DNA of 64,000 nt from Microbacteriaceae bacterium X2B. Lineage in GTDB: Bacteria; Actinomycetota; Actinomycetes; Actinomycetales; Microbacteriaceae. The notes below the pieces were generated by a model. The model was not told the origin of the DNA and did no database searches. It saw nothing but the letters and a program-made list of their open reading frames with translations. The stretch covers positions 124,001 through 188,000 of the forward strand of contig SCPB01000001.1 in assembly GCA_005502445.1 (NCBI GenBank). The letters are read 5' to 3'. Each line of letters starts with the position of its first letter. Positions within the stretch are counted from its first letter, which is position 1. The position numbers were made by a program, and so were the translations under genes. This document shows, piece by piece, positions 1-64,000 of the stretch.

Positions 1-357
1 GTCGAAGCCTAACTGCTTGCCGATCACGGCACTCGACTGGCCACTTTCGTAGAGTTCGACGGCGATCGCTATCTGGCCCTCGGTCATCCTTCGTGACGCG
101 TCGATTCCGCGATCGCTCAGGATTCGGGCCACGGTAGTCCGGGAAAGGCCGAACTCGGCGGCGACGGTTCGAACGTTGCGCACCGCGAGGTAACGGGTCG
201 CGACAGCTTCTGCTTCGTCAGCCCTCAGTTGGCGGGCTCGCCGACGAGTTCCGGTTGTCGAACTTTCCTGGTTGCGGGGGCTCGAGCGGAAGAGTAGTTC
301 TTGAGGTGTGATGACCCCAGGTGCGGGGTTCGAGTAAACCTGTAGCAGGTGCACCAC
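1..357 (-). CDS. HTH-domain protein, C-terminus beyond window
   Basis: Read on the minus strand, this frame is open to the window edge and carries two helix-turn-helix-like segments. The first contains 'VAAEFGLSRTTVARILSDRG'; the second contains 'YESGQSSAVIGKQLGFD'. This tandem arrangement resembles the small resolvase-type HTH proteins common in Microbacteriaceae, often near integrated elements. No ATG is available in frame. GTG at 357 or 354 are the only early starts and neither has a clear ribosome site, while a stop lies about 95 bases upstream. The N-terminal third is low-complexity and may not be native. It could be a DNA-binding accessory protein or a decayed recombinase tail. Confidence 0.45.
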   Translation of the reverse strand, partial: MVHLLQVYSNPAPGVITPQELLFRSSPRNQESSTTGTRRRARQLRADEAEAVATRYLAVRNVRTVAAEFGLSRTTVARILSDRGIDASRRMTEGQIAIAVELYESGQSSAVIGKQLGFD

Positions 358-415
358 GTGTTGTCTCAGGGCATCGTGGACGGGCGAACCCCCAGCAGGC
401 GGGTGCGCTCGTTTT

Positions 416-481
416 TCATTCCTTGGCCTGGTGGCGCTTGTTCGGGTCGATCAGGTGCTCGGCGATGACCTCGCCGTGCGA
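416..481 (-). pseudogene. Possible transposase C-terminal remnant
   Basis: A short minus-strand frame ends in a peptide containing 'HGEVIAEHLIDPNKRHQAKE' before a TGA. Its spacing (G-E-[VI]-[IL], then I-D-P-N-[KR], then H-Q) resembles the C-terminal strand of IS481-type transposases, which often read like 'TGEILRDLTIDPDRDYQ'. Nothing upstream continues the homology, because it runs into the promoter of the next plus-strand gene. The match is short and recalled from memory rather than searched. Confidence 0.3.
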
Positions 482-496
482 TAGCGCACCGCTATC
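480..496. promoter_or_regulatory. Inverted repeat, likely TA operator
   Basis: GATAGCG-CAC-CGCTATC is a perfect 7-bp inverted repeat ending 8 bases before the ATG at 505. The downstream gene carries its own XRE-type HTH, so autoregulation of the MntA/HepT pair through this site is the natural reading. Confidence 0.6.
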
Positions 497-504
497 ATGA
501 GGGT

Positions 505-969
505 ATGAACGGTGTGGCTGTCGTCGGCGAGTCGCTGCGGAACCGTCGCGCGGCCGCCGGACTCTCGCAACGGCAGCTCGCCACGCTCTCGGGAGTGCCG
601 CAGCCCAACATCGCCGCCTACGAGAGCGGTCGGCGAAACCCCTCCTCCGAGACGCTCGATCGGCTGGTCGCGGCGCTCAGTGTTCCGACGATGGGCCGCG
701 TGCGGGATGCGCGGGAGGCGATACTGCAGGCCGCCGAGCGGCGGCGGCTGAGTGACGTGCGGGTGTTCGGCTCGGTCGCGCGAGGCGAGGCGGGCCGTGG
801 CTCCGATGTCGACCTCATCGTCCATCCGAGCCCCGAGACGTCGCTGTTCGACCTGGCGGGGTTTCAGGTCGAGGTTGAAGAACTGCTCGGTGTCGAGGTC
901 GACGTGGTCTCCGACCGCGGAACGGGTGCGGTCATCGACCGCATCCGCGCCCAGGCGGTAGCGCTATGA
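505..969 (+). CDS. XRE-HTH fused to MntA-type nucleotidyltransferase antitoxin
   Basis: This 154-residue protein has two domains. Residues 8-60 form an XRE-type HTH ('GLSQRQLATLSGVPQPNIAAY'). Residues 75-150 form a minimal nucleotidyltransferase with the exact GS-x10-DxD signature: GS at 89-90, DVD at 101-103, and a third Asp in 'VEVDVV'. In the MntA/HepT type VII systems the nucleotidyltransferase neutralises the HEPN toxin by transferring AMP to it. Here the fused HTH would also repress the operon through the inverted repeat at 480-496. The stop overlaps the start of the HEPN gene (ATGA), so the two are translationally coupled. Confidence 0.85.
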   Translation: MNGVAVVGESLRNRRAAAGLSQRQLATLSGVPQPNIAAYESGRRNPSSETLDRLVAALSVPTMGRVRDAREAILQAAERRRLSDVRVFGSVARGEAGRGSDVDLIVHPSPETSLFDLAGFQVEVEELLGVEVDVVSDRGTGAVIDRIRAQAVAL

Positions 970-1307
970 GCGACCAGGTCGACCGCACCCCCGAGATCCT
1001 CGCCGACATCGCCGGCTTCGCCGCCACGGCTCGACGTGTCGTCGATCGCGGTCGCGAGCGATTCGTCGACCCTGATGACGATGATCAGCGGCGCATCGCG
1101 CGCTCGCTCGTGGTCGACCTCTCAGCCGCTGCCGACCGGCTTCCCCCAGCGTTCCGCACCGCGCATCCCGCCATCGACTGGACTGGGATTCGCGCGGCGC
1201 GCAACTTCATCGCGCACGACTGCTCGGGCACCGACGACGAGATTCTGTGGCAAGTGGTCGCGGTGCAGTTTCCGGTGATCGTCGCGGCACTGGGCATCGA
1301 CGACTGA
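966..1307 (+). CDS. HEPN-domain HepT-like toxin
   Basis: This 113-residue helical protein is of the HepT/DUF86 class, a predicted RNase. The catalytic HEPN signature R-x4-H is present as R79-NFIA-H84. In the studied HepT proteins the motif continues to a tyrosine two residues after the histidine, which is the residue that MntA adenylylates. Here the sequence is H-D-C, so that position is Cys86. The gene overlaps the upstream antitoxin by 4 bases and ends 80 bases before the next toxin-antitoxin module. The assignment as toxin rests on the motif and the partner gene. Confidence 0.82.
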   Translation: MSDQVDRTPEILADIAGFAATARRVVDRGRERFVDPDDDDQRRIARSLVVDLSAAADRLPPAFRTAHPAIDWTGIRAARNFIAHDCSGTDDEILWQVVAVQFPVIVAALGIDD

Positions 1308-1351
1308 GTCCTGCTCACGCAGTCGCCAGAGGAGTCACCGCGACACTCACG

Positions 1352-1379
1352 ATGTACATGAATCCGGTCCGGATGTACA
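1352..1379. promoter_or_regulatory. Paired TGTACA operators of the YefM-type antitoxin
   Basis: ATGTACAT (1352-1359) and TGTACA (1374-1379) are palindromes whose centres lie 21 bp, or two helical turns, apart. They sit immediately upstream of the antitoxin ATG at 1388. TGTACA is the core hexamer described for the YefM-YoeB operator in E. coli, so autorepression by the antitoxin is expected here. Confidence 0.75.
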
Positions 1380-1387
1380 ATTCGACC

Positions 1388-1636
1388 ATGTCCATCGTGA
1401 GTGTCGCGGATGCCCGCAAACACCTCTCCGACGTCATCGCCCGTTCGAAGAGCGAGGCGGTGTTCATCGAGCGTCGCGGACAGCGTGCCGCTGTGGTTGT
1501 CAGTCCCGAGCAGTACGAGCGCATGCTCGAGGCAGTGGAGGACGTGGAAGACGTCGCGGCATTCGATGAGGCGGTGGCCGAAGAGGGCCCCAGCATTCCG
1601 TGGGCGCAGGTGAAGGCGGATCTGGGCTGGGCATGA
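1388..1636 (+). CDS. Phd/YefM-family antitoxin
   Basis: This is an 82-residue protein. The N-terminal Phd/YefM fold starts 'MSIVSVADARKHLSDVI' and continues with 'VFIERRGQRAAVVVSPEQYE', the typical DNA-binding and dimerisation half. The acidic C-terminus ('EDVEDVAAFDEAVAEEG') would wrap the toxin. I chose the ATG at 1388 because the family begins just there and the TGTACA operators end 8 bases before it, which suggests a leaderless or very short-leader transcript. The stop overlaps the RelE start (ATGA). Confidence 0.9.
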   Translation: MSIVSVADARKHLSDVIARSKSEAVFIERRGQRAAVVVSPEQYERMLEAVEDVEDVAAFDEAVAEEGPSIPWAQVKADLGWA

Positions 1637-1890
1637 CCTACCGGATCGAGCTGCGCCCAGCCGCCGTTCGGGCGCTGAAGCAGATCGGCCACCAGGATCG
1701 CGATCGCATCCGCGGCGCGATCGCGCTTCTCGGCGAGGACCCCCGGCCACCGGGTGCGAAAGCACTTCGTGGACGGCCGGGGCTCCGAGTCCGCGTCGGC
1801 GACTATCGGATCATCTACGTCGTCGACGACGACGTACTCGTGGTCGTGGTCGTCACCCTCGGCCACCGTCGCGACGTCTACAGCCGCTGA
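1633..1890 (+). CDS. RelE/ParE-family toxin
   Basis: This 85-residue toxin begins 'MTYRIELRPAAVRALKQI', the usual RelE start, and has the core 'LRVRVGDYRIIYVVDDD' followed by a very hydrophobic strand and 'LGHRRDVYSR'. The conserved Arg of the 'GDYRIIY' strand and the C-terminal H-R-x-x-x-Y are those used for mRNA cleavage in RelE enzymes, so it is probably an active ribosome-dependent mRNase. It overlaps the antitoxin gene by 4 bases and is co-transcribed with it. Confidence 0.9.
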   Translation: MTYRIELRPAAVRALKQIGHQDRDRIRGAIALLGEDPRPPGAKALRGRPGLRVRVGDYRIIYVVDDDVLVVVVVTLGHRRDVYSR

Positions 1891-1903
1891 CTGAGAATCG
1901 CCG

Positions 1904-1923
1904 ACCGAGTCGCGTCACCGCAG
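1904..1923. repeat. Left copy of 20-bp direct repeat
   Basis: The 20 bases at 1904-1923 are identical to those at 3343-3362. The right copy contains the stop codon of the UbiB/ABC1 kinase gene. The two copies bracket the AbiE-like gene pair. Confidence 0.85.
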
Positions 1924-1961
1924 CCGCCGCCGATCAGGGTGCGGGCGAAGGGGTCGATCGG
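1904..1961 (-). pseudogene. Remnant of an aarF-type kinase 3' end
   Basis: On the minus strand 1961-1924 encodes 'IDPFARTLIGGG', close to 'VDPFARTLLNGGG' of the intact kinase (its bases about 3667-3707). It then joins directly to 1923-1904, which is identical to the intact kinase's last codons, stop and downstream bases. It therefore looks like a kinase 3' end with an internal deletion, lying on the far side of the AbiE-like pair. Roughly 24 of 27 bases match between 1935-1961 and 3681-3707. Confidence 0.65.
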
Positions 1962-1970
1962 CCTCAGCGC

Positions 1971-2660
1971 TCAGAGGCGTGGGCGCTCGCTCGGGGGGCG
2001 CACCGCGCGCTGCTCCAGCGCATCCACCCACGACTTCTTCGCCGAGGCCACCAGCTTCTGGTCGGCTTTCGACAGCCGCATGACTGACCCCATCAGGTCG
2101 AATGCCTTCGCGATCAGCGTGCAGAGGTCGTCGAGGCCGATGGCTGAGGCTCGGTGCAGAATCTCGGCGGCCAGTCGCGGGTCGGCTCCGTCGAGCCTGA
2201 GGAGGGAGAGCATCTCGCGGGCGTCTTTCTCGCCTTTGACGGAGGCGTGCCGGTCGAGCAGGGCAGCCATCTTGGTGGCGATGTGGGCCTCGAGTCGCAG
2301 CAGGGTCCACTTCTCGAACGAGAACTCGTCGGGGTACTCGGCGAGGATCTCGACCTTCAGGCGCAACCTCTCGCCGAGCTGAGACTCGTACGGCAGGTAG
2401 ATGTCGAGGTGCACGTCGTCGATCGTGGCGCGCAGCTTTCGGCCCTGATGGTTGCTGCTGGAGGACAGGTCGGTCGTCACCTGCTCGAGTCGGTGCCGGC
2501 TCTCAGGGGAGGTGATGAGGTCGATGTCGAGGCTGATCTCGCCACCGACGCGCACGAATGTCGCCCATCCGCCGATGAGGATCGAGGGCTCGAGGTCGTG
2601 GCCCAAGCGGTCGACCAGCGCTCGGATGACGCCGTGCTCGTCTTCGTAGAGGCTAGGCAC
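1971..2660 (-). CDS. AbiEii-like nucleotidyltransferase toxin
   Basis: This is a 229-residue protein. Near residues 28-55 it has 'LIGGWATFVRVGGEISLDID', which matches the G-G-[WT]-A ... D-x-D core of AbiEii/DUF1814-type nucleotidyltransferases. A further region at 105-150 ('KWTLLRLEAHIATKMAALLD', then 'KGEKDAREML') corresponds to the helical substrate-lobe part of the family, where K and D residues are conserved. AbiEii toxins of type IV systems modify tRNA or use GTP. The start codon overlaps the upstream gene by 8 bases, as expected of an AbiEi/AbiEii operon. The substrate is unknown. Confidence 0.75.
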   Translation of the reverse strand: MPSLYEDEHGVIRALVDRLGHDLEPSILIGGWATFVRVGGEISLDIDLITSPESRHRLEQVTTDLSSSSNHQGRKLRATIDDVHLDIYLPYESQLGERLRLKVEILAEYPDEFSFEKWTLLRLEAHIATKMAALLDRHASVKGEKDAREMLSLLRLDGADPRLAAEILHRASAIGLDDLCTLIAKAFDLMGSVMRLSKADQKLVASAKKSWVDALEQRAVRPPSERPRL

Positions 2661-3264
2661 TCGCGCGCTGCTCCCAATCGGCGTCCGCGAACAGTCGAGC
2701 CTTCAGGGCGCGCAGGAACTCGGCCGACTGCCACCCGGGGCTCGCCCACAGGTCGGCATAGGTCTGCGCGAGGCTGGCGTACCCAGAGCGCCACGAGCGT
2801 GCCGCGACCGGGTCTCCTGTGAGGAGGATGACGTCGCCGCCCTCGGGGAAGTCGGCCTGAGTCAGAGCTCGGGTCGTGTAGACGATGCGTCGACCGAGAT
2901 CAGCAACCGTGTTGCGGCCGCCGAGGTAGTGCACTGCAGCGCTGCTGCCACTGACCGCATAGTCCACCTCGGGGTCATCGAGCAGCGCTTGGGCGGCAGG
3001 GAGCGTGGTGGACACCATGGTGTCGACCCGCAGGTTGCGCTGGGCGGCCAAGGCCTCGAGCAGCTTCTCGGGCGAGACGACGGCGTAACCACGACGCGCG
3101 TTCGCGCGAACGGCGCCGATGTCGAGAAGCCGGCCCAAGGACTGATGGGTGGTGGACGGTGCCACCGATGACGCGTCGGCGATGTCGCCGATACTGTTCC
3201 ATTCACGCTTGCCGTCGAGCGCGGCGTCGGCGAGCGTGCGCCACACGATTTCCACGTTCTTCAT
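2653..3264 (-). CDS. AbiEi-like winged-helix antitoxin/regulator
   Basis: This 203-residue protein begins with a winged-helix segment (residues 20-70, 'IADASSVAPSTTHQSLGRLL', then 'ANARRGYAVVSPEKLLEALA'). The C-terminal domain has 'DYAVSGSSAAVHYLGGRNTV' and an Ile/Val-rich strand 'GGDVILLTGDP'. This is the architecture of AbiEi-like antitoxins: an N-terminal DNA-binding wing and a C-terminal body. It lies first in the operon, upstream of and overlapping the nucleotidyltransferase. A ribosome-binding site is not evident, so the transcript may be nearly leaderless. Confidence 0.65.
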   Translation of the reverse strand: MKNVEIVWRTLADAALDGKREWNSIGDIADASSVAPSTTHQSLGRLLDIGAVRANARRGYAVVSPEKLLEALAAQRNLRVDTMVSTTLPAAQALLDDPEVDYAVSGSSAAVHYLGGRNTVADLGRRIVYTTRALTQADFPEGGDVILLTGDPVAARSWRSGYASLAQTYADLWASPGWQSAEFLRALKARLFADADWEQRASA

Positions 3265-3280
3265 GTCACAATGGTCGCAG

Positions 3281-3317
3281 TTTTCGTAAAAATACGGAAG
3301 TGCTTATCCGGATTTAT
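3281..3317 (-). promoter_or_regulatory. AT-rich promoter and operator of AbiE-like pair
   Basis: In a GC-rich window this short stretch is strikingly AT-rich. It includes TTTCGTA-AAAA-TACGGAA (6 of 7 arm positions pair) directly upstream of the antitoxin start and, read on the minus strand, TATAAAT near 3317-3311 as a possible -10 element. The inverted repeat would place the antitoxin over the promoter. Confidence 0.45.
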
Positions 3318-3342
3318 ATGGATGCACTGTTCGAGGTCAGGC

Positions 3343-3362
3343 ACCGAGTCGCGTCACCGCAG
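3343..3362. repeat. Right copy of 20-bp direct repeat at kinase 3' end
   Basis: Identical to 1904-1923. It contains the TGA stop (3356-3354) of the kinase gene, so the kinase C-terminus is intact on this side, as after integration or duplication at a gene's 3' end. Confidence 0.85.
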
Positions 3363-5090
3363 TCGCCACGGCGACACCACGTGCAGCCCCGGCAGCGCCG
3401 CCGCGACGAGCAGCGCCGTGCCGAGCACCTCATCGCCCGGGCGGAGGATCGCTCCGGCGACGAGCAGCCCCGCCGCGAGGATCGCCGAGGTCGTGCGGCG
3501 CACGCTGCCGTCGATGACGCGCAGGCGCTGCTCGACTTCAGGACTGCGGATGGCGAGCTCGCCGCGGTCGAGGCGCGTGGCGAGAGCATCCACCCGCTGC
3601 GGCAGGCGGGCGAGGGCGGAGGCGATGGCGACCGCCTCACGGCCCAGCGATCGGGCGGTGGAGGCGCCGCCGCCGTTGAGCAGGGTGCGCGCGAAGGGGT
3701 CCACGGCATCCCACATGTTGAAGTCGCGATTGAGCGCGCTCGTCACGCCCGAGATGAGCGAGACGGTGCGGATCAGCAGCAGGAAGCTCTCGGGCAGCTG
3801 GAATGGCAGGGTGCGCACGACCTCGCTGAACTGCCGGGCGAACGCCTCGAGCTCGCGCGGGTCGATGCGCGTGAGCTCGGCGACGCCCATGCCGCCGAAG
3901 CGGTCGAACAGCGCCGTGATCGCGCGCTCGAGCTCGACGGTGTCGGCCGAGGGCAGCAGCACTCCGAGGCGCTGAGTCGCCGCGACCCAGCCGCGGGCGT
4001 CGCGCGCGGCGACGGCGAAGATGAACTGCCGCAGGCCGTCGCGCAGCTCGTCGGTGATCTCGCCCATCATGCCGAAGTCGATGAAGGTGAGCGCCCAGTC
4101 GTCGGCGCCGCCCGACGGGCCCGGCGTCACGAAGATGTTGCCCGGGTGCGGGTCGGCGTGGAAGAACCCGGCGACGAAGATCTGCTCGAATGTGGCGCGG
4201 GCCAGCTCTGCGGCGACCGCGTTCGGATCGATGCCGGCCGCCTGCAGCGCCGCGACATCCGAGATCTTGATCGCCGTGACATCCGACAGGGTCAGCACGC
4301 GGCGGGTGCTGCGCTCCCACACGACCGTCGGCGTGCCGACGCGCGGGTCGTCGGCGAAGTCGGCGGCGAAGCGCTCGACGTTGACGCCCTCGTTGACGTA
4401 GTCGATCTCGTGCAGGCTCGTCGCGGCGAACTCCTCGACGAGCGCGGGGGCGTCGGTGCGGCGGTTCACCAGGCGCACCCGCGACAGCCAGCGGCCGACA
4501 CGGCGCAGCGCGGCGAGGTCGACCTCGACGATCTGCTCGATCCCGGGCCGCAGCACCTTGACGACGACCTCCTCGAACCCGAGGTCGGCGGCGATGCCGG
4601 GGGTGAGGCGCGCGCGGTGCGCCTGGCCGAGCGAGGCCGCCGCGAGCGGGGTCGGGTCGAAGAACGCGAAGGCGCGATCGAGCGGGATGCCCGACTCACG
4701 CTCGATCTGGGCCACGATGCGCGCGAACGACTCGGGAGCCACCTCGTCCTGCAGTCCCTCGAGCTCGCGCGTGATCTCGGGCGGCAGCACGTCGAGGCGC
4801 GACGACAGGAACTGCCCGACCTTGATCATGAGCCCGCCGAGGTCGGCCGCGAGCGCGTGGAACCGGCGGGCGAGCCTCTGCAGCCGGCGGATGCGGCCGC
4901 GGGCGGCGAAGCGCGCGAGCCCGAACCGCGGCAGCACGAGCTCGAACCACCATGCCTGCGCGAGCGCGCGCGCCGCGAAGCGCATGATGCGGCGGTAGCG
5001 GGCCTGCAGGGCCGGGTCGGTCGTGCCGGAGCGGTTCGCGACCGCGGGGTCGGCCGACGGTGAGGGTTCGCCGCCGCCCGGGGACGGCAC
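3354..5090 (-). CDS. AarF/UbiB/ABC1-family protein kinase-like protein
   Basis: This protein of about 578 residues has all the ABC1 hallmarks in order: the family-specific KxGQ motif in 'IKVGQFLSSRLDVLP', the Ala-rich loop 'AAASLGQAHRA', the lysine strand 'EVVVKVLRPG', the catalytic 'HADPHPGNIF' and the metal-binding 'IDFGMMG'. Near the C-terminus lie two hydrophobic segments ('ILAAGLLVAGAILRP', 'ALLVAAALPGLH') that probably anchor it in the membrane. Relatives support isoprenoid quinone metabolism as atypical ATP-binding proteins. The GTG at 5090 follows the padR stop by 4 bases and has GAAGG upstream; a later ATG at 4985 would lose part of the KxGQ-preceding helix. Confidence 0.88.
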   Translation of the reverse strand: MPSPGGGEPSPSADPAVANRSGTTDPALQARYRRIMRFAARALAQAWWFELVLPRFGLARFAARGRIRRLQRLARRFHALAADLGGLMIKVGQFLSSRLDVLPPEITRELEGLQDEVAPESFARIVAQIERESGIPLDRAFAFFDPTPLAAASLGQAHRARLTPGIAADLGFEEVVVKVLRPGIEQIVEVDLAALRRVGRWLSRVRLVNRRTDAPALVEEFAATSLHEIDYVNEGVNVERFAADFADDPRVGTPTVVWERSTRRVLTLSDVTAIKISDVAALQAAGIDPNAVAAELARATFEQIFVAGFFHADPHPGNIFVTPGPSGGADDWALTFIDFGMMGEITDELRDGLRQFIFAVAARDARGWVAATQRLGVLLPSADTVELERAITALFDRFGGMGVAELTRIDPRELEAFARQFSEVVRTLPFQLPESFLLLIRTVSLISGVTSALNRDFNMWDAVDPFARTLLNGGGASTARSLGREAVAIASALARLPQRVDALATRLDRGELAIRSPEVEQRLRVIDGSVRRTTSAILAAGLLVAGAILRPGDEVLGTALLVAAALPGLHVVSPWRLR

Positions 5091-5094
5091 CGCG

Positions 5095-5667
5095 TCAGCC
5101 TTCGGCGAGGATCGCGTAGAGCTGGCGGCGCGTCTCGTCGAGCAACGCGGCGGCGCGCTCCTTCTGCTCGCGCGTGCCCGACTGCGCCACCTGGGCCGCG
5201 GCCTGCGCGAGCTTCGCGCCCGCCTTCGGCACGGCGGCGGTGTGCTCGTCCCAGCGCGGCACGCGCCAATGGTCGCGGTCGCCGTTGCGGGCGTCGTCGT
5301 GCGCGTGTTCGGCCGACTCGGCGGCGGCCGCCTCCGCGGCCGCCGCGCGGCCCTCGTCGGTGAGCGCGTAGACGATGCGCTCGCCGTCGTGCTGGGTGCG
5401 CAGCAGGCCCTCATCGGTGAGCTGCTGCAGCGTCGGGTAGACCGAGCTCGCGGCGGGCATCCATGCGCCGCCGCTCGCCGCGGCGATCGCCTGCATGACC
5501 TGGTGGCCGTTCATCGGCTCGGTCGCGAGAGCCGAGAGGATCGCGGCACGGATGTCGCCGGGCGACCCTCCCTCTGACGAGCGCCCGCCGCTGCGGGGCG
5601 AGAAGGCGCCGCGGAGGCTCTCGACGGCCTCCCGGATGTCGAAGCCGGCGGAGGACGAACGGTGCAT
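5095..5667 (-). CDS. PadR-family transcriptional regulator
   Basis: This is a 190-residue protein. A flexible, Ser/Gly-rich start is followed by the PadR winged helix at about residues 35-110: 'DIRAAILSALATEPMNGHQV', 'SSVYPTLQQLTDEGLL' and 'RIVYALTDEGRAAA'. The C-terminal half is a helical region ending 'LLDETRRQLYAIL'. The start at 5667 is supported by an AAGGGA ribosome site. It lies 4 bases upstream of the kinase gene on the same strand, so it probably controls itself and the kinase. The inducer cannot be told from the sequence. Confidence 0.88.
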   Translation of the reverse strand: MHRSSSAGFDIREAVESLRGAFSPRSGGRSSEGGSPGDIRAAILSALATEPMNGHQVMQAIAAASGGAWMPAASSVYPTLQQLTDEGLLRTQHDGERIVYALTDEGRAAAAEAAAAESAEHAHDDARNGDRDHWRVPRWDEHTAAVPKAGAKLAQAAAQVAQSGTREQKERAAALLDETRRQLYAILAEG

Positions 5668-5838
5668 CGGGAATCCCTTCGGGAGAGGGCGGCGAGATGG
5701 GCCGCCCGCGGCGTGCTCGACGCTACGCCGCCTCGCTGGATGCGCGCTCTCCGAGCGCTGGGGGAATCGAGGATGTCCGTCGGCTCGCGTCGTGCCGTCT
5801 GCGAGGGCGCGCCCCGTTGGTGGCACCGCCTGACCGAC

Positions 5839-6588
5839 TCAGTCCAGGCGGCGCACGCTCGCCTGGATGATCGGCACCGGGAAGTGCGACGCGCGCAGCG
5901 GGTCGAGGCGGTCGTCGGTGATGCCGGCGGTGAACGACTCCATGCCGAAGACCTTGAACAGCGCCTCGCGCCCGAACTTCGAGCTGTCGGCGACGAAGAA
6001 GGCCTCCTTCGCGATCGACCGCATGAGGCGCTTGAGCTCGATCTCGTAGCTGCTCGCGTTGTACAGGCCGTCATCGCACACGGTGTCGGCGCCGAAGATC
6101 GCGACGTCGACGCGCAGATTAGACAGCTGCTGCACCGAGGTGGGGCCCCACATCGTGTACGCGTTGGGCAGCAGCTCGCCGCCGATGAAGACGAGGTGGA
6201 TCGTCTGCTTGCGGGCGATCTCGGTGGCGACCCGCAGGTCGTTGGTCACGACGGTCAGGCGCTGGTGGTTCATGTGGCGCGCCACTTCGAGGTTCGTCGT
6301 GCCCCCGTCGAGCAGCACCGTCTGCCCTTCGAGCACGCGCTCGGCCATCGCGCGGCCGATCGCGGTCTTCTCGGCGCGGTGCAGCTCCTCCTTGAAATGG
6401 TGCGGAGTCTCGGACTGGCGCACGGGCACGGCGCCGCCGTGGGTGCGCTTGATGAGGTCCATCGCCTCGAGGCGCTCGAGATCCCGGCGGATCGTCGAGG
6501 CGGTCACCTCGAAGCGCCCTGCGAGGTCGTGCACGGACTGGAATCCCTTGTCCTGCAACGCATCGACGATCTCAGCTTGACGCGACAT
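5839..6588 (-). CDS. DeoR-family sugar-phosphate-responsive repressor
   Basis: This 249-residue DeoR regulator has an N-terminal HTH at residues 5-55 ('GRFEVTASTIRRDLERLEAM' followed by 'IKRTHGGAVP'). Its sensor domain carries the sugar-phosphate isomerase-like signatures 'LLDGGTTNLEVARHM', 'VVTNDLRVA', 'FIGGELL' and 'ADSSKFG'. A strong AGGAGG site lies upstream of ATG 6588. It is divergent from the ABC-DhaK-DhaL operon and is its likely repressor, binding the AGTGCGCA repeats in the shared 379-bp promoter region and released by a phosphorylated intermediate. Confidence 0.9.
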   Translation of the reverse strand: MSRQAEIVDALQDKGFQSVHDLAGRFEVTASTIRRDLERLEAMDLIKRTHGGAVPVRQSETPHHFKEELHRAEKTAIGRAMAERVLEGQTVLLDGGTTNLEVARHMNHQRLTVVTNDLRVATEIARKQTIHLVFIGGELLPNAYTMWGPTSVQQLSNLRVDVAIFGADTVCDDGLYNASSYEIELKRLMRSIAKEAFFVADSSKFGREALFKVFGMESFTAGITDDRLDPLRASHFPVPIIQASVRRLD

Positions 6589-6662
6589 GGTTTCACCTCC
6601 TCCTCGAGACCCGGTGCTCTGAGGCTAGACCGCGCGGCGCCCGAAGTGAACCTTTGACGCGC

Positions 6663-6833
6663 GAAAGTGCGCAATGCGTCGCCCCCACCACGCGCGGAGC
6701 CGCAGTGAACAGGAGGATTGCTTGACGGTGCCTCGGTCTCGAACGAAGTCCCGCGCGAATTCGGCGCAGGAGAGCGCACGGATCACGCACTCCGGTCGCA
6801 TGTTGCGTGAAAGTGCGCAGATTCATGCGCACT
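6663..6833. promoter_or_regulatory. DeoR operator cluster in divergent promoter region
   Basis: GAAAGTGCGCA occurs at 6663-6673 and again at 6809-6819. The second copy forms a perfect inverted repeat, AGTGCGCA (6812-6819) and TGCGCACT (6826-6833), separated by 6 bases. One copy lies near the regulator's own promoter and the palindrome abuts the -35 of the ABC operon, about 145 bp apart, which would allow repression by looping. The rest of 6589-6967 shows no gene. Confidence 0.7.
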
Positions 6834-6838
6834 ATCGC

Positions 6839-6868
6839 TTGACACGGCGCGCACATCCTCGCTAGCGT
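6839..6868 (+). promoter_or_regulatory. Promoter of the ABC-DhaK operon
   Basis: TTGACA at 6839-6844 is a consensus -35. TAGCGT at 6863-6868, after an 18-base spacer, is a plausible -10. The operator palindrome ends 5 bases before the -35. Confidence 0.6.
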
Positions 6869-6967
6869 CCTCCCTCAGCGACACATCCCGACACAGCATG
6901 GTCAGAGATTGCCGCGTCCTGATGACGGCGAAAGCAGTCATTCACTCGTTCACAAAGGAGTAAACGT

Positions 6968-8008
6968 ATGGATCGCACTCGACTTGGCCGTGGCCTGGCG
7001 CTCGCGGCAAGTTCAACCCTCCTCCTCGTCGGCTGCACCACGGTCGGCGCGGGTTCCGGCGACAGCGCCGGTGGCGGCGACGCCGCACCCGAAGACATGG
7101 TGATGGTCACGGTCGTCAAGGCTCAGACCATCCCGTGGTTCCAGCGCATGGCCGTCGGCGTCCAGGAGTTCGCCGACGAGACCGGCATCGACGCCCGCCA
7201 GGAAGGTGCGGACGACGTCAGCCCCGAGAAGCAGGTCGCGATCATCCAGGACCTCATCGCCCAGGGACCGACCGCCATCACGGTCGTCCCGAACTCGCCC
7301 GAAGCGCTCTCGAGCGTTCTCGCGCAGGCTCGCGAGCAGGGCATCATCGTCGTCTCGCACGAGGCGACCGGTATCGAGAACGTCGACATCGACATCGAGG
7401 CGTTCGACAACGCCTCCTACGGCGCGGAGATCATGGACAACCTCGCCGAGTGCACCGGTGGCGAGGGCGAGTACGTGCAGTTCGTGGGCGGTCTGACCGC
7501 CAAGACCCACATGGAGTGGGTCGAGGCCGGCTACCAGAACCAGCTCGAGAACTACCCGGGCATGACGCGTGTGGAGACGCCGATCGAGAGCACCGACAAC
7601 CAGGAGACCGCCTACGAGCGCGCTAAGGAGATCCTTGCCAAGTACCCGAACATCGCCGGATTCCAGGGCTCAGCCGGCAACGACGTGCCGGGCATCGGTC
7701 GCGCGGTGCAGGAGGCCGGCCTCGAGGACGAGGTGTGCGTGATGGGCACGTCGATCCCCTCGGTGGCCAACCAGTACCTGGCCGACGGCTCCATCGACAA
7801 GATCTTCTTCTGGGACCCGGCGCTCGCCGGCAAGGCCCAGCTCGAGATCGCGCGGATCCTCGCTGAGGGCGGCGAGATCGAAGAGGGCACCGACCTCGGC
7901 ATCGAGGGCTACACCTCGCTCAAGAAGCTCGAGGGCTACGACAATGTCTTCGTCGGCGACGCCTCGGTGGCGGCAGACGCCGAGACCGCGGCGCAGTACG
8001 ACTTCTAG
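6968..8008 (+). CDS. Sugar ABC transporter substrate-binding lipoprotein (LsrB/RhaS type)
   Basis: This 346-residue lipoprotein has a signal peptide with lipobox 'LLVGC' (Cys22) and a periplasmic-binding-protein type 1 fold. 'WFQRMAVGVQEFADETGID', 'QDLIAQGPTAITVVPNSPEA' and 'VSHEATGIENVD' are typical of the LsrB/RhaS branch, and 'GSAGNDVPGIGRAVQEAGL' forms the hinge region of the second lobe. It would capture a sugar outside the membrane for the RbsA/RbsC-like transporter encoded next. GAAAGGAG-like bases precede the ATG ('ACAAAGGAGTAAACGT'). A strong stem-loop follows the stop. Confidence 0.9.
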   Translation: MDRTRLGRGLALAASSTLLLVGCTTVGAGSGDSAGGGDAAPEDMVMVTVVKAQTIPWFQRMAVGVQEFADETGIDARQEGADDVSPEKQVAIIQDLIAQGPTAITVVPNSPEALSSVLAQAREQGIIVVSHEATGIENVDIDIEAFDNASYGAEIMDNLAECTGGEGEYVQFVGGLTAKTHMEWVEAGYQNQLENYPGMTRVETPIESTDNQETAYERAKEILAKYPNIAGFQGSAGNDVPGIGRAVQEAGLEDEVCVMGTSIPSVANQYLADGSIDKIFFWDPALAGKAQLEIARILAEGGEIEEGTDLGIEGYTSLKKLEGYDNVFVGDASVAADAETAAQYDF

Positions 8009-8025
8009 AGTCTCGATCAATCCCT

Positions 8026-8062
8026 GCTCCGGGGGCGCGCGCTCGATACGCGCTCCCGGAGC
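8026..8062 (+). terminator. Stem-loop after binding-protein gene (partial terminator)
   Basis: The arms at 8026-8039 and 8049-8062 pair at 13 of 14 positions around a 9-base loop, between the binding-protein and ATPase genes. No U-tract follows, so it more likely stabilises the upstream mRNA or terminates only part of the transcripts, raising binding protein over transporter. Confidence 0.65.
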
Positions 8063-8083
8063 TCCACGTCAGGAAGGCCGACG

Positions 8084-9595
8084 ATGGCATCTCCTCCGAC
8101 GGCAGCCGTCGAACCCGTGCTCGCGGTGCACGGCATCACGAAGCGGTTCGGCGGCGTCACAGCGCTCGCGGGCGTCTCGCTCGACCTACTGCCCGGCGAG
8201 GTGCACTGCCTCGCCGGCGAGAACGGCTGCGGCAAGTCCACACTGATCAAGATCATCTCGGGCGTCGAGCGGCCCGACAGCGGCGAGGTGATCATCGACG
8301 GCGTCGCGCACTCCCGCATGAACGCGACGTCGGCGATCACCAGCGGTGTGCAGGTGATCTACCAGGACTTCTCGCTCTTCCCCAACTTGACGGTCGCCGA
8401 GAACATCGTGCTCACCGCCGAGGTCGCCGGTCGGCAGAAGCTGTACCGTGCAGCGTCGGTGCGACCGAAGGCACGCGCGATCGTCGACGAACTGCAGCTC
8501 GATCTCGACCTCGACAGCGAGGTCGGCGACCTCTCCGTCGCGGACAAGCAGCTGACGGCCATCTGCCGCGCCCTCGTGCACGCCGCCCGCGTCATCATCA
8601 TGGACGAGCCCACCACGGCTCTCACGCACACCGAGGTCGCCCGACTCTTCGCGGTGGTCGAGCGACTGCGCGCCCGCGGTGTAGCCCTCGTCTTCGTCTC
8701 GCACAAGCTCGAAGAAGTGCTCGCGATCTCGCAGCGCGTCACGATCATGCGGTCCGGCCGCGTCGTCACCAGCGGTCTCGCCTCCGACTTCGATCGGCGT
8801 TCGATCGCCGAGCACATGACGGGCAGCGAACTCGACGAGTCGCGGCTCGTCGCCGATCTCGACGAGTCGGCCGCCCCGCGCCTCGTCGTCTCGCATCTCG
8901 ATCTGCCCGGCGCCTTCCACGATGTGTCGTTCTCGGTGCGGCCGGGCGAGATCCTCGGCGTGACCGGGCTTCTCGGGTCGGGTCGCACCGAGATCGCCGA
9001 GGCGATCTTCGGAGCGCGACCGGCCGCATCCGGCGAGATCTTCATCGATGGACGCCGCGCGGACATCCGCAGCATCCCCGACGCCGTCGACGCGGGCATC
9101 GGCTACGTGCCGGAGGATCGCCTGTCGCAGGGCCTCTTCCTCGAGAAGTCGATCGCCGACAACATCGTCGCGGGCTCGCTCGACCGGCATCGCAACCGCT
9201 GGCACGGTCTCGACCGCGCGAGGATCCGCGCGACGATCGCCGGGCTGTTCTCCGACCTGAAGATCAACGCTCCGAACCCCGAGGCCCCCGTCCGCTCGCT
9301 CTCGGGCGGCAACGCTCAGCGCGTCGTGCTCGCGAAGTGGCTCGCCACCGAGCCGAAGGTGCTCGTACTCAACGGCCCGACTGTGGGCGTCGACGTCGGA
9401 TCCAAGGCGCAGATCCTCGACCTGCTCCGCAAGGCGGCGGCGAGGGGGATGGCCATCATCGTGATCTCGGACGACGCGCCCGAGCTCGTCTCGTGCTGCC
9501 ATCGCGTGCTCGTGGTCGCCCGCGGCCGCGTCACGCACGAGCTCAGCGGCGACGAGATCACCGCCGAGATCATCCACGAGAGGATGGCGGCCTGA
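8084..9595 (+). CDS. Sugar ABC transporter ATPase, two-domain RbsA type
   Basis: This 503-residue protein has two fused ATPase domains. Domain 1 has Walker A 'GENGCGKST' (residues 45-53), signature 'LSVADKQLTAICRAL' and Walker B 'VIIMDEPTTAL'. Domain 2 has a degenerate Walker A, 'TGLLGSGRTEIAEAIFG', intact signature 'LSGGNAQRVVLAKWLA' and 'VLNGPTVGVDVGSKAQI' in the Walker B region. That asymmetry is normal for RbsA-type proteins, where the C-terminal site is degenerate. It energises uptake with the two permeases that follow, with a 1-base gap to the first of them. Confidence 0.92.
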   Translation: MASPPTAAVEPVLAVHGITKRFGGVTALAGVSLDLLPGEVHCLAGENGCGKSTLIKIISGVERPDSGEVIIDGVAHSRMNATSAITSGVQVIYQDFSLFPNLTVAENIVLTAEVAGRQKLYRAASVRPKARAIVDELQLDLDLDSEVGDLSVADKQLTAICRALVHAARVIIMDEPTTALTHTEVARLFAVVERLRARGVALVFVSHKLEEVLAISQRVTIMRSGRVVTSGLASDFDRRSIAEHMTGSELDESRLVADLDESAAPRLVVSHLDLPGAFHDVSFSVRPGEILGVTGLLGSGRTEIAEAIFGARPAASGEIFIDGRRADIRSIPDAVDAGIGYVPEDRLSQGLFLEKSIADNIVAGSLDRHRNRWHGLDRARIRATIAGLFSDLKINAPNPEAPVRSLSGGNAQRVVLAKWLATEPKVLVLNGPTVGVDVGSKAQILDLLRKAAARGMAIIVISDDAPELVSCCHRVLVVARGRVTHELSGDEITAEIIHERMAA

Positions 9596-9596
9596 C

Positions 9597-10640
9597 ATGC
9601 AGATGCTCCGCACCCTGCGCGGGTCGAACAACGAAGGCGTCCTCGCCCTCGTGCTCCTCACGCTCATCATCGCGATGTCGATCATCAGCCCGGCGTTCCT
9701 CAGCGCCGGCACGGCGTTCTCGACGCTGCGCAGCGCCACCGTGCCGCTGATCTTCGCCCTCGCGGTGCTCGTCGTCATCGTCTCCGGCGGCATCGACGTG
9801 TCGTTCGCCGCGGTGGCGATCTTCTCGGCCTACACGGCCGTGTCGTTCGCCATCACGACCGCCCCCGACCTCCCCGCATTCGCGATCATCGGGTTCGCGA
9901 TCGCGATCGGCGCGGTGCTCGGCTTGTTCAACGGGGTCGTCATCGCGCGGTTCCGACTTCCCACGCTCATCGTCACCCTCGGCACACAGGGCGTCTTCGT
10001 CGGAGTCATGTACACCTACGTCGGAGCGACGTACTACGCGCAGCTGCCTCCCTCTCTCGCCTCGTTGTCATCGGTCACCGTGATCGACTTCGCGACCGGC
10101 ACCGGTCGGGCCTCGCTGCACGTCATGGCCGTCGTCGCCATCGGCCTGAGTCTCATCATCTGGTGGATGCTCACGCGAACCATGTTCGGCCGCGCCCTGT
10201 ACGCGATCGGGGGCGATGCGGAGGCGGCCCGACGGGCCGGATTCCGGGTCATGCGCACGCAGGTGCTCGTCTACGTGCTCGTCGGAGTTCTGGCGGCGAT
10301 CGCCGGCGTCGCCCACATGGTCATGGGGCGCAGCGCCAACCCGCAAGACCTCGTCGGCGACGAGCTCGACATCATCGCCGCGGTGGTGCTCGGCGGGGCC
10401 TCGATCTTCGGCGGTCGCGGATCGGTGCTCGGCACGGTGCTGGGCGTCATCCTGATCCAGGTCATCAACAACAGCCTGCTGCTCGCCGGCGTCCCGAGCG
10501 CGTGGCTGCGGGCCGCGGTCGGAATGCTGCTCATCGCCGGTGTGGGAATTCAGGCGATCGCGGCGCGCAAGAAGGCGCGACGGGTTCATACCGTCGACGA
10601 GCAGAAGGCCGACCGAGTGGTCGAGGAGGTCGCATCATGA
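9597..10640 (+). CDS. Sugar ABC transporter permease 1 (RbsC type)
   Basis: This 347-residue protein is almost entirely hydrophobic, with about ten membrane segments. It has the RbsC-family landmarks 'VVIVSGGIDVSFAAVAIFSA', 'PTLIVTLGTQGVFVG' and 'DIIAAVVLGGASIFGGRGS'. The start is ATG one base after the ATPase stop, and the stop overlaps the next permease (ATGA). It pairs with the second permease as a heterodimer, the usual arrangement in rhamnose and AI-2 type importers. Confidence 0.92.
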   Translation: MQMLRTLRGSNNEGVLALVLLTLIIAMSIISPAFLSAGTAFSTLRSATVPLIFALAVLVVIVSGGIDVSFAAVAIFSAYTAVSFAITTAPDLPAFAIIGFAIAIGAVLGLFNGVVIARFRLPTLIVTLGTQGVFVGVMYTYVGATYYAQLPPSLASLSSVTVIDFATGTGRASLHVMAVVAIGLSLIIWWMLTRTMFGRALYAIGGDAEAARRAGFRVMRTQVLVYVLVGVLAAIAGVAHMVMGRSANPQDLVGDELDIIAAVVLGGASIFGGRGSVLGTVLGVILIQVINNSLLLAGVPSAWLRAAVGMLLIAGVGIQAIAARKKARRVHTVDEQKADRVVEEVAS

Positions 10641-11803
10641 GCGCGAAGACGACACCCGACCGGCGCGCGACGCCGCCGTCGCCTGCGCAATCGCCGCAGC
10701 GGCCCGCGGCGCGATTCAACGACCGGCTCGAGCAGGCGACGCGCGGCGCGATGGCTCGAGTTGCCGGCAACCGGAAGACCGGGCGCATGGTCGTCGCGTT
10801 CGTGCTCGCGTTCTCGATCTTCGCGATCGCGAACCCGCGCGTGTTCCTCAGCCCGCTGAACATGCAGAACATCGGCGTCGCGGCGCCCGAGATCGGCGTG
10901 ATCGCGATCGCCATGATGCTCGCGATGCTCACCGGGGGGATCGACCTCTCGCTCGTCGCGATCGCCAACCTGTCGGCGATCACGATCGTCTCGCTGTATT
11001 CGGGCATCGCCGCGAGCGATCCGGCGCTCGCCGAGAGCCTCACGATCCCGATCCTGCTCGCCGGCGTCGTGGTCGGCATCGGGTGCGGGGTGCTCAACAG
11101 CGTGCTCGTGAGCGTCGTCGGCATCACGCCCATCCTCGCCACGCTCGGAACCATGCAGATCCTCAACGGCATCGCCGTCGTCACGACCGGCGGGTCGACC
11201 CTCTACGGCGCGCCCGCGGGGCTCTCGGCCTTCGGCCGCACGGCTCTCGGCCCCGTGCCGCTGCTGTTCGTCGTGTTCATCGTGATCGCCGCGCTCGTCG
11301 CCCTCTTCGTGAGCAGGACGCCGCTCGGTCGCAAGATCCAGCTCGAGGGCGCGAACCCGGTCGCGGCGCGGTACTCGGGAATCAGCAGCAGAACCGTGCT
11401 CACGAGCACATACACGATCGGCGGCGCTCTCGCGGGGGTCGCGGGCGTGCTGTTCCTCGCCCGCAACCCGACGGCATCGGCCGACTACGGCGCCTCGTAC
11501 GTGCTGCTCGTGATCGTCATCGCGGTGCTCGGCGGGACCAACCCGAACGGCGGCTTCGCCTCGGTCGCCGGCATCGTGCTGGCCACCCTGACGCTGCAGA
11601 TCGTGTCGAGCGGCTTCACCGCGCTGCGGCTGTCGTCGTACGAATACGCGATCGCCCAGGGGGTCATCCTCATCGCCGTCATGGTGCTCGACTACCTGAT
11701 GGCGAACCGACGATCGAGGCGCTCCCGCGTCGAGCCCGGGCCCCCGCCCACACCACCCGGTCTGGCCGACTCCTCATCCACGACCCTCACCGACAGCCAC
11801 TAG
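10637..11803 (+). CDS. Sugar ABC transporter permease 2 (RbsC type)
   Basis: This 388-residue permease has a hydrophilic, Pro/Arg-rich N-terminal tail of about 45 residues followed by about ten membrane segments. Family motifs are 'MLAMLTGGIDLSLVAIANLS', 'ITPILATLGTMQILNG' and 'VLLVIVIAVLGGTNPNGGF'. The ATG at 10637 overlaps the first permease's stop. The C-terminal tail is Pro/Ser-rich, and its last codons and stop lie within the first copy of an 18-bp tandem duplication. Confidence 0.92.
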   Translation: MSAKTTPDRRATPPSPAQSPQRPAARFNDRLEQATRGAMARVAGNRKTGRMVVAFVLAFSIFAIANPRVFLSPLNMQNIGVAAPEIGVIAIAMMLAMLTGGIDLSLVAIANLSAITIVSLYSGIAASDPALAESLTIPILLAGVVVGIGCGVLNSVLVSVVGITPILATLGTMQILNGIAVVTTGGSTLYGAPAGLSAFGRTALGPVPLLFVVFIVIAALVALFVSRTPLGRKIQLEGANPVAARYSGISSRTVLTSTYTIGGALAGVAGVLFLARNPTASADYGASYVLLVIVIAVLGGTNPNGGFASVAGIVLATLTLQIVSSGFTALRLSSYEYAIAQGVILIAVMVLDYLMANRRSRRSRVEPGPPPTPPGLADSSSTTLTDSH

Positions 11804-11824
11804 AGAACCGACAGCCACTAGAGA
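11789..11824. repeat. 18-bp tandem duplication spanning permease stop
   Basis: The 18-base unit ACCGACAGCCACTAGAGA is present twice in perfect tandem (11789-11806, 11807-11824). The first copy contains the permease stop TAG; the second lies in the leader of the kinase gene and contributes the A/G-rich bases ahead of its ribosome site. Confidence 0.9.
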
Positions 11825-11836
11825 TACGGAGCACTC

Positions 11837-12838
<1,002 letters not shown>

Positions 12839-12844
12839 ACATCG

Positions 12845-13480
12845 ATGAACGGACACGAACTGAGCATCGCGATCCAGAACTGCCTGACCGTCTTCCCCGA
12901 GTACGCCGACGAGCTCGGCGACCTCGACCAGGCCCTCGGCGACGGCGATCTCGGCATCACGGTCTCCCTCGGCGCGCAGGCCGTCATCGACGCACTGCTG
13001 CAGCTGCCTCCGGAGTCGAAGCCGACCGAGGTCGTGCTCGCCTGCGCCAAGGCCTTCGCCAACGCCAACCCCTCGACGATGGCCGCCCTCGTCGCGGGTG
13101 CTCTGCTCGCGGGTTCCCGGGTGTGGGGCGACGCCGAGTCGATCGACTCCGAGATGGTGAACAAGTTCGCGCTCGCGGCGGCCGAGTCGATCAGCCAGCG
13201 GGGCAAGTCGCAGGTCGGCGACAAGACGATCCTCGACGCGATGTTCCCGGCGGCCGAGGCTCTGCGCGAGACGAACTCGGGCGCGGATCGTCTCGACGCG
13301 GCGATCGAGGCCGCCGAACGGGGGGTGATCACGTCGAAGGAGCTCCAGTCCCGACGCGGGCGCGCCTCCTGGCTGCAGGATCGCAGCATCGGTCTGCAGG
13401 ACCCGGGAGCGACCGCGTTCCTGCGGTTCCTGCAGTCGTGGAAGGCCTCGAACACTCCCAGCCGTGCGGCGGTGAGCTGA
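12845..13480 (+). CDS. dhaL: DhaL-type nucleotide-binding kinase subunit
   Basis: This 211-residue, all-helical DhaL protein has nucleotide-metal residues in 'LGDGDLGITVSLG' (about 34-46), then 'GDKTILDAMFPAAEAL' and the C-terminal loop 'GRASWLQDRSIGLQDPGA'. It completes the kinase with the preceding DhaK. In PTS-type systems DhaL holds ADP and is re-phosphorylated by DhaM, while in other systems it uses ATP directly. No dhaM is present in this window, so ATP dependence is the simpler reading. It lies 6 bases after dhaK. Confidence 0.88.
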   Translation: MNGHELSIAIQNCLTVFPEYADELGDLDQALGDGDLGITVSLGAQAVIDALLQLPPESKPTEVVLACAKAFANANPSTMAALVAGALLAGSRVWGDAESIDSEMVNKFALAAAESISQRGKSQVGDKTILDAMFPAAEALRETNSGADRLDAAIEAAERGVITSKELQSRRGRASWLQDRSIGLQDPGATAFLRFLQSWKASNTPSRAAVS

Positions 13481-13481
13481 G

Positions 13482-14372
13482 ATGGCGAGAGTCACGGTCA
13501 TCGGCCTCGGCACGATGGGGCGCGGCATGGCCCGCAACCTGCTCGATGCCGCCCATGACGTCACGGTGTGGAACCGCACAGCCGATCGTGCGACCGACCT
13601 CGTCGGGCGGGGCGCGGCGCAGGCGCCCTCGATCGCCGCCGCGGTGGCCGAGGCGGAGTTCGTGCTCTACTGCCTCTCCGACGACGCTGCCGTGCGAGCG
13701 GTGGTGCTCGGACCCGACGGTCTCGCAGCACTCGTCCCCGACAGCGCGATCGTCGTGGACCTCTCGACGATCAGCCCGCAGGCGAGCGCGGAGGAGCGCG
13801 AGGCCTTCGAGCGTCGCGGCGTCGCGTTCATCGACGCGCCGGTGTTCGGCTCGAAGGGCGAAGCGGAATCCGGCGGACTGTGGGTCGTCGCGGGCGGCGA
13901 GACCGATGTCGTCGAGGTCGCCTGCCCCGTCCTCGACGCGATCAGCAGCTCCGTCCATCACGTGGGCGGACCGGGCGCGGGCGTGCGCATGAAGCTCGTG
14001 GGCAACCTCATCGTCGCCTCGCAGCTGCTCGCGCTCGGCGAGTCGCTCGCACTCGCGCGCAAGGCGGGGCTCGATCTCGACGCGGTGCTCGAGGTGCTGT
14101 CGGTGACCGACTTCCGGTCGCCGATCTTCGACGGCGTCGGAGCCGCCGTGCTCGCGGGCGACTATTCGCCCTCCTTCGCGCTCGCCCTCATGCAGAAGGA
14201 CACGCGACTGATCCGCGCTTTCGCCGCCGAGCTCGACGCGCCCGTCAGGGGCCTCGAGGTCGCCGCGGACTACGTCGACGCCGCGGTCTCGGCGGGCTAC
14301 GGCGCCGAGAACGCTTCGGCGCTCATCAAGGCGATCGCCGCCCGAGCGGAGGTCGACCTGAGCCGGACATAA
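13482..14372 (+). CDS. NAD(P)-dependent beta-hydroxyacid dehydrogenase
   Basis: This 296-residue protein is of the 3-hydroxyisobutyrate dehydrogenase-like family. Its Rossmann motif is 'GLGTMGRGMARNLL', the substrate loop 'DAPVFGSKGEAESGG' and the catalytic lysine lies in 'GAGVRMKLVGNLIVA' (about residue 170). Family members oxidise hydroxy acids, including four-carbon acid sugars such as threonate. Placement one base after dhaL, as the last gene of the operon, suggests it oxidises the imported compound or an intermediate before or after phosphorylation. The actual substrate is not readable. Confidence 0.85.
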   Translation: MARVTVIGLGTMGRGMARNLLDAAHDVTVWNRTADRATDLVGRGAAQAPSIAAAVAEAEFVLYCLSDDAAVRAVVLGPDGLAALVPDSAIVVDLSTISPQASAEEREAFERRGVAFIDAPVFGSKGEAESGGLWVVAGGETDVVEVACPVLDAISSSVHHVGGPGAGVRMKLVGNLIVASQLLALGESLALARKAGLDLDAVLEVLSVTDFRSPIFDGVGAAVLAGDYSPSFALALMQKDTRLIRAFAAELDAPVRGLEVAADYVDAAVSAGYGAENASALIKAIAARAEVDLSRT

Positions 14373-14379
14373 TCGGCCC

Positions 14380-15676
14380 ATGACCGCGAGCCCGGCGCGA
14401 ACGCGCCGCATCCACCCCGCCTGGATCGTCGCGACGGTCGCCTTCCTCGCCCTCGTCGGCGCCGCGGGCTTCCGGGCGGCGCCGAGCGTGCTCATGCTGC
14501 CCCTCGAGCAGGAGTTCGGCTGGACCCGCACCGAGGTCTCGCTCGCGGTCACCGTCAACCTGCTGCTCTACGGCCTCATGGCGCCGTTCGCGGCCGCGCT
14601 CATGGCCCGCTACGGGCTGCGCCGTGTCACGACGGTCGCCCTGGTGCTCGTCGCGGGCGGCGCCGGATTGAGCATCTTCGCGACCGCTCCGTGGATGCTC
14701 GTGGTCACCTGGGGCGTCATGATCGGCCTGGGCACGGGGTCGATGGCGCTCGTCTTCGCGGCGACCGTCGCCGACAGCTGGTTCGTGAAGCGTCGCGGGC
14801 TCGTCGTCGGCGTGCTCACCGCGGGCAGCGCGACCGGTCAGCTCGCCTTCCTGCCGTTCATCGCGATCCTCGTCGACGAGCAGGGCTGGCGGCAGGCCTC
14901 GCTGCTCGTCGCCGGCGGGGCGCTGCTCGTGGTGCCGATGGTGCTCATCTGGCTGCGCGACCACCCCGTCGAGATCGGGCTGACGCCATACGGAACGCCC
15001 GAAGGGTGGCAGCGGCCGGTGCGCGCGAGCGGCAACGCCGTGCGCAACGCGCTCGGCACACTGCGCCGGGCGGTGCGGGTGCGCACCTTCTGGGCGCTCG
15101 CGATCGGTTTCGCGATCTGCGGCGCGACGACGAACGGCCTCATCGGCACGCACTTCATCCCGAGCGCGCACGACCACGGCATGCCCGAGACGACCGCCGC
15201 CGGGCTGCTCGCGGTCGTGGGCGTCTTCGACATCATCGGCACGATCGCCTCCGGCTGGCTGACCGACCGGGTCAACCCGCGCATCCTGCTCGCGGTGTAC
15301 TACGCCTTCCGCGGGCTGGGCCTGCTCGTGCTGCCCTTCCTGCTCGCGCCCGAGGTGAACCCGCCGATGATCATCTTCATCGTCGTCTACGGCCTCGACT
15401 GGGTCGCGACGGTGCCGCCGACGGTCGCGCTGTGCCGCGAGCCAGATATTCGGCGCCGACGGCCTCATCGTGTTCGGCTGGGTGTTCGCCGCGCACCAGC
15501 TCGGCGCCGCGTTCGCCGCCACGGCGGCGGGTCTCGTGCGCGACACGACGGGGGAGTACACGATCGCCTGGTTCGGTGCGGCGGCGCTCTGCCTCGTCGC
15601 GGCAGTGCTCAGCATCGGCATCGCCCGCGCTGCGACGCCGGCACCCGAACCGGCGATCCCGGCGACGCGCGACTGA
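14380..15676 (+). pseudogene. MFS transporter, frameshifted near its C-terminus
   Basis: The first frame encodes an MFS monocarboxylate/oxalate-type transporter with about ten membrane segments, including the motif 'RYGLRRVTTVALVLVAGG' after helix 2 and 'LTDRVNPRILLAV' after helix 8. After '...VPPTVALCRE' the frame breaks down at about 15440 ('CCAG' where 'CAG' would keep frame) and becomes Arg-rich. The expected continuation 'IFGADGLIVFGWVFAAHQLG' lies in the other frame and ends at 15676. One extra base explains it. It is either a recent pseudogene or a sequencing error; the rest of the gene shows no decay. Confidence 0.8.
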
Positions 15677-15706
15677 GTTCGGCGCTGCGACGATCGACGC
15701 CGTCGC

Positions 15707-16063
15707 TCAGCGCAGGTCGGCGAGGGCCTGGATGAGCTCGTCGACCGTGTGGGCGGCGTTCGAGGGGTGCCGCATCGGCTGATCCGGGTGCAGCAGGTAG
15801 TGGTTCCGGCGCCCGCGCCGCTCGCGCTCCAGGTACCCGGCCGATTCGAGATCGTTGAGGATGCTCACGGCCGACCGCGTCGAGATGCCCACGCCGTCGG
15901 CGATCTGCTGCACCGTCGCATCCGGGTTCTTCGCGACCTCGAGCAGAACGTGCGCGTGGTGCGTGAGGAAGGTCCAGGCGGCCATGCGGTCATCATTCCA
16001 GGTCGGCGGCGACGGGTGGCCCTGTTGCGCGACCGCGTCGGAATCAGGTGAAGCAGTCTTCAT
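15707..16063 (-). CDS. MarR-like winged-helix regulator
   Basis: This 118-residue protein has a winged helix at about residues 35-90 ('VAKNPDATVQQIADGVGIST', 'SAVSILNDLESAGYLERE'). Its basic wing, 'RRGRRNHYLLHPDQP', suits DNA binding. It is transcribed divergently from the SbtA-like transporter with 91 bases between starts, and the palindrome at 16079-16096 lies between them, so it most likely controls both. No ligand-binding domain is present beyond the C-terminal helix. Confidence 0.78.
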   Translation of the reverse strand: MKTASPDSDAVAQQGHPSPPTWNDDRMAAWTFLTHHAHVLLEVAKNPDATVQQIADGVGISTRSAVSILNDLESAGYLERERRGRRNHYLLHPDQPMRHPSNAAHTVDELIQALADLR

Positions 16064-16078
16064 GTATTGTTGACTTCA

Positions 16079-16096
16079 GATGAAACGCGCTTCATC
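16079..16096. promoter_or_regulatory. Operator palindrome between regulator and SbtA-like gene
   Basis: GATGAA-ACGCGC-TTCATC has perfect 6-bp arms, with CGCG in its centre. A weaker TGAAG-CAGT-CTTCA repeat lies at 16049-16062, just inside the regulator gene. Both contain TGAA/TTCA half-sites, suggesting one protein binds both. Confidence 0.7.
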
Positions 16097-16154
16097 TATT
16101 GCTGTCGCCGAAGGTGTCGCAGCCCCGCCTCGACCGCCCCTTATTGGAGCCGCC

Positions 16155-17117
16155 ATGACCATCGACGCCCTGCTCGACAACATCGTCAGCGCCCCCGTGC
16201 TCGCCTTCGTGCTCGGGCTGCTCGCCGTCGCCGTGCGATCGGATCTCCGCCTGCCCGAGGCGCTCACGCAGTCGCTCTCGCTCTACCTGCTGCTCGCGAT
16301 CGGCTTCAAGGGCGGCGTCGCCCTGCGCGGAGAGGCCGTCGGCGACGTGCTCGGACCGGTCGCCCTCGCCCTCGCGCTCGGCGCCGTCGTGCCTCTCGCC
16401 GCCTACAACGCCCTGCGGTGGATGTCTCGGCTCGGCCCCGTCGATCGCGGCGCGGTCGCCGCCCACTACGGCTCCACCTCCCTCGTCACCTTCACGGCCG
16501 CCATCGTCTTCCTCGAATCGGCCGGCACGGCGGTGCCCGGGTACGCGGCGACGCTGCTGACCGTGCTCGAGGTGCCCGGCATCATCGTCGGGCTCCTGCT
16601 CGCCAATCGGCATGCAGCCCGGCATGTCGGATGGGCCGGAGCCGTTCACGAGGTGCTCGCAGGCAAGTCGATCGTGCTGCTGGTCGGCGGGCTGTTCATC
16701 GGCTGGGCGGTCGGAGCGAAAGGCTTCGCGGTCGTCGAGCCCGTATTCGGCGACCCCTTCCGCGGCGTGCTCGTGCTCTTCCTGCTGGGGCTCGGGCTCG
16801 AGGCGGGCGCGCGCTTGCGGTCGGCCCGCACGGCGGGCGTCGGGCTCCTCCTGTTCGCCATTCTCTTCCCGCTCGCAGCGGGGGCGCTCGGCGTGCTCGC
16901 CGGAGCGGCGATCGGCATGCCCGAGGGCGGCGCCGCCGTGCTCGGGGTCCTCTGCGCGAGCGCCTCGTACATCGCCGCTCCGGCCGCCGTGCGCTATTCC
17001 TTGCCGGAGGCGAACTCGGCGATCCCGCTTCTCGCAAGCCTGGGCGTGACCTTTCCGGTGAACCTCGTGGTGGGCATCCCGCTGCTCGCGCAGCTCGCCG
17101 CCCATGTCGCCGGGTGA
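16155..17117 (+). CDS. SbtA-like sodium-dependent bicarbonate transporter
   Basis: This 320-residue membrane protein has about ten hydrophobic segments in two inverted halves. 'LLLAIGFKGGVALRGE', 'AAHYGSTSLVTFTAAIVFLE' and the second-half 'LCASASYIAAPAAVRYSLPEANSA' match the SbtA/DUF897 family, the latter two being the substrate and sodium site loops. SbtA imports bicarbonate in cyanobacteria; heterotrophic actinobacteria with this family may use it for carboxylases. The start at 16155 follows TTGGAGCCGCC. No SbtB-like PII protein is adjacent; a MarR-like regulator takes that position. Confidence 0.83.
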   Translation: MTIDALLDNIVSAPVLAFVLGLLAVAVRSDLRLPEALTQSLSLYLLLAIGFKGGVALRGEAVGDVLGPVALALALGAVVPLAAYNALRWMSRLGPVDRGAVAAHYGSTSLVTFTAAIVFLESAGTAVPGYAATLLTVLEVPGIIVGLLLANRHAARHVGWAGAVHEVLAGKSIVLLVGGLFIGWAVGAKGFAVVEPVFGDPFRGVLVLFLLGLGLEAGARLRSARTAGVGLLLFAILFPLAAGALGVLAGAAIGMPEGGAAVLGVLCASASYIAAPAAVRYSLPEANSAIPLLASLGVTFPVNLVVGIPLLAQLAAHVAG

Positions 17118-17128
17118 GACGCGCGATT

Positions 17129-17219
17129 CAGTCGCGCAGCAGCAGCTGCGCACAGCGTCTGTCAGTCGCGCAGCAGCAGCTGCGCACAGCGTCTGTCAGT
17201 CGCGCAGCAGCAGCTGCGC
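17129..17219. repeat. 34-bp tandem repeat with internal hairpins (2.7 copies)
   Basis: A 34-bp unit starts at 17129, 17163 and 17197 (the last truncated at 17219). Each copy contains GCGCAGC-AGCA-GCTGCGC, a perfect 7-bp stem with a 4-base loop. On the minus strand the third copy encodes the last codons and stop of the Lrp-family gene ('AQLLLRD' stop), so the 3' end of that gene has been copied twice downstream. Lying between convergent genes, the array can serve as a bidirectional terminator. Confidence 0.9.
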
Positions 17220-17696
17220 GACGCGGTGCTCGATGAGCTGCTTGAGCACGAGCGAGGTCGCCGTCCGCCGGATTCCGGGGCAGCGCAGGATCTGCTGCCC
17301 CACCTCGTAGAGGTCGTCGGCGTCGCGCGCGACGACCTGGATCAGCAGGTCGTTCTGCCCCGACATCGCGACGCACTCGATGATCTGCGGAATCTCGCTC
17401 AGGGCGACCATCGCGTTCTCGAACCGGTGCTGGTCGACCTCGGCCGTCACCATCGCCCGCACGGCGTACCCGAGCGACTCGGGATGCACCGTCACCGAGT
17501 GCGGCCTCAGCGTGCGCCCGTCGAACAGCTGGCCGATCCGGTTCTGCACGGTGCCGCGCGAGAGGCCGAGGGTCTCGGCGAGCCATCCGACGGTGGCACG
17601 CGGGTCGCGATCGAGGGCGGCGAGGATGCTGCGGCTCGAGCGGTCGAGCATTCTGGGCGAATTGACCATGGTGCGGGCCACTGTACGCCCATCCAT
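17196..17696 (-). CDS. Lrp/AsnC-family transcriptional regulator
   Basis: This protein has up to 166 residues. An AsnC-type HTH ('LAETLGLSRGTVQNRIGQLF') is followed by the ligand-binding RAM domain ('AMVTAEVDQHRFENAMVALS', 'IECVAMSGQNDLLIQVVARD', 'GIRRTATSLVLKQLIEHRV'). ATG at 17696 and at 17669 are both possible; the later one begins 'MVNSPRMLDRSSRSIL', closer to the family's usual start, and would leave the TGATC repeat outside the gene. It is divergent from the amino acid dehydrogenase and probably regulates it in response to a branched-chain amino acid. Confidence 0.9.
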   Translation of the reverse strand: MDGRTVARTMVNSPRMLDRSSRSILAALDRDPRATVGWLAETLGLSRGTVQNRIGQLFDGRTLRPHSVTVHPESLGYAVRAMVTAEVDQHRFENAMVALSEIPQIIECVAMSGQNDLLIQVVARDADDLYEVGQQILRCPGIRRTATSLVLKQLIEHRVAQLLLRD

Positions 17697-17711
17697 TGAT
17701 CATTTCGATCA
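17697..17711. promoter_or_regulatory. Inverted repeat, likely Lrp-family site
   Basis: TGATC-ATTTC-GATCA has perfect 5-bp arms and an AT-rich centre, immediately upstream of the longer Lrp reading and about 140 bp before the dehydrogenase. Lrp-family sites have this form. Confidence 0.5.
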
Positions 17712-17851
17712 GTTCTCTGCGATGGTCTGGCGCGATCTGGCGAATCAGCGTTGACTCACTGGTCATGATGCGCACCGGTGCGCGAGCGGCGATCCCGCAG
17801 GCGCACCGCACCGATCACGCCCACGACCGCACCGATCTCGCTGGAGACATC

Positions 17852-18919
17852 ATGCCGACCGCACCCCTGCCCGATTTCACCCACGAGCGCGTCTCGACCG
17901 TGACCGGCGAGCGCTCGGGTTTGACCATCACCGTCGCCCTGCACTCCTCGGCGATCGGCCCGGCCCTCGGCGGCTGCCGCATGTGGCGGTACCCGCAGTG
18001 GATCGACGGCGTCACCGACGCCCTGCGCCTCTCCGACGCCATGACCCTGAAGAACGCGCTCGCCGACATCGGCGCCGGCGGCGGCAAGTCGGTCATCGCT
18101 CTCGGGCCCGACGACATCGTCGACGCCGAGCGCCGCCGCGCCGCGCTTCTCGACCTCGGCGACCTCATCGAGACCTTCGACGGCCGCTACCGCACGGCTG
18201 AGGACGTCGGCACGACCGAGCACGACATGCTCGTCGTGCGCGAGCGCACCGAGCACGTCGTCGGCCTGCCCGCCTCCTCCGGCGGCGCGGGCGAGCCCGC
18301 CGAGGGCACGGCCCTCGGCGTCTACGTCTCGATCGAGCGCGTCGTGGAGGAGCTGTTCGACTCGGGTTCGCTCGTCGGCCGCTCGTTCGTCATCTCCGGT
18401 CTCGGGCAGGTCGGCTCGCGCCTCGCGACGCGCCTCGCCCGCGCCGGAGCGACGCTCTTCGTCACCGACATCGCCGCGGGCAAGCGGGAGTTCGCCGACT
18501 CGATCGGCGCGACCTGGATCGCTCCCGAGGCAGCGCTCACGACACCCGCCGACGTGTTCGTGCCCGCCGGGCTCGGCGGAGTCCTCACCCCCGCGGCCAT
18601 CGCGACCCTGCCCGTGCGCGCCGTGGTGGGCCCGGCCAACAACCCGCTCGCCTACCGGTCGGGAGCCGACCACCTGGCCGCTCGGGGCATCCTCTACGCC
18701 CCCGACTTCGTCGTCAACGCCGGGGGAGTGATCCACCTCGCCCTCACCGGCGAGGGGGCACCCGCTGCCGCGATCGAGGCGCGACTGCGCGGCATCGGCG
18801 ACACCCTCGCCGAGGTCATGGGCGCTGCACGGGCGAAGGGCGTCACGCCGCTCGCCGCGGCCGAGGCGCTCGCGCTCGAGCGCGTCGAGCGCGCGCGGGC
18901 CGGCGCGCTCGTCGGCTAG
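17852..18919 (+). CDS. Leucine/valine dehydrogenase (Glu/Leu/Phe/Val family)
   Basis: This 355-residue protein has the length of leucine and valine dehydrogenases. The N-terminal domain has 'GPALGGCRMWRYP' and the catalytic-lysine region 'MTLKNALADIGAGGGKSVI' (about residues 62-80). The NAD domain has 'VISGLGQVGSRLATRLA'. 'VVGPANNPLAYRSGADHLAA' and 'YAPDFVVNAGGVIHLA' line the active site. It catalyses reversible NAD-dependent oxidative deamination of branched-chain amino acids. ATG at 17852 follows TGGAGACATC. The divergent Lrp-type gene is its probable regulator; a terminator hairpin follows at 18976. Confidence 0.9.
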   Translation: MPTAPLPDFTHERVSTVTGERSGLTITVALHSSAIGPALGGCRMWRYPQWIDGVTDALRLSDAMTLKNALADIGAGGGKSVIALGPDDIVDAERRRAALLDLGDLIETFDGRYRTAEDVGTTEHDMLVVRERTEHVVGLPASSGGAGEPAEGTALGVYVSIERVVEELFDSGSLVGRSFVISGLGQVGSRLATRLARAGATLFVTDIAAGKREFADSIGATWIAPEAALTTPADVFVPAGLGGVLTPAAIATLPVRAVVGPANNPLAYRSGADHLAARGILYAPDFVVNAGGVIHLALTGEGAPAAAIEARLRGIGDTLAEVMGAARAKGVTPLAAAEALALERVERARAGALVG

Positions 18920-18975
18920 GGCCTGCGGCGCGCGGCCGGACGACTCCGGGGTCGCGACGTCACCGGGCGTGAGTC

Positions 18976-19010
18976 GCCGCACCCGGCCGCCTGAACCGGT
19001 CGGGTGCGGC
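18976..19010. terminator. Bidirectional terminator hairpin
   Basis: GCCGCACCCG (18976-18985) pairs perfectly with CGGGTGCGGC (19001-19010). It lies between the convergent dehydrogenase and TetR genes. The remainder of 18920-19197 shows no gene. Confidence 0.75.
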
Positions 19011-19197
19011 ATCGGCCGTCTGCGAGAACGCCGCCCGGCTGTCGCGAACAGTCCTTCCACAAGTACGGAACGCGTGAATCCGACTCGGCCACTCCGTAGT
19101 TATGGAAGGCTTCGCGACCCGATCACCCCTCCCGACCGATGTCCATGCCATTCGCGAATTCCGAGTCATCACGTCCCCGCCGACGCCGGACGGAGGC

Positions 19198-19824
19198 TCA
19201 GCCCGCGAGCGTCCCCGGCGTGAGGCGCATTTCGTGCTCGAGCGTGCGCGCGATGAGCGCGACGTTCGCGTTCCCGGGGCGGAATCCGATCATGGCGTGC
19301 GTGTTCAGCCCGTCGACCATGGCGAGCAGCTGAGCCGCGACGCGGTCGGCCTCGGCGTTGCTCAGCACGCCGAGGCCGGCGGCGGCGAGCACGAGCGACG
19401 CGAGCGTCGTGTGCCACGCCGCGGTCTGATCGCGCACGGCGGCGGCCAGCAGCGGGTTGCGTCGGCTCAGGCTCCACCCGTCGACCCAGACCGCCGTCAC
19501 GTCGTCGCGCCCCCCGTCGAGCAGGGTCAGCAGCAGGATGCGCAGCCCGGCCACGCGGTCGCGCCCGATGTGCGCGCGCACGTGCGCCCCGACCTCGGCG
19601 AGCTCGTCGGCGACGATGGCGCGGAAGGTCTCGGCGACGAGCACGTCCATGCTCGGCTGGTAGTGGGCGACGAGGGGAGCGGTGACGCCGACGCGGTCCG
19701 CGACGGCGCGCAGGGTGAGGGCGTGCAGGCCTTCCCCGAGGGCGATCGCGCGCGCTGCGGCAGAGATCTCGGCGGCGCGCTCGGCGGGGGTCTTGCGCGC
19801 GCGCTTGGGCGCATCCGTGGACAT
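19198..19824 (-). CDS. TetR-family transcriptional repressor
   Basis: This is a 208-residue protein. Its TetR HTH covers about residues 15-60 ('AISAAARAIALGEGLHALTL'-like helix 1, then 'VADRVGVTAPLVAHYQPSMD'). The C-terminal ligand domain includes 'WVDGWSLSRRNPLLAAAV', typical of TetR_C domains found beside amine and betaine genes. The start at 19824 has GAGGAGG 5 bases upstream; longer readings run through the divergent operator. It is divergent from the agmatine deiminase-amidase operon and is expected to repress it until an amine or amide ligand binds. Confidence 0.88.
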   Translation of the reverse strand: MSTDAPKRARKTPAERAAEISAAARAIALGEGLHALTLRAVADRVGVTAPLVAHYQPSMDVLVAETFRAIVADELAEVGAHVRAHIGRDRVAGLRILLLTLLDGGRDDVTAVWVDGWSLSRRNPLLAAAVRDQTAAWHTTLASLVLAAAGLGVLSNAEADRVAAQLLAMVDGLNTHAMIGFRPGNANVALIARTLEHEMRLTPGTLAG

Positions 19825-19859
19825 GCCGCCTCCTCGATCGCTGCCGTGACAATACGCAC

Positions 19860-19879
19860 TATTGAGTGTATGCTCAATA
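19860..19879. promoter_or_regulatory. TetR operator palindrome
   Basis: TATTGAG-TGTATG-CTCAATA is a perfect 7-bp inverted repeat centred between the TetR and agmatine deiminase starts, 38 bases before the ATG at 19917. It is the only AT-rich segment of the region and would overlap both promoters. Confidence 0.78.
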
Positions 19880-19916
19880 AAACGAGTTGCGCCCGCCCTC
19901 ACCGAAGGAGCCTCCC

Positions 19917-21002
19917 ATGACCTGGCGCATGCCCGCCGAGACCGCGCCGCACGAGCGCATCTGGATGGCCTTCCCGCGCGAGGGCGAGGTCATGGGCGAC
20001 AGCTCGGCCGCGCGCGAAGCCACCTACGAGGCCTGGACGAACGTGGCCCACGCCATTCTGCCCTTCGAGCCCGTGACAATGGTCGTCGACCCGAGCGAGC
20101 GCGAGCGCGCCCGCCGCCTGCTCAGCGCCGAGATCGACATCGTCGAGGCCCCGCTGGACGACTTCTGGATGCGCGACATCGGCCCGACCTTCGTCATCGA
20201 CGACGAGACGGGCGCCCTCGGCGGCGTCGACTGGGTGTTCAACGCCTGGGGCGACCAGGGTGGCGGCTTCGCCCGCGACGCCCTCATCGCCCAGACGGTG
20301 CTCGCGCAGGCGGGCGCGACGCGCATCCCGTCCCTGCTCGTCAACGAGGGCGGCGCGATCCACGTCGACGGCGAGGGCACCGTGCTCGTCACCGAGACCG
20401 TGCAGCTCGACCCCGGCCGCAACCCCTACGCCACGAAGGAGCGCGTCGAAGCCGAGCTCGCCCGCACGATCGGCGCCACGCGCGTCATCTGGCTTCCGCG
20501 CGGCCTCACCCGCGACTACGAGCCGCTCGGCACGCGCGGCCACGTCGACATGATCGCCGCCTTCGCCGCGCCCGGCGTCGTGCTCGTGCACGATCAGCCC
20601 GACGCGAGCCACCCCGACCACGCCGTCATGCGCGAGGTGCGCTCGGTGCTGGACGAAGCGGTGGATGCCGCGGGGCGCCGCCTGCGCAGCGTCGAGCTCC
20701 CGGCGCCCTCGGCCCTCACCGACGCACACGGCTTCGTCGACTGGAACTACGTCAACCACCTGGTCGTGAACGGCGGCGTGATCGCGTGCGGCTACGACGA
20801 CCCGGTCGCCGACGCGCGGGCGCGCGAGCTGCTCGGCGAGGCCTACGGCCGCGAGGTCGTGACCGTCGACGCGCGCGAGATCCTGGCGCGCGGGGGCGGC
20901 ATCCACTGCATCACGCAGCAGCAGCCCGCGGCCGGGGGCGCGCGTACGGATGGCCCGGGTGCCCAGGCGCCCGTGGCCGGGGCGGACGGGGCCGGCCGAT
21001 GA
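19917..21002 (+). CDS. aguA: Agmatine deiminase family protein
   Basis: This 361-residue peptidylarginine/agmatine deiminase-type enzyme has 'HERIWMAFPRE', 'LDDFWMRDIGPTFVIDD' (substrate carboxyl/guanidine site), 'LVNEGGAIHVDGEGT', 'GTRGHVDMIAAF' (catalytic His) and the nucleophile in 'GGGIHCITQQQP'. It hydrolyses agmatine to N-carbamoylputrescine and ammonia. GAAGGAG precedes the ATG at 19917. The C-terminal 20 residues are Gly/Ala-rich. The next gene, overlapped by 4 bases, is an amidase where aguB (nitrilase-type N-carbamoylputrescine amidase) would be expected. Confidence 0.88.
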   Translation: MTWRMPAETAPHERIWMAFPREGEVMGDSSAAREATYEAWTNVAHAILPFEPVTMVVDPSERERARRLLSAEIDIVEAPLDDFWMRDIGPTFVIDDETGALGGVDWVFNAWGDQGGGFARDALIAQTVLAQAGATRIPSLLVNEGGAIHVDGEGTVLVTETVQLDPGRNPYATKERVEAELARTIGATRVIWLPRGLTRDYEPLGTRGHVDMIAAFAAPGVVLVHDQPDASHPDHAVMREVRSVLDEAVDAAGRRLRSVELPAPSALTDAHGFVDWNYVNHLVVNGGVIACGYDDPVADARARELLGEAYGREVVTVDAREILARGGGIHCITQQQPAAGGARTDGPGAQAPVAGADGAGR

Positions 21003-22738
21003 CGGGCATCCCCCTCGTCGAGACGTCGATCCTCGACCTGCGCCGCGCCCTCGACGACGGCCGCACGACCGCGGTCGAGCTCGTGCGGGGCTACCTCGAT
21101 CGCATCGCGGCCTACGACCAGGCCGGTCCGCAGCTGAACGCTTTCGTCGTCATGAACCCCGAGGCGCTCGACGAGGCGCGCGCGAGCGACGAGCGCCGCG
21201 CGCGCGGTGAGCTGCTGAGCCCGCTCGACGGCATCCCGTACGCGGCGAAGGACTCGTACATGGTGCGCGGCCTCACGGTCGCGAGCGGCTCGCCCGCCTT
21301 CGCCGAGCTCGTCGCTCAGCGCGACGCCTTCACGATCGAGCGCCTGCGGGCCGGGGGAGCGATCTGCCTCGGGCTCACCAACATGCCGCCCATGGCCAAC
21401 GGCGGCATGCAGCGCGGCCTCTACGGCCGCGCCGAGAGCCCGTACAACCCCGACTACCTGACGGCGCCGTTCGGCTCGGGCTCGTCGAACGGCTCGGGCA
21501 CCGCGGCCGGCGCGAGCCTGTGCGCCTTCGCGCTCGCGGAGGAGACCTGGTCGAGCGGTCGAGGCCCCGCCTCGAACAACGGCCTGTGCTGCTACACCCC
21601 GAGCCGCGGGGTCATCTCGGTGCGCGGCAACTGGCCGCTCGTGCCGACCATGGACGTCGTCGTGCCGTACGCGCGCACCATGGACGAGCTGCTCGTGGTG
21701 CTCGACCAGATCGTCGCCGACGACCCCGAGTCGCGCGGGGATTTCTGGCGCGAGCAGCCCTGGGTGAGCGTCCCGGCCGCGTCGGGCGTGCGCCCGCCGT
21801 CGTATGCCGCTCTCGGCACGCCGGCCGCGCGCGAGGCGGCGCTGCGCGGCGCGCGGCTCGGCGTTCCCCGCATGTACATCGGCGCCGAGCCGGATTCCGA
21901 CGACCCGATCGAGACCCGCACAAGCGTCGTCGAGCAGTGGGGAAAGGCCCGCCGCGACCTCGAGGCCGCCGGCGCCGAGGTCGTCGAGGTCGACTTCCCG
22001 GTCGTGACGAACTACGAGAGCCGCGGCCGCGCCGGAGACCGCACGATGGTCGCGCGGGGCATCGTGCCGAAGGGTTTCGCCGACTCGGAGCTGTGGGAGC
22101 TGTCGATGTGGGGCTGGGAGGAGTTCCTGCAGGCCAACGGCGACCCGCGCCTGCACCGGCTCGTCGACGTCGAGCCCGCGCTGATCTTCCCCGATCCTCT
22201 CGGGGCGCTGCCCGGCCGCTACGACGAGCACCTCAGCCGCTTCGCGCCCGAAGACGTGCGCCTGTCGGAATACGTTCGCCGCGCTCGCCGAGAGGGCGTG
22301 CCGCCGTTCACGCAGATCCGGCACCTCGAAGCGGGCGTGCGCGGTCTCGAAGAGACTCGCCGCCGCGATCTCGAGGCGTGGATGGACGACCTCGGGCTGG
22401 ACGCCGTCGTCTTCCCCGCGGTCGCCGACGTGGGCCCCGCCGACGCCGACGTGAACCCCGCGAGCGCCGAGCTCGCCTGGCGCAACGGCACCTGGGTCGC
22501 CAACGGCAACCTCGTACCTCGGCACCTCGGCATTCCGTGCGTGCAGGTCGGCATGGGCCTCATGGCCGACATCGGGATGCCCGTGGGGCTGACCTTCGCC
22601 GGTCGCGCCTACGACGACGCGCGGCTTCTCGCTCTCGCCGCAGCGTTCGAGGCCTCGGCGAACCGCCCGGGCTCGGCGCTCGAGGCCGCGCGGGCGCCCG
22701 CCCCGCGCGCCCCCGAGCTGTCATCGGCCCGATCGTGA
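20999..22738 (+). CDS. Amidase-signature family hydrolase
   Basis: This 579-residue protein is of the amidase signature family. The catalytic Lys lies in 'LDGIPYAAKDSYMV' (about 82), the cis-Ser loop is 'FGSGSSNGSGTAAGASL' and the nucleophile region 'EETWSSGRGPASNNGL' replaces the usual 'DTGGSIRxPA' form. A central insertion of about 120 residues (from 'WREQPWVSV') lengthens it beyond typical 470-residue amidases. The unusual 'TWSSGRG' loop suggests a specialised subfamily. Coupled to an agmatine deiminase by an ATGA overlap, it may cleave N-carbamoylputrescine or a related ureido compound; this is inferred from context only. Confidence 0.85.
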   Translation: MTGIPLVETSILDLRRALDDGRTTAVELVRGYLDRIAAYDQAGPQLNAFVVMNPEALDEARASDERRARGELLSPLDGIPYAAKDSYMVRGLTVASGSPAFAELVAQRDAFTIERLRAGGAICLGLTNMPPMANGGMQRGLYGRAESPYNPDYLTAPFGSGSSNGSGTAAGASLCAFALAEETWSSGRGPASNNGLCCYTPSRGVISVRGNWPLVPTMDVVVPYARTMDELLVVLDQIVADDPESRGDFWREQPWVSVPAASGVRPPSYAALGTPAAREAALRGARLGVPRMYIGAEPDSDDPIETRTSVVEQWGKARRDLEAAGAEVVEVDFPVVTNYESRGRAGDRTMVARGIVPKGFADSELWELSMWGWEEFLQANGDPRLHRLVDVEPALIFPDPLGALPGRYDEHLSRFAPEDVRLSEYVRRARREGVPPFTQIRHLEAGVRGLEETRRRDLEAWMDDLGLDAVVFPAVADVGPADADVNPASAELAWRNGTWVANGNLVPRHLGIPCVQVGMGLMADIGMPVGLTFAGRAYDDARLLALAAAFEASANRPGSALEAARAPAPRAPELSSARS

Positions 22739-22878
22739 CCGATGACACCGCGCGCGGGTACAGCGACGCGCACCCCGACGAGGGAGGGAGCACCGACGCC
22801 TCGGTCCGCGGACACGCCGAGCAGTACCGCGCCGACGCGCAGTGGGTGGAGCGCCACGCACTGCACCTCGTGTCGTGA
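22735..22878 (+). CDS. Small hypothetical protein, 47 residues
   Basis: GTG at 22735 overlaps the amidase stop by 4 bases (GTGA), the same coupling used elsewhere in this window. The product is hydrophilic and charged (D, H, E, R), with 'GGSTDASVRGHAEQYRADAQ' in the middle and no membrane segment or recognisable domain. It may be a real small protein of the operon or chance open frame in GC-rich DNA. Confidence 0.3.
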   Translation: MTDDTARGYSDAHPDEGGSTDASVRGHAEQYRADAQWVERHALHLVS

Positions 22879-22996
22879 GACGCAACCCCCGCGCCGCGGC
22901 GAGCGCGCTTCAGTAGGTTCGCGCCATGGCCCTGTTCTCGAAGCACTCCGACGAGCACCGCGCCGAGGGCCAGACCAGCGTCAGAGCCCGAGCCGA

Positions 22997-23329
22997 CTAC
23001 TGCTGGATGACCGGAGCGCCCCAGCCGTCGTAGTCGCCGTGGTTCGCCTCGACGATGCCGAAGACCTCCTCGACCATCGCGTCGGCGGCCTCGATGTCGA
23101 CCGTCGACGTCTTCGTCGCGCGCATCGTCGCGCGGAAGATCATGCGTCGGGTCACCGTCACGGCGTAGCCGAGGTCCCCGAGCTGCCGCGCGGCGTGCTG
23201 CGCCTCCTTGATGGCGGCGAAGTTGGCGAAGTGCTCGACCTCGCGCGGCCGGTCGACATCATCGCGCATCTTGATGCGCTGGCTGAACTGCTCGACGTTC
23301 GACGTCAGGTGCTGCTGGATGTCTCCCAC
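22997..23329 (-). CDS. RraB-like ribonuclease regulator
   Basis: A protein of about 110 residues with the RraB fold: 'DRPREVEHFANFAAIKEAQH', 'LGDLGYAVTVTRRM' and the C-terminal 'ANHGDYDGWGAPVIQ', where G-D-Y-D-G-W is the family's strongest signature. RraB of E. coli binds RNase E and dampens mRNA decay. GTG at 23329 is chosen because reading further upstream gives low-complexity Pro/Arg/Gly sequence without homology; no strong ribosome site is seen. An RNase E/G partner is not in this window. Confidence 0.75.
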   Translation of the reverse strand: MGDIQQHLTSNVEQFSQRIKMRDDVDRPREVEHFANFAAIKEAQHAARQLGDLGYAVTVTRRMIFRATMRATKTSTVDIEAADAMVEEVFGIVEANHGDYDGWGAPVIQQ

Positions 23330-23481
23330 GGCGGTCGAGCATAGACCCGAGCGGGCGCGGCCGTGTAGCCCGAGCGGCGGTTCGCCCCCGCCCTCCGCCC
23401 GCGCCTCCCCGACGGGTGGCACCCGGATGCGGGTATCGAGTTCGGCTCGCCCGACGCCTAGCCTTCGGGGAGGAGGTGCGC

Positions 23482-24093
23482 ATGACCCGAATACTTGCAC
23501 CCGGCCTCCGTCGACGCGACCTCGAGAACGAGGACGAGGACGGTCAACAGGATCCCCATGGGCGTATGAGCGCGCCCGGAGGCTTCGCCCCGCTCGCGAC
23601 CGAGCTGCGGACCGACCGCCTGCGGCTGAGCCCCTTCCACCCGGACGACGCGGTCGCATACGCCGCGATCTGGACGGCGCGCGGCGGCGACCCGGGCGAC
23701 CCGCAGACGGTACTCGCGCGCATCCCCGCCCTCGAGCGCGGCCTCGCCGCGAAGGCGCTCGGCCTCCGCATGCTGCGCCTCGCCGGCGAGCGATGGCCCG
23801 TCGGCTACGTCGCGCTGATCCCGGGCCGGGCGACCATCGAGGAGCCGGAACTCGTCACCGAGCTGCTGCCTGCCGTTCACGGCCACGGGCTCGCAACCGA
23901 GGCCGCGGCGGCCATGGTCGAGGCCGCGTGGCAGACCGGCCGCGCACGGCTGTGGTCGACCGTGCGCCCGGGCAACCTCGCATCGATCAGGGTAGCCGGG
24001 AAGGTCGGATTCATCGCCGATCACGTGACCGTCGACGAGCGCGGTGAGCTCATCTGGTGCGTGCTCGAGCGCCCCGTACAGTTGCGGGAGTGA
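23482..24093 (+). CDS. GNAT-family N-acetyltransferase
   Basis: 203 residues if the ATG at 23482 is used, supported by GGGGAGGAGG eight bases upstream. The GNAT domain itself begins after a second ATG (23566) with 'LATELRTDRLRLSPFHPDDA', so the first 28 residues are a charged extension. The acetyl-CoA region is 'AVHGHGLATEAAAAMVEAAW', where the usual Q/R-x-x-G-x-G/A is relaxed, followed by 'VRPGNLASIRVAGKVGFI'. It is of the RimJ/RimL type; substrate unknown. Its stop overlaps the methyltransferase start (GTGA). Confidence 0.8.
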   Translation: MTRILAPGLRRRDLENEDEDGQQDPHGRMSAPGGFAPLATELRTDRLRLSPFHPDDAVAYAAIWTARGGDPGDPQTVLARIPALERGLAAKALGLRMLRLAGERWPVGYVALIPGRATIEEPELVTELLPAVHGHGLATEAAAAMVEAAWQTGRARLWSTVRPGNLASIRVAGKVGFIADHVTVDERGELIWCVLERPVQLRE

Positions 24094-24959
24094 CCGACCG
24101 CGCTTCGAACGACTCGCCTGGTCCGCTGGCGCCGGCCTTCGAGATCCTGCAGTGCCCCGTGTGCGGCGAGCCCTTCGAGGGTGCGACCGGAGGAGTGCGA
24201 TGCGAGGCGGGTCACCACTTCGATCGCGCACGGCAGGGGTACCTGAGCCTGCGCGGCGGCGGATCGTCGGCGACGGGCGACACCGTCGCGATGATCGAGG
24301 CCCGCGAGCGGATCCAGCGCAGCGGCGCGCACGACGCGATCGCGGCGGCGATCGTCGATGCCGTCCCCGTCGAGGCGAGCGGCTGGCTCGTCGACCTCGG
24401 CGGCGGCACCGGCTGGCACGCCGCGCGCGTGCTCGACGCGCGGCCCGGTCTGCGAGGCGTCGTGCTCGACGCCTCGGTGCCCGCCCTGCGACGGGCAGCC
24501 CGCGCGCACGAGCGCCTCGCGGCGGTCGGGAGCGACGTGTGGGCGGGAATCCCGGTCGCCGATGCGAGCGTGGCCGTCGTGCTGCGCGTGTTCGCTCCCG
24601 GCGCCGGAGCGCGGGGCGCGGCCGAGCTCGATCGCGTCCTCGCCCCCGGAGCCCGCGTCGTGGTCGTCGTACCCGAGCCCGCGCATCACCACGAGCTCGT
24701 GAAGCCGCTGAAACTGCTGAAAGTGCCGGCCGGCAAGGCGGATGAGGCCGCGGCGAGCATCCCCGGTGCCCGCCACGCGACGACGACGACCGTCACAGGC
24801 GTGCACGAGCTGACCCGCGAGCAGGCCATCGACGCGATCATGATGGGGCCCAACGCCTTCCACCAAGAGCGCGAGGCACTCGCCGAGGCGCTCGCGTCAT
24901 GGCCCGAGCCGATCGCCGTGACGATCTCGGCGAGCGTCGTCGTGCTCGACATCGGGTGA
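24090..24959 (+). CDS. RlmA-type 23S rRNA guanine-N1 methyltransferase
   Basis: This 289-residue protein begins with a small zinc ribbon ('LQCPVCGEPF', then 'VRCEAGHHFDRARQGYLSL') typical of RlmA/TlrB enzymes that methylate G745/G748 in hairpin 35 of 23S rRNA. The SAM-binding motif I is 'WLVDLGGGTGWHAARVL'. Motif 'APGAGARGAAELDRVLAPG' and the region 'YPSPRHH'-equivalent 'PEPAHHHELVKPLKLLK' follow the family pattern. GTG 24090 overlaps the upstream stop. Members of the type II branch confer tylosin-type macrolide tolerance, which cannot be asserted here. Confidence 0.85.
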   Translation: MTDRASNDSPGPLAPAFEILQCPVCGEPFEGATGGVRCEAGHHFDRARQGYLSLRGGGSSATGDTVAMIEARERIQRSGAHDAIAAAIVDAVPVEASGWLVDLGGGTGWHAARVLDARPGLRGVVLDASVPALRRAARAHERLAAVGSDVWAGIPVADASVAVVLRVFAPGAGARGAAELDRVLAPGARVVVVVPEPAHHHELVKPLKLLKVPAGKADEAAASIPGARHATTTTVTGVHELTREQAIDAIMMGPNAFHQEREALAEALASWPEPIAVTISASVVVLDIG

Positions 24960-25050
24960 ACGGTCTCTCGGCCCCCGATTCACAGCCCGATTCCGCGCCG
25001 TACGGTGCGCAATGCCCGACTGGGAGCCGCACCGCGCGTAGGGTGTCGGC

Positions 25051-28000
25051 GTGTGGCGTGCCGACCGATATGACGATCCTGATGTCGATGACGCGTCCGC
25101 GACCCCGCCCGCGAACGGCGCCGACGCCGGCGCCCTCACCCTCGGCGACCCGACCGTGAGCATCGGCAACATCGCCGAGCCGGTGTGGGAGCGCTGGCGC
25201 GACGAGATCGCGAACCTCGGCGGGCCGACGCCTCTGCTGCACTTCGACGACTCCGACCGCACGCGCATCGAGCTCGGCACGAGCCACCCCGGCGGGCTCG
25301 CGCGCTTCATCGCGGGCAGCCCCACCCTGCTCAGCAACCTCGTGCGCGACGACGTCGCCCTGCGCCGCGCCCGCACGGCCGCCGAGCGCATCGCGGACAA
25401 GGGCCTCGAGCTCGCGAGCGTGCGCGGTATCGACGCCGTCGCCCTCGGCATCGGCATGGTCGCCTGGAGCCACGACGGCGTCGACTACCGGGGCCCGCTG
25501 CTGCTGCGCTCTCTGCGGCTGCGCCGTCGGGGCAAGGATGTCGAGCTCACGCTGCGAGGCGAGGTGGCGGTCAACCCCGCCCTCGTCCGAGCCCTCTCGC
25601 AGCAGTTCTCGCTGCACCTCGACACGCAGGCCTTCGTCGCGCTCACCGATGACGAGGGAGCCTTCAAGCCCAACCCGCCGCTCGATCGACTGCGCGGGCT
25701 CACCGCCCACCTCGACGGGGTCACGATCACCCCGCGACTGGTGGTGGGCGCCTTCGCGGAGATCGGCGCCCCGATGTCGGCCGACGCGCACGACCTCGCG
25801 CATCCGGTGCTCGACGCCCTCGCCGGCAACTCGAGCGCGCGCTGGGCGGTGCGCGAGAGCACGACCCAGGTCGAGCTCGTGCACGCCGACAAGCGCCCGC
25901 CCGAGACCGACCTGATGCTGCTCGACGCCGACGCCGAGCAGGAGCAGGTGATCGCCTCGATCGCCGCGGGCAACTCCCTCGTCGTCAAGACGCTGCCCGG
26001 CACGGGCGGAACGCAGACGATCGTCAATGCGATCGGTGCCCTCGTGCGCCAGAACAAGCGCGTGCTCGTCGTGAGCCCGCGGCGCGCGAGCGTGCGCTCG
26101 ATCGCGAGCCGCTTCACCGAGATCGGGCTGCCCGGGATCGCCGTGACCTCCCGCTCGCTGCGGCGCGACGTGATCCGCGCGATCTCGCGCAACGAGAAGG
26201 CCGCGCGCCCCCAGGTCGCCGACGTCAACGAGGCCCTCGCCCGCCTGCGCGGCGTGCTCGTCGACTACCGCACGGCACTCGCCCGGCCCGACCCGGTGCT
26301 GCAGATCAGCGTCTACGACTGCGTCACCGAGCTCAGCCGGCTCGCCCTGCTGCCGACGCCGCCGACGACGCGCGCCCGGCTGAGCCGCGAGGCCGTCGAA
26401 CTGCTGGCCCGCGACCGCTCGCACGCGAGCGCCGTCATGGTGACGGCCGCCGAGCTCGGCCAGTTCACCTACGGGCCGGACGACTCGCCCTGGTACGGCG
26501 CGCGCTTCGCGACGGGGGAGGACGCGCATCGGGCCCACGAACGCGCGAAGCGGCTGCACCGCGAACTGCTGCCGCGCCTCATCGAACGCGCCAATGCCCT
26601 CATCGGCTCGACCCACATGCGCCCCTTCGAGTCGCTCGCCGAGCTCGGCATCTATCTGCGGCTGCTCATCGACATCCGCGACACGCTCGACAAGTTCCAG
26701 TCGTCGGTGTTCGACCGCTCGCTCAGCGAGCTCATCGCCGCGACCGCCCCGCGCCGCGACGGCACCTCGATGCCCTCGGCGACCCGCCGCCGGCTCAAGG
26801 GGCTCGCGAAGGAGTACCTGCGGCCCGGCGTTCACGTGGGCGACCTGCACGAGGCGCTCACGCGCATCCAGCAGCAGCGGGTGCTCTGGCAGCGCTTCGT
26901 GCCCGTCGGCATCACGCCGCAGGTACCCGTCGGCATCGCCGACGTGCACCACGCCTACCAGCAGGTCGAGCAGGAGCTCGAGGCGCTCGACGAGCCGCTC
27001 GGTCACGAGTCCAAGCCGCAGCAGCTGCGTCACCGCCGCATCGCCGACCTGCTCGAGCTCGCCGAGCGGCTCGCCGCCGAGAGCGACGTGCTCGACAACC
27101 TGCAGGAGCGCACCGAACTGCTGCGCGAGATGGAGCGCTGGGAGGTCGGGCCGCTGCTGAGCGACCTGTCGGCGCGGCACGTGCCGCAGACCCAAGTCGC
27201 CGCCGAGCTCGAGCTGGCCTGGTGGCGCTCGGCGCTCGACGCGCTGCTGCAGAGCGATCGCGCGCTGCTCGGCGCCGACACGACGGTGCTCGACCGGCTC
27301 GAGGCCGACTTCCGTCTCGTCGACGAGGCCCACGCGGCCGGGTCGGCGGCGCTGCTCGCGTGGCAGCTCGCCGAGAACTGGTCGATCGGCATCACCGACT
27401 GGCCCGACGAGGCGGCCGCCCTGAAGGCCCTCCTGAAGTCGGGCATGCTCACCTCGGGCGACCTGCAGAAGTGCGCCCCGCACCTCAGCCGCCCGATCGC
27501 GCCGGTCTGGCTCGCCTCGCCATACGACGTGCACCAGATCAGCGACGACGTGCCCTTCGACGCCGTGATCCTGCTCGACGCGGGGGCCGTGACGATCCCC
27601 GAGGTCGCCGCCGCGATCCGCCGCGGTCGGCAAGTGGTCGCGGTCGGCGACCCGGTCACCCAGAGCCCCGCCCCGTTCGCGATCGCGCTCGAGAGCGACG
27701 ACACGACGCCCGAATCCGACGTGGATGCCCGCCATGCGGCATCCGCGCTGTTCCAGCTCTCGGAGCTGCTTCCGTCGCTATCGCTCACCCGGTCGTACCG
27801 CGCGGGCGGCGAGGACCTCGCCGAGCTCGTCAACCGCCGCTTCTACGCCGGGCGCATCGACTCGCTGCCGTGGGCCGGGTCGTTCCTCGGCCACCCCTCG
27901 ATCGCGGTCGATTACCTCGACGACGGTCACGGCATGCCCGACGAGGACTCGGGCGCCGTCGAGAGCGTCGACGTCGAGGTGCAGCGCGTCATCGATCTCG

Positions 28001-28851
28001 TGCTCGAGCACGCGACGGCGCGGCCCAAGGAGTCGCTCATGGTCATCACCGCGAGCACGAAGCACGCAGCACGCGTGCATGCCGCGGTTCTCGAGGCGAT
28101 CGGCACGCGCCCCGACCTGCACGAGTTCGTGCTCGGCGACCGGCCCGAGCCCTTCGCGGTGCTGACCATCGAGCAGGCGGTCGCGCAGAGTCGCGACCGC
28201 GTCATCTTCTCGATCGGATTCGGCCGAACGCCGCACGGCCGCGTGCTGAGCGAGTTCGGAGCGCTCGGCCGCCCCGGCGGCGACCGCCTGCTGGCCGTCG
28301 CGATGACGCGCGCGCGGCGGTTCGTGCGCATCGTCAGCTGCATCCGCGCGGGCGACCTCGACGACGACCGCATGTCGCATGGCGCGCGTGCGCTCGCCGA
28401 CCTGCTCGCCGACATCGAGGCCCGCCGCTCGGCCGTCGAGGTGCCCGACGACAGCGACCCGATGCTCATCGACCTCGCCCGCCGCCTCGAGGCCCGCGGG
28501 CTGCGCGTCTCGCTCGGCCACCGCGGCAAGTTCAGGCTCGTCGCGAGCCGCGGCGGCTACTGCATCGCCGTCGACACCGACGCCTCGCTCATGCAGATGA
28601 GCCTGCGCGAGGCGCTGCGGCTGCGACCCGACCTGCTGCGCCGACTCGGCTGGCACTACGCGCGCGTGCACGTCTTCGAGCTGTTCAGCCAGCCCGACGC
28701 CGTCGCCGACCGCATCGCGGCTATGGCCGGAGCCGTCGGCGGCACCACCGGCCGCCCCTCGGCCGCTACCGAGGCCGCCGCGGCCCGGCACCGCGCGGCC
28801 CCGAACGAGACGCAGCCGCTCGAGGGACTGCCCTCCTCCGCCACCCGGTAG
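25051..28851 (+). CDS. Large degenerate SF1 helicase-like protein with nuclease-like C-terminus
   Basis: This 1266-residue protein has the layout of the actinobacterial UvrD/Upf1-like SF1 proteins. The Walker A position reads 'LPGTGGTQT' (residues 315-322 region), with Gly where the catalytic Lys should be. The Walker B region near 838 reads 'VILLDAGAVTIPE', with Ala in place of the DE glutamate. Motif V-like 'LTIEQAVAQSRDRVIFSIGF' and motif VI 'VAMTRARRFVRIV' (about 1083) remain. Residues 1145-1235 ('GKFRLVASRGGYCIAVDTDA', 'LGWHYARVHVFELFSQP') resemble the PD-(D/E)XK nuclease tail of MTES_1575-type proteins. GTG start at 25051. It is probably a nucleic-acid-binding protein with impaired or altered ATPase. 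Confidence 0.8.
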   Translation: MWRADRYDDPDVDDASATPPANGADAGALTLGDPTVSIGNIAEPVWERWRDEIANLGGPTPLLHFDDSDRTRIELGTSHPGGLARFIAGSPTLLSNLVRDDVALRRARTAAERIADKGLELASVRGIDAVALGIGMVAWSHDGVDYRGPLLLRSLRLRRRGKDVELTLRGEVAVNPALVRALSQQFSLHLDTQAFVALTDDEGAFKPNPPLDRLRGLTAHLDGVTITPRLVVGAFAEIGAPMSADAHDLAHPVLDALAGNSSARWAVRESTTQVELVHADKRPPETDLMLLDADAEQEQVIASIAAGNSLVVKTLPGTGGTQTIVNAIGALVRQNKRVLVVSPRRASVRSIASRFTEIGLPGIAVTSRSLRRDVIRAISRNEKAARPQVADVNEALARLRGVLVDYRTALARPDPVLQISVYDCVTELSRLALLPTPPTTRARLSREAVELLARDRSHASAVMVTAAELGQFTYGPDDSPWYGARFATGEDAHRAHERAKRLHRELLPRLIERANALIGSTHMRPFESLAELGIYLRLLIDIRDTLDKFQSSVFDRSLSELIAATAPRRDGTSMPSATRRRLKGLAKEYLRPGVHVGDLHEALTRIQQQRVLWQRFVPVGITPQVPVGIADVHHAYQQVEQELEALDEPLGHESKPQQLRHRRIADLLELAERLAAESDVLDNLQERTELLREMERWEVGPLLSDLSARHVPQTQVAAELELAWWRSALDALLQSDRALLGADTTVLDRLEADFRLVDEAHAAGSAALLAWQLAENWSIGITDWPDEAAALKALLKSGMLTSGDLQKCAPHLSRPIAPVWLASPYDVHQISDDVPFDAVILLDAGAVTIPEVAAAIRRGRQVVAVGDPVTQSPAPFAIALESDDTTPESDVDARHAASALFQLSELLPSLSLTRSYRAGGEDLAELVNRRFYAGRIDSLPWAGSFLGHPSIAVDYLDDGHGMPDEDSGAVESVDVEVQRVIDLVLEHATARPKESLMVITASTKHAARVHAAVLEAIGTRPDLHEFVLGDRPEPFAVLTIEQAVAQSRDRVIFSIGFGRTPHGRVLSEFGALGRPGGDRLLAVAMTRARRFVRIVSCIRAGDLDDDRMSHGARALADLLADIEARRSAVEVPDDSDPMLIDLARRLEARGLRVSLGHRGKFRLVASRGGYCIAVDTDASLMQMSLREALRLRPDLLRRLGWHYARVHVFELFSQPDAVADRIAAMAGAVGGTTGRPSAATEAAAARHRAAPNETQPLEGLPSSATR

Positions 28852-28855
28852 CGCC

Positions 28856-29023
28856 GTGGCCGAGGTCGAGAACGCCGAACCCGTGGGTCGGCCGCGTCGG
28901 CGCCGCCGGGCGGTGACGACCCCTCCGCCCGGGTCCGATCCGGCGCCGCTGCCGGAGCCCGAGCGGCACCGCCTCGACGAGAACGACGCTCGCCTGAAGG
29001 CCGAGAAGCCTCCCCACTACTGA
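28856..29023 (+). CDS. Small conserved-looking protein, 55 residues
   Basis: GTG at 28856 lies 4 bases after the helicase-like gene. The product has an Arg-rich patch ('GRPRRRRRAVTTPPPG'), a Pro-rich linker and the tail 'DENDARLKAEKPPHY'. I recall similar 'DENDxRL...DKPPH' tails in small Microbacteriaceae proteins next to this helicase-like gene. The basic patch suggests nucleic-acid contact. No domain can be named. Confidence 0.6.
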   Translation: MAEVENAEPVGRPRRRRRAVTTPPPGSDPAPLPEPERHRLDENDARLKAEKPPHY

Positions 29024-29077
29024 GCCGACGCGCTGCCCGCCCGGTTCCCGAGCTGTTCAGCGCTCGGACCGTTCGGG

Positions 29078-29512
29078 CTAGCGCCCCTGCTCGCCCGCCT
29101 CGCGCCGCGCGAGCAGGTCGCGGATCTCACCGAGCAGCTCGATCTCGGTCGGCAGCTCCTCGTCGGCGGTGATCGGCTCGCCGGCCTTGCGCGCAGCCTC
29201 GGCCCGCCGGGCGAGGAAGTTCATGGGCGCCACGAGCGCGAAGTACACGACCGCCGCGACGATGAGGAAGTTCAGCACGGCCGCGAGCACCGCCCCGAAC
29301 AGCAGCTCGGCGGGCTTGCCCGACAGGGTCGGGATCTCGACGACGAGCGCCGTGCTCAGGGTCTCGGCGTTGAACAGCGCCCCGATCGCGGGCGTGATGA
29401 CCGCTGTGACGATCGAGGTGACGAGCGCCGTGAACGCCGTGCCGACGACGACCGCGACGGCGAGCTCGATGACGTTGCCGCGCAGGATGAAGGCCTTGAA
29501 TCCGCTGAACAT
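29078..29512 (-). CDS. mscL: Large-conductance mechanosensitive channel MscL
   Basis: This 144-residue protein has the MscL start 'MFSGFKAFILRGNVIELAVA' with TM1 to about residue 40. The short periplasmic loop includes 'LSTALVVEIPTLSGKP', TM2 is 'LFGAVLAAVLNFLIVAAVVY', and a charged C-terminal helix contains 'EIELLGEIRDLLARRE', which bundles in the cytoplasm. It forms a homopentameric channel that opens under hypo-osmotic tension. The start at 29512 lies 11 bases beyond the FmdB-type gene's stop, so the two are co-transcribed. Confidence 0.95.
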   Translation of the reverse strand: MFSGFKAFILRGNVIELAVAVVVGTAFTALVTSIVTAVITPAIGALFNAETLSTALVVEIPTLSGKPAELLFGAVLAAVLNFLIVAAVVYFALVAPMNFLARRAEAARKAGEPITADEELPTEIELLGEIRDLLARREAGEQGR

Positions 29513-29520
29513 GCCGAGGC

Positions 29521-29826
29521 TCAGCTCGCCGCCGCCGCGGGCGTGCTCGCCGGCGTCGATGTCGAAGTCGACGACGCGCCGCTCGACCCGCCCGCCGAGC
29601 CGGAGCCCGAGTCGCCCGCCGACCCTGACCCCGCGCCGCTCGCCGCCGGCGTGCGGCTGTCGGTGCGGTAGAAGCCCGAGCCGTTGAAGGTCACGCCGAC
29701 GGCCGAGAACAGCTTGCGCAGCCGGCCCCGGCAGGTGGGGCACTCGGTCAGCGCATCGTCGGTGAACGCCTGCTGGATGTCGAAGGCGGTCGCGCACTCG
29801 GCGCAGCGGTACGAGTAGGTGGGCAT
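29521..29826 (-). CDS. FmdB-type zinc-ribbon protein
   Basis: A 101-residue protein. Residues 1-35 form the FmdB/CxxC_CxxC_SSSS zinc ribbon: 'MPTYSYRCAECATAFDI', then 'LTECPTCRGRLRKLF', with four Cys as metal ligands. The motif 'GVTFNGSGFYRTDSR' that follows is the second conserved part of the family. The last 45 residues are Ser/Gly/Ala/Thr-rich and likely disordered. Family members are often named putative regulators, but no target is known. It lies upstream of mscL. Confidence 0.88.
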   Translation of the reverse strand: MPTYSYRCAECATAFDIQQAFTDDALTECPTCRGRLRKLFSAVGVTFNGSGFYRTDSRTPAASGAGSGSAGDSGSGSAGGSSGASSTSTSTPASTPAAAAS

Positions 29827-29925
29827 GAATTTCCTCCGCGTCCAGGATACGGGCGGGCGGGCATCCCCGATGTCACGGTCGATTCGATCGATCTGCGGAT
29901 GCGGCCGGCGCCGCCCGGCCCGCGA

Positions 29926-30603
29926 TCAGCCCGCGAAACGGGTGATGCCGTCGGGCGTGACCACCCCGTCGACGCGTTCGTCGTGCGGCTCGCTCGGCAG
30001 CTCGTCGAGCAGCTCGTCGGCGAACACGACGGCGAACACGGGTGGGCGGCGGTCCATCGAGCCGAGGGTCTTGTCGAAGTAGCCGCGGCCCCACCCCATG
30101 CGCATGCCGGAGCGGTCGACGGCCGCGGCGGGCACGATGATGAGCCCGACGTCGTTGATCGCGATAGGGCCGAGCAGTTCTGCGTCGGGCACGGGCATGC
30201 CGGCGACGTCTTCGAGTTCGGCGGCGGAGCCGAGCCCGTCGTCCGGGGCAGAGCCGCCCGCCGTACCAGCACCGTCGCGCTCGACCTCGTACGGCGCCCA
30301 GTCGAGCAGCCCGTCGTCGCGCGAGACCGGCACGAGCACCCGGATTCCCCGATCGCACGCCCACCGCAGGAAGGGTCGAGTCTGCGGCTCGTCGGCGGTC
30401 GAGAGGTAGCAGCTGAGCTGCTGCGGCCCGAGCGCCGAGGCGAGGGCGATGAGCTGCTGCGTCACCCGCTCGGCGGCGAGCTCGCGCTCGTGCCGGGGCC
30501 GGATGCGCCGGCGCTCGCGCAGCTCGGCGCGCAGGGCGCGCTTGGCGTGCGCTGCGGCCGCGGCGTGCCCGGCTCGGGCGGAGTCGCTCGGCATGCGGCC
30601 CAT
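29926..30603 (-). CDS. 5-formyltetrahydrofolate cyclo-ligase
   Basis: This protein of about 225 residues has the family's basic N-terminal helix ('AKRALRAELRERRRIRPRHE'), the folate-site strand 'LSCYLSTADEPQTRPFLRWA' and the ATP loop 'GMRMGWGRGYFDKTL', the most diagnostic motif. It converts 5-formyl-THF to 5,10-methenyl-THF with ATP in one-carbon metabolism. Two ATG codons (30603, 30594) are close; neither has a strong ribosome site. A variable insert (about 110-130, 'GAGTAGGSAPDDGLGSAAEL') separates the core strands. It is divergent from galU. Confidence 0.9.
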   Translation of the reverse strand: MGRMPSDSARAGHAAAAAHAKRALRAELRERRRIRPRHERELAAERVTQQLIALASALGPQQLSCYLSTADEPQTRPFLRWACDRGIRVLVPVSRDDGLLDWAPYEVERDGAGTAGGSAPDDGLGSAAELEDVAGMPVPDAELLGPIAINDVGLIIVPAAAVDRSGMRMGWGRGYFDKTLGSMDRRPPVFAVVFADELLDELPSEPHDERVDGVVTPDGITRFAG

Positions 30604-30652
30604 CCTAAGAGTTCACCCGAGCTCGGTGAGGGCGCTTCGCTAAGGTGTGCCC

Positions 30653-31543
30653 ATGACCCCCGCGCTCACGAAGGCCGTCATCCCCGCAGCAGGCCTCGGC
30701 ACCCGATTCCTCCCGGCCACGAAGGCGATGCCGAAGGAGATGCTGCCGGTGGTCGACAAGCCGGCGATCCAGTACGTGGTCGAGGAGGCCGTCGGCGCCG
30801 GGCTGACCGACGTGCTCATGATCACGGGCCGCAACAAGAACGCGCTCGAGAACCACTTCGACCGCATCGGCGAGCTCGAGGCCACGCTCGAGCGCAAGGG
30901 CGACACCGAGAAGCTCGCCAAGGTCGAGTACTCGACCGACCTCGCCGACATGCACTACGTGCGGCAGGGGAATCCACTCGGTCTGGGGCACGCTGTGCTG
31001 CGCGCGAAGATGCACGTCGGCCGCGAGCCCTTCGCGGTGCTGCTGGGCGACGACATCATCGACCCGCGCGACCCGCTGCTGACGCGCATGATCGAGGTGC
31101 ACCAGCACCGCGCCACGACGGTCGTCGCCCTGCTCGAGGTCGATCCCGCGCAGACGCACCTGTACGGCATCGCGACGGTCGAGCAGGCCGACGAGAGCGA
31201 CGTCGTGCGCATCACCGGCCTCGTCGAGAAGCCCTCGCCGGGCACGTCGCCGTCGAACTTCGCGGTCATCGGTCGCTACGTGCTCACGCCGGCGATCTTC
31301 GACGTGCTCGAGCACACGGCGCCGGGCAAGGGCGGCGAGATCCAGCTCACCGACGCCCTGCTCGAGCTCGCGACCGACGAGAGCTCGAGCGGCGTCTACG
31401 GCGTCGTCTTCCGCGGCCGCCGCTACGACACGGGCGACCGGCTCGACTACATCAAGGCGATCGTGCAGCTCGCCGTCGAGCGCGACGACCTCGGCCCCGA
31501 GCTGCGTCCGTGGCTGCGCGACTTCGCCGCCGGCCTCGACTGA
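30653..31543 (+). CDS. galU: UTP-glucose-1-phosphate uridylyltransferase
   Basis: This 296-residue nucleotidyltransferase has the nucleotide loop 'AVIPAAGLGTRFLPATKAMP' (residues 9-28), 'KEMLPVVDKPAIQYVVEEAV', 'GLGHAVLRAKMHVG' and the metal-binding 'LLGDDIID'. The sugar-phosphate site contains 'GLVEKP' and 'GGEIQLTDALLEL'. It makes UDP-glucose for cell-envelope glycans and trehalose or glycogen chemistry. ATG 30653 is preceded by AAGGTG. The divergent spacing to the cycloligase is 49 bases, so promoters overlap. Confidence 0.95.
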   Translation: MTPALTKAVIPAAGLGTRFLPATKAMPKEMLPVVDKPAIQYVVEEAVGAGLTDVLMITGRNKNALENHFDRIGELEATLERKGDTEKLAKVEYSTDLADMHYVRQGNPLGLGHAVLRAKMHVGREPFAVLLGDDIIDPRDPLLTRMIEVHQHRATTVVALLEVDPAQTHLYGIATVEQADESDVVRITGLVEKPSPGTSPSNFAVIGRYVLTPAIFDVLEHTAPGKGGEIQLTDALLELATDESSSGVYGVVFRGRRYDTGDRLDYIKAIVQLAVERDDLGPELRPWLRDFAAGLD

Positions 31544-31549
31544 CCGGCA

Positions 31550-32203
31550 GTGGCGACGACGATCCCGACGCTCCGCGATGGCGCGACGACCCTGCGCCCC
31601 ATCCGGGTGCGGGATGCGCGCGCGCTCGAGCGCGAGCTGCTCGCCAACCGCGCCTGGTTGCGCCCGTGGGAGGCCACGAATCCCGCCGCCCCGATGTCGT
31701 GGGATACCCGGGGCAGCATCAGAGGACTCCTCGCCGCCGCGCGCACCGGCTCCGGGCTCCCGTTCGTGGTCGAGGTCGATGGCGAGTTCGCCGGCCAGCT
31801 CAACGTCTCGGGGATGACCTACGGCTCGCTCGCCTCGGCGACGATCGGGTACTGGGTCGCCGAGCGGTTCGCCGGTCGCGGCGTCACCCCGACCGCCGTC
31901 GCCCTCGCGACCGACCACGTCTTCTTCAGTCTCGGGCTGCACCGCATGGAGATCTGCATCCGCCCCGAGAACGCGGCGTCGCTGCGCGTGGTCGAGAAGC
32001 TCGGCTTCCGCTACGAGGGGCTGCGCCGTCGGTACATCCACATCAACGGCGACTGGCGCGACCACTTCTGCTTCGCGCTCACGGTGGAGGAGGTGCCGCA
32101 GGGCGTGCTGCAGCGCTGGAGGGCCGGGCGCGCCCCGATGACGGCCGCGAGCATCCCCGAGACCGATCGCATCGCGGCGCGCCGGGGGATCGCCCTGCCC
32201 TAG
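31550..32203 (+). CDS. RimJ-type GNAT acetyltransferase
   Basis: This 217-residue protein has the RimJ/RimL pattern: 'TLRPIRVRDARALERELLAN', 'FAGQLNVSGMTYGSLASATI', the acetyl-CoA loop 'ERFAGRGVTPTAVALATDHV' and 'ENAASLRVVEKLGFRYEGLR'. The close relation to ribosomal-protein S5 alanine acetyltransferase suggests N-terminal protein acetylation. GTG at 31550 lies 6 bases after galU, indicating an operon. Confidence 0.87.
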   Translation: MATTIPTLRDGATTLRPIRVRDARALERELLANRAWLRPWEATNPAAPMSWDTRGSIRGLLAAARTGSGLPFVVEVDGEFAGQLNVSGMTYGSLASATIGYWVAERFAGRGVTPTAVALATDHVFFSLGLHRMEICIRPENAASLRVVEKLGFRYEGLRRRYIHINGDWRDHFCFALTVEEVPQGVLQRWRAGRAPMTAASIPETDRIAARRGIALP

Positions 32204-32229
32204 GCGCCCCTCGGCCCTACCGTGTGCTC

Positions 32230-33177
32230 ATGGAGTTCACGTCAGGCGGCACCGCGATCCTCATCGCGCTGGCCGCGGGGCTCTGGCTCGTCTACCTCGT
32301 GCCGATGTGGCGCCGCCGGAGCGAGTACCTGTCGACCGAGCGCAACGCCGTTCGGCTGCAGCAGACGCTGCGCATCATGGCGCAGACGACCGAGCTGCCC
32401 GAGGCGGTGCGCGCCGAGATGACGGCGCGTGAGATCGCCAATCAGGAGCGCACGCTCGCCGCGCGCCAGCGCGAGGAGCAGGCGATCGCCCGAGCCCGCG
32501 AGGCCGCCGCGCAGCGGGCGGTGCGCGAGCGCCTCGCACAGACCGCTCCGGGGCTCGCCGCCGAGGTCGACGCCGCCCAGCGCGGCCAGGCCCGCCTGCG
32601 CCGCTCGCGGGCTGCGACCTCCCTGCTGACCCTCGTCGCCCTCGTCGGGCTCATCGCCTCGGTCGGCGCCGGCGCGTGGGCGTGGACCGCGCTCGCCGGC
32701 TTCGTCGCCGTGAGCGGCGTCATGCTGCTCACGGGGCTCGCCCGGGCGAACCGCCGCCGTTCGGGCGGGGCCGCTCCGGCTCGGCGCGCGCCGCGGTTCG
32801 TCGACTTCGCGGCCGAGCGATCCGCGGGCTCGGCGGTCTCGGACGAGCAGCGCGCGTGGACCCCAGTGCCGCTGCCGAAGCCCCGCTACCTCGCCGCTCC
32901 CGTCTACTCGGCTCCCCCCGCCGCGCGCGCCGGACTCGGATCGATCGACCACGCCGCGGTGCTCGCGGCCGCCGCGGCCGAGGCCGAGCGCGCCCAGCGC
33001 GCCGCGACCTCGCTGAGCGCGCCCGCGGAGGCGCCTGCGGCATCCGCCCCCGCCGCGCCCGCCGGCGCCCCCGCTTCGCCGTCGAGCCGCTTCGCCCGCA
33101 TGGGCCTGCTCGAGGGTCTGCCGACCGAGGCGCCCGACCTCGACGAGGTGCTGCAGCGCCGCCGCGCGGTCGGCTGA
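32230..33177 (+). CDS. Conserved membrane protein with coiled coil
   Basis: A 315-residue protein. TM1 lies at residues 7-26 ('AILIALAAGLWLVYLVPMW'), followed by a long Ala/Arg/Glu/Gln coiled coil (about 35-125), then two adjacent membrane segments ('LLTLVALVGLIASVGAGAWA', 'LAGFVAVSGVMLLTGLA'). A Pro/Ala-rich cytoplasmic tail ends 'LDEVLQRRRAVG'. I recognise it as a conserved Microbacteriaceae gene downstream of galU and rimJ, without known role. ATG 32230 is used; an in-frame GTG lies 6 bases earlier. Confidence 0.75.
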   Translation: MEFTSGGTAILIALAAGLWLVYLVPMWRRRSEYLSTERNAVRLQQTLRIMAQTTELPEAVRAEMTAREIANQERTLAARQREEQAIARAREAAAQRAVRERLAQTAPGLAAEVDAAQRGQARLRRSRAATSLLTLVALVGLIASVGAGAWAWTALAGFVAVSGVMLLTGLARANRRRSGGAAPARRAPRFVDFAAERSAGSAVSDEQRAWTPVPLPKPRYLAAPVYSAPPAARAGLGSIDHAAVLAAAAAEAERAQRAATSLSAPAEAPAASAPAAPAGAPASPSSRFARMGLLEGLPTEAPDLDEVLQRRRAVG

Positions 33178-33281
33178 GCGCGCCTTCCCGACGGCTCGCT
33201 CGTGGGTCCGGGATGCCCTGCTCGGGCCTCGGCGGCGTGCGGAGCACCCCGATCGGCAGTGATAGGGTTGACGACGTTCAC

Positions 33282-33354
33282 GGGCCTGTGGCGCAGTTGG
33301 TAGCGCGCTTCGTTCGCAATGAAGAGGTCAGGGGTTCGAATCCCCTCAGGTCCA
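33282..33354 (+). tRNA. tRNA-Ala (anticodon CGC)
   Basis: A full cloverleaf can be drawn: acceptor GGGCCTG/CAGGTCC, D stem GCGC/GCGC, anticodon stem CTTCG/TGAAG with loop TTCGCAA (anticodon CGC), and T stem AGGGG/CCCCT with loop TTCGAAT. The acceptor contains the G3:U70 pair that identifies alanine tRNA. The 3' CCA is not encoded (ACCC follows). Confidence 0.95.
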
Positions 33355-33472
33355 CCCCGTGTGGCCCGCCGCCGCGAATGCTCGCGGAGCAGACTGGTCC
33401 TTTTCACTCCTGTCGATGAGCGTCGCCACGTGAGCTGATGTGGCAGAACTATTCGTGGAGGCCCCAACCGTC

Positions 33473-33844
33473 ATGAGCCGCCTGGCGTATCTGCTGCTGA
33501 TCGCAGCGCTCGCTTTCGTCGGAGTTGCGATGACCGCTCATGGTGCCGAACCGCCCGGCGGCGCCACGGTGTCGACGGGCGTCGCGGCGATCCAGACTTC
33601 TGTTCTGCACCACGACGCCGACCCGCAGAATGCCTGCGCGACCTGCGAAGGCGACCACGGCGGCGCCGCGCTCGTCGCCTGCGCGCTCGTCGCGCTCGTC
33701 GCGCTGTTCCTGTTCGTGCGGCCTCGGCTCGCTGCCGCTGGCTGGTTCGGCGAGCCACGGGTCGACGGCGCGTCGACTGCCGTGGTGCCGACCCGGCGAC
33801 TGCGGCCGCCCGACCTTCTCGCTCTTGGAATCTCGCGAACGTGA
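33473..33844 (+). CDS. DUF6153-like small membrane protein
   Basis: This 123-residue protein has a membrane segment at 4-24 ('LAYLLLIAALAFVGVAMTA'), an external stretch with His and two Cys ('HHDADPQNACATCEGDHGG') and a second membrane segment ('ALVACALVALVALFLFVRP') before a basic tail. The layout fits DUF6153, typically found with F510_1955-type lipoproteins and metal-handling genes. Start ATG 33473 has GGAGG upstream. The His/Cys cluster suggests metal binding, which is inference. Confidence 0.65.
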   Translation: MSRLAYLLLIAALAFVGVAMTAHGAEPPGGATVSTGVAAIQTSVLHHDADPQNACATCEGDHGGAALVACALVALVALFLFVRPRLAAAGWFGEPRVDGASTAVVPTRRLRPPDLLALGISRT

Positions 33845-33914
33845 GAGGGATGCGCCGGCCGCTGGCCGGCGCCATCCACGCACGCCATCAGATTTCGAAC
33901 GAAGGAAGAACGCC

Positions 33915-34811
33915 ATGCCCATCCGTTTCCCGCGCGCCGCGACAGCCGGCGCGACTATCTCGGCTCTCGCTCTCACCCTGGCCGCCTGCTCGTCACCTGC
34001 GCCGGAGGCCGAGCGCGATCCATCGGCCGAACCCGCAGCCCGCCACGTTCACGGCCTCGCACTCGACGAGTCGAGCGGCCTCCTGCACATCGCCACGCAC
34101 GAGGGCCTCTTCACCGCCGAGCTGCCCGCCGATGAGGCGAGCATCGCCCAACCGGTCGCGTTCGGCGACTACACCGGCGACGCTATGGGCTTCCTACGTC
34201 TCGGCGAACGACTGCTCATCTCTGGCCACCCCGGCAGCGACGGTGGCGCGCCCAACGTCGGCGTGCTCGAATCCGATCTGAGCGGGGAGCGGTGGTCAGG
34301 GCTCTCACTCGAAGGAGACGTGGACTTCCACGCGATGGTCGCGGGAGGAGACTCGGCGTCTTCCGCGCTCATCGCCGGTCTCGACTCGGCGACCGGTCAG
34401 GTGTTCGTGAGCCCAGACGGTGGATCGAGCTGGCAGCAGGGCACACGGCTCGATGCTCGCTCGCTTGCCTGGAACTCCGAGGCCACCGAGCTCTTCGCCA
34501 CCACAGCGGAGGGGCTGCAGGTCAGCACCGACGACGGCAGCGACTTCACCCTCGTGGAGGGTGCGCCCCCGCTCGTGTTGCTCGCGAACAGCCCCGTCGG
34601 GTCGGCCGAGTGGCGCATCGCCGGTATCGACGCCGACGGCGTGCTGCAACTGTCGACCGACGGGCGGATCTGGACGGCCCGCGGCCAGGTACCCTTCCTG
34701 CCCGAGGCTGTCGGGGTCGGCGAGGCGGGCGCGGTCGTCATCGCCGATTCGACCCAGGTGATGCGCACCACCGACGACGGCGCCACCTGGGTGCAGGTCG
34801 CCGCGTTCTGA
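33915..34811 (+). CDS. F510_1955-type BNR-repeat lipoprotein
   Basis: This 298-residue lipoprotein has signal and lipobox 'LTLAAC' (Cys about 25). 'HVHGLALDESSGLLHIATHE' is the start of the F510_1955 glycosyl-hydrolase-like domain, followed by BNR/Asp-box repeats such as 'VFVSPDGGSSWQQGT', 'LQVSTDDGSDFTLVEG' and 'VMRTTDDGATWVQVA'. It forms a six-bladed-type propeller on the outer face of the membrane. GAAGGAAGAACGCC precedes the ATG. The pair with the DUF6153-like gene often lies on metal-resistance islands. No enzyme activity can be claimed. Confidence 0.78.
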   Translation: MPIRFPRAATAGATISALALTLAACSSPAPEAERDPSAEPAARHVHGLALDESSGLLHIATHEGLFTAELPADEASIAQPVAFGDYTGDAMGFLRLGERLLISGHPGSDGGAPNVGVLESDLSGERWSGLSLEGDVDFHAMVAGGDSASSALIAGLDSATGQVFVSPDGGSSWQQGTRLDARSLAWNSEATELFATTAEGLQVSTDDGSDFTLVEGAPPLVLLANSPVGSAEWRIAGIDADGVLQLSTDGRIWTARGQVPFLPEAVGVGEAGAVVIADSTQVMRTTDDGATWVQVAAF

Positions 34812-34865
34812 TGATCGCGGCGGACGGATTGCGTCGTGCAGGCGCAGCCCGTCCGCCGCGCCCGG

Positions 34866-35852
34866 TCAGCCGCAGCGGATGTTCGTCAGCCCGAGCCGCG
34901 CGTTCGACGTCGTGCAGAGCACGCGATTGCCCGACTCGCGCGACTCGACGCGCACCTCGTGGCCGGGCACGCCGCTCACGATCGTGTTGCCGCTGAACAC
35001 GTTGTCGCCGCCCCAGCCGGCGAGCACCGAGTGCACCTGGAAGGCGTCGAGTCGCGCCGTGCTGCCCGAGTTGGACTCGATCCGGTAGCCGTCGCCCTTC
35101 ACGTCGACCCACGAGTCGGCGTAGTTCGCGCCCGAGTAGCCGGCGCGCGTGAACACGTTGCGCCGCACGATGCCGCCGGTCGTGCCCTCCTTGATGTCGA
35201 TGCCCTCGGCCGAGGTGTTCGCGATCGCGTTGTCCTCGATGATCACGCGGTCGGAACGGTCGGGCGTCGTCGCCGAGCCCATGATCGAGCCCCAGTTGCT
35301 CTGCGCACTGCCGACGTACACGCCCTCGCCGTACCCCGCCTTGGTGAGGCCGGTGTCGTGGATCGTGGATTTCCGGATGATCACGCCGACGCTGCTCGCG
35401 CGCACGTGCACGGCCTCGTGACCGATCGAGCCGACGTCGAGGCCCGAGACGATCGTGTAGTCGGAGTCGTGCAGCATGACGCCCTTCTGCGCGGTCGTCA
35501 CCCGGAACCCGGTGAGGCGCCAGTGGTCGCCCTTGACGAGCAAGGCAGTGCCCGACCCGGTCGAGCCCGTCGTGATGACGGCCTTGCGCGACCCGATGAG
35601 CGTGATGGGCGCCGTCGCGGTGCCGTTGACGCTGCTCGAGAACGTGCCCGTGTACACGCCGTCGGCGAGCGCGATCGTCTGCCCGGGCTTGACGGCGTAG
35701 AGCGCCGACTTGAGCTGCGACGCCGTGCTCACGGCGATCGTGGTGGTCGCCGCCGTGGCGGCGGGTGCGACGCCTGCGGCGCCGAGGCCGAGTGCGGCGA
35801 CGGCCGCGGCGGCGAATGCGATTCGCGCGATGGCGCGACGAAAGATGGTCAT
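34866..35852 (-). CDS. Secreted right-handed parallel beta-helix protein
   Basis: This 328-residue protein has a Sec signal peptide (to about residue 34, 'AGVAPAATAATT') followed by beta-helix coils: 'VSTASQLKSALYAVKPGQTI', 'ADGVYTGTF', 'LTGFRVTTAQKGVMLHDS', 'AVHVRASSVGVIIRKSTIHD', 'GIDIKEGTTGGIVRRNVFTR' and 'DAFQVHSVL'. The start resembles the pectate lyase 6/chondroitinase-B group, which act on polysaccharides. Catalytic residues cannot be fixed without alignment. ATG 35852 is preceded by GGGGGAT. It is divergent from pntAA. Confidence 0.8.
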   Translation of the reverse strand: MTIFRRAIARIAFAAAAVAALGLGAAGVAPAATAATTTIAVSTASQLKSALYAVKPGQTIALADGVYTGTFSSSVNGTATAPITLIGSRKAVITTGSTGSGTALLVKGDHWRLTGFRVTTAQKGVMLHDSDYTIVSGLDVGSIGHEAVHVRASSVGVIIRKSTIHDTGLTKAGYGEGVYVGSAQSNWGSIMGSATTPDRSDRVIIEDNAIANTSAEGIDIKEGTTGGIVRRNVFTRAGYSGANYADSWVDVKGDGYRIESNSGSTARLDAFQVHSVLAGWGGDNVFSGNTIVSGVPGHEVRVESRESGNRVLCTTSNARLGLTNIRCG

Positions 35853-35975
35853 GATCCCCCCGATGGATGTCGACAGCGCCTCCCCAGGCGCGTCGCCTCC
35901 CAGGGTACGGGGCTTCGGTCCATCCGTCGAGCGGATACAGTGCTCCCACACGACCAGCGAATCGCGAGGAGCACG

Positions 35976-37160
35976 ATGGACATCGCCGTCCGGCGCGAAC
36001 CGATCGAGGGGGAGCGGCGCGTCGCCGCGACCCCCGCATCCGTCGCGCAGTTTCTGAAGAACGGTCTCACCGTCACGGTCGAGCGCGGGGCGGGTGCCGC
36101 CGCCGGTTACCCCGACGCCGACTTCGAGGCCGCGGGGGCGAGGCTCGTCGACTCCATCGACCTCGGCGCCGTGGATGCGCTCGCCCACGTGCGGCCGCTC
36201 GACACTGCGACGATCGCGGCGCTGCCGAGCGGTGCGGTGACGGTCGGCTTCGCCTCGCCGGCCTCCGAACTGCCGGCGGTCGCAGCGCTCGCCGCGCGCG
36301 GGGTGACGGCGTTCGCCCTCGAGCTCATCCCGCGCATCTCGCGCGCCCAGTCGATGGACGCCCTCACCTCGCAGTCGCTCATCGCCGGCTACCGCTGCGT
36401 GCTCGAGGCGGGCATGCGCTTCCCGCGCTTCTTCCCGCTCTACATGACCGCCGCGGGCACGATTCCGCCCGCACGCGTGCTCGTGCTCGGCGCGGGCGTC
36501 GCGGGCCTCCAGGCGATCGCGACCGCCAAGCGCCTCGGCGCGAAGGTCGCGGCCTACGACGTGCGCTCGGCCTCCGCCGACGAGGTGCGCTCGATGGGCG
36601 GAACGTTCATCCACCTCGACCTCGATGCCGCCGCGGATGCCGCGGGCGGTTACGCCAAAGAGCTCGCCGCCGACCGCGCCGACCGGCAGCGGGAGCTGCT
36701 CGCGCCGCACGTCGCCGACGCCGACGTCATCATCACGACAGCCGCGATCCCCGGCCGCCCCGCCCCGCGCCTCATCACGACGGCGATGCTGCAGGGCATG
36801 AAGCCCGGCTCCGTCATCGTCGACCTCGCCGCCGAGACGGGCGGCAACGTCGAGGGCGCGATCCCCGGCGAGGATGTCCCGGTGCCCGTCCCCGGCGGCG
36901 CCGTCACGATCGCGGGTATGAAGGACGCCCCCTCGACCATGGCCTTCGACGCGACGCGACTGCTCGCGCAGAACATCGCCAACCTCATCGCCCTCATGAC
37001 GGTGGAGGGCACGATCGCCCCCGACTTCGACGACGAGGTGATCGCCGGAGCGTGCCTCACCCACGCGGGCGAGGTGCGGCACCCGCCGACGGCTGAGGCG
37101 CTCGCTGCCGCGCCGGCTCCCGATACGACCCCGAGCACCGACGGGAAGGGAAGGAACTGA
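35976..37160 (+). CDS. pntAA: NAD(P) transhydrogenase subunit alpha part 1
   Basis: This 394-residue NAD(H)-binding domain I subunit has 'ERRVAATPASVAQFLKNGLT', 'ELIPRISRAQSMDALTSQSL' and Rossmann motif 'VLVLGAGVAGLQAIATAKRL', followed by 'YDVRSASADEVRSMGGTFI' and 'TTAAIPGRPAPRLITTAML'. It is the soluble hydride-donating half of the proton-translocating enzyme that makes NADPH from NADH. ATG 35976 is preceded by GAGGAG. The stop overlaps the next start by one base, giving a tight pntAA-pntAB-pntB operon. Confidence 0.93.
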   Translation: MDIAVRREPIEGERRVAATPASVAQFLKNGLTVTVERGAGAAAGYPDADFEAAGARLVDSIDLGAVDALAHVRPLDTATIAALPSGAVTVGFASPASELPAVAALAARGVTAFALELIPRISRAQSMDALTSQSLIAGYRCVLEAGMRFPRFFPLYMTAAGTIPPARVLVLGAGVAGLQAIATAKRLGAKVAAYDVRSASADEVRSMGGTFIHLDLDAAADAAGGYAKELAADRADRQRELLAPHVADADVIITTAAIPGRPAPRLITTAMLQGMKPGSVIVDLAAETGGNVEGAIPGEDVPVPVPGGAVTIAGMKDAPSTMAFDATRLLAQNIANLIALMTVEGTIAPDFDDEVIAGACLTHAGEVRHPPTAEALAAAPAPDTTPSTDGKGRN

Positions 37161-37474
37161 TGGACCCGATCACCCTGCTGACGTTCTTCGTGCTGTCGGT
37201 GTTCGTCGGCTTCGAGGTCGTCTCGAAGGTGTCGAGCACCCTGCACACCCCGCTCATGTCAGGCGCCAACGCCATCCACGGCATCATCCTCGTCGGCGCG
37301 ATCATCGTCGCCGGGCGGGCGGAGGAGCCCGTGCTGCTCGTCGTGGCCCTCATCGCGGTGCTTCTCGCGACGGTCAACCTCGTCGGCGGATTCGTCGTCA
37401 CCGACCGCATGCTCGAGATGTTCGGCGGGCGCAAGCGGGCGGCGTCGGCGACGGACACGGAGGAGGCGCGATGA
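37160..37474 (+). CDS. pntAB: NAD(P) transhydrogenase subunit alpha part 2
   Basis: This 104-residue membrane subunit has three transmembrane segments: 'ITLLTFFVLSVFVGFEVVSK', 'GANAIHGIILVGAIIVAG' and 'LLVVALIAVLLATVNLVGGF'. 'SGANAIHGI' is the conserved loop at the proton channel. Splitting PntA into a soluble and a membrane piece is typical of actinobacteria and alphaproteobacteria. Confidence 0.93.
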   Translation: MDPITLLTFFVLSVFVGFEVVSKVSSTLHTPLMSGANAIHGIILVGAIIVAGRAEEPVLLVVALIAVLLATVNLVGGFVVTDRMLEMFGGRKRAASATDTEEAR

Positions 37475-38844
37475 GCATCCTCAGCACCGAGTGGACGGCC
37501 GTGCTCTATCTTGCCGCCGCCGTCTGCTTCATCCTCGCCCTGAAGGGCCTCAGCTCGCCGAAGTCGGCCCGCCGCGGCAACCTCGTCGGCGCGGCGGGTG
37601 CGCTCGTCGCGCTCGTGACCGTGTTCCTCTCGACCGAGCTCGACAACGTGGCGCTGATCATCGTCACGATCGCGATCGGCTCCGCGATCGCGGCGCCCGT
37701 CTCGCGGCGCGTCGCGATGACCCAGATGCCGCAGCTCGTCGCCCTGTTCAACGGTGTCGGCGGCGGGGCGGCGGCCCTCGTCGCGATGCTCGAGCTCGGG
37801 CACGTCGACGGCGTCGGCGCGGTGATCGCCGTCGCGTTCACGGTGCTCGTGGGCGCCGTGTCGTTCGCCGGCTCGATCATCACCTTCGCGAAACTGCAGG
37901 AGCTCATGCCGACGCGGCCGATCGTCTTCCCGGGCGGGCCCGTCGTCATGGCGCTCGCCGCGGTCGCCTCGCTCGCCGCCGCCGTCTGGCTCGTCGCCTC
38001 GGGCGATCCGCTCGCCGCCTACGTGCTGCTCGCACTCGGCCTCGCGCTCGGCGTGCTCTTCGTGCTGCCGGTCGGCGGCGCCGATGTGCCCATCGTCATC
38101 TCGCTGCTCAACGCCTTCACCGGCCTCACGGTCGCGGCCTCGGGCCTCGTGCTCGGCAACACGCTCCTGCTCGTCGCGGGCACGCTCGTCGGTGCGAGCG
38201 GCACGATCCTGACCAGGGCGATGGCCTCGGCGATGGGGCGCAGCGTCGCGGGCATCCTCTTCGGTGCTTTCCGCGGCGGCTCGACCGCCGGCTCGACGGC
38301 CGTGAGCGATCGGCCGGTGCGCTCCTCGAGCGCGGAGGACGTCGCCATCCTGCTCGGCTACGCGCAGCGCGTCATCGTCGTGCCCGGCTACGGCCTCGCC
38401 GTCGCCCAGGCGCAGCACACCATGGCCGAGCTCGCCACGACGCTCGAGGCCAAGGGCGTCGAGGTCGTCTTCGGCATCCACCCGGTCGCCGGTCGCATGC
38501 CCGGGCACATGAACGTGCTGCTCGCCGAGGCGAACGTGCCCTACGAGGCGCTGCAGGAGATGGACGAGGTCAACCCGCAGTTCAAGACCGCCGACGTGGC
38601 CCTCGTCGTCGGCGCGAACGACGTCGTCAACCCGGCCGCGAAGACGAGCCCCGGCTCACCGATCTTCGGCATGCCCATCCTCGACGTCGCCGCGGCGCGC
38701 CAGGTCGTCTTCCTCAAGCGGTCGATGCGACCCGGATTCGCGGGCATCGAGAACGAGCTGCTGTTCGAACCCCAGACGACCCTGCTGTTCGGCGACGCGA
38801 AGGAGTCGCTGGCGAAGGTGCTCGCCGCCGTCAAAGCGATGTAG
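37471..38844 (+). CDS. pntB: NAD(P) transhydrogenase subunit beta
   Basis: This 457-residue protein has about nine membrane helices (to about residue 260), containing 'TQMPQLVALFNGVGGGAAAL' and 'DVPIVISLLNAFTGLTVAAS', then the NADP-binding domain III: 'VIVVPGYGLAVAQAQHTMAE', 'FGIHPVAGRMPGHMNVLLAE' and 'GANDVVNPAAK'. It binds NADP(H) and couples hydride transfer to proton flow. The start overlaps pntAB by 4 bases. Confidence 0.94.
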   Translation: MSILSTEWTAVLYLAAAVCFILALKGLSSPKSARRGNLVGAAGALVALVTVFLSTELDNVALIIVTIAIGSAIAAPVSRRVAMTQMPQLVALFNGVGGGAAALVAMLELGHVDGVGAVIAVAFTVLVGAVSFAGSIITFAKLQELMPTRPIVFPGGPVVMALAAVASLAAAVWLVASGDPLAAYVLLALGLALGVLFVLPVGGADVPIVISLLNAFTGLTVAASGLVLGNTLLLVAGTLVGASGTILTRAMASAMGRSVAGILFGAFRGGSTAGSTAVSDRPVRSSSAEDVAILLGYAQRVIVVPGYGLAVAQAQHTMAELATTLEAKGVEVVFGIHPVAGRMPGHMNVLLAEANVPYEALQEMDEVNPQFKTADVALVVGANDVVNPAAKTSPGSPIFGMPILDVAAARQVVFLKRSMRPGFAGIENELLFEPQTTLLFGDAKESLAKVLAAVKAM

Positions 38845-38856
38845 GGCGGTGCGCCC

Positions 38857-39687
38857 TCACCCGCGCGGAACCACGATCTCGACGTCATTGGCGTGCAGGG
38901 CCGAGGCGAGCTCGTCCGGCGGCTCGGCGTCGGTTACGAAGTAGTCGGCCTGGCCGATCTCGGCGACCTGGGCGAAGAGCCGCCGCCCGAACTTCGACGA
39001 GTCGGCGAGGATCGCGACCTTGCTCGCGCGAGCGATCATCTCGCTCATCATCGTCGCGTCGCCGAGGTTGCTCGTCGAGTACCCGCTGTGCGCCTCGACA
39101 GCTCCGACGGCGATGAGCGCGAGGTCGCATCGGATGTCGACGTCCCCTCCCGTCGGCGAGACGCGGATGCTCACGGGACCGGTCGTCGCCTGCGTGATCG
39201 AGCGCACCGAGCCCCCGAAGACGTAGAGATCGCGGAACGCCTTCGGAGAGATCTCGGACGGGAGCAGCAGGTTGTTCGTCGCGATCGTCAGGTCGCGATG
39301 GTGGCGCAGGTGCCGGGCGACCGAGAGCGTCGTCGTGCCGGCATTGATCATGATCACCGAGTTGTCGTCGACGAGCTCGGCCGCGAGAGCGCCGATGGTC
39401 TCCTTCTCAGCGGCCTGCAGTCGCAACCGCACGTCGAGCCCGCGATCGGTTCGCGAGACCGTCGCCAGGCTCACGGCGCCGCCGTGCGTGCGCACGAGCA
39501 CCCCCTCGGTATGCAGCTGGTCGAGGTCTCGGCGCACGGTGTCGATCGAGACCCCGAAGCGCTCGGCGAGCAGCCCGACTGTCACCTGGCCGATCTCGGC
39601 CACGTACGCCGCGAGTTCCGCCTTGCGGCCGGCGGGAAGGCGGCGGGGCTGATCGTCGTCCGGATCGGAGTGAGAGCGCGAGGCCAT
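38857..39687 (-). CDS. DeoR-family repressor of the aldolase-kinase operon
   Basis: This 276-residue DeoR regulator has HTH 'LLAERFGVSIDTVRRDLDQL' (about residues 36-56), 'LVRTHGGAVSL', then the sensor signatures 'IMINAGTTTLSVARHLRHH', 'TIATNNLLLP', 'YVFGGSVRS' and 'ILADSSKFGRRLF'. ATG 39687 begins a short Ser/Asp-rich lead; the longer upstream frame crosses the promoter region and is not used. It is divergent from the ABC-aldolase-ADP-kinase-ManA operon, and palindromes in the 248-bp intergenic region are its likely sites. Confidence 0.9.
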   Translation of the reverse strand: MASRSHSDPDDDQPRRLPAGRKAELAAYVAEIGQVTVGLLAERFGVSIDTVRRDLDQLHTEGVLVRTHGGAVSLATVSRTDRGLDVRLRLQAAEKETIGALAAELVDDNSVIMINAGTTTLSVARHLRHHRDLTIATNNLLLPSEISPKAFRDLYVFGGSVRSITQATTGPVSIRVSPTGGDVDIRCDLALIAVGAVEAHSGYSTSNLGDATMMSEMIARASKVAILADSSKFGRRLFAQVAEIGQADYFVTDAEPPDELASALHANDVEIVVPRG

Positions 39688-39737
39688 ACAGGAACTACTA
39701 GCACAATCTGCGCCTCTCTGCGGTGAGAACGAGCGCG

Positions 39738-39751
39738 CATTGGCGCCAATG
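39738..39751. promoter_or_regulatory. 14-bp perfect palindrome near DeoR start
   Basis: CATTGGCGCCAATG reads the same on both strands, about 50 bases before the regulator's ATG on the minus strand, where it could mediate autoregulation. Confidence 0.55.
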
Positions 39752-39880
39752 AGCCATAAAAGAGCAGAGAACAGCAATCCGTTTGGCCACTCTGGCGCAC
39801 TCAATGTGGGCATTCGGGCACTTTTGCTGCAGGATGCGGTGCTTGCATGTGCCGTCTTATGCGAGTATTGTCGCAGTTGC

Positions 39881-39910
39881 TTGCACAAGAGCGCATAGAT
39901 GCGCTAATAA
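39881..39910 (+). promoter_or_regulatory. Promoter with operator in the spacer
   Basis: TTGCAC (39881-39886) and TAATAA (39905-39910) are -35 and -10 elements with an 18-base spacer. The spacer contains GCGCAT-AG-ATGCGC (39891-39904), a perfect 6-bp inverted repeat. A repressor bound there would block RNA polymerase directly. Confidence 0.72.
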
Positions 39911-39935
39911 CTGCAGTTTCAGACGAAGGAGAATC

Positions 39936-41228
39936 ATGAGCAAGGACGCTCAGGGCAGTCGAACCGCGCTGACAGTGATCGGCGCGACCGCGATCGCCGC
40001 AACAGTGCTCGTCGCCTCGGGGTGCGCAGCGCCCGGCGACCCCGGCTCGAGCGACGGCGACGTCGTTCTCGAGCTCGCGCAGTGGTGGGAGCCTGAGCTC
40101 CCGGACGGCGCCTTCCGCGAACTCATCGACGAGTTCGAAGCCGAGAACCCCGGCATCACCGTCGAACTGCTGAGCGGGCCGTATGCCTCGACCAAGGAGC
40201 AGCTGTTCGCGGGAGCCGCCGCGGGCACGATGTCCGACGTCGTCGGTCTCGACGGCGCATGGGTCAGCGATTTCAAGGATCAGGGCGCTCTCGCCGACCT
40301 CAGCGCGCTCATGGCCGAGGCGGACTACGACGAGAGCCAACTCGCCAGTCAGATCCAGCTCGACGGCGCGACCTACATGATCCCGGTCGTCAACTTCGTG
40401 TATCCGATGTTCACCAACGACGACCTCCTCGCCGAGGCCGGCGTCGACGCTCCGCCGAGCACTCGATCGGAGTTCGCGGCCGCCGCTGCGGCCCTGACCG
40501 AGCTGGGCGGCAACACGAGCGGCTGGATCCTCCCGCTCTCGCTCGAGGCGCCCAACGGCATCCAGAACGACGTCATGTCGTGGGTCTGGGCCTCGGGCGG
40601 GTCGATGCTCGCCGACGGCCAGCCCGACCTCACCAACGACGAGGTCACGAGCGCCGTCGAGTACATCAAGGGCCTGTGGGACGACGGCGTCATCGCCCCC
40701 GGGGCATTCACGATGAAGGAGCAGGACAAGGTCGAGGAGTTCACCAACGGCCGCGTCGGCATGATGATCTCCAGCCTCGCGCACATCAACCTCATCCGCG
40801 AGTCGAACCCCGAACTCAGCTTCAGCATCTCGGCGCTGCCCGCCGAAGACGGATTCGACGGCGAGCGGGGCATCCCCTACGCATCATGGGGCATCGGCGT
40901 CTCGGAGTCGTCGGAGAACAAGGCCGAGGCCTGGAAGCTCGTCGAGTTCCTCATGAGCGAGGACGTCAACTCGCGGCTGTCGTCGATCGCCAACGCGTTC
41001 CCGGGCAACACCGCCTCGGTGCCCGACTTCGTCGAGGGCGACGAGCTCTTCGCGACGGCGTTCGACATCTACCAGAGCGGCTACCCGGCGAACGAGTTCA
41101 CAGGGCTTCCGGTCGCCGAGCAGCTCATGCGGTTGTTCGACGAGCAGTTCCAGCGCATGCTCGAGGGCGACCAGTCGGTCGACGAGATGCTGTCGACGAC
41201 CCAGGAAGCGTGGATGAACGAGTTCTAA
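39936..41228 (+). CDS. Sugar ABC transporter substrate-binding lipoprotein (CUT1 type)
   Basis: This 430-residue lipoprotein has lipobox 'LVASGC' (Cys30) and the solute-binding family 1 fold. 'LELAQWWEPELPDGAFRELI', 'FEAENPGITVELLSGPYAST', 'DVVGLDGAWVSDF' and 'FTNGRVGMMISSLAHINLIR' are typical of maltose/oligosaccharide-type binding proteins, and 'GIPYASWGIGVSESSENKAE' is the hinge-side motif. AAGGAG precedes the ATG. No ATPase gene is present in the operon, so it would rely on a shared MsiK-like ATPase, as is common in actinobacteria. Confidence 0.9.
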   Translation: MSKDAQGSRTALTVIGATAIAATVLVASGCAAPGDPGSSDGDVVLELAQWWEPELPDGAFRELIDEFEAENPGITVELLSGPYASTKEQLFAGAAAGTMSDVVGLDGAWVSDFKDQGALADLSALMAEADYDESQLASQIQLDGATYMIPVVNFVYPMFTNDDLLAEAGVDAPPSTRSEFAAAAAALTELGGNTSGWILPLSLEAPNGIQNDVMSWVWASGGSMLADGQPDLTNDEVTSAVEYIKGLWDDGVIAPGAFTMKEQDKVEEFTNGRVGMMISSLAHINLIRESNPELSFSISALPAEDGFDGERGIPYASWGIGVSESSENKAEAWKLVEFLMSEDVNSRLSSIANAFPGNTASVPDFVEGDELFATAFDIYQSGYPANEFTGLPVAEQLMRLFDEQFQRMLEGDQSVDEMLSTTQEAWMNEF

Positions 41229-41247
41229 CCCGTTCGACCCCGTCAGC

Positions 41248-41290
41248 GAGGGTCGTGCCGCCTCATCGCCTCACCGGCGGCACGACCCTC
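41248..41290 (+). terminator. 15-bp stem-loop after binding-protein gene
   Basis: GAGGGTCGTGCCGCC (41248-41262) pairs perfectly with GGCGGCACGACCCTC (41276-41290) around a 13-base loop, 19 bases after the binding-protein stop. No U-tract follows, so partial termination or mRNA stabilisation fits best. Confidence 0.75.
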
Positions 41291-41317
41291 TCGTCATCCC
41301 TGGAAGGCGCCCCACCC

Positions 41318-42280
41318 ATGACCGCTCTCTTCGATCGCGACACGCGCTCGGGAATCGGCCCCGACCCGGCGGGCCGGCCGGCGCTCCAGCGCCGAGCCGC
41401 GCTGAGCCGGACCTACCGCCGCAGCGAGCCGTACCGCTTCATCCTGCCGACGGCGGTGCTGCTGTTCGTGCTCATGGTGATCCCGATCATCATGGTCATC
41501 GGCTACTCGGTGATGGACAACGTCATCACCAACCGCAGCCCCGAATTCGTCGGCCTCGCCAACTACGTCGCGGTCCTCGGCGACCGGATCTTCCACACCG
41601 CGGTCGGCAACACGCTGATCTTCACGATCGTGAGCGTCGTCGCCCACCTCGTGCTCGGGCTCGTCTTCGCGCTGCTGCTCAACACGACCCTCATCAGTCG
41701 CGCGGGCATCGCGATCTTCCGGGTCATCTACATCCTGCCGTGGCTCTTCACCGTCGCGATCATCGCCGTGCTGTGGCGCCTGCTGCTCAACCCCAACGGC
41801 GTCGTCAACTACCTGCTGCAGAGCGCCGGCGCCGTGGAATCGGGCGTCGAGTGGCTCTCATCGCCCGATCTCGCGCTCGCCGCCGTGACCTTCATCAACA
41901 TCTGGGCGGGATACCCCTTCTTCATGATCAGCATGCTCGCGGGGCTCCAGGGCATCCCCCGCGACCTGTATGAGGCGGCGACCGTCGACGGGGCGTCGCC
42001 GTGGCAGCGCTTCACGAACGTCACCCTGCCGCAGCTGACGCCGATCATCATCAGCATGACGCTGCTCGATCTGATCTGGACCTCGCAGCAGTTCGCCCTG
42101 ATCTGGATGACCACCGGCGGCGGGCCCATCAACGTCACCGAGATGCTCAGCACCTTCACCTACAAGCTCGCCTTCAGCCGCTACGAATTCGCGCAGGCGT
42201 CGACGAGCGCCGTGATCATCCTGCTGCTGTCGATGGTGCTCGCGTTCTTCTACGTGCGGCACCAGAAGGCGAGGGACTGA
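41318..42280 (+). CDS. Sugar ABC transporter permease (MalF type)
   Basis: This 320-residue permease has a basic cytoplasmic N-terminus and six membrane segments, beginning 'FILPTAVLLFVLMVIPIIMV'. The EAA loop that contacts the ATPase is 'DLYEAATVDGASPWQRFTNV'. The end 'TYKLAFSRYEFAQASTSAVI' is typical of MalF-type CUT1 permeases. ATG 41318 follows TGGAAGG at a distance of 14 bases. It is separated by one base from the second permease. Confidence 0.92.
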   Translation: MTALFDRDTRSGIGPDPAGRPALQRRAALSRTYRRSEPYRFILPTAVLLFVLMVIPIIMVIGYSVMDNVITNRSPEFVGLANYVAVLGDRIFHTAVGNTLIFTIVSVVAHLVLGLVFALLLNTTLISRAGIAIFRVIYILPWLFTVAIIAVLWRLLLNPNGVVNYLLQSAGAVESGVEWLSSPDLALAAVTFINIWAGYPFFMISMLAGLQGIPRDLYEAATVDGASPWQRFTNVTLPQLTPIIISMTLLDLIWTSQQFALIWMTTGGGPINVTEMLSTFTYKLAFSRYEFAQASTSAVIILLLSMVLAFFYVRHQKARD

Positions 42281-42281
42281 C

Positions 42282-43130
42282 ATGCTCGCACTCGACCGTC
42301 GGCGCGTGCGCGCCCTCATGCGAATCGGCGTCGTGCTCGCCCTGCTGGCCGGCGCCGGATTCGCCGGACTGCCGATTCTGTGGATGCTCGCCAGCTCGTT
42401 CAAGTCGAACACCGAGATCTTCGAGTACCCGCCCCGGCTGCTCACCGATAGCTTCTCGTTCGATGCCTACCTCGCGATCCTCAGCGACCCCGTGAAGGTG
42501 CGCTTCTTCATCAACAGCTACGTCGTCTCTCTCGCGGTCACCGTGCTGACGCTCATCGTGGCGATCCTCGCGGCCTACGCCTTCAGCCGATTCGATTTCC
42601 GCTTCAAGAAGCCGCTCAACATGATCATCGTGAGCGTGCAGGCCGTGCCGCCGATCACACTGCTCATCCCGTACTTCGGGCTCGTCGTGACGCTCGGTCT
42701 GTACAACACCTACCCCGGGCTGATCCTCACCTACATGGTCTTCACGCTTCCCTACGCGATCATCATGATGACGGGCTACTTCAACACGCTGCCGCGCGAG
42801 CTCGATGAAGCGGTGCGGGTCGACGGGGCCGGATCGATGACCGCGCTGTGGCGCGTGCTCGTGCCCATCTCGATCCCCGGCATCGTCTCGGTCGGCGTCT
42901 ACACCTTCATGATCGCCTGGAACGAGTACCTGTTCGCGCTGACGCTCACGCGCACAGACGACATGCGCACGGTGCCCATCGGCATCCAACTGCTCATGGG
43001 GCAGCACTCGTACGAGTGGAACGAGATGATGGCGATGAGCATCCTCGGTTCGATCCCGGTGCTCATCCTCTTCCTCTTCTTCCAGAAGTACTTCATCGGC
43101 GGACTCACCGCAGGCTCGGTCAAGAGCTGA
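42282..43130 (+). CDS. Sugar ABC transporter permease (MalG type)
   Basis: This 282-residue permease has six membrane segments, 'LPILWMLASSFKSNTEIFEY' near its N-terminus and the EAA loop 'LDEAVRVDGAGSMTALWRVL'. It ends with 'FLFFQKYFIGGLTAGSVK', the standard MalG C-terminus. It forms the channel with the preceding MalF-type protein. Confidence 0.93.
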   Translation: MLALDRRRVRALMRIGVVLALLAGAGFAGLPILWMLASSFKSNTEIFEYPPRLLTDSFSFDAYLAILSDPVKVRFFINSYVVSLAVTVLTLIVAILAAYAFSRFDFRFKKPLNMIIVSVQAVPPITLLIPYFGLVVTLGLYNTYPGLILTYMVFTLPYAIIMMTGYFNTLPRELDEAVRVDGAGSMTALWRVLVPISIPGIVSVGVYTFMIAWNEYLFALTLTRTDDMRTVPIGIQLLMGQHSYEWNEMMAMSILGSIPVLILFLFFQKYFIGGLTAGSVKS

Positions 43131-43189
43131 GACTCCGCCATGTCATCGACCATCCACCCCACACCCACTGCATCGAGGAGAGACCAGCT

Positions 43190-44050
43190 GTGCTGATCAA
43201 CGGAAAAGACCTGCTCGCCGTCGCCAACGAGAACGACTTCGCCGTACCGGCGTTCAACATCAGCGACTGGGCGATGTACACCGGCATCGTCGAGATCTGC
43301 GAAGAGACGGGGTCGCCCCTCATCGCCGCGATCCACCCCGACGAGCTGAGCCACATCGGGGTCGACCTGCTGCCATCGATCATCCAGAAGGCCCACCGGT
43401 CGTCGGTGCCTATCGCGGTGCACCTCGATCACGGCGCGAACCACCACCAGGTGCTCACGGCCATCCAGGCCGGGTTCACGTCGGTCATGATCGACGGTTC
43501 GATGCTCCCGTTCGACGAGAACGTCGAGCTGACCGCGCACGTCGTCGAGCTCGCGCACGCCGTCGGCCTCTCGGTCGAGGGCGAGCTCGGCACGATCGGC
43601 AAGCTCGACGAGGAGGCCGAGAGCGGCGCGTCGGTGATCGTCTACACCGATCCCGACGATGCCGTGCGCTTCGTCGAGCAGACCGGCGTCGACAGCCTGG
43701 CGGTCGCGATCGGCACCTCGCACGGCCTCTATCCCGCCGGCATGAAGCCCGAGCTCAAACTCGATCTGCTCGAGCGCATCAAGGCGGTCGTCGGCCTCCC
43801 GCTGGTGCTCCACGGCGGATCGGGGAACCCGGACGACGAGATCGGCCGCTCGGTGAAGCTCGGCATCAACAAGATCAACATCTCGAGCGACATCAAGGCC
43901 GCCTATCACGGCCGGATGCGCGAGGTGCTCGCCGATCGATCGCTCCGCGAACCGAACACGATCCAGCCGCCGTCGCTCGCCGCCATGAAGGTCACGGCGG
44001 CTCAGAAGATCGCGCTCTTCGACGCCGCCGGCAAGGCAGAGTTGTACTGA
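43190..44050 (+). CDS. Class II ketose-bisphosphate aldolase
   Basis: This 286-residue aldolase has zinc and active-site motifs in the expected order: 'VHLDHGANHHQVLTAI' (His ligands), 'SVMIDGSMLPFDENV', 'SVEGELGTIG', 'AIGTSHGLYP' (His) and 'PLVLHGGSGNPDDEI' (His). The length and 'NKINISSDIKAAYH' agree with the tagatose/fructose-bisphosphate aldolase (GatY/KbaY/FbaA) branch. It would split a ketose 1,6-bisphosphate into DHAP and an aldehyde. GTG 43190 follows GAGGAGAG. Placed directly before the ADP-dependent kinase, it fits a dedicated lower pathway for the imported sugar. Confidence 0.9.
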   Translation: MLINGKDLLAVANENDFAVPAFNISDWAMYTGIVEICEETGSPLIAAIHPDELSHIGVDLLPSIIQKAHRSSVPIAVHLDHGANHHQVLTAIQAGFTSVMIDGSMLPFDENVELTAHVVELAHAVGLSVEGELGTIGKLDEEAESGASVIVYTDPDDAVRFVEQTGVDSLAVAIGTSHGLYPAGMKPELKLDLLERIKAVVGLPLVLHGGSGNPDDEIGRSVKLGINKINISSDIKAAYHGRMREVLADRSLREPNTIQPPSLAAMKVTAAQKIALFDAAGKAELY

Positions 44051-44070
44051 GCGGCAGGAGAGGGGCGGGC

Positions 44071-45318
44071 ATGGCCGACAGCGCGTCGATCGTCCTCGGT
44101 CTCGGGGGCACGGTCGACTACGAGATCGCCTGGGACTCCGTCGTGCTCGAGGCGATGATCCTCGAGCACGGCGTGGCCACCGCCGAACTCGACCGGGCGA
44201 TCCCGGTCGACTCCGAGCGCGATCTGCTCGTGACGCTGCTCGCCTTCCTCCGCGACGGGGTGGGCGGCGAACGATTCGTGGCGACGACCGCGATCATCGA
44301 GAGCTTCGCGCAGCGGTTCCGCACGAGGGTGACCCTCGGCGGCACGTGCGTGCGCGCGACCATCGCCATGAGAGCGCTCGGCGTCACGAGCACCGTGCAT
44401 CTCGTGAGCATCGACGACACCGTGCGCCGACTGCTGCCGGCCGGGTGCTCGTATCTCTGCAGCGCCAGCAGCGACTCGACCGATCCGCACCTGATCGTGC
44501 AGTTCGCGGCGGGAGCGCGCATCGTCGCCGGCGACATCGACATCGTGGCGCCCCACGCCAACCGGATCATCTACACGAACGACCCGCCCAATCGAGAACT
44601 GGTGCTCAGCCGCGACCTGGGACGAGCGTTCGAGCACGCCGAGATCATCATGATCTCGGGGTTCAACGTGATCCAGGAGGCCGAGGTGCTCGACGCGCGG
44701 CTCGACGAGCTGCTCGAACATCTGGCCTCGCGTCGCGAGCGCTCGGTCGTGTTCTTCGAGGACGCCGGCTACCATCGCCCGATCCTCCGCGACCGGGTGC
44801 GCGAGAAGCTCGTCGACGCCGTCGATGTCTGGAGCATGAACGAGGACGAGCTGCAGGCCTACGTGGATCACCGCGTCGATCTGCTCGACCCCGACGCCGT
44901 GATCGAGGCCCTCATCGAGCTGCGGCGCCTGATTCCCGCGCGAGTGCTCGTCGTGCACACCAAGTACTGGTCGCTCGCGGCGGGCGACGCGGCGTCGGAT
45001 TGGGAGCGGGCGCTGCGCGGCGGCATCACGATGGCGACGACCCGGTACCGGTGCGGTGACGGCTTCACCGAATTCGACTACCGCGAGACCGGTCGGCTCG
45101 CCGTGCATCGCGGCGGAGCCCTGGCGGCCCGGCGCCTGGAACGACTCGCGCCGATGCCCCTGCGATGCATCCCGGCCTTCGTCGTCGACACCGGGGCGCC
45201 GACGACGATCGGGCTCGGAGACGCCTTCGTCGGCGGCTTCATCGCCGCCCTCGCGCGCGAGGGCGGCGGGTCCGACGCGATCGCCGAGAGCGCCGAGATC
45301 GTCGGTTCGCCGTGCTGA
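44071..45318 (+). CDS. ADP-dependent sugar kinase (ADPGK/ADP-PFK family)
   Basis: This 415-residue protein matches the ADP-dependent glucokinase/phosphofructokinase family of the ribokinase fold. Evidence is the sugar-site segment 'TLGGTCVRATIAMRALG', 'MISGFNVIQEAEVL', the 'NEDEL' motif (N-E-x-E/D) in 'VWSMNEDELQAYV', 'VVHTKYWSLAAG' and the catalytic 'GLGDAFVGGF' near the C-terminus. Archaeal and mammalian relatives phosphorylate glucose or fructose-6-phosphate with ADP. A bacterial member inside an ABC sugar operon, beside an aldolase and a mannose-6-phosphate isomerase, suggests phosphofructokinase-type activity; substrate and ADP use are inferred. Confidence 0.78.
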   Translation: MADSASIVLGLGGTVDYEIAWDSVVLEAMILEHGVATAELDRAIPVDSERDLLVTLLAFLRDGVGGERFVATTAIIESFAQRFRTRVTLGGTCVRATIAMRALGVTSTVHLVSIDDTVRRLLPAGCSYLCSASSDSTDPHLIVQFAAGARIVAGDIDIVAPHANRIIYTNDPPNRELVLSRDLGRAFEHAEIIMISGFNVIQEAEVLDARLDELLEHLASRRERSVVFFEDAGYHRPILRDRVREKLVDAVDVWSMNEDELQAYVDHRVDLLDPDAVIEALIELRRLIPARVLVVHTKYWSLAAGDAASDWERALRGGITMATTRYRCGDGFTEFDYRETGRLAVHRGGALAARRLERLAPMPLRCIPAFVVDTGAPTTIGLGDAFVGGFIAALAREGGGSDAIAESAEIVGSPC

Positions 45319-46301
45319 GCGTCGTCGTACTCCCCTCCAACCGGCCGGCCGACCGCTTCTACCGCGGCGGCCGACGCATCACCGACTTCCGCGGCGAACC
45401 GCCGGCGGGGCCGCACGAGCCCGAGGACTGGGTCGCGTCGACGACGACGGTGGCGGGGGAGCGCGCGGTGGGGCTCAGCACGCTGCCCGACGGCCGACTG
45501 CTCGCCGAGGCGATCGCGAGCGACCCCGAGGGCTGGCTGGGCGACGAGCACGTGCGCCACTACGGAGCCGACACACGACTGCTCGTGAAGCTGCTCGACG
45601 CTGGCCAGCGGCTGCCCGTCCACGCGCATCCCGACGCCGCGTTCGCCGCGCACCATCTCGGCCGCGCCCACGGCAAGGCCGAGGCGTGGTGCATCCTCCG
45701 CGGGGGAATTGTCCACCTCGGGCTCCGGCGCGATGTGGCGCGATTCGAACTGATCGGGCTCGTCGAGCGCCAAGACGTCGAGTCCCTCCTGGGGCTGCTG
45801 CATCCGATCGCGGTCGATGCGGGCGATGTCGTATTCGTGCCTCCCGGCATGCTGCACGCCATCGACGAGGGGGTCTTCATGGTCGAGCTCCAGGAGCCGG
45901 AGGATCTGTCGATCCTGCTCGAGTGGCGCGGCTTCGCCATCGACGGCAGGGTCGACGGGCACCTCGGTCTCGGATTCGATCTCGCCCTGGACGCGGTCGA
46001 GACGCGCGGCCGCTCGATCGCCGAGATCCGATCCCTCGTGATCGCGCCGGACTCGCGGCGCGCGAACCTGCCTCCCGAAGCGGGGTCGTACTTCCGACTC
46101 GAGCGCCATGTCGTCGACGGAGAGCTCGAGCTCGATGCCGGATTCTGCGTGCTCGTGGTCATCGCGGGGCAGGTGTGTGCCGGCGAGGTACCCTCGATCG
46201 AGCTGCCGCTCGGCAGCACGGCAGTCGTGCCGTTCGCCGCGGGAAGTGTCTGCATCGCTGGTTGCGGCGAACTCCTGGTCTGCCGGCCGCCGTCGCCCTG
46301 A
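45312..46301 (+). CDS. manA: Class I mannose-6-phosphate isomerase-like protein
   Basis: This 329-residue cupin-type isomerase has its zinc site in 'LPVHAHPDAAFAAHHLGRAH' (the usual Q of 'QVHPD' is His here), 'GKAEAWCILRGG' and 'FVPPGMLHAID'. The C-terminal half is the second cupin. Typical ManA enzymes interconvert mannose-6-P and fructose-6-P. GTG 45312 overlaps the kinase stop by 7 bases, so translation is coupled. The Q-to-H change at a metal ligand position suggests altered substrate, possibly a free sugar or a different phosphate. Confidence 0.8.
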   Translation: MLSVVVLPSNRPADRFYRGGRRITDFRGEPPAGPHEPEDWVASTTTVAGERAVGLSTLPDGRLLAEAIASDPEGWLGDEHVRHYGADTRLLVKLLDAGQRLPVHAHPDAAFAAHHLGRAHGKAEAWCILRGGIVHLGLRRDVARFELIGLVERQDVESLLGLLHPIAVDAGDVVFVPPGMLHAIDEGVFMVELQEPEDLSILLEWRGFAIDGRVDGHLGLGFDLALDAVETRGRSIAEIRSLVIAPDSRRANLPPEAGSYFRLERHVVDGELELDAGFCVLVVIAGQVCAGEVPSIELPLGSTAVVPFAAGSVCIAGCGELLVCRPPSP

Positions 46302-46379
46302 CGCGGGCGTCGGCGGTCGGCGCCACGATCGTGGGATGACGCCGCCCCGCCTCGATCGCTCCGGTCGGCGACTGCTCGT

Positions 46380-46553
46380 CGACGAGACCTCTCCGGCGCC
46401 GGCCTCGACCGCGCCCTCGACCCGCACTGGCGCAACGCCCGCACGATCGTCTCGCACAGCGCGGCGATCCTGCACGCGCGCCTTCTCGGCGACTACCGGC
46501 TGAACGGGCGCCCGCCGACGATCCCGGCGCACCGTGCGCGTCTCGGACGATGA
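46380..46553 (+). pseudogene. Remnant of acyl-CoA dehydrogenase-type monooxygenase C-terminus
   Basis: In frame with the TGA at 46551, the sequence reads 'SGAGLDRALDPHWRNARTI', then 'VSHSAAILHARLLGDYRLNG'. This is the C-terminal signature of DszC/SfnB-type flavin monooxygenases and related acyl-CoA dehydrogenases ('LDRHWRNARTxxxH', 'IGDxxLNG'). The N-terminal 90 percent of such a gene is missing. It fills most of the gap between the manA-like gene and the LuxR regulator. Confidence 0.65.
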
Positions 46554-46584
46554 GGGGGCCGTCCGACGTCGGGAGCGCGGCCGG

Positions 46585-47334
46585 TCAGCCGACCGCCTCG
46601 TCCTCGACACGCGCCATCGGCGGGAGGATCCCTTCGCGCTCGGCCTCCGCGACGGCCGCGCGCCGCGACGCGACTCCGAGCACGTCGAAGATGCGCATGA
46701 TGTCGTGGCCGATGGTCGAGGTGCCGAAGTTCATCGCCTTCGCGATCTGACCGTTGGTGAGACCGTGCTGCACGAGGCGCAGGATCTGCAGCTGCCGCTC
46801 GGTCATCGGGCCGGCGTGCCGTGACCGATCGCGGAACGAGCCGGTCGAGTCCTCCACCCCGATCGCCGTGGCGACGAGCGCGGCAACGGCGTTCCAGAAG
46901 ACCGCCGTGCTCGCGTAGTCGGGTGCGATCTCGGTCAGGACCGCCATGCCGCCCACGGTCGCGCCGCGTTCGGTGACCGGGATCGCGATCATGTGCTCGC
47001 CGCGCAGATCGAGGGGGGTCAGGGCCGGGTAGGTCGATTCGAGAGTGCTCAACGATCCGTCGACGACTCTGCCGGTGCGGACGGCGTGGGTGAGCGGGAA
47101 GGCGTCGTCGAGGTCGTAACGCGGGCCGTCGCGCAGCACACCCGGCGCGAAGCCGAAGGTCGTGCGCACGTCGAGCCGGCCTTGAGCGTCGAGGATCCCG
47201 ATCGCCGTCGCGCGCGCGCCGAAGGGCCGCAGCACGCGCAGCACGAGCGAGCTCGCGAACGAGGGTCGGTCGGGCCGGCCCGCGCACAAGTGGGCGAGGT
47301 CGGCGAGAGCCTGCAGCAGGTCGCGGTCGTTCAC
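46585..47334 (-). CDS. LuxR-type regulator with GAF-like domain
   Basis: This 249-residue protein has an N-terminal GAF-like sensor (residues 10-165; 'ATAIGILDAQGRLDVRTTFG', 'MIAIPVTERGATVGGMAVLT') and a C-terminal LuxR HTH (about 185-240; 'PMTERQLQILRLVQHGLTNG', 'QIAKAMNFGTSTIGHDIMRI'). It lacks a receiver domain, so it senses a ligand or redox signal directly. GTG 47334 is the best start; the longer upstream frame is Arg/Pro-rich and lies in the sufS promoter region. It is divergent from sufS. Its target is unknown. Confidence 0.83.
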   Translation of the reverse strand: MNDRDLLQALADLAHLCAGRPDRPSFASSLVLRVLRPFGARATAIGILDAQGRLDVRTTFGFAPGVLRDGPRYDLDDAFPLTHAVRTGRVVDGSLSTLESTYPALTPLDLRGEHMIAIPVTERGATVGGMAVLTEIAPDYASTAVFWNAVAALVATAIGVEDSTGSFRDRSRHAGPMTERQLQILRLVQHGLTNGQIAKAMNFGTSTIGHDIMRIFDVLGVASRRAAVAEAEREGILPPMARVEDEAVG

Positions 47335-47558
47335 GCCACCCGCCTGTCGGGGGTCACGTCGCACTGGGGCGCGGCGAAGGTCATTCGGTGTCTCTCGGTG
47401 ATGCTCGCGGCGGCGCCGCGGGAGGGTCTGTGGAGGTCGAGTCTGCCGGGCGGCTCGCGTCGGCGGCGCCCGCGCGCGCGGGGTGGCGGCTGTTCTGAAC
47501 GTTCCGACTTGATCGTGCGGCATCGGCTGTTGACTCCTGGCCATCCGACCACATGGGG

Positions 47559-47602
47559 AATCCCGCCGAAAGGGATTGACGCGGGCATGCCCGATAGGGC
47601 AT
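47559..47602. promoter_or_regulatory. Two inverted repeats upstream of sufS
   Basis: AATCCC (47559-47564) with GGGATT (47572-47577), and ATGCCC-GATA-GGGCAT (47587-47602), lie 57-100 bases before sufS. They are candidate operators for the LuxR-type regulator or a Suf regulator. The rest of 47335-47658 shows no gene. Confidence 0.4.
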
Positions 47603-47658
47603 ACAAGCGAGTCGCGATCGATCGCGCGGCGCACGGCCGCAGGTCATACCCTGGAGGG

Positions 47659-48948
47659 ATGACCACGAGCGAGCCTCTCACCCCCGTCGAGGTCGACTCA
47701 CTGCGCGCCGACTTCCCGATCCTGCACCGGAAGGTGAACGGGCACCCCCTGGCCTACCTCGACTCGGCCGCGACCGCGCAGAAGCCCGCCGCCGTCATCG
47801 ACGCCGAGAGCGCGTTCTACCGCGAGTCGAATGCGGCCGTGCATCGCGGCGCTCACACCCTGGCCGCCGAGGCGACCGAGCTCTACGAGGATGCCCGGGG
47901 CACGATCGCGCGCTTCCTCGCCGTCGACGACGACGAGATCGTCTTCACCTCCCACGCCACCGAGGGGCTCAACCTCGTCGCCTACGCGCTCGGCAACGCG
48001 AGCGCCGGCCGCGGCGGGGAGGCGGCGCGCGCCTACACCCTCGGCCCCGGCGACGAGATCGTCTCGACGGAGCTCGAGCACCACGCGAATCTCATCCCGT
48101 GGCAGGAGCTCGCGGCGCGCACCGGCGCGACCCTGCGGCACATCCCGGTGCGCGACGACGGGTCGCTCGACCTCGAGGCCGCGGCCGGCATGATCGGCCC
48201 GCGCACGCGTCTGCTCGCCCTCACCCACGTCTCGAACGTGACGGGCGCCATCACGCCGCTCGATCGGCTCGTCCCGCTCGCCCGCGCTGTCGGCGCCCTC
48301 GTCGTGCTCGACGCCTGCCAGTCGGCGCCGCACCTGCCTCTGCGCCCGCGCGAGCTCGACGTCGACCTCGCCGTCTTCTCGGGCCACAAGCTGTACGGCC
48401 CGACCGGCATCGGCGTGCTCTACGGCCGCCGCGAGGTGCTCAACGCCCTGCCGCCGTTCCTCTTCGGCGGCTCCGCGATCACGTCCGTCACCCTGGAGCG
48501 GGCGGAGTACCTGCCGGCGCCGCAGCGCTTCGAGCCGGGCACCCCGCGCCTCGCGCAGGCGATCGGGCTCGCCGAGGCGGTGCGGTACGTCGAGGGCATC
48601 GGGCTCGAGCGGATCGCCGCGACCGAGCACGCGCTCGGCGCGCGCCTCCTCGCCGGTCTCGCGGGCATCCCCGGATTGCGGGTGCTCGGCGCCGCCGACC
48701 CGACCGCCCGCGCGGCCCTCGCCTCCGTCGACGTCGCCGGGGTGCACGCGCACGACGCCGGGCAGTTCCTCGATGACCGCGGCATCGCGGTGCGCGTCGG
48801 GCACCACTGCGCGCAGCCGTTGCACCGCCGTCTCGGCGTCACCGCCTCGCTGCGCGTGAGCGCGGGCCTCTACACGACGGCCGACGAGGTCGACCGCGCG
48901 CTCGACGCCCTCTCGGGCGTGCGCGCCTACTTCGGGGTCGCGTCATGA
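47659..48948 (+). CDS. sufS: Cysteine desulfurase SufS
   Basis: This 429-residue PLP enzyme has 'FPILHRKVNGHPLAYLDSAA', 'STELEHHANLIPWQELA', the PLP Lys in 'VFSGHKLYGPTGIGVLYGRR' and the catalytic Cys in 'VRVGHHCAQPLHRRLG'. It mobilises sulfur from cysteine as a persulfide for Fe-S cluster assembly. TGGAGGG precedes the ATG. The partner sufU begins 14 bases downstream, and the pair is the standard sulfur-transfer unit in Gram-positive bacteria. Confidence 0.95.
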   Translation: MTTSEPLTPVEVDSLRADFPILHRKVNGHPLAYLDSAATAQKPAAVIDAESAFYRESNAAVHRGAHTLAAEATELYEDARGTIARFLAVDDDEIVFTSHATEGLNLVAYALGNASAGRGGEAARAYTLGPGDEIVSTELEHHANLIPWQELAARTGATLRHIPVRDDGSLDLEAAAGMIGPRTRLLALTHVSNVTGAITPLDRLVPLARAVGALVVLDACQSAPHLPLRPRELDVDLAVFSGHKLYGPTGIGVLYGRREVLNALPPFLFGGSAITSVTLERAEYLPAPQRFEPGTPRLAQAIGLAEAVRYVEGIGLERIAATEHALGARLLAGLAGIPGLRVLGAADPTARAALASVDVAGVHAHDAGQFLDDRGIAVRVGHHCAQPLHRRLGVTASLRVSAGLYTTADEVDRALDALSGVRAYFGVAS

Positions 48949-48961
48949 ACGGAGCACGATC

Positions 48962-49402
48962 GTGAGCTCTCTCGAGCAGCTGTATCAGCAGATCATCCTC
49001 GACCATGCGAAGAGCCCGCACGGCCGCGGCCTCGTGGCGGGGGAGGAGTCGAGCCACCAGCGCAACCCCGTCTGCGGCGACGAGATCACCCTCGCTCTGC
49101 GATGGGATGCCGCGACCGGCTCGGTTGCGGGCGTCGGCTGGGAGGGCGCCGGCTGCTCGATCTCGCAGGCGAGCGCCTCGCTGTTCAGCGACGAGGCTCC
49201 GGGCAAGAGCTCGGAGGAGCTCCAGGCGTTCATCGAGGAGTTCCGCGAGGCGCTGCGCTCACGCGGAGCGATCGAGCTCGACGAGGAACGCTTCGGCGAC
49301 GCCGCGGCCCTGAGCGGCGTCTCGAAGTACGTCGCGCGGGTCAAGTGCGCGATGCTCGCCTGGGTCGCGGCCGAGGACCTGCTGACCCGCCGCGACGGCT
49401 GA
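48962..49402 (+). CDS. sufU: Fe-S assembly sulfur-transfer protein SufU
   Basis: This 146-residue SufU starts 'LEQLYQQIILDHAKSPHGRG' and carries the three zinc cysteines: 'NPVCGDEI', 'GAGCSISQASASLF' and 'RVKCAMLAW'. The 18-20 residue insertion between the second and third Cys that distinguishes SufU from IscU is present ('GKSSEELQAFIEEFREAL'). It accepts persulfide sulfur from SufS. GTG start at 48962. Confidence 0.93.
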   Translation: MSSLEQLYQQIILDHAKSPHGRGLVAGEESSHQRNPVCGDEITLALRWDAATGSVAGVGWEGAGCSISQASASLFSDEAPGKSSEELQAFIEEFREALRSRGAIELDEERFGDAAALSGVSKYVARVKCAMLAWVAAEDLLTRRDG

Positions 49403-49442
49403 GGGTCAGCGCGTCTCGGCCGTCGACAGCGCCGGCACCCGT

Positions 49443-51353
49443 TCAGCGCCGTTCGATGAGCTGCGCGAGCTGGGCGATGAAACCGTCGAAGTCACGGGCG
49501 TCGCGCACGAGCTCGGTCACGTCGCGGCGTGAGGCGAAGACGTCGACGAACTGGTCGAAGAGCGGCTGGAACCGCGCGCGGCCCTCGGCGCTGAAGGCGA
49601 TGAGCGCCACGACCGAGACGCGCGCCTCGCCCCAGGCGACGGGCGTCGGGCACAGCGCGAGAGCGATCGCCGTGCGCTCGGCCGAGAGCCCCATCGCGTG
49701 CGGGACGGCGAGGGTGTCGGTGAACGCGGTCGACGACATCCGCTCGCGGTCGATCGCCCCCTCGACGTATGCCTCGTCGATGACGCCGGCGGCGACCATC
49801 GCCCCGCCGAGCCCGCGGATGATCGACTCGGGCTCGGCGCCGGGCGGGTCGGCGAAGAAGAGCCCGGGCTCGAAGTACTCGAGCAGCTGGTCGGTGATGC
49901 GCGCCCGCCGCCGCTGCCGTCGTACGCGCGAGATCGCCGCCCGGATCGCGTCGATGTCGTCGTCGGTGAGGAAGGGCTGCACGACGACGACGCCCTCGCG
50001 CCGGGCCGGGGAGGGGATCGTCGAGATGACGAGGTCGCTCGTGAGCTCGCGCGGGTCGACGTCGGTGCGGGTGACGACGAACTCGATCGAGAGGTCGGAG
50101 CCGAACTCGCGCTCGATGCGCGTGCGCAGGATCGCGTGCAGGTCGTAGTAGCTCGGGCACACGATCGTGCCCGAGACGCGCTCCTCCCGCCGGGCCGCGC
50201 GCTCGAGGTGCGAGCCGAGGTGCAGGGCGATGTACGAGATCTCGTCGTCGTCGACGGCGATGCCGCGCTCGCGCTGCACGATCGAGGCGATGAACACGGC
50301 GATGTCGAAGATGAGCGGGTACGAGCTCTTGATCGACCGGGTGAGCGGGTTGCGCGTGTGGGCGTTCTCGCGCGCGCGGGCGACGAGGTTGCCGAGGTGG
50401 ATCGCGAGGCGCGTGATGAACGCCTCGTCGCGGAAGTCGACGAGGTACTCCTCCGCGACGAGGTCGACGATGCGTCGCACGGTGTCGAGGTCGGCGGGGT
50501 CGACGTGCGCCGCGCCCGCCGCACCGGCGCCTGGCGCGATGACGCGCGTGATGAGCAGCCGCGCGAGGTAGTCGAGGTCGGTGGGCGTGAGCGTCACGGC
50601 GAAGTGCTCGGGCACGAGCCGCGCGAGCACCGCGACGATCGGCGCGTGCCGCTCGGTCGGCGCGGTCGAGCCGCCCGCGGGCAGATGCTGGTCGCGGCGC
50701 GCGCGGTCGACGGCGATCGCGACGTGCAGGATCACCGCGTCGGTGCCGTACTCGTTGACGAAGAAGCCCTCGCCCTCGAGCGACTGGATGAGCTCGGTCT
50801 TGAACGCCCCGAGCCCGCCGATGCCGAACTCGACCTCGATCGCATCGAGGTCGAGCATCCCCTGCGCGCTCTCGCTCTGCAGGAGGCTGCTGAGCAGTCG
50901 CCGCGTCGCGGCCTCGGTTGCGCTCAAGCGCACGCTGCTGCCGCGCCGCACGAGGGTCGCCCCACTGGAATCCGCGAGTGCCTTGACCTTGCGCAGATCG
51001 GCCTCGAGCGTCGATTCGCTCACGAACAGCCCCTCGGCGAGCCCGTGCACGTCGAGCCCCGACTCCGGCGCCTCGGCGAGTCGGCGCACGAGGTGGTGCA
51101 CACGATCCTGCGGCGTGTCGCCGTCCCGGTGGCGACCGCGACCGGCGAACTGCGCGTAGGCCCCCCGGTCGATGCGGTAGCCGGTCGTCGAGGCCGTCAG
51201 CAGGGCGAGAGGATGCGCGGCCGACTTCGCGGCCGCGACGTAGCTGCGCACCGAGCGCGTCGTCACGCCGAGCTGCTCGGCGAGCTCGCCCGCGGTGACC
51301 CAGTCGTCCGCCTGCAGGAGCAGCTCGAGCATCCGCTCGTACTTGTCGGCCAT
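49443..51353 (-). CDS. mtlR: PRD-containing mannitol PTS regulator (MtlR type)
   Basis: This 636-residue multidomain activator has an N-terminal HTH ('AGELAEQLGVTTRSVRSYVA'), a second HTH ('AEGLFVSESTLEADLRKVKA'), PRD1 (around 'DAVILHVAIAVDRARRD'), PRD2 ('AFITRLAIHLGNLVARAREN', then 'DEISYIALHLGSHLERAA'), an EIIB-like domain with Cys in 'SGTIVCPSYYDLHAILRTRI' and a C-terminal EIIA-like domain with 'DTLAVPHAMGLS'. Phosphorylation of these His/Cys residues by HPr and PTS proteins couples transcription to mannitol supply. ATG 51353 is chosen; the longer frame upstream is antisense to the next gene. It is divergent from the PTS operon. Confidence 0.88.
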   Translation of the reverse strand: MADKYERMLELLLQADDWVTAGELAEQLGVTTRSVRSYVAAAKSAAHPLALLTASTTGYRIDRGAYAQFAGRGRHRDGDTPQDRVHHLVRRLAEAPESGLDVHGLAEGLFVSESTLEADLRKVKALADSSGATLVRRGSSVRLSATEAATRRLLSSLLQSESAQGMLDLDAIEVEFGIGGLGAFKTELIQSLEGEGFFVNEYGTDAVILHVAIAVDRARRDQHLPAGGSTAPTERHAPIVAVLARLVPEHFAVTLTPTDLDYLARLLITRVIAPGAGAAGAAHVDPADLDTVRRIVDLVAEEYLVDFRDEAFITRLAIHLGNLVARARENAHTRNPLTRSIKSSYPLIFDIAVFIASIVQRERGIAVDDDEISYIALHLGSHLERAARREERVSGTIVCPSYYDLHAILRTRIEREFGSDLSIEFVVTRTDVDPRELTSDLVISTIPSPARREGVVVVQPFLTDDDIDAIRAAISRVRRQRRRARITDQLLEYFEPGLFFADPPGAEPESIIRGLGGAMVAAGVIDEAYVEGAIDRERMSSTAFTDTLAVPHAMGLSAERTAIALALCPTPVAWGEARVSVVALIAFSAEGRARFQPLFDQFVDVFASRRDVTELVRDARDFDGFIAQLAQLIERR

Positions 51354-51554
51354 CGTGCGGCAACTGTAATCCAGCGCGTCGGCGCAGTGCGCATCGCGCC
51401 TTCCGCGGGGGTGGGAAGCAAGTCTGCTGGCGCGGGACGGCCCGCACGGTCGAGAGTGGGAACACGGCGATCCCTGCCGTCCGCCGCCCGAGCCTTGCGC
51501 CGAGCGGAAGCCCGGCCGCTCCACCGCTCCGCCCACGACCGCAAGGAGGCGCTC

Positions 51555-51887
51555 ATGACCCGCACCGTCGCGGTCGTCTGCGGAGCCGGCGTCTCGAGCA
51601 CCTTCCTCGCCCGCGGCCTGCGCCGCCTGCTCGCCGAGCGGGGCCTCGACTGGAGCGTCGAGCCGCTCGCGGTCGACCAGCTCGCCGGCAGCGCCGAGCG
51701 GCTCGACCACGTCGTCGTCGGCCGCCACCTCGCCGAGACCGCCGGAGCGATCGCCGCATCCCTCGCCGCGCGCGGCGTGCGGACGACGCTGCTGACGACG
51801 CCCGGCTCGGGCGACGCCGCCGCCCGCGAGGCCCTCGACCACCTGACCACCGCCCTCGCCGACCCCTCCGGAGGACACCTTGGCTGA
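51555..51887 (+). CDS. PTS EIIB-like protein (lactose/cellobiose type)
   Basis: This 110-residue protein starts 'MTRTVAVVCGAGVSSTFLAR', where Cys9 followed by G-A-G-V-S-S-T forms the phosphate loop of EIIB-Chb/Lac domains. The rest, with 'LDHVVVGRHLAET', suits a small Rossmann-like IIB. No matching IIC is adjacent, because the mannitol IICB in this operon has its own IIB. It may relay phosphate to the regulator rather than to a sugar. GGAGG lies 10 bases before the ATG. It overlaps ptsH by 8 bases. Confidence 0.75.
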   Translation: MTRTVAVVCGAGVSSTFLARGLRRLLAERGLDWSVEPLAVDQLAGSAERLDHVVVGRHLAETAGAIAASLAARGVRTTLLTTPGSGDAAAREALDHLTTALADPSGGHLG

Positions 51888-52146
51888 CCGCACTCTCGCC
51901 GTCGCATCCGCGCACGGGCTCCACGCCCGCCCCGCGGCGCTCTTCGTGAAGGAGGTCGCCGACTCGGGTCAGACCGTGCAGCTGACCAAGGGCGAGCGCT
52001 CGGTGAGCGCGGCGAGCATCCTCGGCGTCGTCTCGCTCGGCATCGAGCACGGCGACGAGGTGACCCTGTCGGTCGAGGGCGACCGCGCAGACGCGGTGCT
52101 CGACGAGCTGTCGGCCTTCCTCCTGCACGACCACGACGCCTCATGA
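51880..52146 (+). CDS. ptsH: Phosphocarrier protein HPr
   Basis: This 88-residue protein has the active-site His15-type motif 'ASAHGLHARPAALFVKEV' and the regulatory Ser region 'KGERSVSAASILGVVSLG'. It carries phosphate from Enzyme I to the IIA domain. The start is TTG at 51880, set by GGAGGACACC and by the family start 'ADRTLAV'. It overlaps the IIB-like gene by 8 bases and ptsI by 4. Confidence 0.93.
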   Translation: MADRTLAVASAHGLHARPAALFVKEVADSGQTVQLTKGERSVSAASILGVVSLGIEHGDEVTLSVEGDRADAVLDELSAFLLHDHDAS

Positions 52147-53873
52147 GCGCCGCCTCGCACGACACGACCGGCCTCTCGACGGGTCACGTCGAGACCGGCG
52201 CCGAGGAGGCGCCCGTCGCGCTGCGCGGTGTCGGCGTCGGCCGCGGCGTCGCGATCGGGCCCGCTCTGCGCATGCCCGACCCGATCCCCGAGCCCCGCGA
52301 CGAGGTCAGCCGCCGCGCGCCCGACGAGGAGGCCGAGCGGGCCCGCACGGCGCTCGCCGCCACGGCCGACGAGCTGCGCACGCGCGGCGCCGTCGCGGGC
52401 GGCACCGGCGGGGAGATCCTGGATGCTCTCGCCATGATGGCCGACGACCCGAGCCTGCTCGCCGACGTCGAGAGCCGCGCCGCCGCAGGCGCCACGGCCG
52501 AGTACGCCGTGCACGCCGCCTTCGGCGCCTTCCGCGACATGCTCGCGGGCCTCGGCGGGTACATGGGCGAGCGCGCGGGCGACCTCGACGACGTCTCGCG
52601 CCGCGTCGTCGCCCGCATCATGGGCCTGCCGACGCCCGGCGTGCCCGAGAGCGACCGCCCCTTCGTGCTCGTCGCGCGCGACCTCGCCCCCGCCGACACG
52701 GCGATGCTCGACCTCGACCAGGTGCTCGCGCTCGTCACGAGCGACGGCGGCCCCACCTCGCACACGGCGATCCTCGCCCGCGAGAAGGGCATCACCGCGA
52801 TCGTCGGCGTGACCGGCGCCGAGGCGATCCGCGCCGGCGAGCTCGTGCTCGTCGACGCCGCGCTCGGCCTCGTGACCGTGCATCCGGACGATGCGACCGT
52901 CTCGGCCGCCCGCTCGCGCGAGGCGGCCCGCATCGCCGCCCGGTCGCACGCCGAGGGCCCCGGCCGTCTCGCCGACGGCCACGCGGTTCCGCTGCTGGCC
53001 AACATCGGCTCGCTCGAGTCGGCCCGCGAGGCCGTCGCGCGCGGCGCCGAGGGCGTCGGGCTGTTCCGCACCGAGGTGCTGTTCCTCGACGCCGAGAACG
53101 CGCCGAGCGTCGCCGACCAGCAGCGCCAGTACCGCGAGGTGTTCCAGCTCTTCCCGCAGCGCAAGGTCGTCGTGCGTGTGCTCGACGCCGGCGCCGACAA
53201 GCCGCTGGCCTTCCTCACCGACCAGAACGAGGAGAACCCCGCGCTCGGCCGCCGCGGCCTGCGCGCGCTCGCCGCCCACGAGCACGTGCTGCGCGACCAG
53301 CTCACGGCGCTCGCCGCGGCGGCCGCCGAGAGCGAGGCCGAGGTGCAGGTCATGGCGCCCATGGTGTCGACCGCGGGCGAGGCGCACTACTTCCGCGAGC
53401 TCGCCCACGAGCACGGCATCGCGACGGCGGGCGTCATGGTCGAGGTGCCCTCGTGCGCCATCCTCGCCGACCACGTCGCCCCCAAGGTCGACTTCATGTC
53501 GATCGGCACGAACGACCTGACGCAGTACACCTTCGCCGCCGACCGGCTGCTCGGCACCGTCGCGGGGTTCCAGGACCCGTGGCACCCCGCCGTGCTGCGC
53601 CTCATCCAGCTCGTCGGGCGCGCCGGAGCCGAGAACCAGGTGCCCGTCGGCATCTGCGGCGAGGCCGCCGCCGACCCGCTGCTCGCCGTCGTGCTCGTCG
53701 GCCTCGGCGCGACGAGCCTGTCGATGTCGCCCTCCTCGATCGCCGACGTGCGCGCCGAGCTCGCCCTGCGCACTCTCGACGACGCCCGACGGCTCGCGGC
53801 ACTGGCCGTGAGCGCGGAGAGCGCCGAGACGGCGCGCCAGGCCGTCATCGACGCGACCGCGGCATCCGCCTGA
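52143..53873 (+). CDS. ptsI: PTS Enzyme I
   Basis: This 576-residue Enzyme I has a charged leader of about 25 residues, the helical HPr-binding part, the phosphohistidine motif 'TSDGGPTSHTAILAREKGIT' (about residues 199-218), 'GVGLFRTEVLFLD', the PEP site 'GTNDLTQYTFAADR' and 'VGICGEAAADPLLA'. It starts the phosphotransfer chain from phosphoenolpyruvate. Being encoded within the mannitol operon, general PTS proteins are probably made mainly when mannitol is present. Confidence 0.94.
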   Translation: MSAASHDTTGLSTGHVETGAEEAPVALRGVGVGRGVAIGPALRMPDPIPEPRDEVSRRAPDEEAERARTALAATADELRTRGAVAGGTGGEILDALAMMADDPSLLADVESRAAAGATAEYAVHAAFGAFRDMLAGLGGYMGERAGDLDDVSRRVVARIMGLPTPGVPESDRPFVLVARDLAPADTAMLDLDQVLALVTSDGGPTSHTAILAREKGITAIVGVTGAEAIRAGELVLVDAALGLVTVHPDDATVSAARSREAARIAARSHAEGPGRLADGHAVPLLANIGSLESAREAVARGAEGVGLFRTEVLFLDAENAPSVADQQRQYREVFQLFPQRKVVVRVLDAGADKPLAFLTDQNEENPALGRRGLRALAAHEHVLRDQLTALAAAAAESEAEVQVMAPMVSTAGEAHYFRELAHEHGIATAGVMVEVPSCAILADHVAPKVDFMSIGTNDLTQYTFAADRLLGTVAGFQDPWHPAVLRLIQLVGRAGAENQVPVGICGEAAADPLLAVVLVGLGATSLSMSPSSIADVRAELALRTLDDARRLAALAVSAESAETARQAVIDATAASA

Positions 53874-53953
53874 TCGATCCCGACCGGCACTGACCCCCCG
53901 ACCCTTCCCCGCACCCGCACCACCCCAACAACACTCACTAAGGAGCGACACCC

Positions 53954-55420
53954 ATGACGACGACGTCAGCCCCTCCGGCTCGCAGCGCGCGCGTGCACGT
54001 GCAGCGATTCGGCACCTTCCTGAGCGGCATGATCATGCCCAACATCGCGGCCTTCATCGCGTGGGGCTTCATCACGGCGTTCTTCATCGAGACCGGCTGG
54101 ACGCCCAACGAGACGCTCGCGGCGCTCGTCGGTCCGATGATCATCTACTTGCTGCCGTTGCTCATCGCCAACATGGGCGGCCGCATGGTCTACGACACCC
54201 GTGGTGGTGTCGTGGCGACGATCGCCACGATGGGCGTGATCGTCGGCACCGACATCCCGATGTTCATCGGCGCGATGATCGTCGGGCCGCTCGCGGCGTG
54301 GATCATCAAGCAGGTCGACAAGCTGTGGGCGGGCAAGATCCGCGCCGGCTTCGAGATGCTCGTCGACAACTTCTCGGCCGGCATCGTCGGCGCCGTGCTC
54401 GCGGTGCTCGCCTTCCTCGGCATCGCCCCGGTCGTGACCGCGCTGAGCGGCGCCCTCGGTTCGGGCGTCGACTTCCTCATCGCCACGGGACTCCTGCCGC
54501 TCGCGAGCATCCTCATCGAGCCGGCGAAGATCCTCTTCCTCAACAACGCCATCAACCACGGCGTGCTCACCCCGCTCGGCATCGAGCAGGCCGCTGAGCA
54601 GGGCAAGTCGATCCTGTTCCTGCTCGAGGCGAACCCCGGCCCCGGCCTGGGAATCCTCGTCGCCTTCGCGGTGTTCGGCATCGGCATCGCGCGCGCCTCG
54701 GCCCCCGGTGCGATCATCATCCACTTCCTCGGCGGCATCCACGAGATCTACTTCCCGTACGTGCTCATGAAGCCGGCGCTCGTGCTCGCCGTCATCGGCG
54801 GCGGCGCCACGGGTGTCGCGACGAACCTCCTCTTCGGCTCGGGGCTGCGCGCGCCGGCCTCGCCCGGATCGATCTTCGCCGTGCTGCTGCAGACGGCGAG
54901 CGACAGCTACATCGGCGTGATCCTCTCGGTCGTGCTCTCGGCGACGGTGTCGTTCCTCATCGCCGCGGTCATCCTGCGGGCGAGCCGCAAGAAGGACCTC
55001 GCCGCGCACGAGGCGCAGGGCGACCGCTTCGGCGGCGCTCTCGCGAAGAACGTCGAGAACAAGGGACGCGACTCGCAGGTCGCCGGCCTGCTCGGCCAGG
55101 AGGCCGCCGTCGCCGGCACCGCGACCGCGACGCGCGTCGAGAACATCGTGTTCGCGTGCGACGCCGGCATGGGCTCGAGCGCGATGGGTGCGACGATCCT
55201 TCGCAAGAAGCTCAAGGACGCCGGGGTCGAGAACGTGACCGTCACCAACAAGTCGATCGCGAACCTCACCGACGAGGCCGACCTGGTCATCACGCACCAG
55301 GACCTCACCGCTCGCGCGCACCAGCAGGCGCCGCACGCGCAGCACGTCTCGGTCGAGAACTTCATGGCGAGCAGCAAGTACGACGACGTCGTCGCTCTCG
55401 TGAAGTCGCAGCAGGGCTAG
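53954..55420 (+). CDS. mtlA: Mannitol PTS transporter EIICB
   Basis: This 488-residue protein has a IIC membrane domain (to about residue 345) with 'FLSGMIMPNIAAFIAWGFIT', 'GGRMVYDTRGGVVATIATMG', the sugar motif region 'EPAKILFLNNAINHGVLTPL' (GIx-E-type) and 'HFLGGIHEIYFPYVLMKP'. A linker leads to the IIB domain with Cys in 'IVFACDAGMGSSAMGATILR'. It imports mannitol as mannitol-1-phosphate. AAGGAGCGACACCC precedes the ATG. Confidence 0.95.
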   Translation: MTTTSAPPARSARVHVQRFGTFLSGMIMPNIAAFIAWGFITAFFIETGWTPNETLAALVGPMIIYLLPLLIANMGGRMVYDTRGGVVATIATMGVIVGTDIPMFIGAMIVGPLAAWIIKQVDKLWAGKIRAGFEMLVDNFSAGIVGAVLAVLAFLGIAPVVTALSGALGSGVDFLIATGLLPLASILIEPAKILFLNNAINHGVLTPLGIEQAAEQGKSILFLLEANPGPGLGILVAFAVFGIGIARASAPGAIIIHFLGGIHEIYFPYVLMKPALVLAVIGGGATGVATNLLFGSGLRAPASPGSIFAVLLQTASDSYIGVILSVVLSATVSFLIAAVILRASRKKDLAAHEAQGDRFGGALAKNVENKGRDSQVAGLLGQEAAVAGTATATRVENIVFACDAGMGSSAMGATILRKKLKDAGVENVTVTNKSIANLTDEADLVITHQDLTARAHQQAPHAQHVSVENFMASSKYDDVVALVKSQQG

Positions 55421-55436
55421 TCTCTCTGCCGCACCC

Positions 55437-55470
55437 GGGGGCGGTCGTGTCCGCACGAGCGACCGCCCCC
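55437..55470 (+). terminator. 11-bp stem-loop after mtlA
   Basis: GGGGGCGGTCG (55437-55447) pairs perfectly with CGACCGCCCCC (55460-55470). It lies 17 bases after the mtlA stop and before mtlF, and would reduce but not abolish readthrough. Confidence 0.7.
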
Positions 55471-55564
55471 GCCATCCGCCCACGGCGATGCCGCGACGCC
55501 CGCGCCTCGCCGACGCTCAGGGCCGACGCCCAGGGCCGACATCCAGGAAGGACAGGCGTCTGAC

Positions 55565-56014
55565 ATGACCGCCTCCGTGCTGACCACCGACCGCATCATC
55601 CTCGACGGCGCCGCGCGCACGCGCGACGAGGCGATCGCCGAGGGCGCGCGCCTGCTCGAGGCCGCCGGGGCCGTGACCGCCGACTACCACCCGGCGATGC
55701 TCGAGCGCGAGGCGCTCACCTCGACCTACATGGGCAACCATCTCGCCATCCCGCACGGCACGAACGATGCGAAGGGTGCGATCCTCTCCTCCGCGATGAC
55801 CGTCGTCCGCTACGCCGAGCCGATCGACTGGAACGGCAACCCCGTGCGCGTCGTCGCCGCGATCGCCGGCAAGGACGGCGAGCACATGAGCGTGCTCTCG
55901 GCCCTCGCCCTCGTGTTCAGCGACGAGGCCGCCGTCGAGAAGCTGCTCGCAGCCCCCGACGCCGAGACCGTTCTCGCGATGCTCGGCGACGTCAACGACG
56001 CCGTCTCGGCCTAG
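55565..56014 (+). CDS. mtlF: Mannitol PTS EIIA
   Basis: This 149-residue EIIA domain of the mannitol/fructose type has active His in '[20 protein letters not shown]' (about residues 57-76), then '[20 protein letters not shown]' and '[20 protein letters not shown]'. It receives phosphate from HPr and passes it to the IIB domain of MtlA. ATG 55565 follows AGGAAGGACAGG. It lies 8 bases before mtlD. Confidence 0.94.
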
Positions 56015-56022
56015 GCGACGTC

Positions 56023-57180
56023 ATGACCGCCGTCCACTTCGGCGCCGGAAACATCGGCCGCGGCTTCATCGGCCTCCTGCTGCACGAGGCCGGCCACGAG
56101 CTCGTGTTCGTCGACGTCAACGCCCCGCTCATCGCCGCGATCGCGGCCGCCGATTCGTATCGTGTGATCGAGATCGGGGGCGAGGAGAGCATCCGCACCG
56201 TCACGGGGTTCTCCGCGATCGATTCCTCCGCCGATCAGGATGCCGCTATCGCGGCGGTCGCGTCGGCCGACATCGTCACGACCGCCGTCGGCCCCACCAT
56301 CCTGCGCTTCATCGCGCCCGTCATCGCTGCGGGGCTGCGGGCGCGGGGCCCCGATCGCGCCCGGCTGCCCGTCATGGCGTGCGAGAACGCGCTCGGAGCG
56401 ACCGACCTGCTGCGCGGGCACATCGCCGAGCTGCTCGCCGACGACCCGGGCGTGCTCGATCGCGCGGTGTTCGCGAACACCGCCGTCGACCGCATCGTGC
56501 CGATCCAGGAGCCCGAGGCGGGCCGTGAGCTGGATGTCCGGGTCGAGCCGTTCAGCGAGTGGGCGATCGAGGCGGGCCCCTTCGAGGGCGCGCCGCCGGT
56601 CATTCCGGGCGCCCACTTCGTCGACGACCTCGCCCCGTACATCGAGCGCAAGCTCTTCACCGTCAACACCGGCCACGCCTCGGCCGCCTACCTCGGATTC
56701 GTCGCCGGAGCCGCGACGATCGACGAGGCGGTCGGCATGCCCGCCGTGCGCGCCGGAGTCGAGGCGGCGCTGCTCGAGACCTCGCGGCTGCTCGTCGCGC
56801 GCCACGGCTTCGACCCCGCGGTGCAGGACGCCTACCGCGCGACCGCGCTGTCGCGCTTCGCCAACCCCGCGCTGCACGACGGCGTCGACCGCGTCGGTCG
56901 GCAGCCGCTGCGCAAGCTCTCGCGCCGCGAGCGGCTCATCGAGCCGGCGGCGGCGCTCGCCGAGGCGGGCGTCGAGCCGGTCGGGCTGCTCGCGGTCATC
57001 GCGGCGGCGCTGCGGTTCCGCGTCGCGGACGACCCGGAGAGCGTCGAACTGCAGGCGCGGCTCGCGGCGGGCGGTTCGGCAGGGGAGCTCGTGACGTCGG
57101 TCATGGGCGTCGAGCCCGGGCACGCGCTGTTCGCGGCGCTCGAGCGCGTCGTCGCCGAGGCGCAGGCTGCGGCGGGCTGA
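56023..57180 (+). CDS. mtlD: Mannitol-1-phosphate 5-dehydrogenase
   Basis: This 385-residue protein has the NAD motif '[18 protein letters not shown]' at residues 3-20, '[18 protein letters not shown]', the catalytic Lys/His segment '[20 protein letters not shown]' and '[19 protein letters not shown]'. It oxidises mannitol-1-phosphate to fructose-6-phosphate with NAD, completing the pathway. It is the last gene of the mtl operon. Confidence 0.95.
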
Positions 57181-57328
57181 GGCTGAGGCGTCGAGGGTGG
57201 CGGGGGCGTCGACCACGCTATGACCGCCGCTCCTCCCCAGAACTCCTGGTCACGTGCCCTTCCACAGTCGGTGGGGTACGGGCCTCCCGCGGTCGGGAAT
57301 GTCGGTGGTCGGGTGTTGAGTGGGGTGC

Positions 57329-58666
57329 ATGACGAGCTCGACCGAGTCGCACGATCAGGATCCGCGCGACCCCGCGCCACGGCGGGCGTTCGACGACCTC
57401 ATCGCTGCTGTCGACGTCGATGAGCTGACCGCCGACACGGGAGTCGTCGCTGCGTCGTCGCGGGTGGATGCCCTGCTGGAGGCGCTCATCGAGTGCGAGG
57501 TGCGTTCCTCGCGTATCGCCGCGCGGCGGGTGGAGTTGGTGCAGGCGCTGCGGGTCGAGCAGGAACGGGCGGAGCGCGAGCGCGCCGACGCGCGATCCGC
57601 ATCCTCGGGCGGCGAACCGTGGGCACCGGAGGTCATCGCGCGGCGCAGCACCTCGGCGGAGGTCGCGTGCGCGTTGCGGATCACGCCGCGCAGCGCGGAC
57701 GCCCTGCTCGCGCGGGCGGTGACGCTCATCGGCAGCCTGCCGGGCACGGTGCAGGCGCTGTGGGAGGGGCGGATCGGGTTCGCGCACGCCGCCGTCATCG
57801 CCGACGCCGCCGACAGCCTGCCGCGGGAGTCGCGCACGGCCCTGGAGCAGGCGGTGATGCCGTGCGCGGAGGCGCAGAACCCGGCCCGACTGAAGGCGCG
57901 AGTTCGAGTGGTGCGCGAGCGGCTTCATCCGGAGTCGATCGCCGCCCGCAAGGCGCAGGCGATGGCGACCCGAGGCGTCTTCCTGGATCCGGTCTCGGAC
58001 GGCATGGCGTGGATCAGTGCGCTGCTGCCGGCCGAGCAGGCGGCCGGCGCCTATCGGCGGTTGACCGAGATCGCCGTCTCGCTCGAGCACGCCGGCGCCG
58101 GGCGCTCGATCGGCAACCGGCGGGCGGACGCGCTGGCCGATCTGCTGCTGCAGGGCAGCGTCGAGGCGAGCGGGGTCGGAGTCGGGGTGCGAGCGAAGGT
58201 GCTCGTGACGGTGCCGGCGCTGACGCTTCTGGGCCGAGGCGGCGGGGCGCCCGCGTCACTCGAAGGCTACGGTCCGATCGATGACGACACCGCCCGTCGC
58301 CTCGCCGCGCACGCGCCGAGTTTCACGCGCCTGCTGACGCACCCGGAGACCGGGGCGGTGCTCTCGGTGGGCCGCGACCGCTACCGCGTGCCGGCGGATC
58401 TGAAGACGTGGCTGCGAGTGCGGGACGGCACGTGCCGCTTCCCGGGCTGCGGTCGCAGCGCTGCGCAGGCTGATCTGGATCACACGCGAGACTGGCAGAA
58501 CGGCGGGGCGACGGCCCACGACAATCTCGCGCACCTCTGCCGACATCATCATCGACTGAAGCATCAATCGGGGTGGAGCGTGACCCAGCAGGGCGGGGGA
58601 GTGCTGAGATGGCGAGCGCCCTCGGGCCGGGTCTACGCCTCGGAGCCCGACGTGCCACCCGACTGA
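57329..58666 (+). CDS. DUF222/HNH endonuclease-domain protein
   Basis: This 445-residue protein combines a DUF222 helical domain (about residues 40-330; 'RRSTSAEVACALRITPRSAD', 'FAHAAVIADAADSLP', 'ERLHPESIAARKAQAM') with a C-terminal HNH nuclease: 'CRFPGCGRSAAQADLDHTRD', then 'GGATAHDNLAHLCRHHHRLK'. The Cys pair and D-H ... N ... H residues form the metal site. Such proteins are abundant and multi-copy in Microbacteriaceae, of unknown role, possibly linked to mobile elements. ATG 57329 is used; GTG 57320 is a close alternative. It overlaps the convergent DUF4349 gene by 34 bases. Confidence 0.9.
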   Translation: MTSSTESHDQDPRDPAPRRAFDDLIAAVDVDELTADTGVVAASSRVDALLEALIECEVRSSRIAARRVELVQALRVEQERAERERADARSASSGGEPWAPEVIARRSTSAEVACALRITPRSADALLARAVTLIGSLPGTVQALWEGRIGFAHAAVIADAADSLPRESRTALEQAVMPCAEAQNPARLKARVRVVRERLHPESIAARKAQAMATRGVFLDPVSDGMAWISALLPAEQAAGAYRRLTEIAVSLEHAGAGRSIGNRRADALADLLLQGSVEASGVGVGVRAKVLVTVPALTLLGRGGGAPASLEGYGPIDDDTARRLAAHAPSFTRLLTHPETGAVLSVGRDRYRVPADLKTWLRVRDGTCRFPGCGRSAAQADLDHTRDWQNGGATAHDNLAHLCRHHHRLKHQSGWSVTQQGGGVLRWRAPSGRVYASEPDVPPD

Positions 58667-59688
58667 GCCTCGCGCCCGCGGCGCCGCAGGGCGCGGCGCG
58701 CGACGACCCACGCGACGAGCGCAAGCACGCCGAGCACGAGCAGCCACGGCAGCAGCACGCCCGTCACGACGAGCAGGCCGCCGACGAAGCCGGTCAGCGC
58801 CTCCCAGCCGGTCACGAGTCCCGTCCAGAAGGTGTCGGGCTCATCGACCGGGGCGACGTCCTCCGAACCGAGCGTCAGCACGATCGTCGACATCGACACC
58901 TGGTCCGCGAGGTAGCGCTGCTGCGACTCGAGGCTCTCGAGCTCGGCCTGGCGATCGCTGATGGCGGTCTCGAGAGCGATGAGATCCTCGACCGACGCCG
59001 CGTCATCCTGCAGCGCCAGCAGGCGACCGATCGACGACCGCAGAGCGGTGATGCGCGCCTCGATGTCGCGCACCTCCGACGACACGTCGACGGTCGACGT
59101 CAGCAGCTCTTCGACGTCGCCGAGCGCCGAGAGCCGATCGAGGGTCGCGGTCAGCTGCGCGGCGGGAATACGGAGCTCGAGCACCGCGCCTCCGCCATCG
59201 CCCGGAAATCCGTAGCCGTAGCGGTATTCGTACTCGTCGGGCGCGTACGACGCCGCGTCGCCGGCGCCGTCGGTGGTCGAGCGCCCTCCTGCCCGGGGAG
59301 CGAACTCGCGTCGCCCGTCGATGCGCCCCCCGGCCGACTCGACGATGCGAACCGCCTCGTCGGCCGCCTCGAGTGGAGCCTCGACCGTCAGATACATCGA
59401 TCCCGTGATGATGAACTCCTGATCGGAGGCGGCGTCGCTCGACTCGTCGGAGTCGCCGGACCGCTCGCCCCCGCCCGCGCTCGCGTCGCCGCCGCCGGCC
59501 TGGCTCGGAGCCTCGCCGACGACGCCGGACTCGCCGGTGGCACCCCCTGAATCCTCGCTCGAGCCCAAGGCTCCGCACCCGGCGAGCAGAGGGGCCGTCG
59601 CGAGCAGCGCGGCGACGAGGGCGAGGCGCGACGCGGTGCGACGGCGACGAGGCGAGACGGGGGTGCGCGAACGGCCGAGGGTGCTCAT
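58633..59688 (-). CDS. DUF4349 lipoprotein
   Basis: This 351-residue protein has a signal with lipobox 'PLLAGC' (Cys about 41), followed by a Ser/Gly/Asp/Glu-rich spacer. The DUF4349 body starts at 'IITGSMYLTVEAPLEAADEA' with 'LELRIPAAQLTATLDRLSAL', then a coiled coil ('VEDLIALETAISDRQAELES', 'LESQQRYLADQVSMSTIVLT'). A C-terminal transmembrane segment ('LLVVTGVLLPWLLVLGVLAL') and basic tail follow. It sits on the outside, tethered at both ends. Function unknown. Its 3' end runs 34 bases into the convergent HNH gene. Confidence 0.87.
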   Translation of the reverse strand: MSTLGRSRTPVSPRRRRTASRLALVAALLATAPLLAGCGALGSSEDSGGATGESGVVGEAPSQAGGGDASAGGGERSGDSDESSDAASDQEFIITGSMYLTVEAPLEAADEAVRIVESAGGRIDGRREFAPRAGGRSTTDGAGDAASYAPDEYEYRYGYGFPGDGGGAVLELRIPAAQLTATLDRLSALGDVEELLTSTVDVSSEVRDIEARITALRSSIGRLLALQDDAASVEDLIALETAISDRQAELESLESQQRYLADQVSMSTIVLTLGSEDVAPVDEPDTFWTGLVTGWEALTGFVGGLLVVTGVLLPWLLVLGVLALVAWVVARRALRRRGREAQSGGTSGSEA

Positions 59689-59937
59689 GCCGCACACGGT
59701 AGACCCGGCTTTTCGCGCGCCACCACCCACCGAAATCCGGTGCAACGCGATCGTTACCTGAAGAAGCCCCGAGAGCTGACCGAGGGTCGACCGGAAACGG
59801 CCGGGTTCTGCGACGCGCCTCGATAACGTCGAGTCAGCGCGGTAGAACCGACGCCGCACGCCCGTCGCGTGTCGCTCGGCACTCCGATCCGGTCACCGCG
59901 CTCAAGGCCTGCGCGCTCAGGGGTGGACGCGAGGGAC

Positions 59938-59963
59938 GAGGGGGCCGATCCGTCGGCCCCCTC
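59938..59963 (+). terminator. Orphan terminator-type hairpin upstream of aldo/keto reductase
   Basis: GAGGGGGCCGA (59938-59948) and TCGGCCCCCTC (59953-59963) form a perfect 11-bp stem with a TCCG tetraloop. It lies in a 316-bp gap (59689-60004) where no annotated transcript ends: the gene on the left reads away, and the gene on the right starts 41 bases later. No other structure or gene is seen in the gap. Confidence 0.65.
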
Positions 59964-60004
59964 GCTGCGTCTGCGACTCCGCCGCGTCTGCGTAGGCTGG
60001 CTCC

Positions 60005-60991
60005 ATGCGCACATCGATCCTCGGCCGCACCGGTGCGACCGTCTCCTCCATCGGCCTCGGAACCTGGCAGCTCGGCGCCGACTGGGGCGACGTCTCCGAA
60101 TCGGATGCCCGGGCCGTCCTCGACGCCGCCGTCGACTCCGGCGTGACGATCTTCGACACCGCCGACGTGTACGGCGACGGCCGCAGCGAGCAGCTCATCG
60201 GCCGCTACCTGCGCGACCGCCCCGAGCTCGATGTCTTCGTCGCGACCAAGATGGGCCGCCGTTTGCCGCAGGAGCCCGAGAACTACTCGGCCGAGAACTT
60301 CGACGCGTGGACGCGCCGCAGCCTCGACAACCTCGGCGTCGACACCCTCGACCTCGTGCAGCTGCACTGCCCGCCGACCGCCCTCTACGGGATCGACCGC
60401 GTCTTCGACGACCTCGACGCGCTCGTCGAGCAGGGGCGGATGCGCCACTACGGCGTGAGCGTCGAGCGCGTCGACGAGGCCCTCGCCGCGATCGCGCGGC
60501 CGAACGTCGCGAGCGTGCAGATCATCGTCAACGCCTTCCGGCTCAAGCCGCTCGACGAGGTGCTGCCCGCCGCGCAGGAGGCCGGCGTCGGCATCATCGC
60601 GCGCGTGCCGCTCGCCTCGGGCCTGCTGAGCGGCCGCTACACACGCGAGACGACCTTCGCCGCCGACGACCACCGCACCTACAACCGCCAGGGCGAAGCC
60701 TTCGACGTCGGCGAGACCTTCTCGGGCGTCGACTACGCGACGGGCGTGGAGGCGGCCCAGCGCTTCGCGGCGCTCGCGGCCGAGCACGGCCTCGCGCCCG
60801 CGACGGCCGCGCTCGCCTGGCTCGCGCAGCTGCCGGGCGTCTCGACCGTCATCCCGGGCGCGCGCTCGCCCGAGCAGGCGCGCGCGAACGCCGCCGCGGG
60901 CGAGGTCGCCGACCTGCCGCCGGCGTTCCACGAGCGCGTCGTCGCGCTGTACGACGAGTACTTCCGCGCGTCGATCCACGAGCGCTGGTGA
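60005..60991 (+). CDS. Aldo/keto reductase
   Basis: This 328-residue TIM-barrel oxidoreductase has a recognisable catalytic tetrad: Asp and Tyr in 'IFDTADVYGDGRSEQLIG' (about residues 47-64), Lys in 'VATKMGRR' and His in 'LVQLHCPPTALYG'. The NADP site near the C-terminus is 'TVIPGARSPEQARANAAAGE'. It would reduce aldehydes or ketones with NADPH; the substrate is unknown. ATG 60005 has only a weak ribosome site. Confidence 0.9.
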   Translation: MRTSILGRTGATVSSIGLGTWQLGADWGDVSESDARAVLDAAVDSGVTIFDTADVYGDGRSEQLIGRYLRDRPELDVFVATKMGRRLPQEPENYSAENFDAWTRRSLDNLGVDTLDLVQLHCPPTALYGIDRVFDDLDALVEQGRMRHYGVSVERVDEALAAIARPNVASVQIIVNAFRLKPLDEVLPAAQEAGVGIIARVPLASGLLSGRYTRETTFAADDHRTYNRQGEAFDVGETFSGVDYATGVEAAQRFAALAAEHGLAPATAALAWLAQLPGVSTVIPGARSPEQARANAAAGEVADLPPAFHERVVALYDEYFRASIHERW

Positions 60992-61000
60992 CCACGACGA

Positions 61001-61028
61001 CGGCATCGCCCGCACGGCATCGCCCGCA
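61001..61028. repeat. 14-bp tandem duplication
   Basis: CGGCATCGCCCGCA occurs twice in direct tandem (61001-61014, 61015-61028), ten bases after the aldo/keto reductase stop, in a 150-bp intergenic stretch without a clear gene. Confidence 0.85.
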
Positions 61029-61141
61029 CGGCCTCACCGCATGGCCTCAGCACTCCTGGCGGCTCGACTCGCCGACGGCGCCCTGCTGACGGAAGAGCCA
61101 CCGGGCGCCCCCGCCGTCGGCCGACCTGCGAGCATGGCACC

Positions 61142-61954
61142 GTGCCCTTCGCGCTGACCCGTCACCCCTTCCCGCCGCGGCTGCGCCGCATGCGCCTCGC
61201 CGCGCGCACCGAGCTCGTGTCCGGCGGCGCAGGCGACGCCGGCTTCGTGCGCGTGCGCCTGCAGAGCGATGGCCCGCTCGACGGCTTCACCTCGCCGGGC
61301 GCGGGCGACCATCTGCGGGTCTTCGTGCCCGAGGCCCCCGAGTGGGCGAGCGTCGCGGTCGACGAGGCCGGGCATCCGACCGCGCCGTCGCGCACCGAGA
61401 CGATCGTCGCGTTCGATGCGCAGGCGGGCTGGGTCGACCTCGACATCCTCGTGCACGGCGCCGTCGCCGGCGAAAACCCGGGCCTCATCGGGCCGTGGGC
61501 CGCTCGCGCTCCGCTCGGCTCGCCCGTCGTCGTCTCCGACCCGAAGGGCTCAGTCGTCATGACCGGCCGCCCCGACGCGGTTCTCATCGCGGGCGACGAT
61601 TCCGCGATCCCCGCGATCCGCCGCTATCTGAGGATGCTCGACGCGGGCATGCCCGGCCTCGTGCTGCTCGAGACCGCGTTCGACCCCGCGTCGCTCGAGG
61701 TCGAGGTTCCGGCGGGGCTCGAGCTGCGCATCCTCGCCCCCGATCGCGCTCGGCCGAGCGCCGCGCTCGCGGCCGCGCTCGATGCCCTCGATGCCGGCGA
61801 CCGGCCCGTCGGCGGCGCCGCACCCGCCGAGGTGTTCGTGTTCGCGTGCGGTGAGCAGTCGCTCGTCGCCCCCGCGCGAGCGCTGCTGGCGCGCTGGGGC
61901 ATCGACGTCGATCGGGCCGTCGTCAAGGGGTACTGGAAGTCGCCGTCCGCCTAG
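61142..61954 (+). CDS. Siderophore-interacting protein (ferric-siderophore reductase)
   Basis: This 270-residue protein is of the ViuB/SIP family. An N-terminal FAD-binding barrel includes 'PGAGDHLRVFVPEAPEW', 'DILVHGAVAGENPGLIGPWA' (FAD-binding) and 'GSPVVVSDPKGSVV'. The NAD(P)-binding domain has 'AVLIAGDDSAIPAIRRYLRM', 'VFVFACGEQSLVAPARALLA' and the terminal 'VKGYWKSPSA', typical of SIPs. It reduces imported ferric siderophores in the cytoplasm. No siderophore transporter is adjacent. GTG start 61142. Confidence 0.88.
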   Translation: MPFALTRHPFPPRLRRMRLAARTELVSGGAGDAGFVRVRLQSDGPLDGFTSPGAGDHLRVFVPEAPEWASVAVDEAGHPTAPSRTETIVAFDAQAGWVDLDILVHGAVAGENPGLIGPWAARAPLGSPVVVSDPKGSVVMTGRPDAVLIAGDDSAIPAIRRYLRMLDAGMPGLVLLETAFDPASLEVEVPAGLELRILAPDRARPSAALAAALDALDAGDRPVGGAAPAEVFVFACGEQSLVAPARALLARWGIDVDRAVVKGYWKSPSA

Positions 61955-62038
61955 CGTCAGGTCGGCGTGCCGGCCGCCTCGGCGCGGCCGGGTATCCGGG
62001 CCCTGTGCAAGCGAGCCGGAACGCGCCATGCTGTACCC

Positions 62039-62488
62039 ATGAGTGCGTCGGCGAGGAGGCCGGACAGGACCCTCATCGTGATCCTGTCGATCATCGCCGC
62101 GCTCGTGATCGTGTCGCTCGTCGTCGTGCTCTCGCGCGGCGAGCCGGCGCTGCGCGACGCCGCGAGCCCCGAGGGCGTCGTGCAGCGGTACGCGGCGGCG
62201 GTGATCGCGGGCGATGACGCCGCCGCCCGGCGCTACGTGGTCGCCGACTCCCTCAAGCCGTGCGACGAGTTCGGCCGCGGCGACCCCGGCGAGGTGCGGG
62301 TGACGCTCGTGTCGACGACGGAGCGCGAGGATTCGGCGGACGTGCGCGTGGCGATCATCACCTCGTACGACGGCGGGCCGTTCGGACCCTCGGAGTACGA
62401 GGAGGAGGCCGTGTTCGATCTCGTCAGGGTCGACGGCGACTGGATGGTCGATACGGCCCCGTGGCAGTTCACGGTCTGTGCGGAGTGA
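62039..62488 (+). CDS. Membrane-anchored NTF2-like hypothetical protein
   Basis: This 149-residue protein has an uncleaved anchor at residues 12-32 ('LIVILSIIAALVIVSLVVVL') and an outer domain starting 'ASPEGVVQRYAAAVIAGDDA', reminiscent of Lumazine-binding/DUF4878 NTF2-like folds, and ending 'VDGDWMVDTAPWQFTVCAE'. Two Cys (in 'LKPCDEF' and near the C-terminus) could form a disulfide. It precedes the membrane protein by 10 bases. Confidence 0.7.
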   Translation: MSASARRPDRTLIVILSIIAALVIVSLVVVLSRGEPALRDAASPEGVVQRYAAAVIAGDDAAARRYVVADSLKPCDEFGRGDPGEVRVTLVSTTEREDSADVRVAIITSYDGGPFGPSEYEEEAVFDLVRVDGDWMVDTAPWQFTVCAE

Positions 62489-62498
62489 AGGCGGCGCC

Positions 62499-64000
62499 GT
62501 GACCGCCGTGACCGCGCAGCCCGCTCCGGCCGGGCCATCGGCCCAGCCGACGGTGCGCCGCCTGATCGTCTACACGCTGCTGTTCCTGCTCGTCGTGGTG
62601 GCCGCGATCGGCCTCAGCGGTCTCCTCGGCCGCGTGCTCGATGTGCGCGAGGTGCTCGCCCGGTCCGACACCTCCGGCATGGCGCGCTCGCTCGCCTTCA
62701 CCCTCGTCGGCGGGCCCTTCGCCGCTCTCCTGTGGCGCGTCGTGTGGCGGAGGCTCGACGAGGACGCCGAGCGGTCGTCCCTCGCGTGGGGGCTCTACCT
62801 CGCCGGCGTCTCGGCGGTGTCGCTCCTGACCTTCGCGACCGCGCTCATCACCACCGCGACCTCCCTCATCGACGGGCGCTGGCTGCCGCAGCAGCTCTCC
62901 ACCGGGCTGGTCTGGCTGGGCGTCTGGCTGTGGCATCGGTGGATGTCGCGCCACGCGACGAAGAGCCCGTCCCGCCTCACGACCCTTCCGACCGTCATCG
63001 GTCACGTCTACGGGCTCGTGATCGGCGTCGGCGGTGCCGTCACGACCCTGACGGTCCTCCTCGACGAGGCGATCACCGGCGTCGCGGGTGCCGTGACGCT
63101 CGGCGACCCCTGGTGGATGCCCGCCCTCACCTCCCTCGCGTGGGCGATCGGCGGCGCCGCGATCTGGTGGTGGCACTGGGTTCGCGACGACGGGCGGCGC
63201 TTGAGCACCGGCCTCGCGGATGTCGCGCTGATCGTGGTCGGAATCCTCGGGGCCGGCATCGTGGCCCTGGGCGGCGTCGGGACGATCGTCTTCGTCGCGC
63301 TCCGGCTCGGCTTCGGCCGCACCGACCCGATCGCGCAACTCGTCGACCCGCTCGATGCGGCGATCGCCGCGGCGTCGATCGGAGCCCTGGTCTGGAGCTA
63401 CCACCGCGGCATCGCCCGCGCGCGGTCCGATGCCGTGCGGTACGCGGCGAGACTCGTGACGGCGGGGGTGTCGATGGCCGCGACGGCGACCGGCATCGGC
63501 GTCATCGTGAACGCGACGCTCGCCGCGCTCGCACCGACGCTCGTGGAGTCCGACCCCCGAACCCTCCTCTTCGGCGGCATCAGCTCTTTCGTGGTCGGCG
63601 CTCCGCTCTGGTGGATCGTGTGGCGGCCCACCGCGGATGAGCCGGGGCGCGCGGGGTCGACGGGCAGGCGGGTCTACCTCATCGCGGTCTTCGGGTTGAG
63701 CGCGATCGTCGCGCTCATCACGCTGCTCGTGATCGGCTTCCGGCTGTTCGAGTTCCTGCTCGGCGATGTCAGCGGCGGGAGCCTCGTCGACCGCGTCCGC
63801 GCCCCGACCGGGCTGCTCGTGGCGACCCTCCTCGTCGCCGGCTATCACTTCGGCGTCTGGCGCCGCGACCGCGCGACGCTCGCCGCGATCGCCCCCGCTC
63901 GCGAGCGCACCATCGGGCGGGTGCTCCTCGTCACGGGCGGCGACGCGGACGCGCAATCGAGAGCGATCGACGAGGCCACGGGGGCCGCCGTCACCGTCTG
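62499..64000 (+). CDS. DUF5671-like polytopic membrane protein, 3' end beyond window
   Basis: From GTG 62499 the frame is open for 500 codons to the window edge. It encodes at least twelve hydrophobic segments arranged as repeated pairs: 'LIVYTLLFLLVVVAAIGLSG', 'FTLVGGPFAALLWRVVW', 'LIVVGILGAGIVALGGVG', 'LFGGISSFVVGAPLWWIVW' and others. The repeated pattern of two helices ending in 'PxWxxxW' agrees with tandem DUF5671 units. No catalytic motif is seen. The tail ('GRVLLVTGGDADAQSRAIDE') turns hydrophilic just before the edge, so a soluble domain may follow. Confidence 0.78.
   Translation, partial: MTAVTAQPAPAGPSAQPTVRRLIVYTLLFLLVVVAAIGLSGLLGRVLDVREVLARSDTSGMARSLAFTLVGGPFAALLWRVVWRRLDEDAERSSLAWGLYLAGVSAVSLLTFATALITTATSLIDGRWLPQQLSTGLVWLGVWLWHRWMSRHATKSPSRLTTLPTVIGHVYGLVIGVGGAVTTLTVLLDEAITGVAGAVTLGDPWWMPALTSLAWAIGGAAIWWWHWVRDDGRRLSTGLADVALIVVGILGAGIVALGGVGTIVFVALRLGFGRTDPIAQLVDPLDAAIAAASIGALVWSYHRGIARARSDAVRYAARLVTAGVSMAATATGIGVIVNATLAALAPTLVESDPRTLLFGGISSFVVGAPLWWIVWRPTADEPGRAGSTGRRVYLIAVFGLSAIVALITLLVIGFRLFEFLLGDVSGGSLVDRVRAPTGLLVATLLVAGYHFGVWRRDRATLAAIAPARERTIGRVLLVTGGDADAQSRAIDEATGAAVTV

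Follow-up and report, generated by a model that had tools for sequence, protein, structure and literature searches.

The window analysed here is a 64,000-nt stretch of the genome of Microbacteriaceae bacterium X2B (GCA_005502445.1, contig SCPB01000001.1, forward-strand positions 124,001-188,000). Profile and ORF checks recovered all seven genes that an initial annotation had placed at 38857-46301, with starts corrected (Table 1), and bore out its description of a single catabolic operon comprising an importer, an isomerase, a PF04587 kinase, and an aldolase.

Table 1 Features of the sugar operon and its regulator in the X2B window
Feature	Position	Strand	Evidence
DeoR/GlpR-type regulator, divergent from operon	38857..39687	-	PF00455 2.6e-37; PF08220 1.8e-16
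Divergent control region, candidate promoter and operator	39688..39935	.	between divergent genes
Extracellular sugar-binding protein (SBP_bac_1)	39936..41228	+	PF01547 2.1e-37
Permease 1, MalF-type ABC permease	41318..42280	+	PF00528 4.6e-16
Permease 2, MalG-type ABC permease	42282..43130	+	PF00528 1.4e-18
Class II (zinc) aldolase, proposed ketose-1-phosphate aldolase	43190..44050	+	GTG start; PF01116 3.7e-88
ADP-dependent-sugar-kinase-family kinase, proposed ketose (C1) kinase	44071..45318	+	PF04587 7.6e-26
ManA-like cupin isomerase, proposed free-aldose/ketose isomerase	45312..46301	+	GTG start; model and metal-site residues

The isomerase start (45312) overlaps the kinase stop (45318), and no ATPase gene for the ABC importer lies within the operon. 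The binding protein is 82.6% identical to a protein of Agromyces sp. Soil535. Naming the sugar from solved sugar-binding proteins was abandoned, as the best match—the acarbose/maltose-binding GacH (E 5.6e-20)—was too remote.

Conservation of the gene set

Genomes were searched at one per species, all from the window's own phylum. Positives numbered 18 of 199 in the family sample, 35 of 396 in the order sample, 10 of 394 in the class sample, and, by the PF04587 profile, 1 of 396 in the phylum sample. Two of the order positives (G714 and G875), weak or partial, were left unfetched, and the PF04587 profile also matched two archaea among 14 control genomes. From 69 fetched loci, three duplicates (L094, L120, L123) were dropped. 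In all 66 remaining loci (64 genomes), the kinase adjoins a PF01116 aldolase, excluding a chance neighbourhood; as the loci were collected through the kinase, such counts describe the neighbours of the kinase and not how often aldolase or importer occur without it. The aldolase was of the operon type in 64 of the 66, the other two having a paralogous pair only. Binding protein and both permeases were likewise found in 64 loci, with the remaining two cut by contig ends. Importer, aldolase, and kinase are thus the constant core of the gene set. The isomerase, by comparison, is linked in only 32 loci and missing from the neighbourhood in 34, so that the initial picture of a self-contained set including the isomerase is not supported; Dak-type triose kinase genes follow the operon in four.

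The DeoR gene is divergent in 60 of the 66 relatives, lies upstream on the same strand in four, and is missing from the two loci that a contig end truncates. Words such as AAACAGCA/TGCTGTTT were common to 19 of 61 divergent control regions, as against 7 for the best word in a single shuffled control set. The intergenic stretch is probably the promoter and candidate operator region, where the DeoR protein would probably act as a repressor relieved by the sugar or by a phosphorylated intermediate.

Clustering the flanking ORFs of 29 loci yielded few families common between loci, and a tblastn search of 72,556 plasmid records returned no match. Inspection of the flanks (12 sequences by eye, 10 nearby genes by Pfam) gave no clue to the sugar beyond the tandem kinase and SDR gene of one locus (L028).

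Fold and pocket of the kinase

ADP-dependent sugar kinases are known mainly from archaea and animals. The operon kinase scored 91.2 bits against PF04587 (cut-off 27), and its structural model (pLDDT 86) matched 17 ADP-family entries at Z 28-36. The two-domain ADP-kinase fold is covered over its full length (5o0j: Z 36.0, rmsd 3.3, 388 residues aligned). Bacterial members of the family had already been reported in PMC7948494.

Kinase residues were compared over 63 rows, leaving out two pieces of one kinase (L032); bootstrap support in the kinase tree had not settled. In common with the archaeal and mouse ADP-glucokinases and ADP-phosphofructokinases, the operon kinase has GxGD (G381, G383, D384), the NxxE glutamate (E260), the HxE glutamate (Glu230), and the NRxI arginine (R165), each in 63/63 rows, as well as the NxxE asparagine (N257) in 61. 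It differs from them in standing beside an aldolase in a bacterial operon, in lacking the HxE histidine (0/63 at position 228), and in carrying glycine for the sugar-side Asn32 in 58 of 63 rows, changes that make its pocket unlike that of any member compared. Arg165 corresponds to R206, a residue in contact with the beta-phosphate of ADP and without which activity dropped about 600,000-fold (PMC7948494). Family, modelled fold, and this invariant arginine together point to ADP as the likely phosphate donor. That the pathway proposed below is right but its kinase now takes phosphate from ATP, PPi, or some other donor is a real possibility, if on balance a doubtful one: identity to solved ADP kinases is only 16-21% and two pocket residues have changed, but the fold is much nearer to ADP kinases than to the remaining kinases of the ribokinase superfamily (Z at most 23), and the arginine, both glutamates, and GxGD are invariant.

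Even with ADP as donor, the suggestion that the operon could spare ATP falls away. An ADP donor leaves AMP, and since adenylate kinase consumes an ATP in recycling that AMP, the ATP balance does not improve.

On the sugar side, the residues that bind the phosphate of fructose 6-phosphate in ADP-phosphofructokinases (Lys179, Asn181, Arg212) are replaced. Asp138 and His140 align with K179 and N181 (5od2 row), and Asp171 with R212 (AncMT and mouse rows, residue list of PMC7948494); His140 and Asp171 are invariant, and lysine never occurs at 138. A second alignment for the arginine (KIN2) was too distant (24-25% identity) and left unused. According to PMC7948494, phosphofructokinases and bifunctional enzymes alone retain K179, N181, and R212, TlGK has histidine in place of N181, and E90—beside which we set Glu67, present in 63/63 rows—is kept only in glucokinases and bifunctional enzymes. 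Judged by these residues, the kinase has a glucokinase-type hinge and is without the fructose 6-phosphate contacts in every row.

Active sites of aldolase and isomerase

The aldolase comparison omitted three of the 66 sequences, pieces shorter than 200 aa, and, besides the 62 operon aldolases, its 63 rows include an unlinked PF01116 gene from L117, which is the outlier of the table. The zinc ligands and catalytic aspartate (H81, H178, H208, D80) are kept in all 63 rows, and these four, with Ser211 and Asn230, are invariant among the operon aldolases. Arg331 of FbaA (DPR motif) and Ser61, which we take to serve the second phosphate, are Asn256 and His49 in the window's aldolase; across the operon aldolases, arginine occurs at the first position in 0/62 (N in 53, D in 6, L in 2, M in 1) and histidine at the second in 62/62. 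FbaA Ser267 and Asn286 presumably serve the phosphate of dihydroxyacetone phosphate (DHAP), and we take Ser211 and Asn230 to be this DHAP side. Arg331 is kept in KbaY and falls in a gap in YdjI. Glu182 of FbaA is aspartate in 60 of 63 rows. Asp288, necessary for cleavage by FbaA according to PMC5434028, is serine in 62/62 operon aldolases, alanine in KbaY, and histidine in YdjI; Glu175 of that paper is our 174, and seven other residue numbers agree. The changes at the phosphate sites of kinase and aldolase suggest that a singly phosphorylated sugar is split, rather than ordinary glycolysis repeated.

They also bear on the initial view of the operon as a lower glycolysis, in which a ketose-6-phosphate kinase would feed an ordinary fructose- or tagatose-bisphosphate aldolase. 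Family names speak for this view, as do the solved ADP-phosphofructokinases among the structural matches of the kinase and the fructose- and tagatose-bisphosphate aldolases within PF01116. Yet the phosphofructokinase-type Lys, Asn, and Arg are missing from the kinase and the Arg331 equivalent from every operon aldolase; 63 of 66 loci have a single kinase gene, leaving no second kinase to make the first phosphate; and the host genome has its own PF00365 phosphofructokinase and two other PF01116 class II aldolases. We therefore consider a private lower glycolysis improbable, and the host's own genes likewise rule out a replacement for missing glycolytic enzymes. For the paralogous type-B aldolase, which keeps the arginine in 5/5 sequences, the bisphosphate reading may hold.

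The isomerase had no Pfam match and scored 46.9 bits against the NCBI manA equivalog TIGR00218, below the cut-off of 116.2. Its model (pLDDT 89) nonetheless fits ManA closely (1zx5 Z 32.9, 1qwr Z 31.8; Z 29-33 to type I mannose-6-phosphate isomerases), and Lys86, His99, Lys132, Glu134, His255, Glu264, and Asp270 of ManA are kept. The metal site reads His-x-His, Glu, His in place of ManA's Gln-x-His, the other three ligands being retained; the reported exchange of the metal-site glutamine was correct, with histidine at position 104, aligned with E. coli ManA Gln97, in 32/32 linked relatives. Histidine is not unique within the fold, as A. fulgidus 1zx5 also has it, and B. subtilis ManA (1qwr) has lysine. 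A further difference is at ManA Arg274, here Leu202 and Leu, Met, or Ile in 32/32 linked isomerases; literature searches found no paper on the role of this arginine.

Relatives of the isomerase outside the operon (12 of 15 such genes were fetched) occur in two settings: in L138 and L145 their neighbours are an FGGY kinase and a LacD-type aldolase, and in L134, L136, and L143 a PfkB kinase and a DeoC/LacD aldolase, kinase and isomerase sharing one frame in L134. Of 56 genomes with the PF04587 kinase, 37 had such an isomerase gene, as against 2 of 24 genomes lacking the kinase. The kinase-negative genomes were all of one family, within which the counts were 11/19 and 2/24. When linked isomerases were discounted, the figures became 9/28 and 2/24 (p 0.046). 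Dak1 was not commoner in kinase-positive genomes (50/56 vs 20/24, p 0.48). One locus (L027) adds a triosephosphate isomerase gene to the Dak gene after the operon, with a run of 10 N between the ManA-like isomerase and the Dak gene.

In two loci (L113, L117), the gene order is kinase, DUF4432, isomerase, DhaK, DhaL, DhaM-type. DhaKLM is presumably a dihydroxyacetone kinase, as classically described, which fits a route through 6-phosphates: the kinase would phosphorylate C6 of the free aldose, the ManA-like protein would form the ketose 6-phosphate, the aldolase would release dihydroxyacetone and glyceraldehyde 3-phosphate, and DhaKLM would act on the dihydroxyacetone. The glucokinase-type hinge (residues of PMC7948494) and the ManA fold agree with this route, and FbaA can join dihydroxyacetone and glyceraldehyde 3-phosphate to fructose 6-phosphate in vitro (PMC5434028). 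The residue changes run the other way. The route would need the reverse of what the aldolase shows, namely a retained DHAP side, as we read it, and no equivalents of Arg331 and Ser61; ManA Arg274 is replaced throughout; and relatives of the isomerase stand beside FGGY kinases. The substrates of known FGGY kinases carry no phosphate; known PF04587 glucokinases, the model for such a C6 kinase, phosphorylate C6 and not C1. We regard the 6-phosphate route as unlikely, though less so than a lower glycolysis.

A candidate ketose-1-phosphate pathway

Our preferred reading, for which belief and doubt are about evenly balanced, is that the operon is devoted to the catabolism of one external sugar, following ketohexokinase-type (ketose-1-phosphate) logic with unusual parts. 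Speaking for it are the constant linkage of kinase, aldolase, and importer, the phosphate-site residues of kinase and aldolase, the kinases and aldolases beside relatives of the isomerase, the higher share of isomerase genes in kinase-positive genomes, and the Dak genes after the operon. Against it stand the altered Asp288 and Glu182 positions of the aldolase, the unusual pocket of the kinase, the C6 specificity of known PF04587 glucokinases, the classical role of DhaKLM, the even spread of Dak1, the origin of all kinase-negative genomes in one family, and the 34 loci with no linked isomerase. The ABC importer, recognisable by its gene types, would take up the unphosphorylated sugar, and the cupin isomerase, where present, would convert the free aldose to the ketose. 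The PF04587 kinase would then add a phosphate to the free ketose, C1 being the most likely position and ADP the probable donor. The class II aldolase, judging by its active site, may cleave the ketose 1-phosphate to yield DHAP plus an aldehyde without phosphate, for instance glyceraldehyde. The triose would be phosphorylated by a kinase of the DhaK/DhaL type, which is linked to the operon in four of the 66 loci and encoded elsewhere in the host genome. Tentatively, and with rather more doubt than confidence, we extend this reading to an ADP-driven ketose 1-kinase recruited in Actinomycetota, feeding a class II ketose-1-phosphate aldolase, and to a modular set in which one cupin isomerase joins three unrelated pairs of enzymes: a PF04587 kinase with a class II aldolase, and a PfkB or an FGGY kinase each with a class I aldolase.

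Known pathways resemble the operon in part. Vertebrate fructolysis (ketohexokinase, aldolase B, triokinase) also proceeds by C1 phosphorylation to DHAP and glyceraldehyde, with a Dak-family triose kinase. The likeness is one of logic alone, as the present kinase and aldolase are non-orthologous and belong to a bacterial operon. E. coli ydjH-ydjI, annotated as octuluronate kinase and octuluronate-1-phosphate aldolase, likewise pairs a sugar kinase with a PF01116-type aldolase, and YdjI, annotated as a ketose-1-phosphate aldolase, shares with the operon enzyme the lack of an Arg331 equivalent. However, YdjH is, we assume, a PfkB kinase, the transporters differ, and homology between the aldolases, though clear, is not close (6ofu, E 2.4e-46). 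Sulfo-EMP2 (SqvD, SqiK, SqiA) breaks down sulfoquinovose with an isomerase, a kinase, and a PF01116 aldolase via a ketose 1-phosphate, according to PMC9594981. It shares the aldolase family with the operon but uses a PF02952 isomerase and a PF00365 kinase instead of a cupin ManA-like isomerase and a PF04587 kinase. A sulfoquinovose pathway was rejected on these family differences; nor is a sulfolactaldehyde enzyme among the operon genes. As the initial annotation had supposed, no description of this set as a pathway was found in the open-licence papers searched.

If the proposal is true, ADP-dependent sugar kinases would have a dedicated catabolic role in bacteria and a substrate class beyond the three of PMC7948494 (glucose, fructose 6-phosphate, or both), and the short list of ketose-1-phosphate pathways would gain one more route. 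With so constant a gene set, the substrate can be tested for directly, and through the shared isomerase several sugar operons of uncharacterised function become approachable together. In these bacteria, the family-derived name 'ADP-dependent phosphofructokinase/glucokinase' may mislead as to substrate.

Operon layout and occurrence

The operon comprises six genes, for a binding protein, two permeases, a class II aldolase, a PF04587 kinase and a ManA-like isomerase, and is faced by the gene of a DeoR-type regulator. The genome measures 2.57 Mb, and the window is part of its contig C19. The permease genes are separated by 1 base and the aldolase and kinase genes by 20, and the isomerase start overlaps the kinase stop. 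A profile search of the operon genes returned neither an ATPase nor a glycosidase gene.

Comparison with related Actinomycetota yielded 66 further loci, all distinct, across 64 genomes (13 taken from genome contigs plus sets of 16 and 40 regions, minus 3 duplicates). In all 66, each located via its kinase, the kinase adjoins a PF01116 aldolase; binding protein and both permeases lie upstream in 64, the remaining two loci ending at contig ends. The window-type kinase stands alone in 61 loci, is joined by a paralogue in three and is replaced by it in two. An isomerase is linked in 32 of the 66, 28 times downstream of the kinase (in one frame with it, no stop intervening, in L027, L033 and L121) and four times beyond the regulator. 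On the kinase tree, whose bootstrap had not settled, starred branches alone call for a minimum of 7 switches in this linkage (13 over all branches), so the linkage has been both gained and lost.

Occurrence is patchy (18/199 genomes of the family, 35/396 of the order, 10/394 of the class and, by PF04587 profile, 1/396 in a phylum-level sample), named kinase-bearing relatives including Cryobacterium, Agromyces and Microbacterium. The operon is absent from the three other same-genus genomes within the 199-genome family sample, and GC at 40–44 kb is 0.64–0.67, below most of the window; both would fit acquisition by transfer.

ADP-dependent kinases have already been reported in bacteria (PMC7948494), and ADP-using PFKs have been described from cyanobacteria, in the unrelated PFK-A family (PMC11609450). 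Reviews place ADP-dependent sugar kinases in archaea (PMC12203962) or in archaea and animals (PMC12696579), with no mention of use in such an operon in the passages available from either. A sulfoquinovose cluster (PMC8873060) is likewise actinobacterial but different. The initial annotation knew of no description of this gene set, and full-text searches of open-licence papers listed none, as judged from titles and abstract starts.

Genes and loci discussed, with coordinates in the window or in the locus named
Sequence	Coordinates	Feature
Window	5839–14372	Second sugar operon: DeoR regulator, Peripla_BP_4 binding protein, ABC ATPase, BPD_transp_2 permease, DhaK (Dak1), DhaL (Dak2), 3-hydroxyisobutyrate-dehydrogenase-like protein; possibly a tetrulose or triose route
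Window	11837–12838	Dak1 gene
Window	38857–46301	DeoR-type regulator and facing six-gene operon
Window	39688–39935	Divergent control region
Window	45312–46301	ManA-like isomerase
Window	53954–57180	PTS permease (EIIC-EIIB), EIIA-like protein (by eye), mannitol-dehydrogenase-family protein; probably a mannitol system
L027		Dak1-Dak2, then triosephosphate isomerase, after operon; 10-N gap ahead of Dak gene
L110		DhaK, DhaL after operon
L113, L117		DUF4432 gene, isomerase, DhaK, DhaL, EIIA-HPr protein of DhaM type
L126, L127		Type B operon (paralogous): DeoR, binding protein, two permeases, aldolase B, kinase 2, SDR
L028, L100, L114		Combined operon: both aldolases, both kinases
L134	7007–9199	PfkB kinase and ManA-like isomerase in one frame, adjoining DeoC/LacD aldolase
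L135		DeoC/LacD aldolase as in L134; GH38 and GH2-type glycosidase genes nearby
L032 (MAG)	9648–10710	Kinase match split in two; perhaps frameshift, deletion or assembly error
L095	7250–8109	Aldolase match split in two; perhaps frameshift, deletion or assembly error

Active-site residues of the kinase and aldolase

In a structure search, the kinase model (mean pLDDT 86) scored Z 28–36 against 17 entries for ADP-dependent kinases, ahead of the best other ribokinase-superfamily kinase (Z 23). We compared it with an ancestral ADP-PFK carrying bound F6P, whose sugar-binding residues include E90, K179, N181 and R212 and whose R206 meets the ADP beta-phosphate (PMC7948494). All 63 aligned kinases have Glu at E90 and His at N181, position 179 is never Lys, and 212 is Asp; as aligned, the sugar site shows a glucokinase-type pattern. 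The R206 equivalent, R165 in the window kinase, is invariant across the 63 rows. Loss of the HxE His in 63/63 and Gly for Asn32 in 58/63 speak against full membership of the ADP-dependent kinase family. Together, these residues predict an enzyme that should act on unphosphorylated sugar in a remodelled pocket, probably with ADP as donor.

Aldolase numbering was anchored to E. coli FbaA and agrees with seven residues named in PMC5434028, with Glu175 shifted by one position. No operon aldolase departs from the catalytic Asp, the three zinc-site His, Ser211 or Asn230. The DPR arginine Arg331, which we take to be the C6-phosphate ligand, is replaced by Asn in the window and by Asn, Asp, Leu or Met across 62 operon aldolases; none of the 62 keeps Ser61, which is His throughout. 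The window enzyme also carries Glu182 to Asp and Asp288 to Ser, the latter position differing as well in KbaY, which has Ala, and in YdjI, which has His. Unlike the operon aldolases, the bisphosphate aldolase KbaY has the DPR arginine. It is missing, as in the operon enzymes, from YdjI, which carries a ketose-1-phosphate aldolase annotation. Of the individual arguments for a putative monophosphate substrate, this residue pattern is the strongest. A Dak-family kinase follows the operon in four loci (L027, L110, L113 and L117). The main alternative, a 6-phosphate route releasing dihydroxyacetone, is favoured by DhaKLM, the set found in L113 and L117, but the aldolase residues argue against it.

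The isomerase and its gene neighbours

The isomerase model (pLDDT 89) adopts the ManA fold, matching 1zx5 at Z 32.9, and seven of nine ManA residues compared are retained. A His in place of the metal-site Gln, as initially annotated, is borne out by the alignment, which puts it at Gln97. The other change, Arg274 to Leu, affects what we take to be an active-site residue, which appears in the title of a mutant structure; the position is Leu, Met or Ile in 32/32 linked isomerases.

A search of 80 genomes (≥40% identity) returned isomerase genes in 37/56 kinase-positive versus 2/24 kinase-negative genomes (Fisher p 1.4e-6), the latter all from one family, within which the comparison is 11/19 versus 2/24; with linked copies excluded, it is 9/28 versus 2/24 (p 0.046). 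Regions were fetched for 12 of 15 isomerase genes outside the operon, and six of these place a different sugar kinase, together with a DeoC/LacD aldolase, near the isomerase: an FGGY kinase with LacD-type aldolases 97% identical to each other (L138, L145), a PfkB kinase (L134, L136, L143), or a sugar kinase assigned by reading beside a tested aldolase (L135). L137 has an FGGY kinase and a class II aldolase 3 to 8 kb away; reading of the fetched regions of L139–L142 and L144 found no kinase-aldolase pair near the isomerase. One isomerase type thus accompanies several kinase-aldolase pairs, FGGY kinases among them, and this supports a free sugar as its substrate.

Variant operons and a proposed route

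In L113 and L117, the DUF4432 gene lies between kinase and isomerase and is a candidate mutarotase of the pathway; its presumed similarity to galactose mutarotases would suit a pathway in which the isomerase is fed by a reducing aldose. The type B genes (L126, L127, L028, L100, L114) combine a diverged kinase 2, which forms a single clade (support 100/100 in the kinase tree, bootstrap not settled), with an aldolase retaining the DPR arginine (5/5) and an SDR replacing the isomerase; their substrate class probably differs from that of the window type. Words such as AAACAGCA/TGCTGTTT and CGCAGAAA/TTTCTGCG recur among the divergent control regions of the window and 60 relatives, possibly a DeoR operator.

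From the gene types, linkage and residues observed, we infer the substrates, phosphorylation position, phosphate donor and direction of regulation. A free sugar would be taken up, isomerised to a ketose where needed and phosphorylated at C1 by the PF04587 kinase; the ketose-1-phosphate would be cleaved to DHAP and an aldehyde, which a triose kinase would phosphorylate, the genome having two Dak1 genes, one of them inside the window. The compact catabolic operon is real and belongs with the isomerase-kinase-aldolase systems, its kinase being the unusual member.
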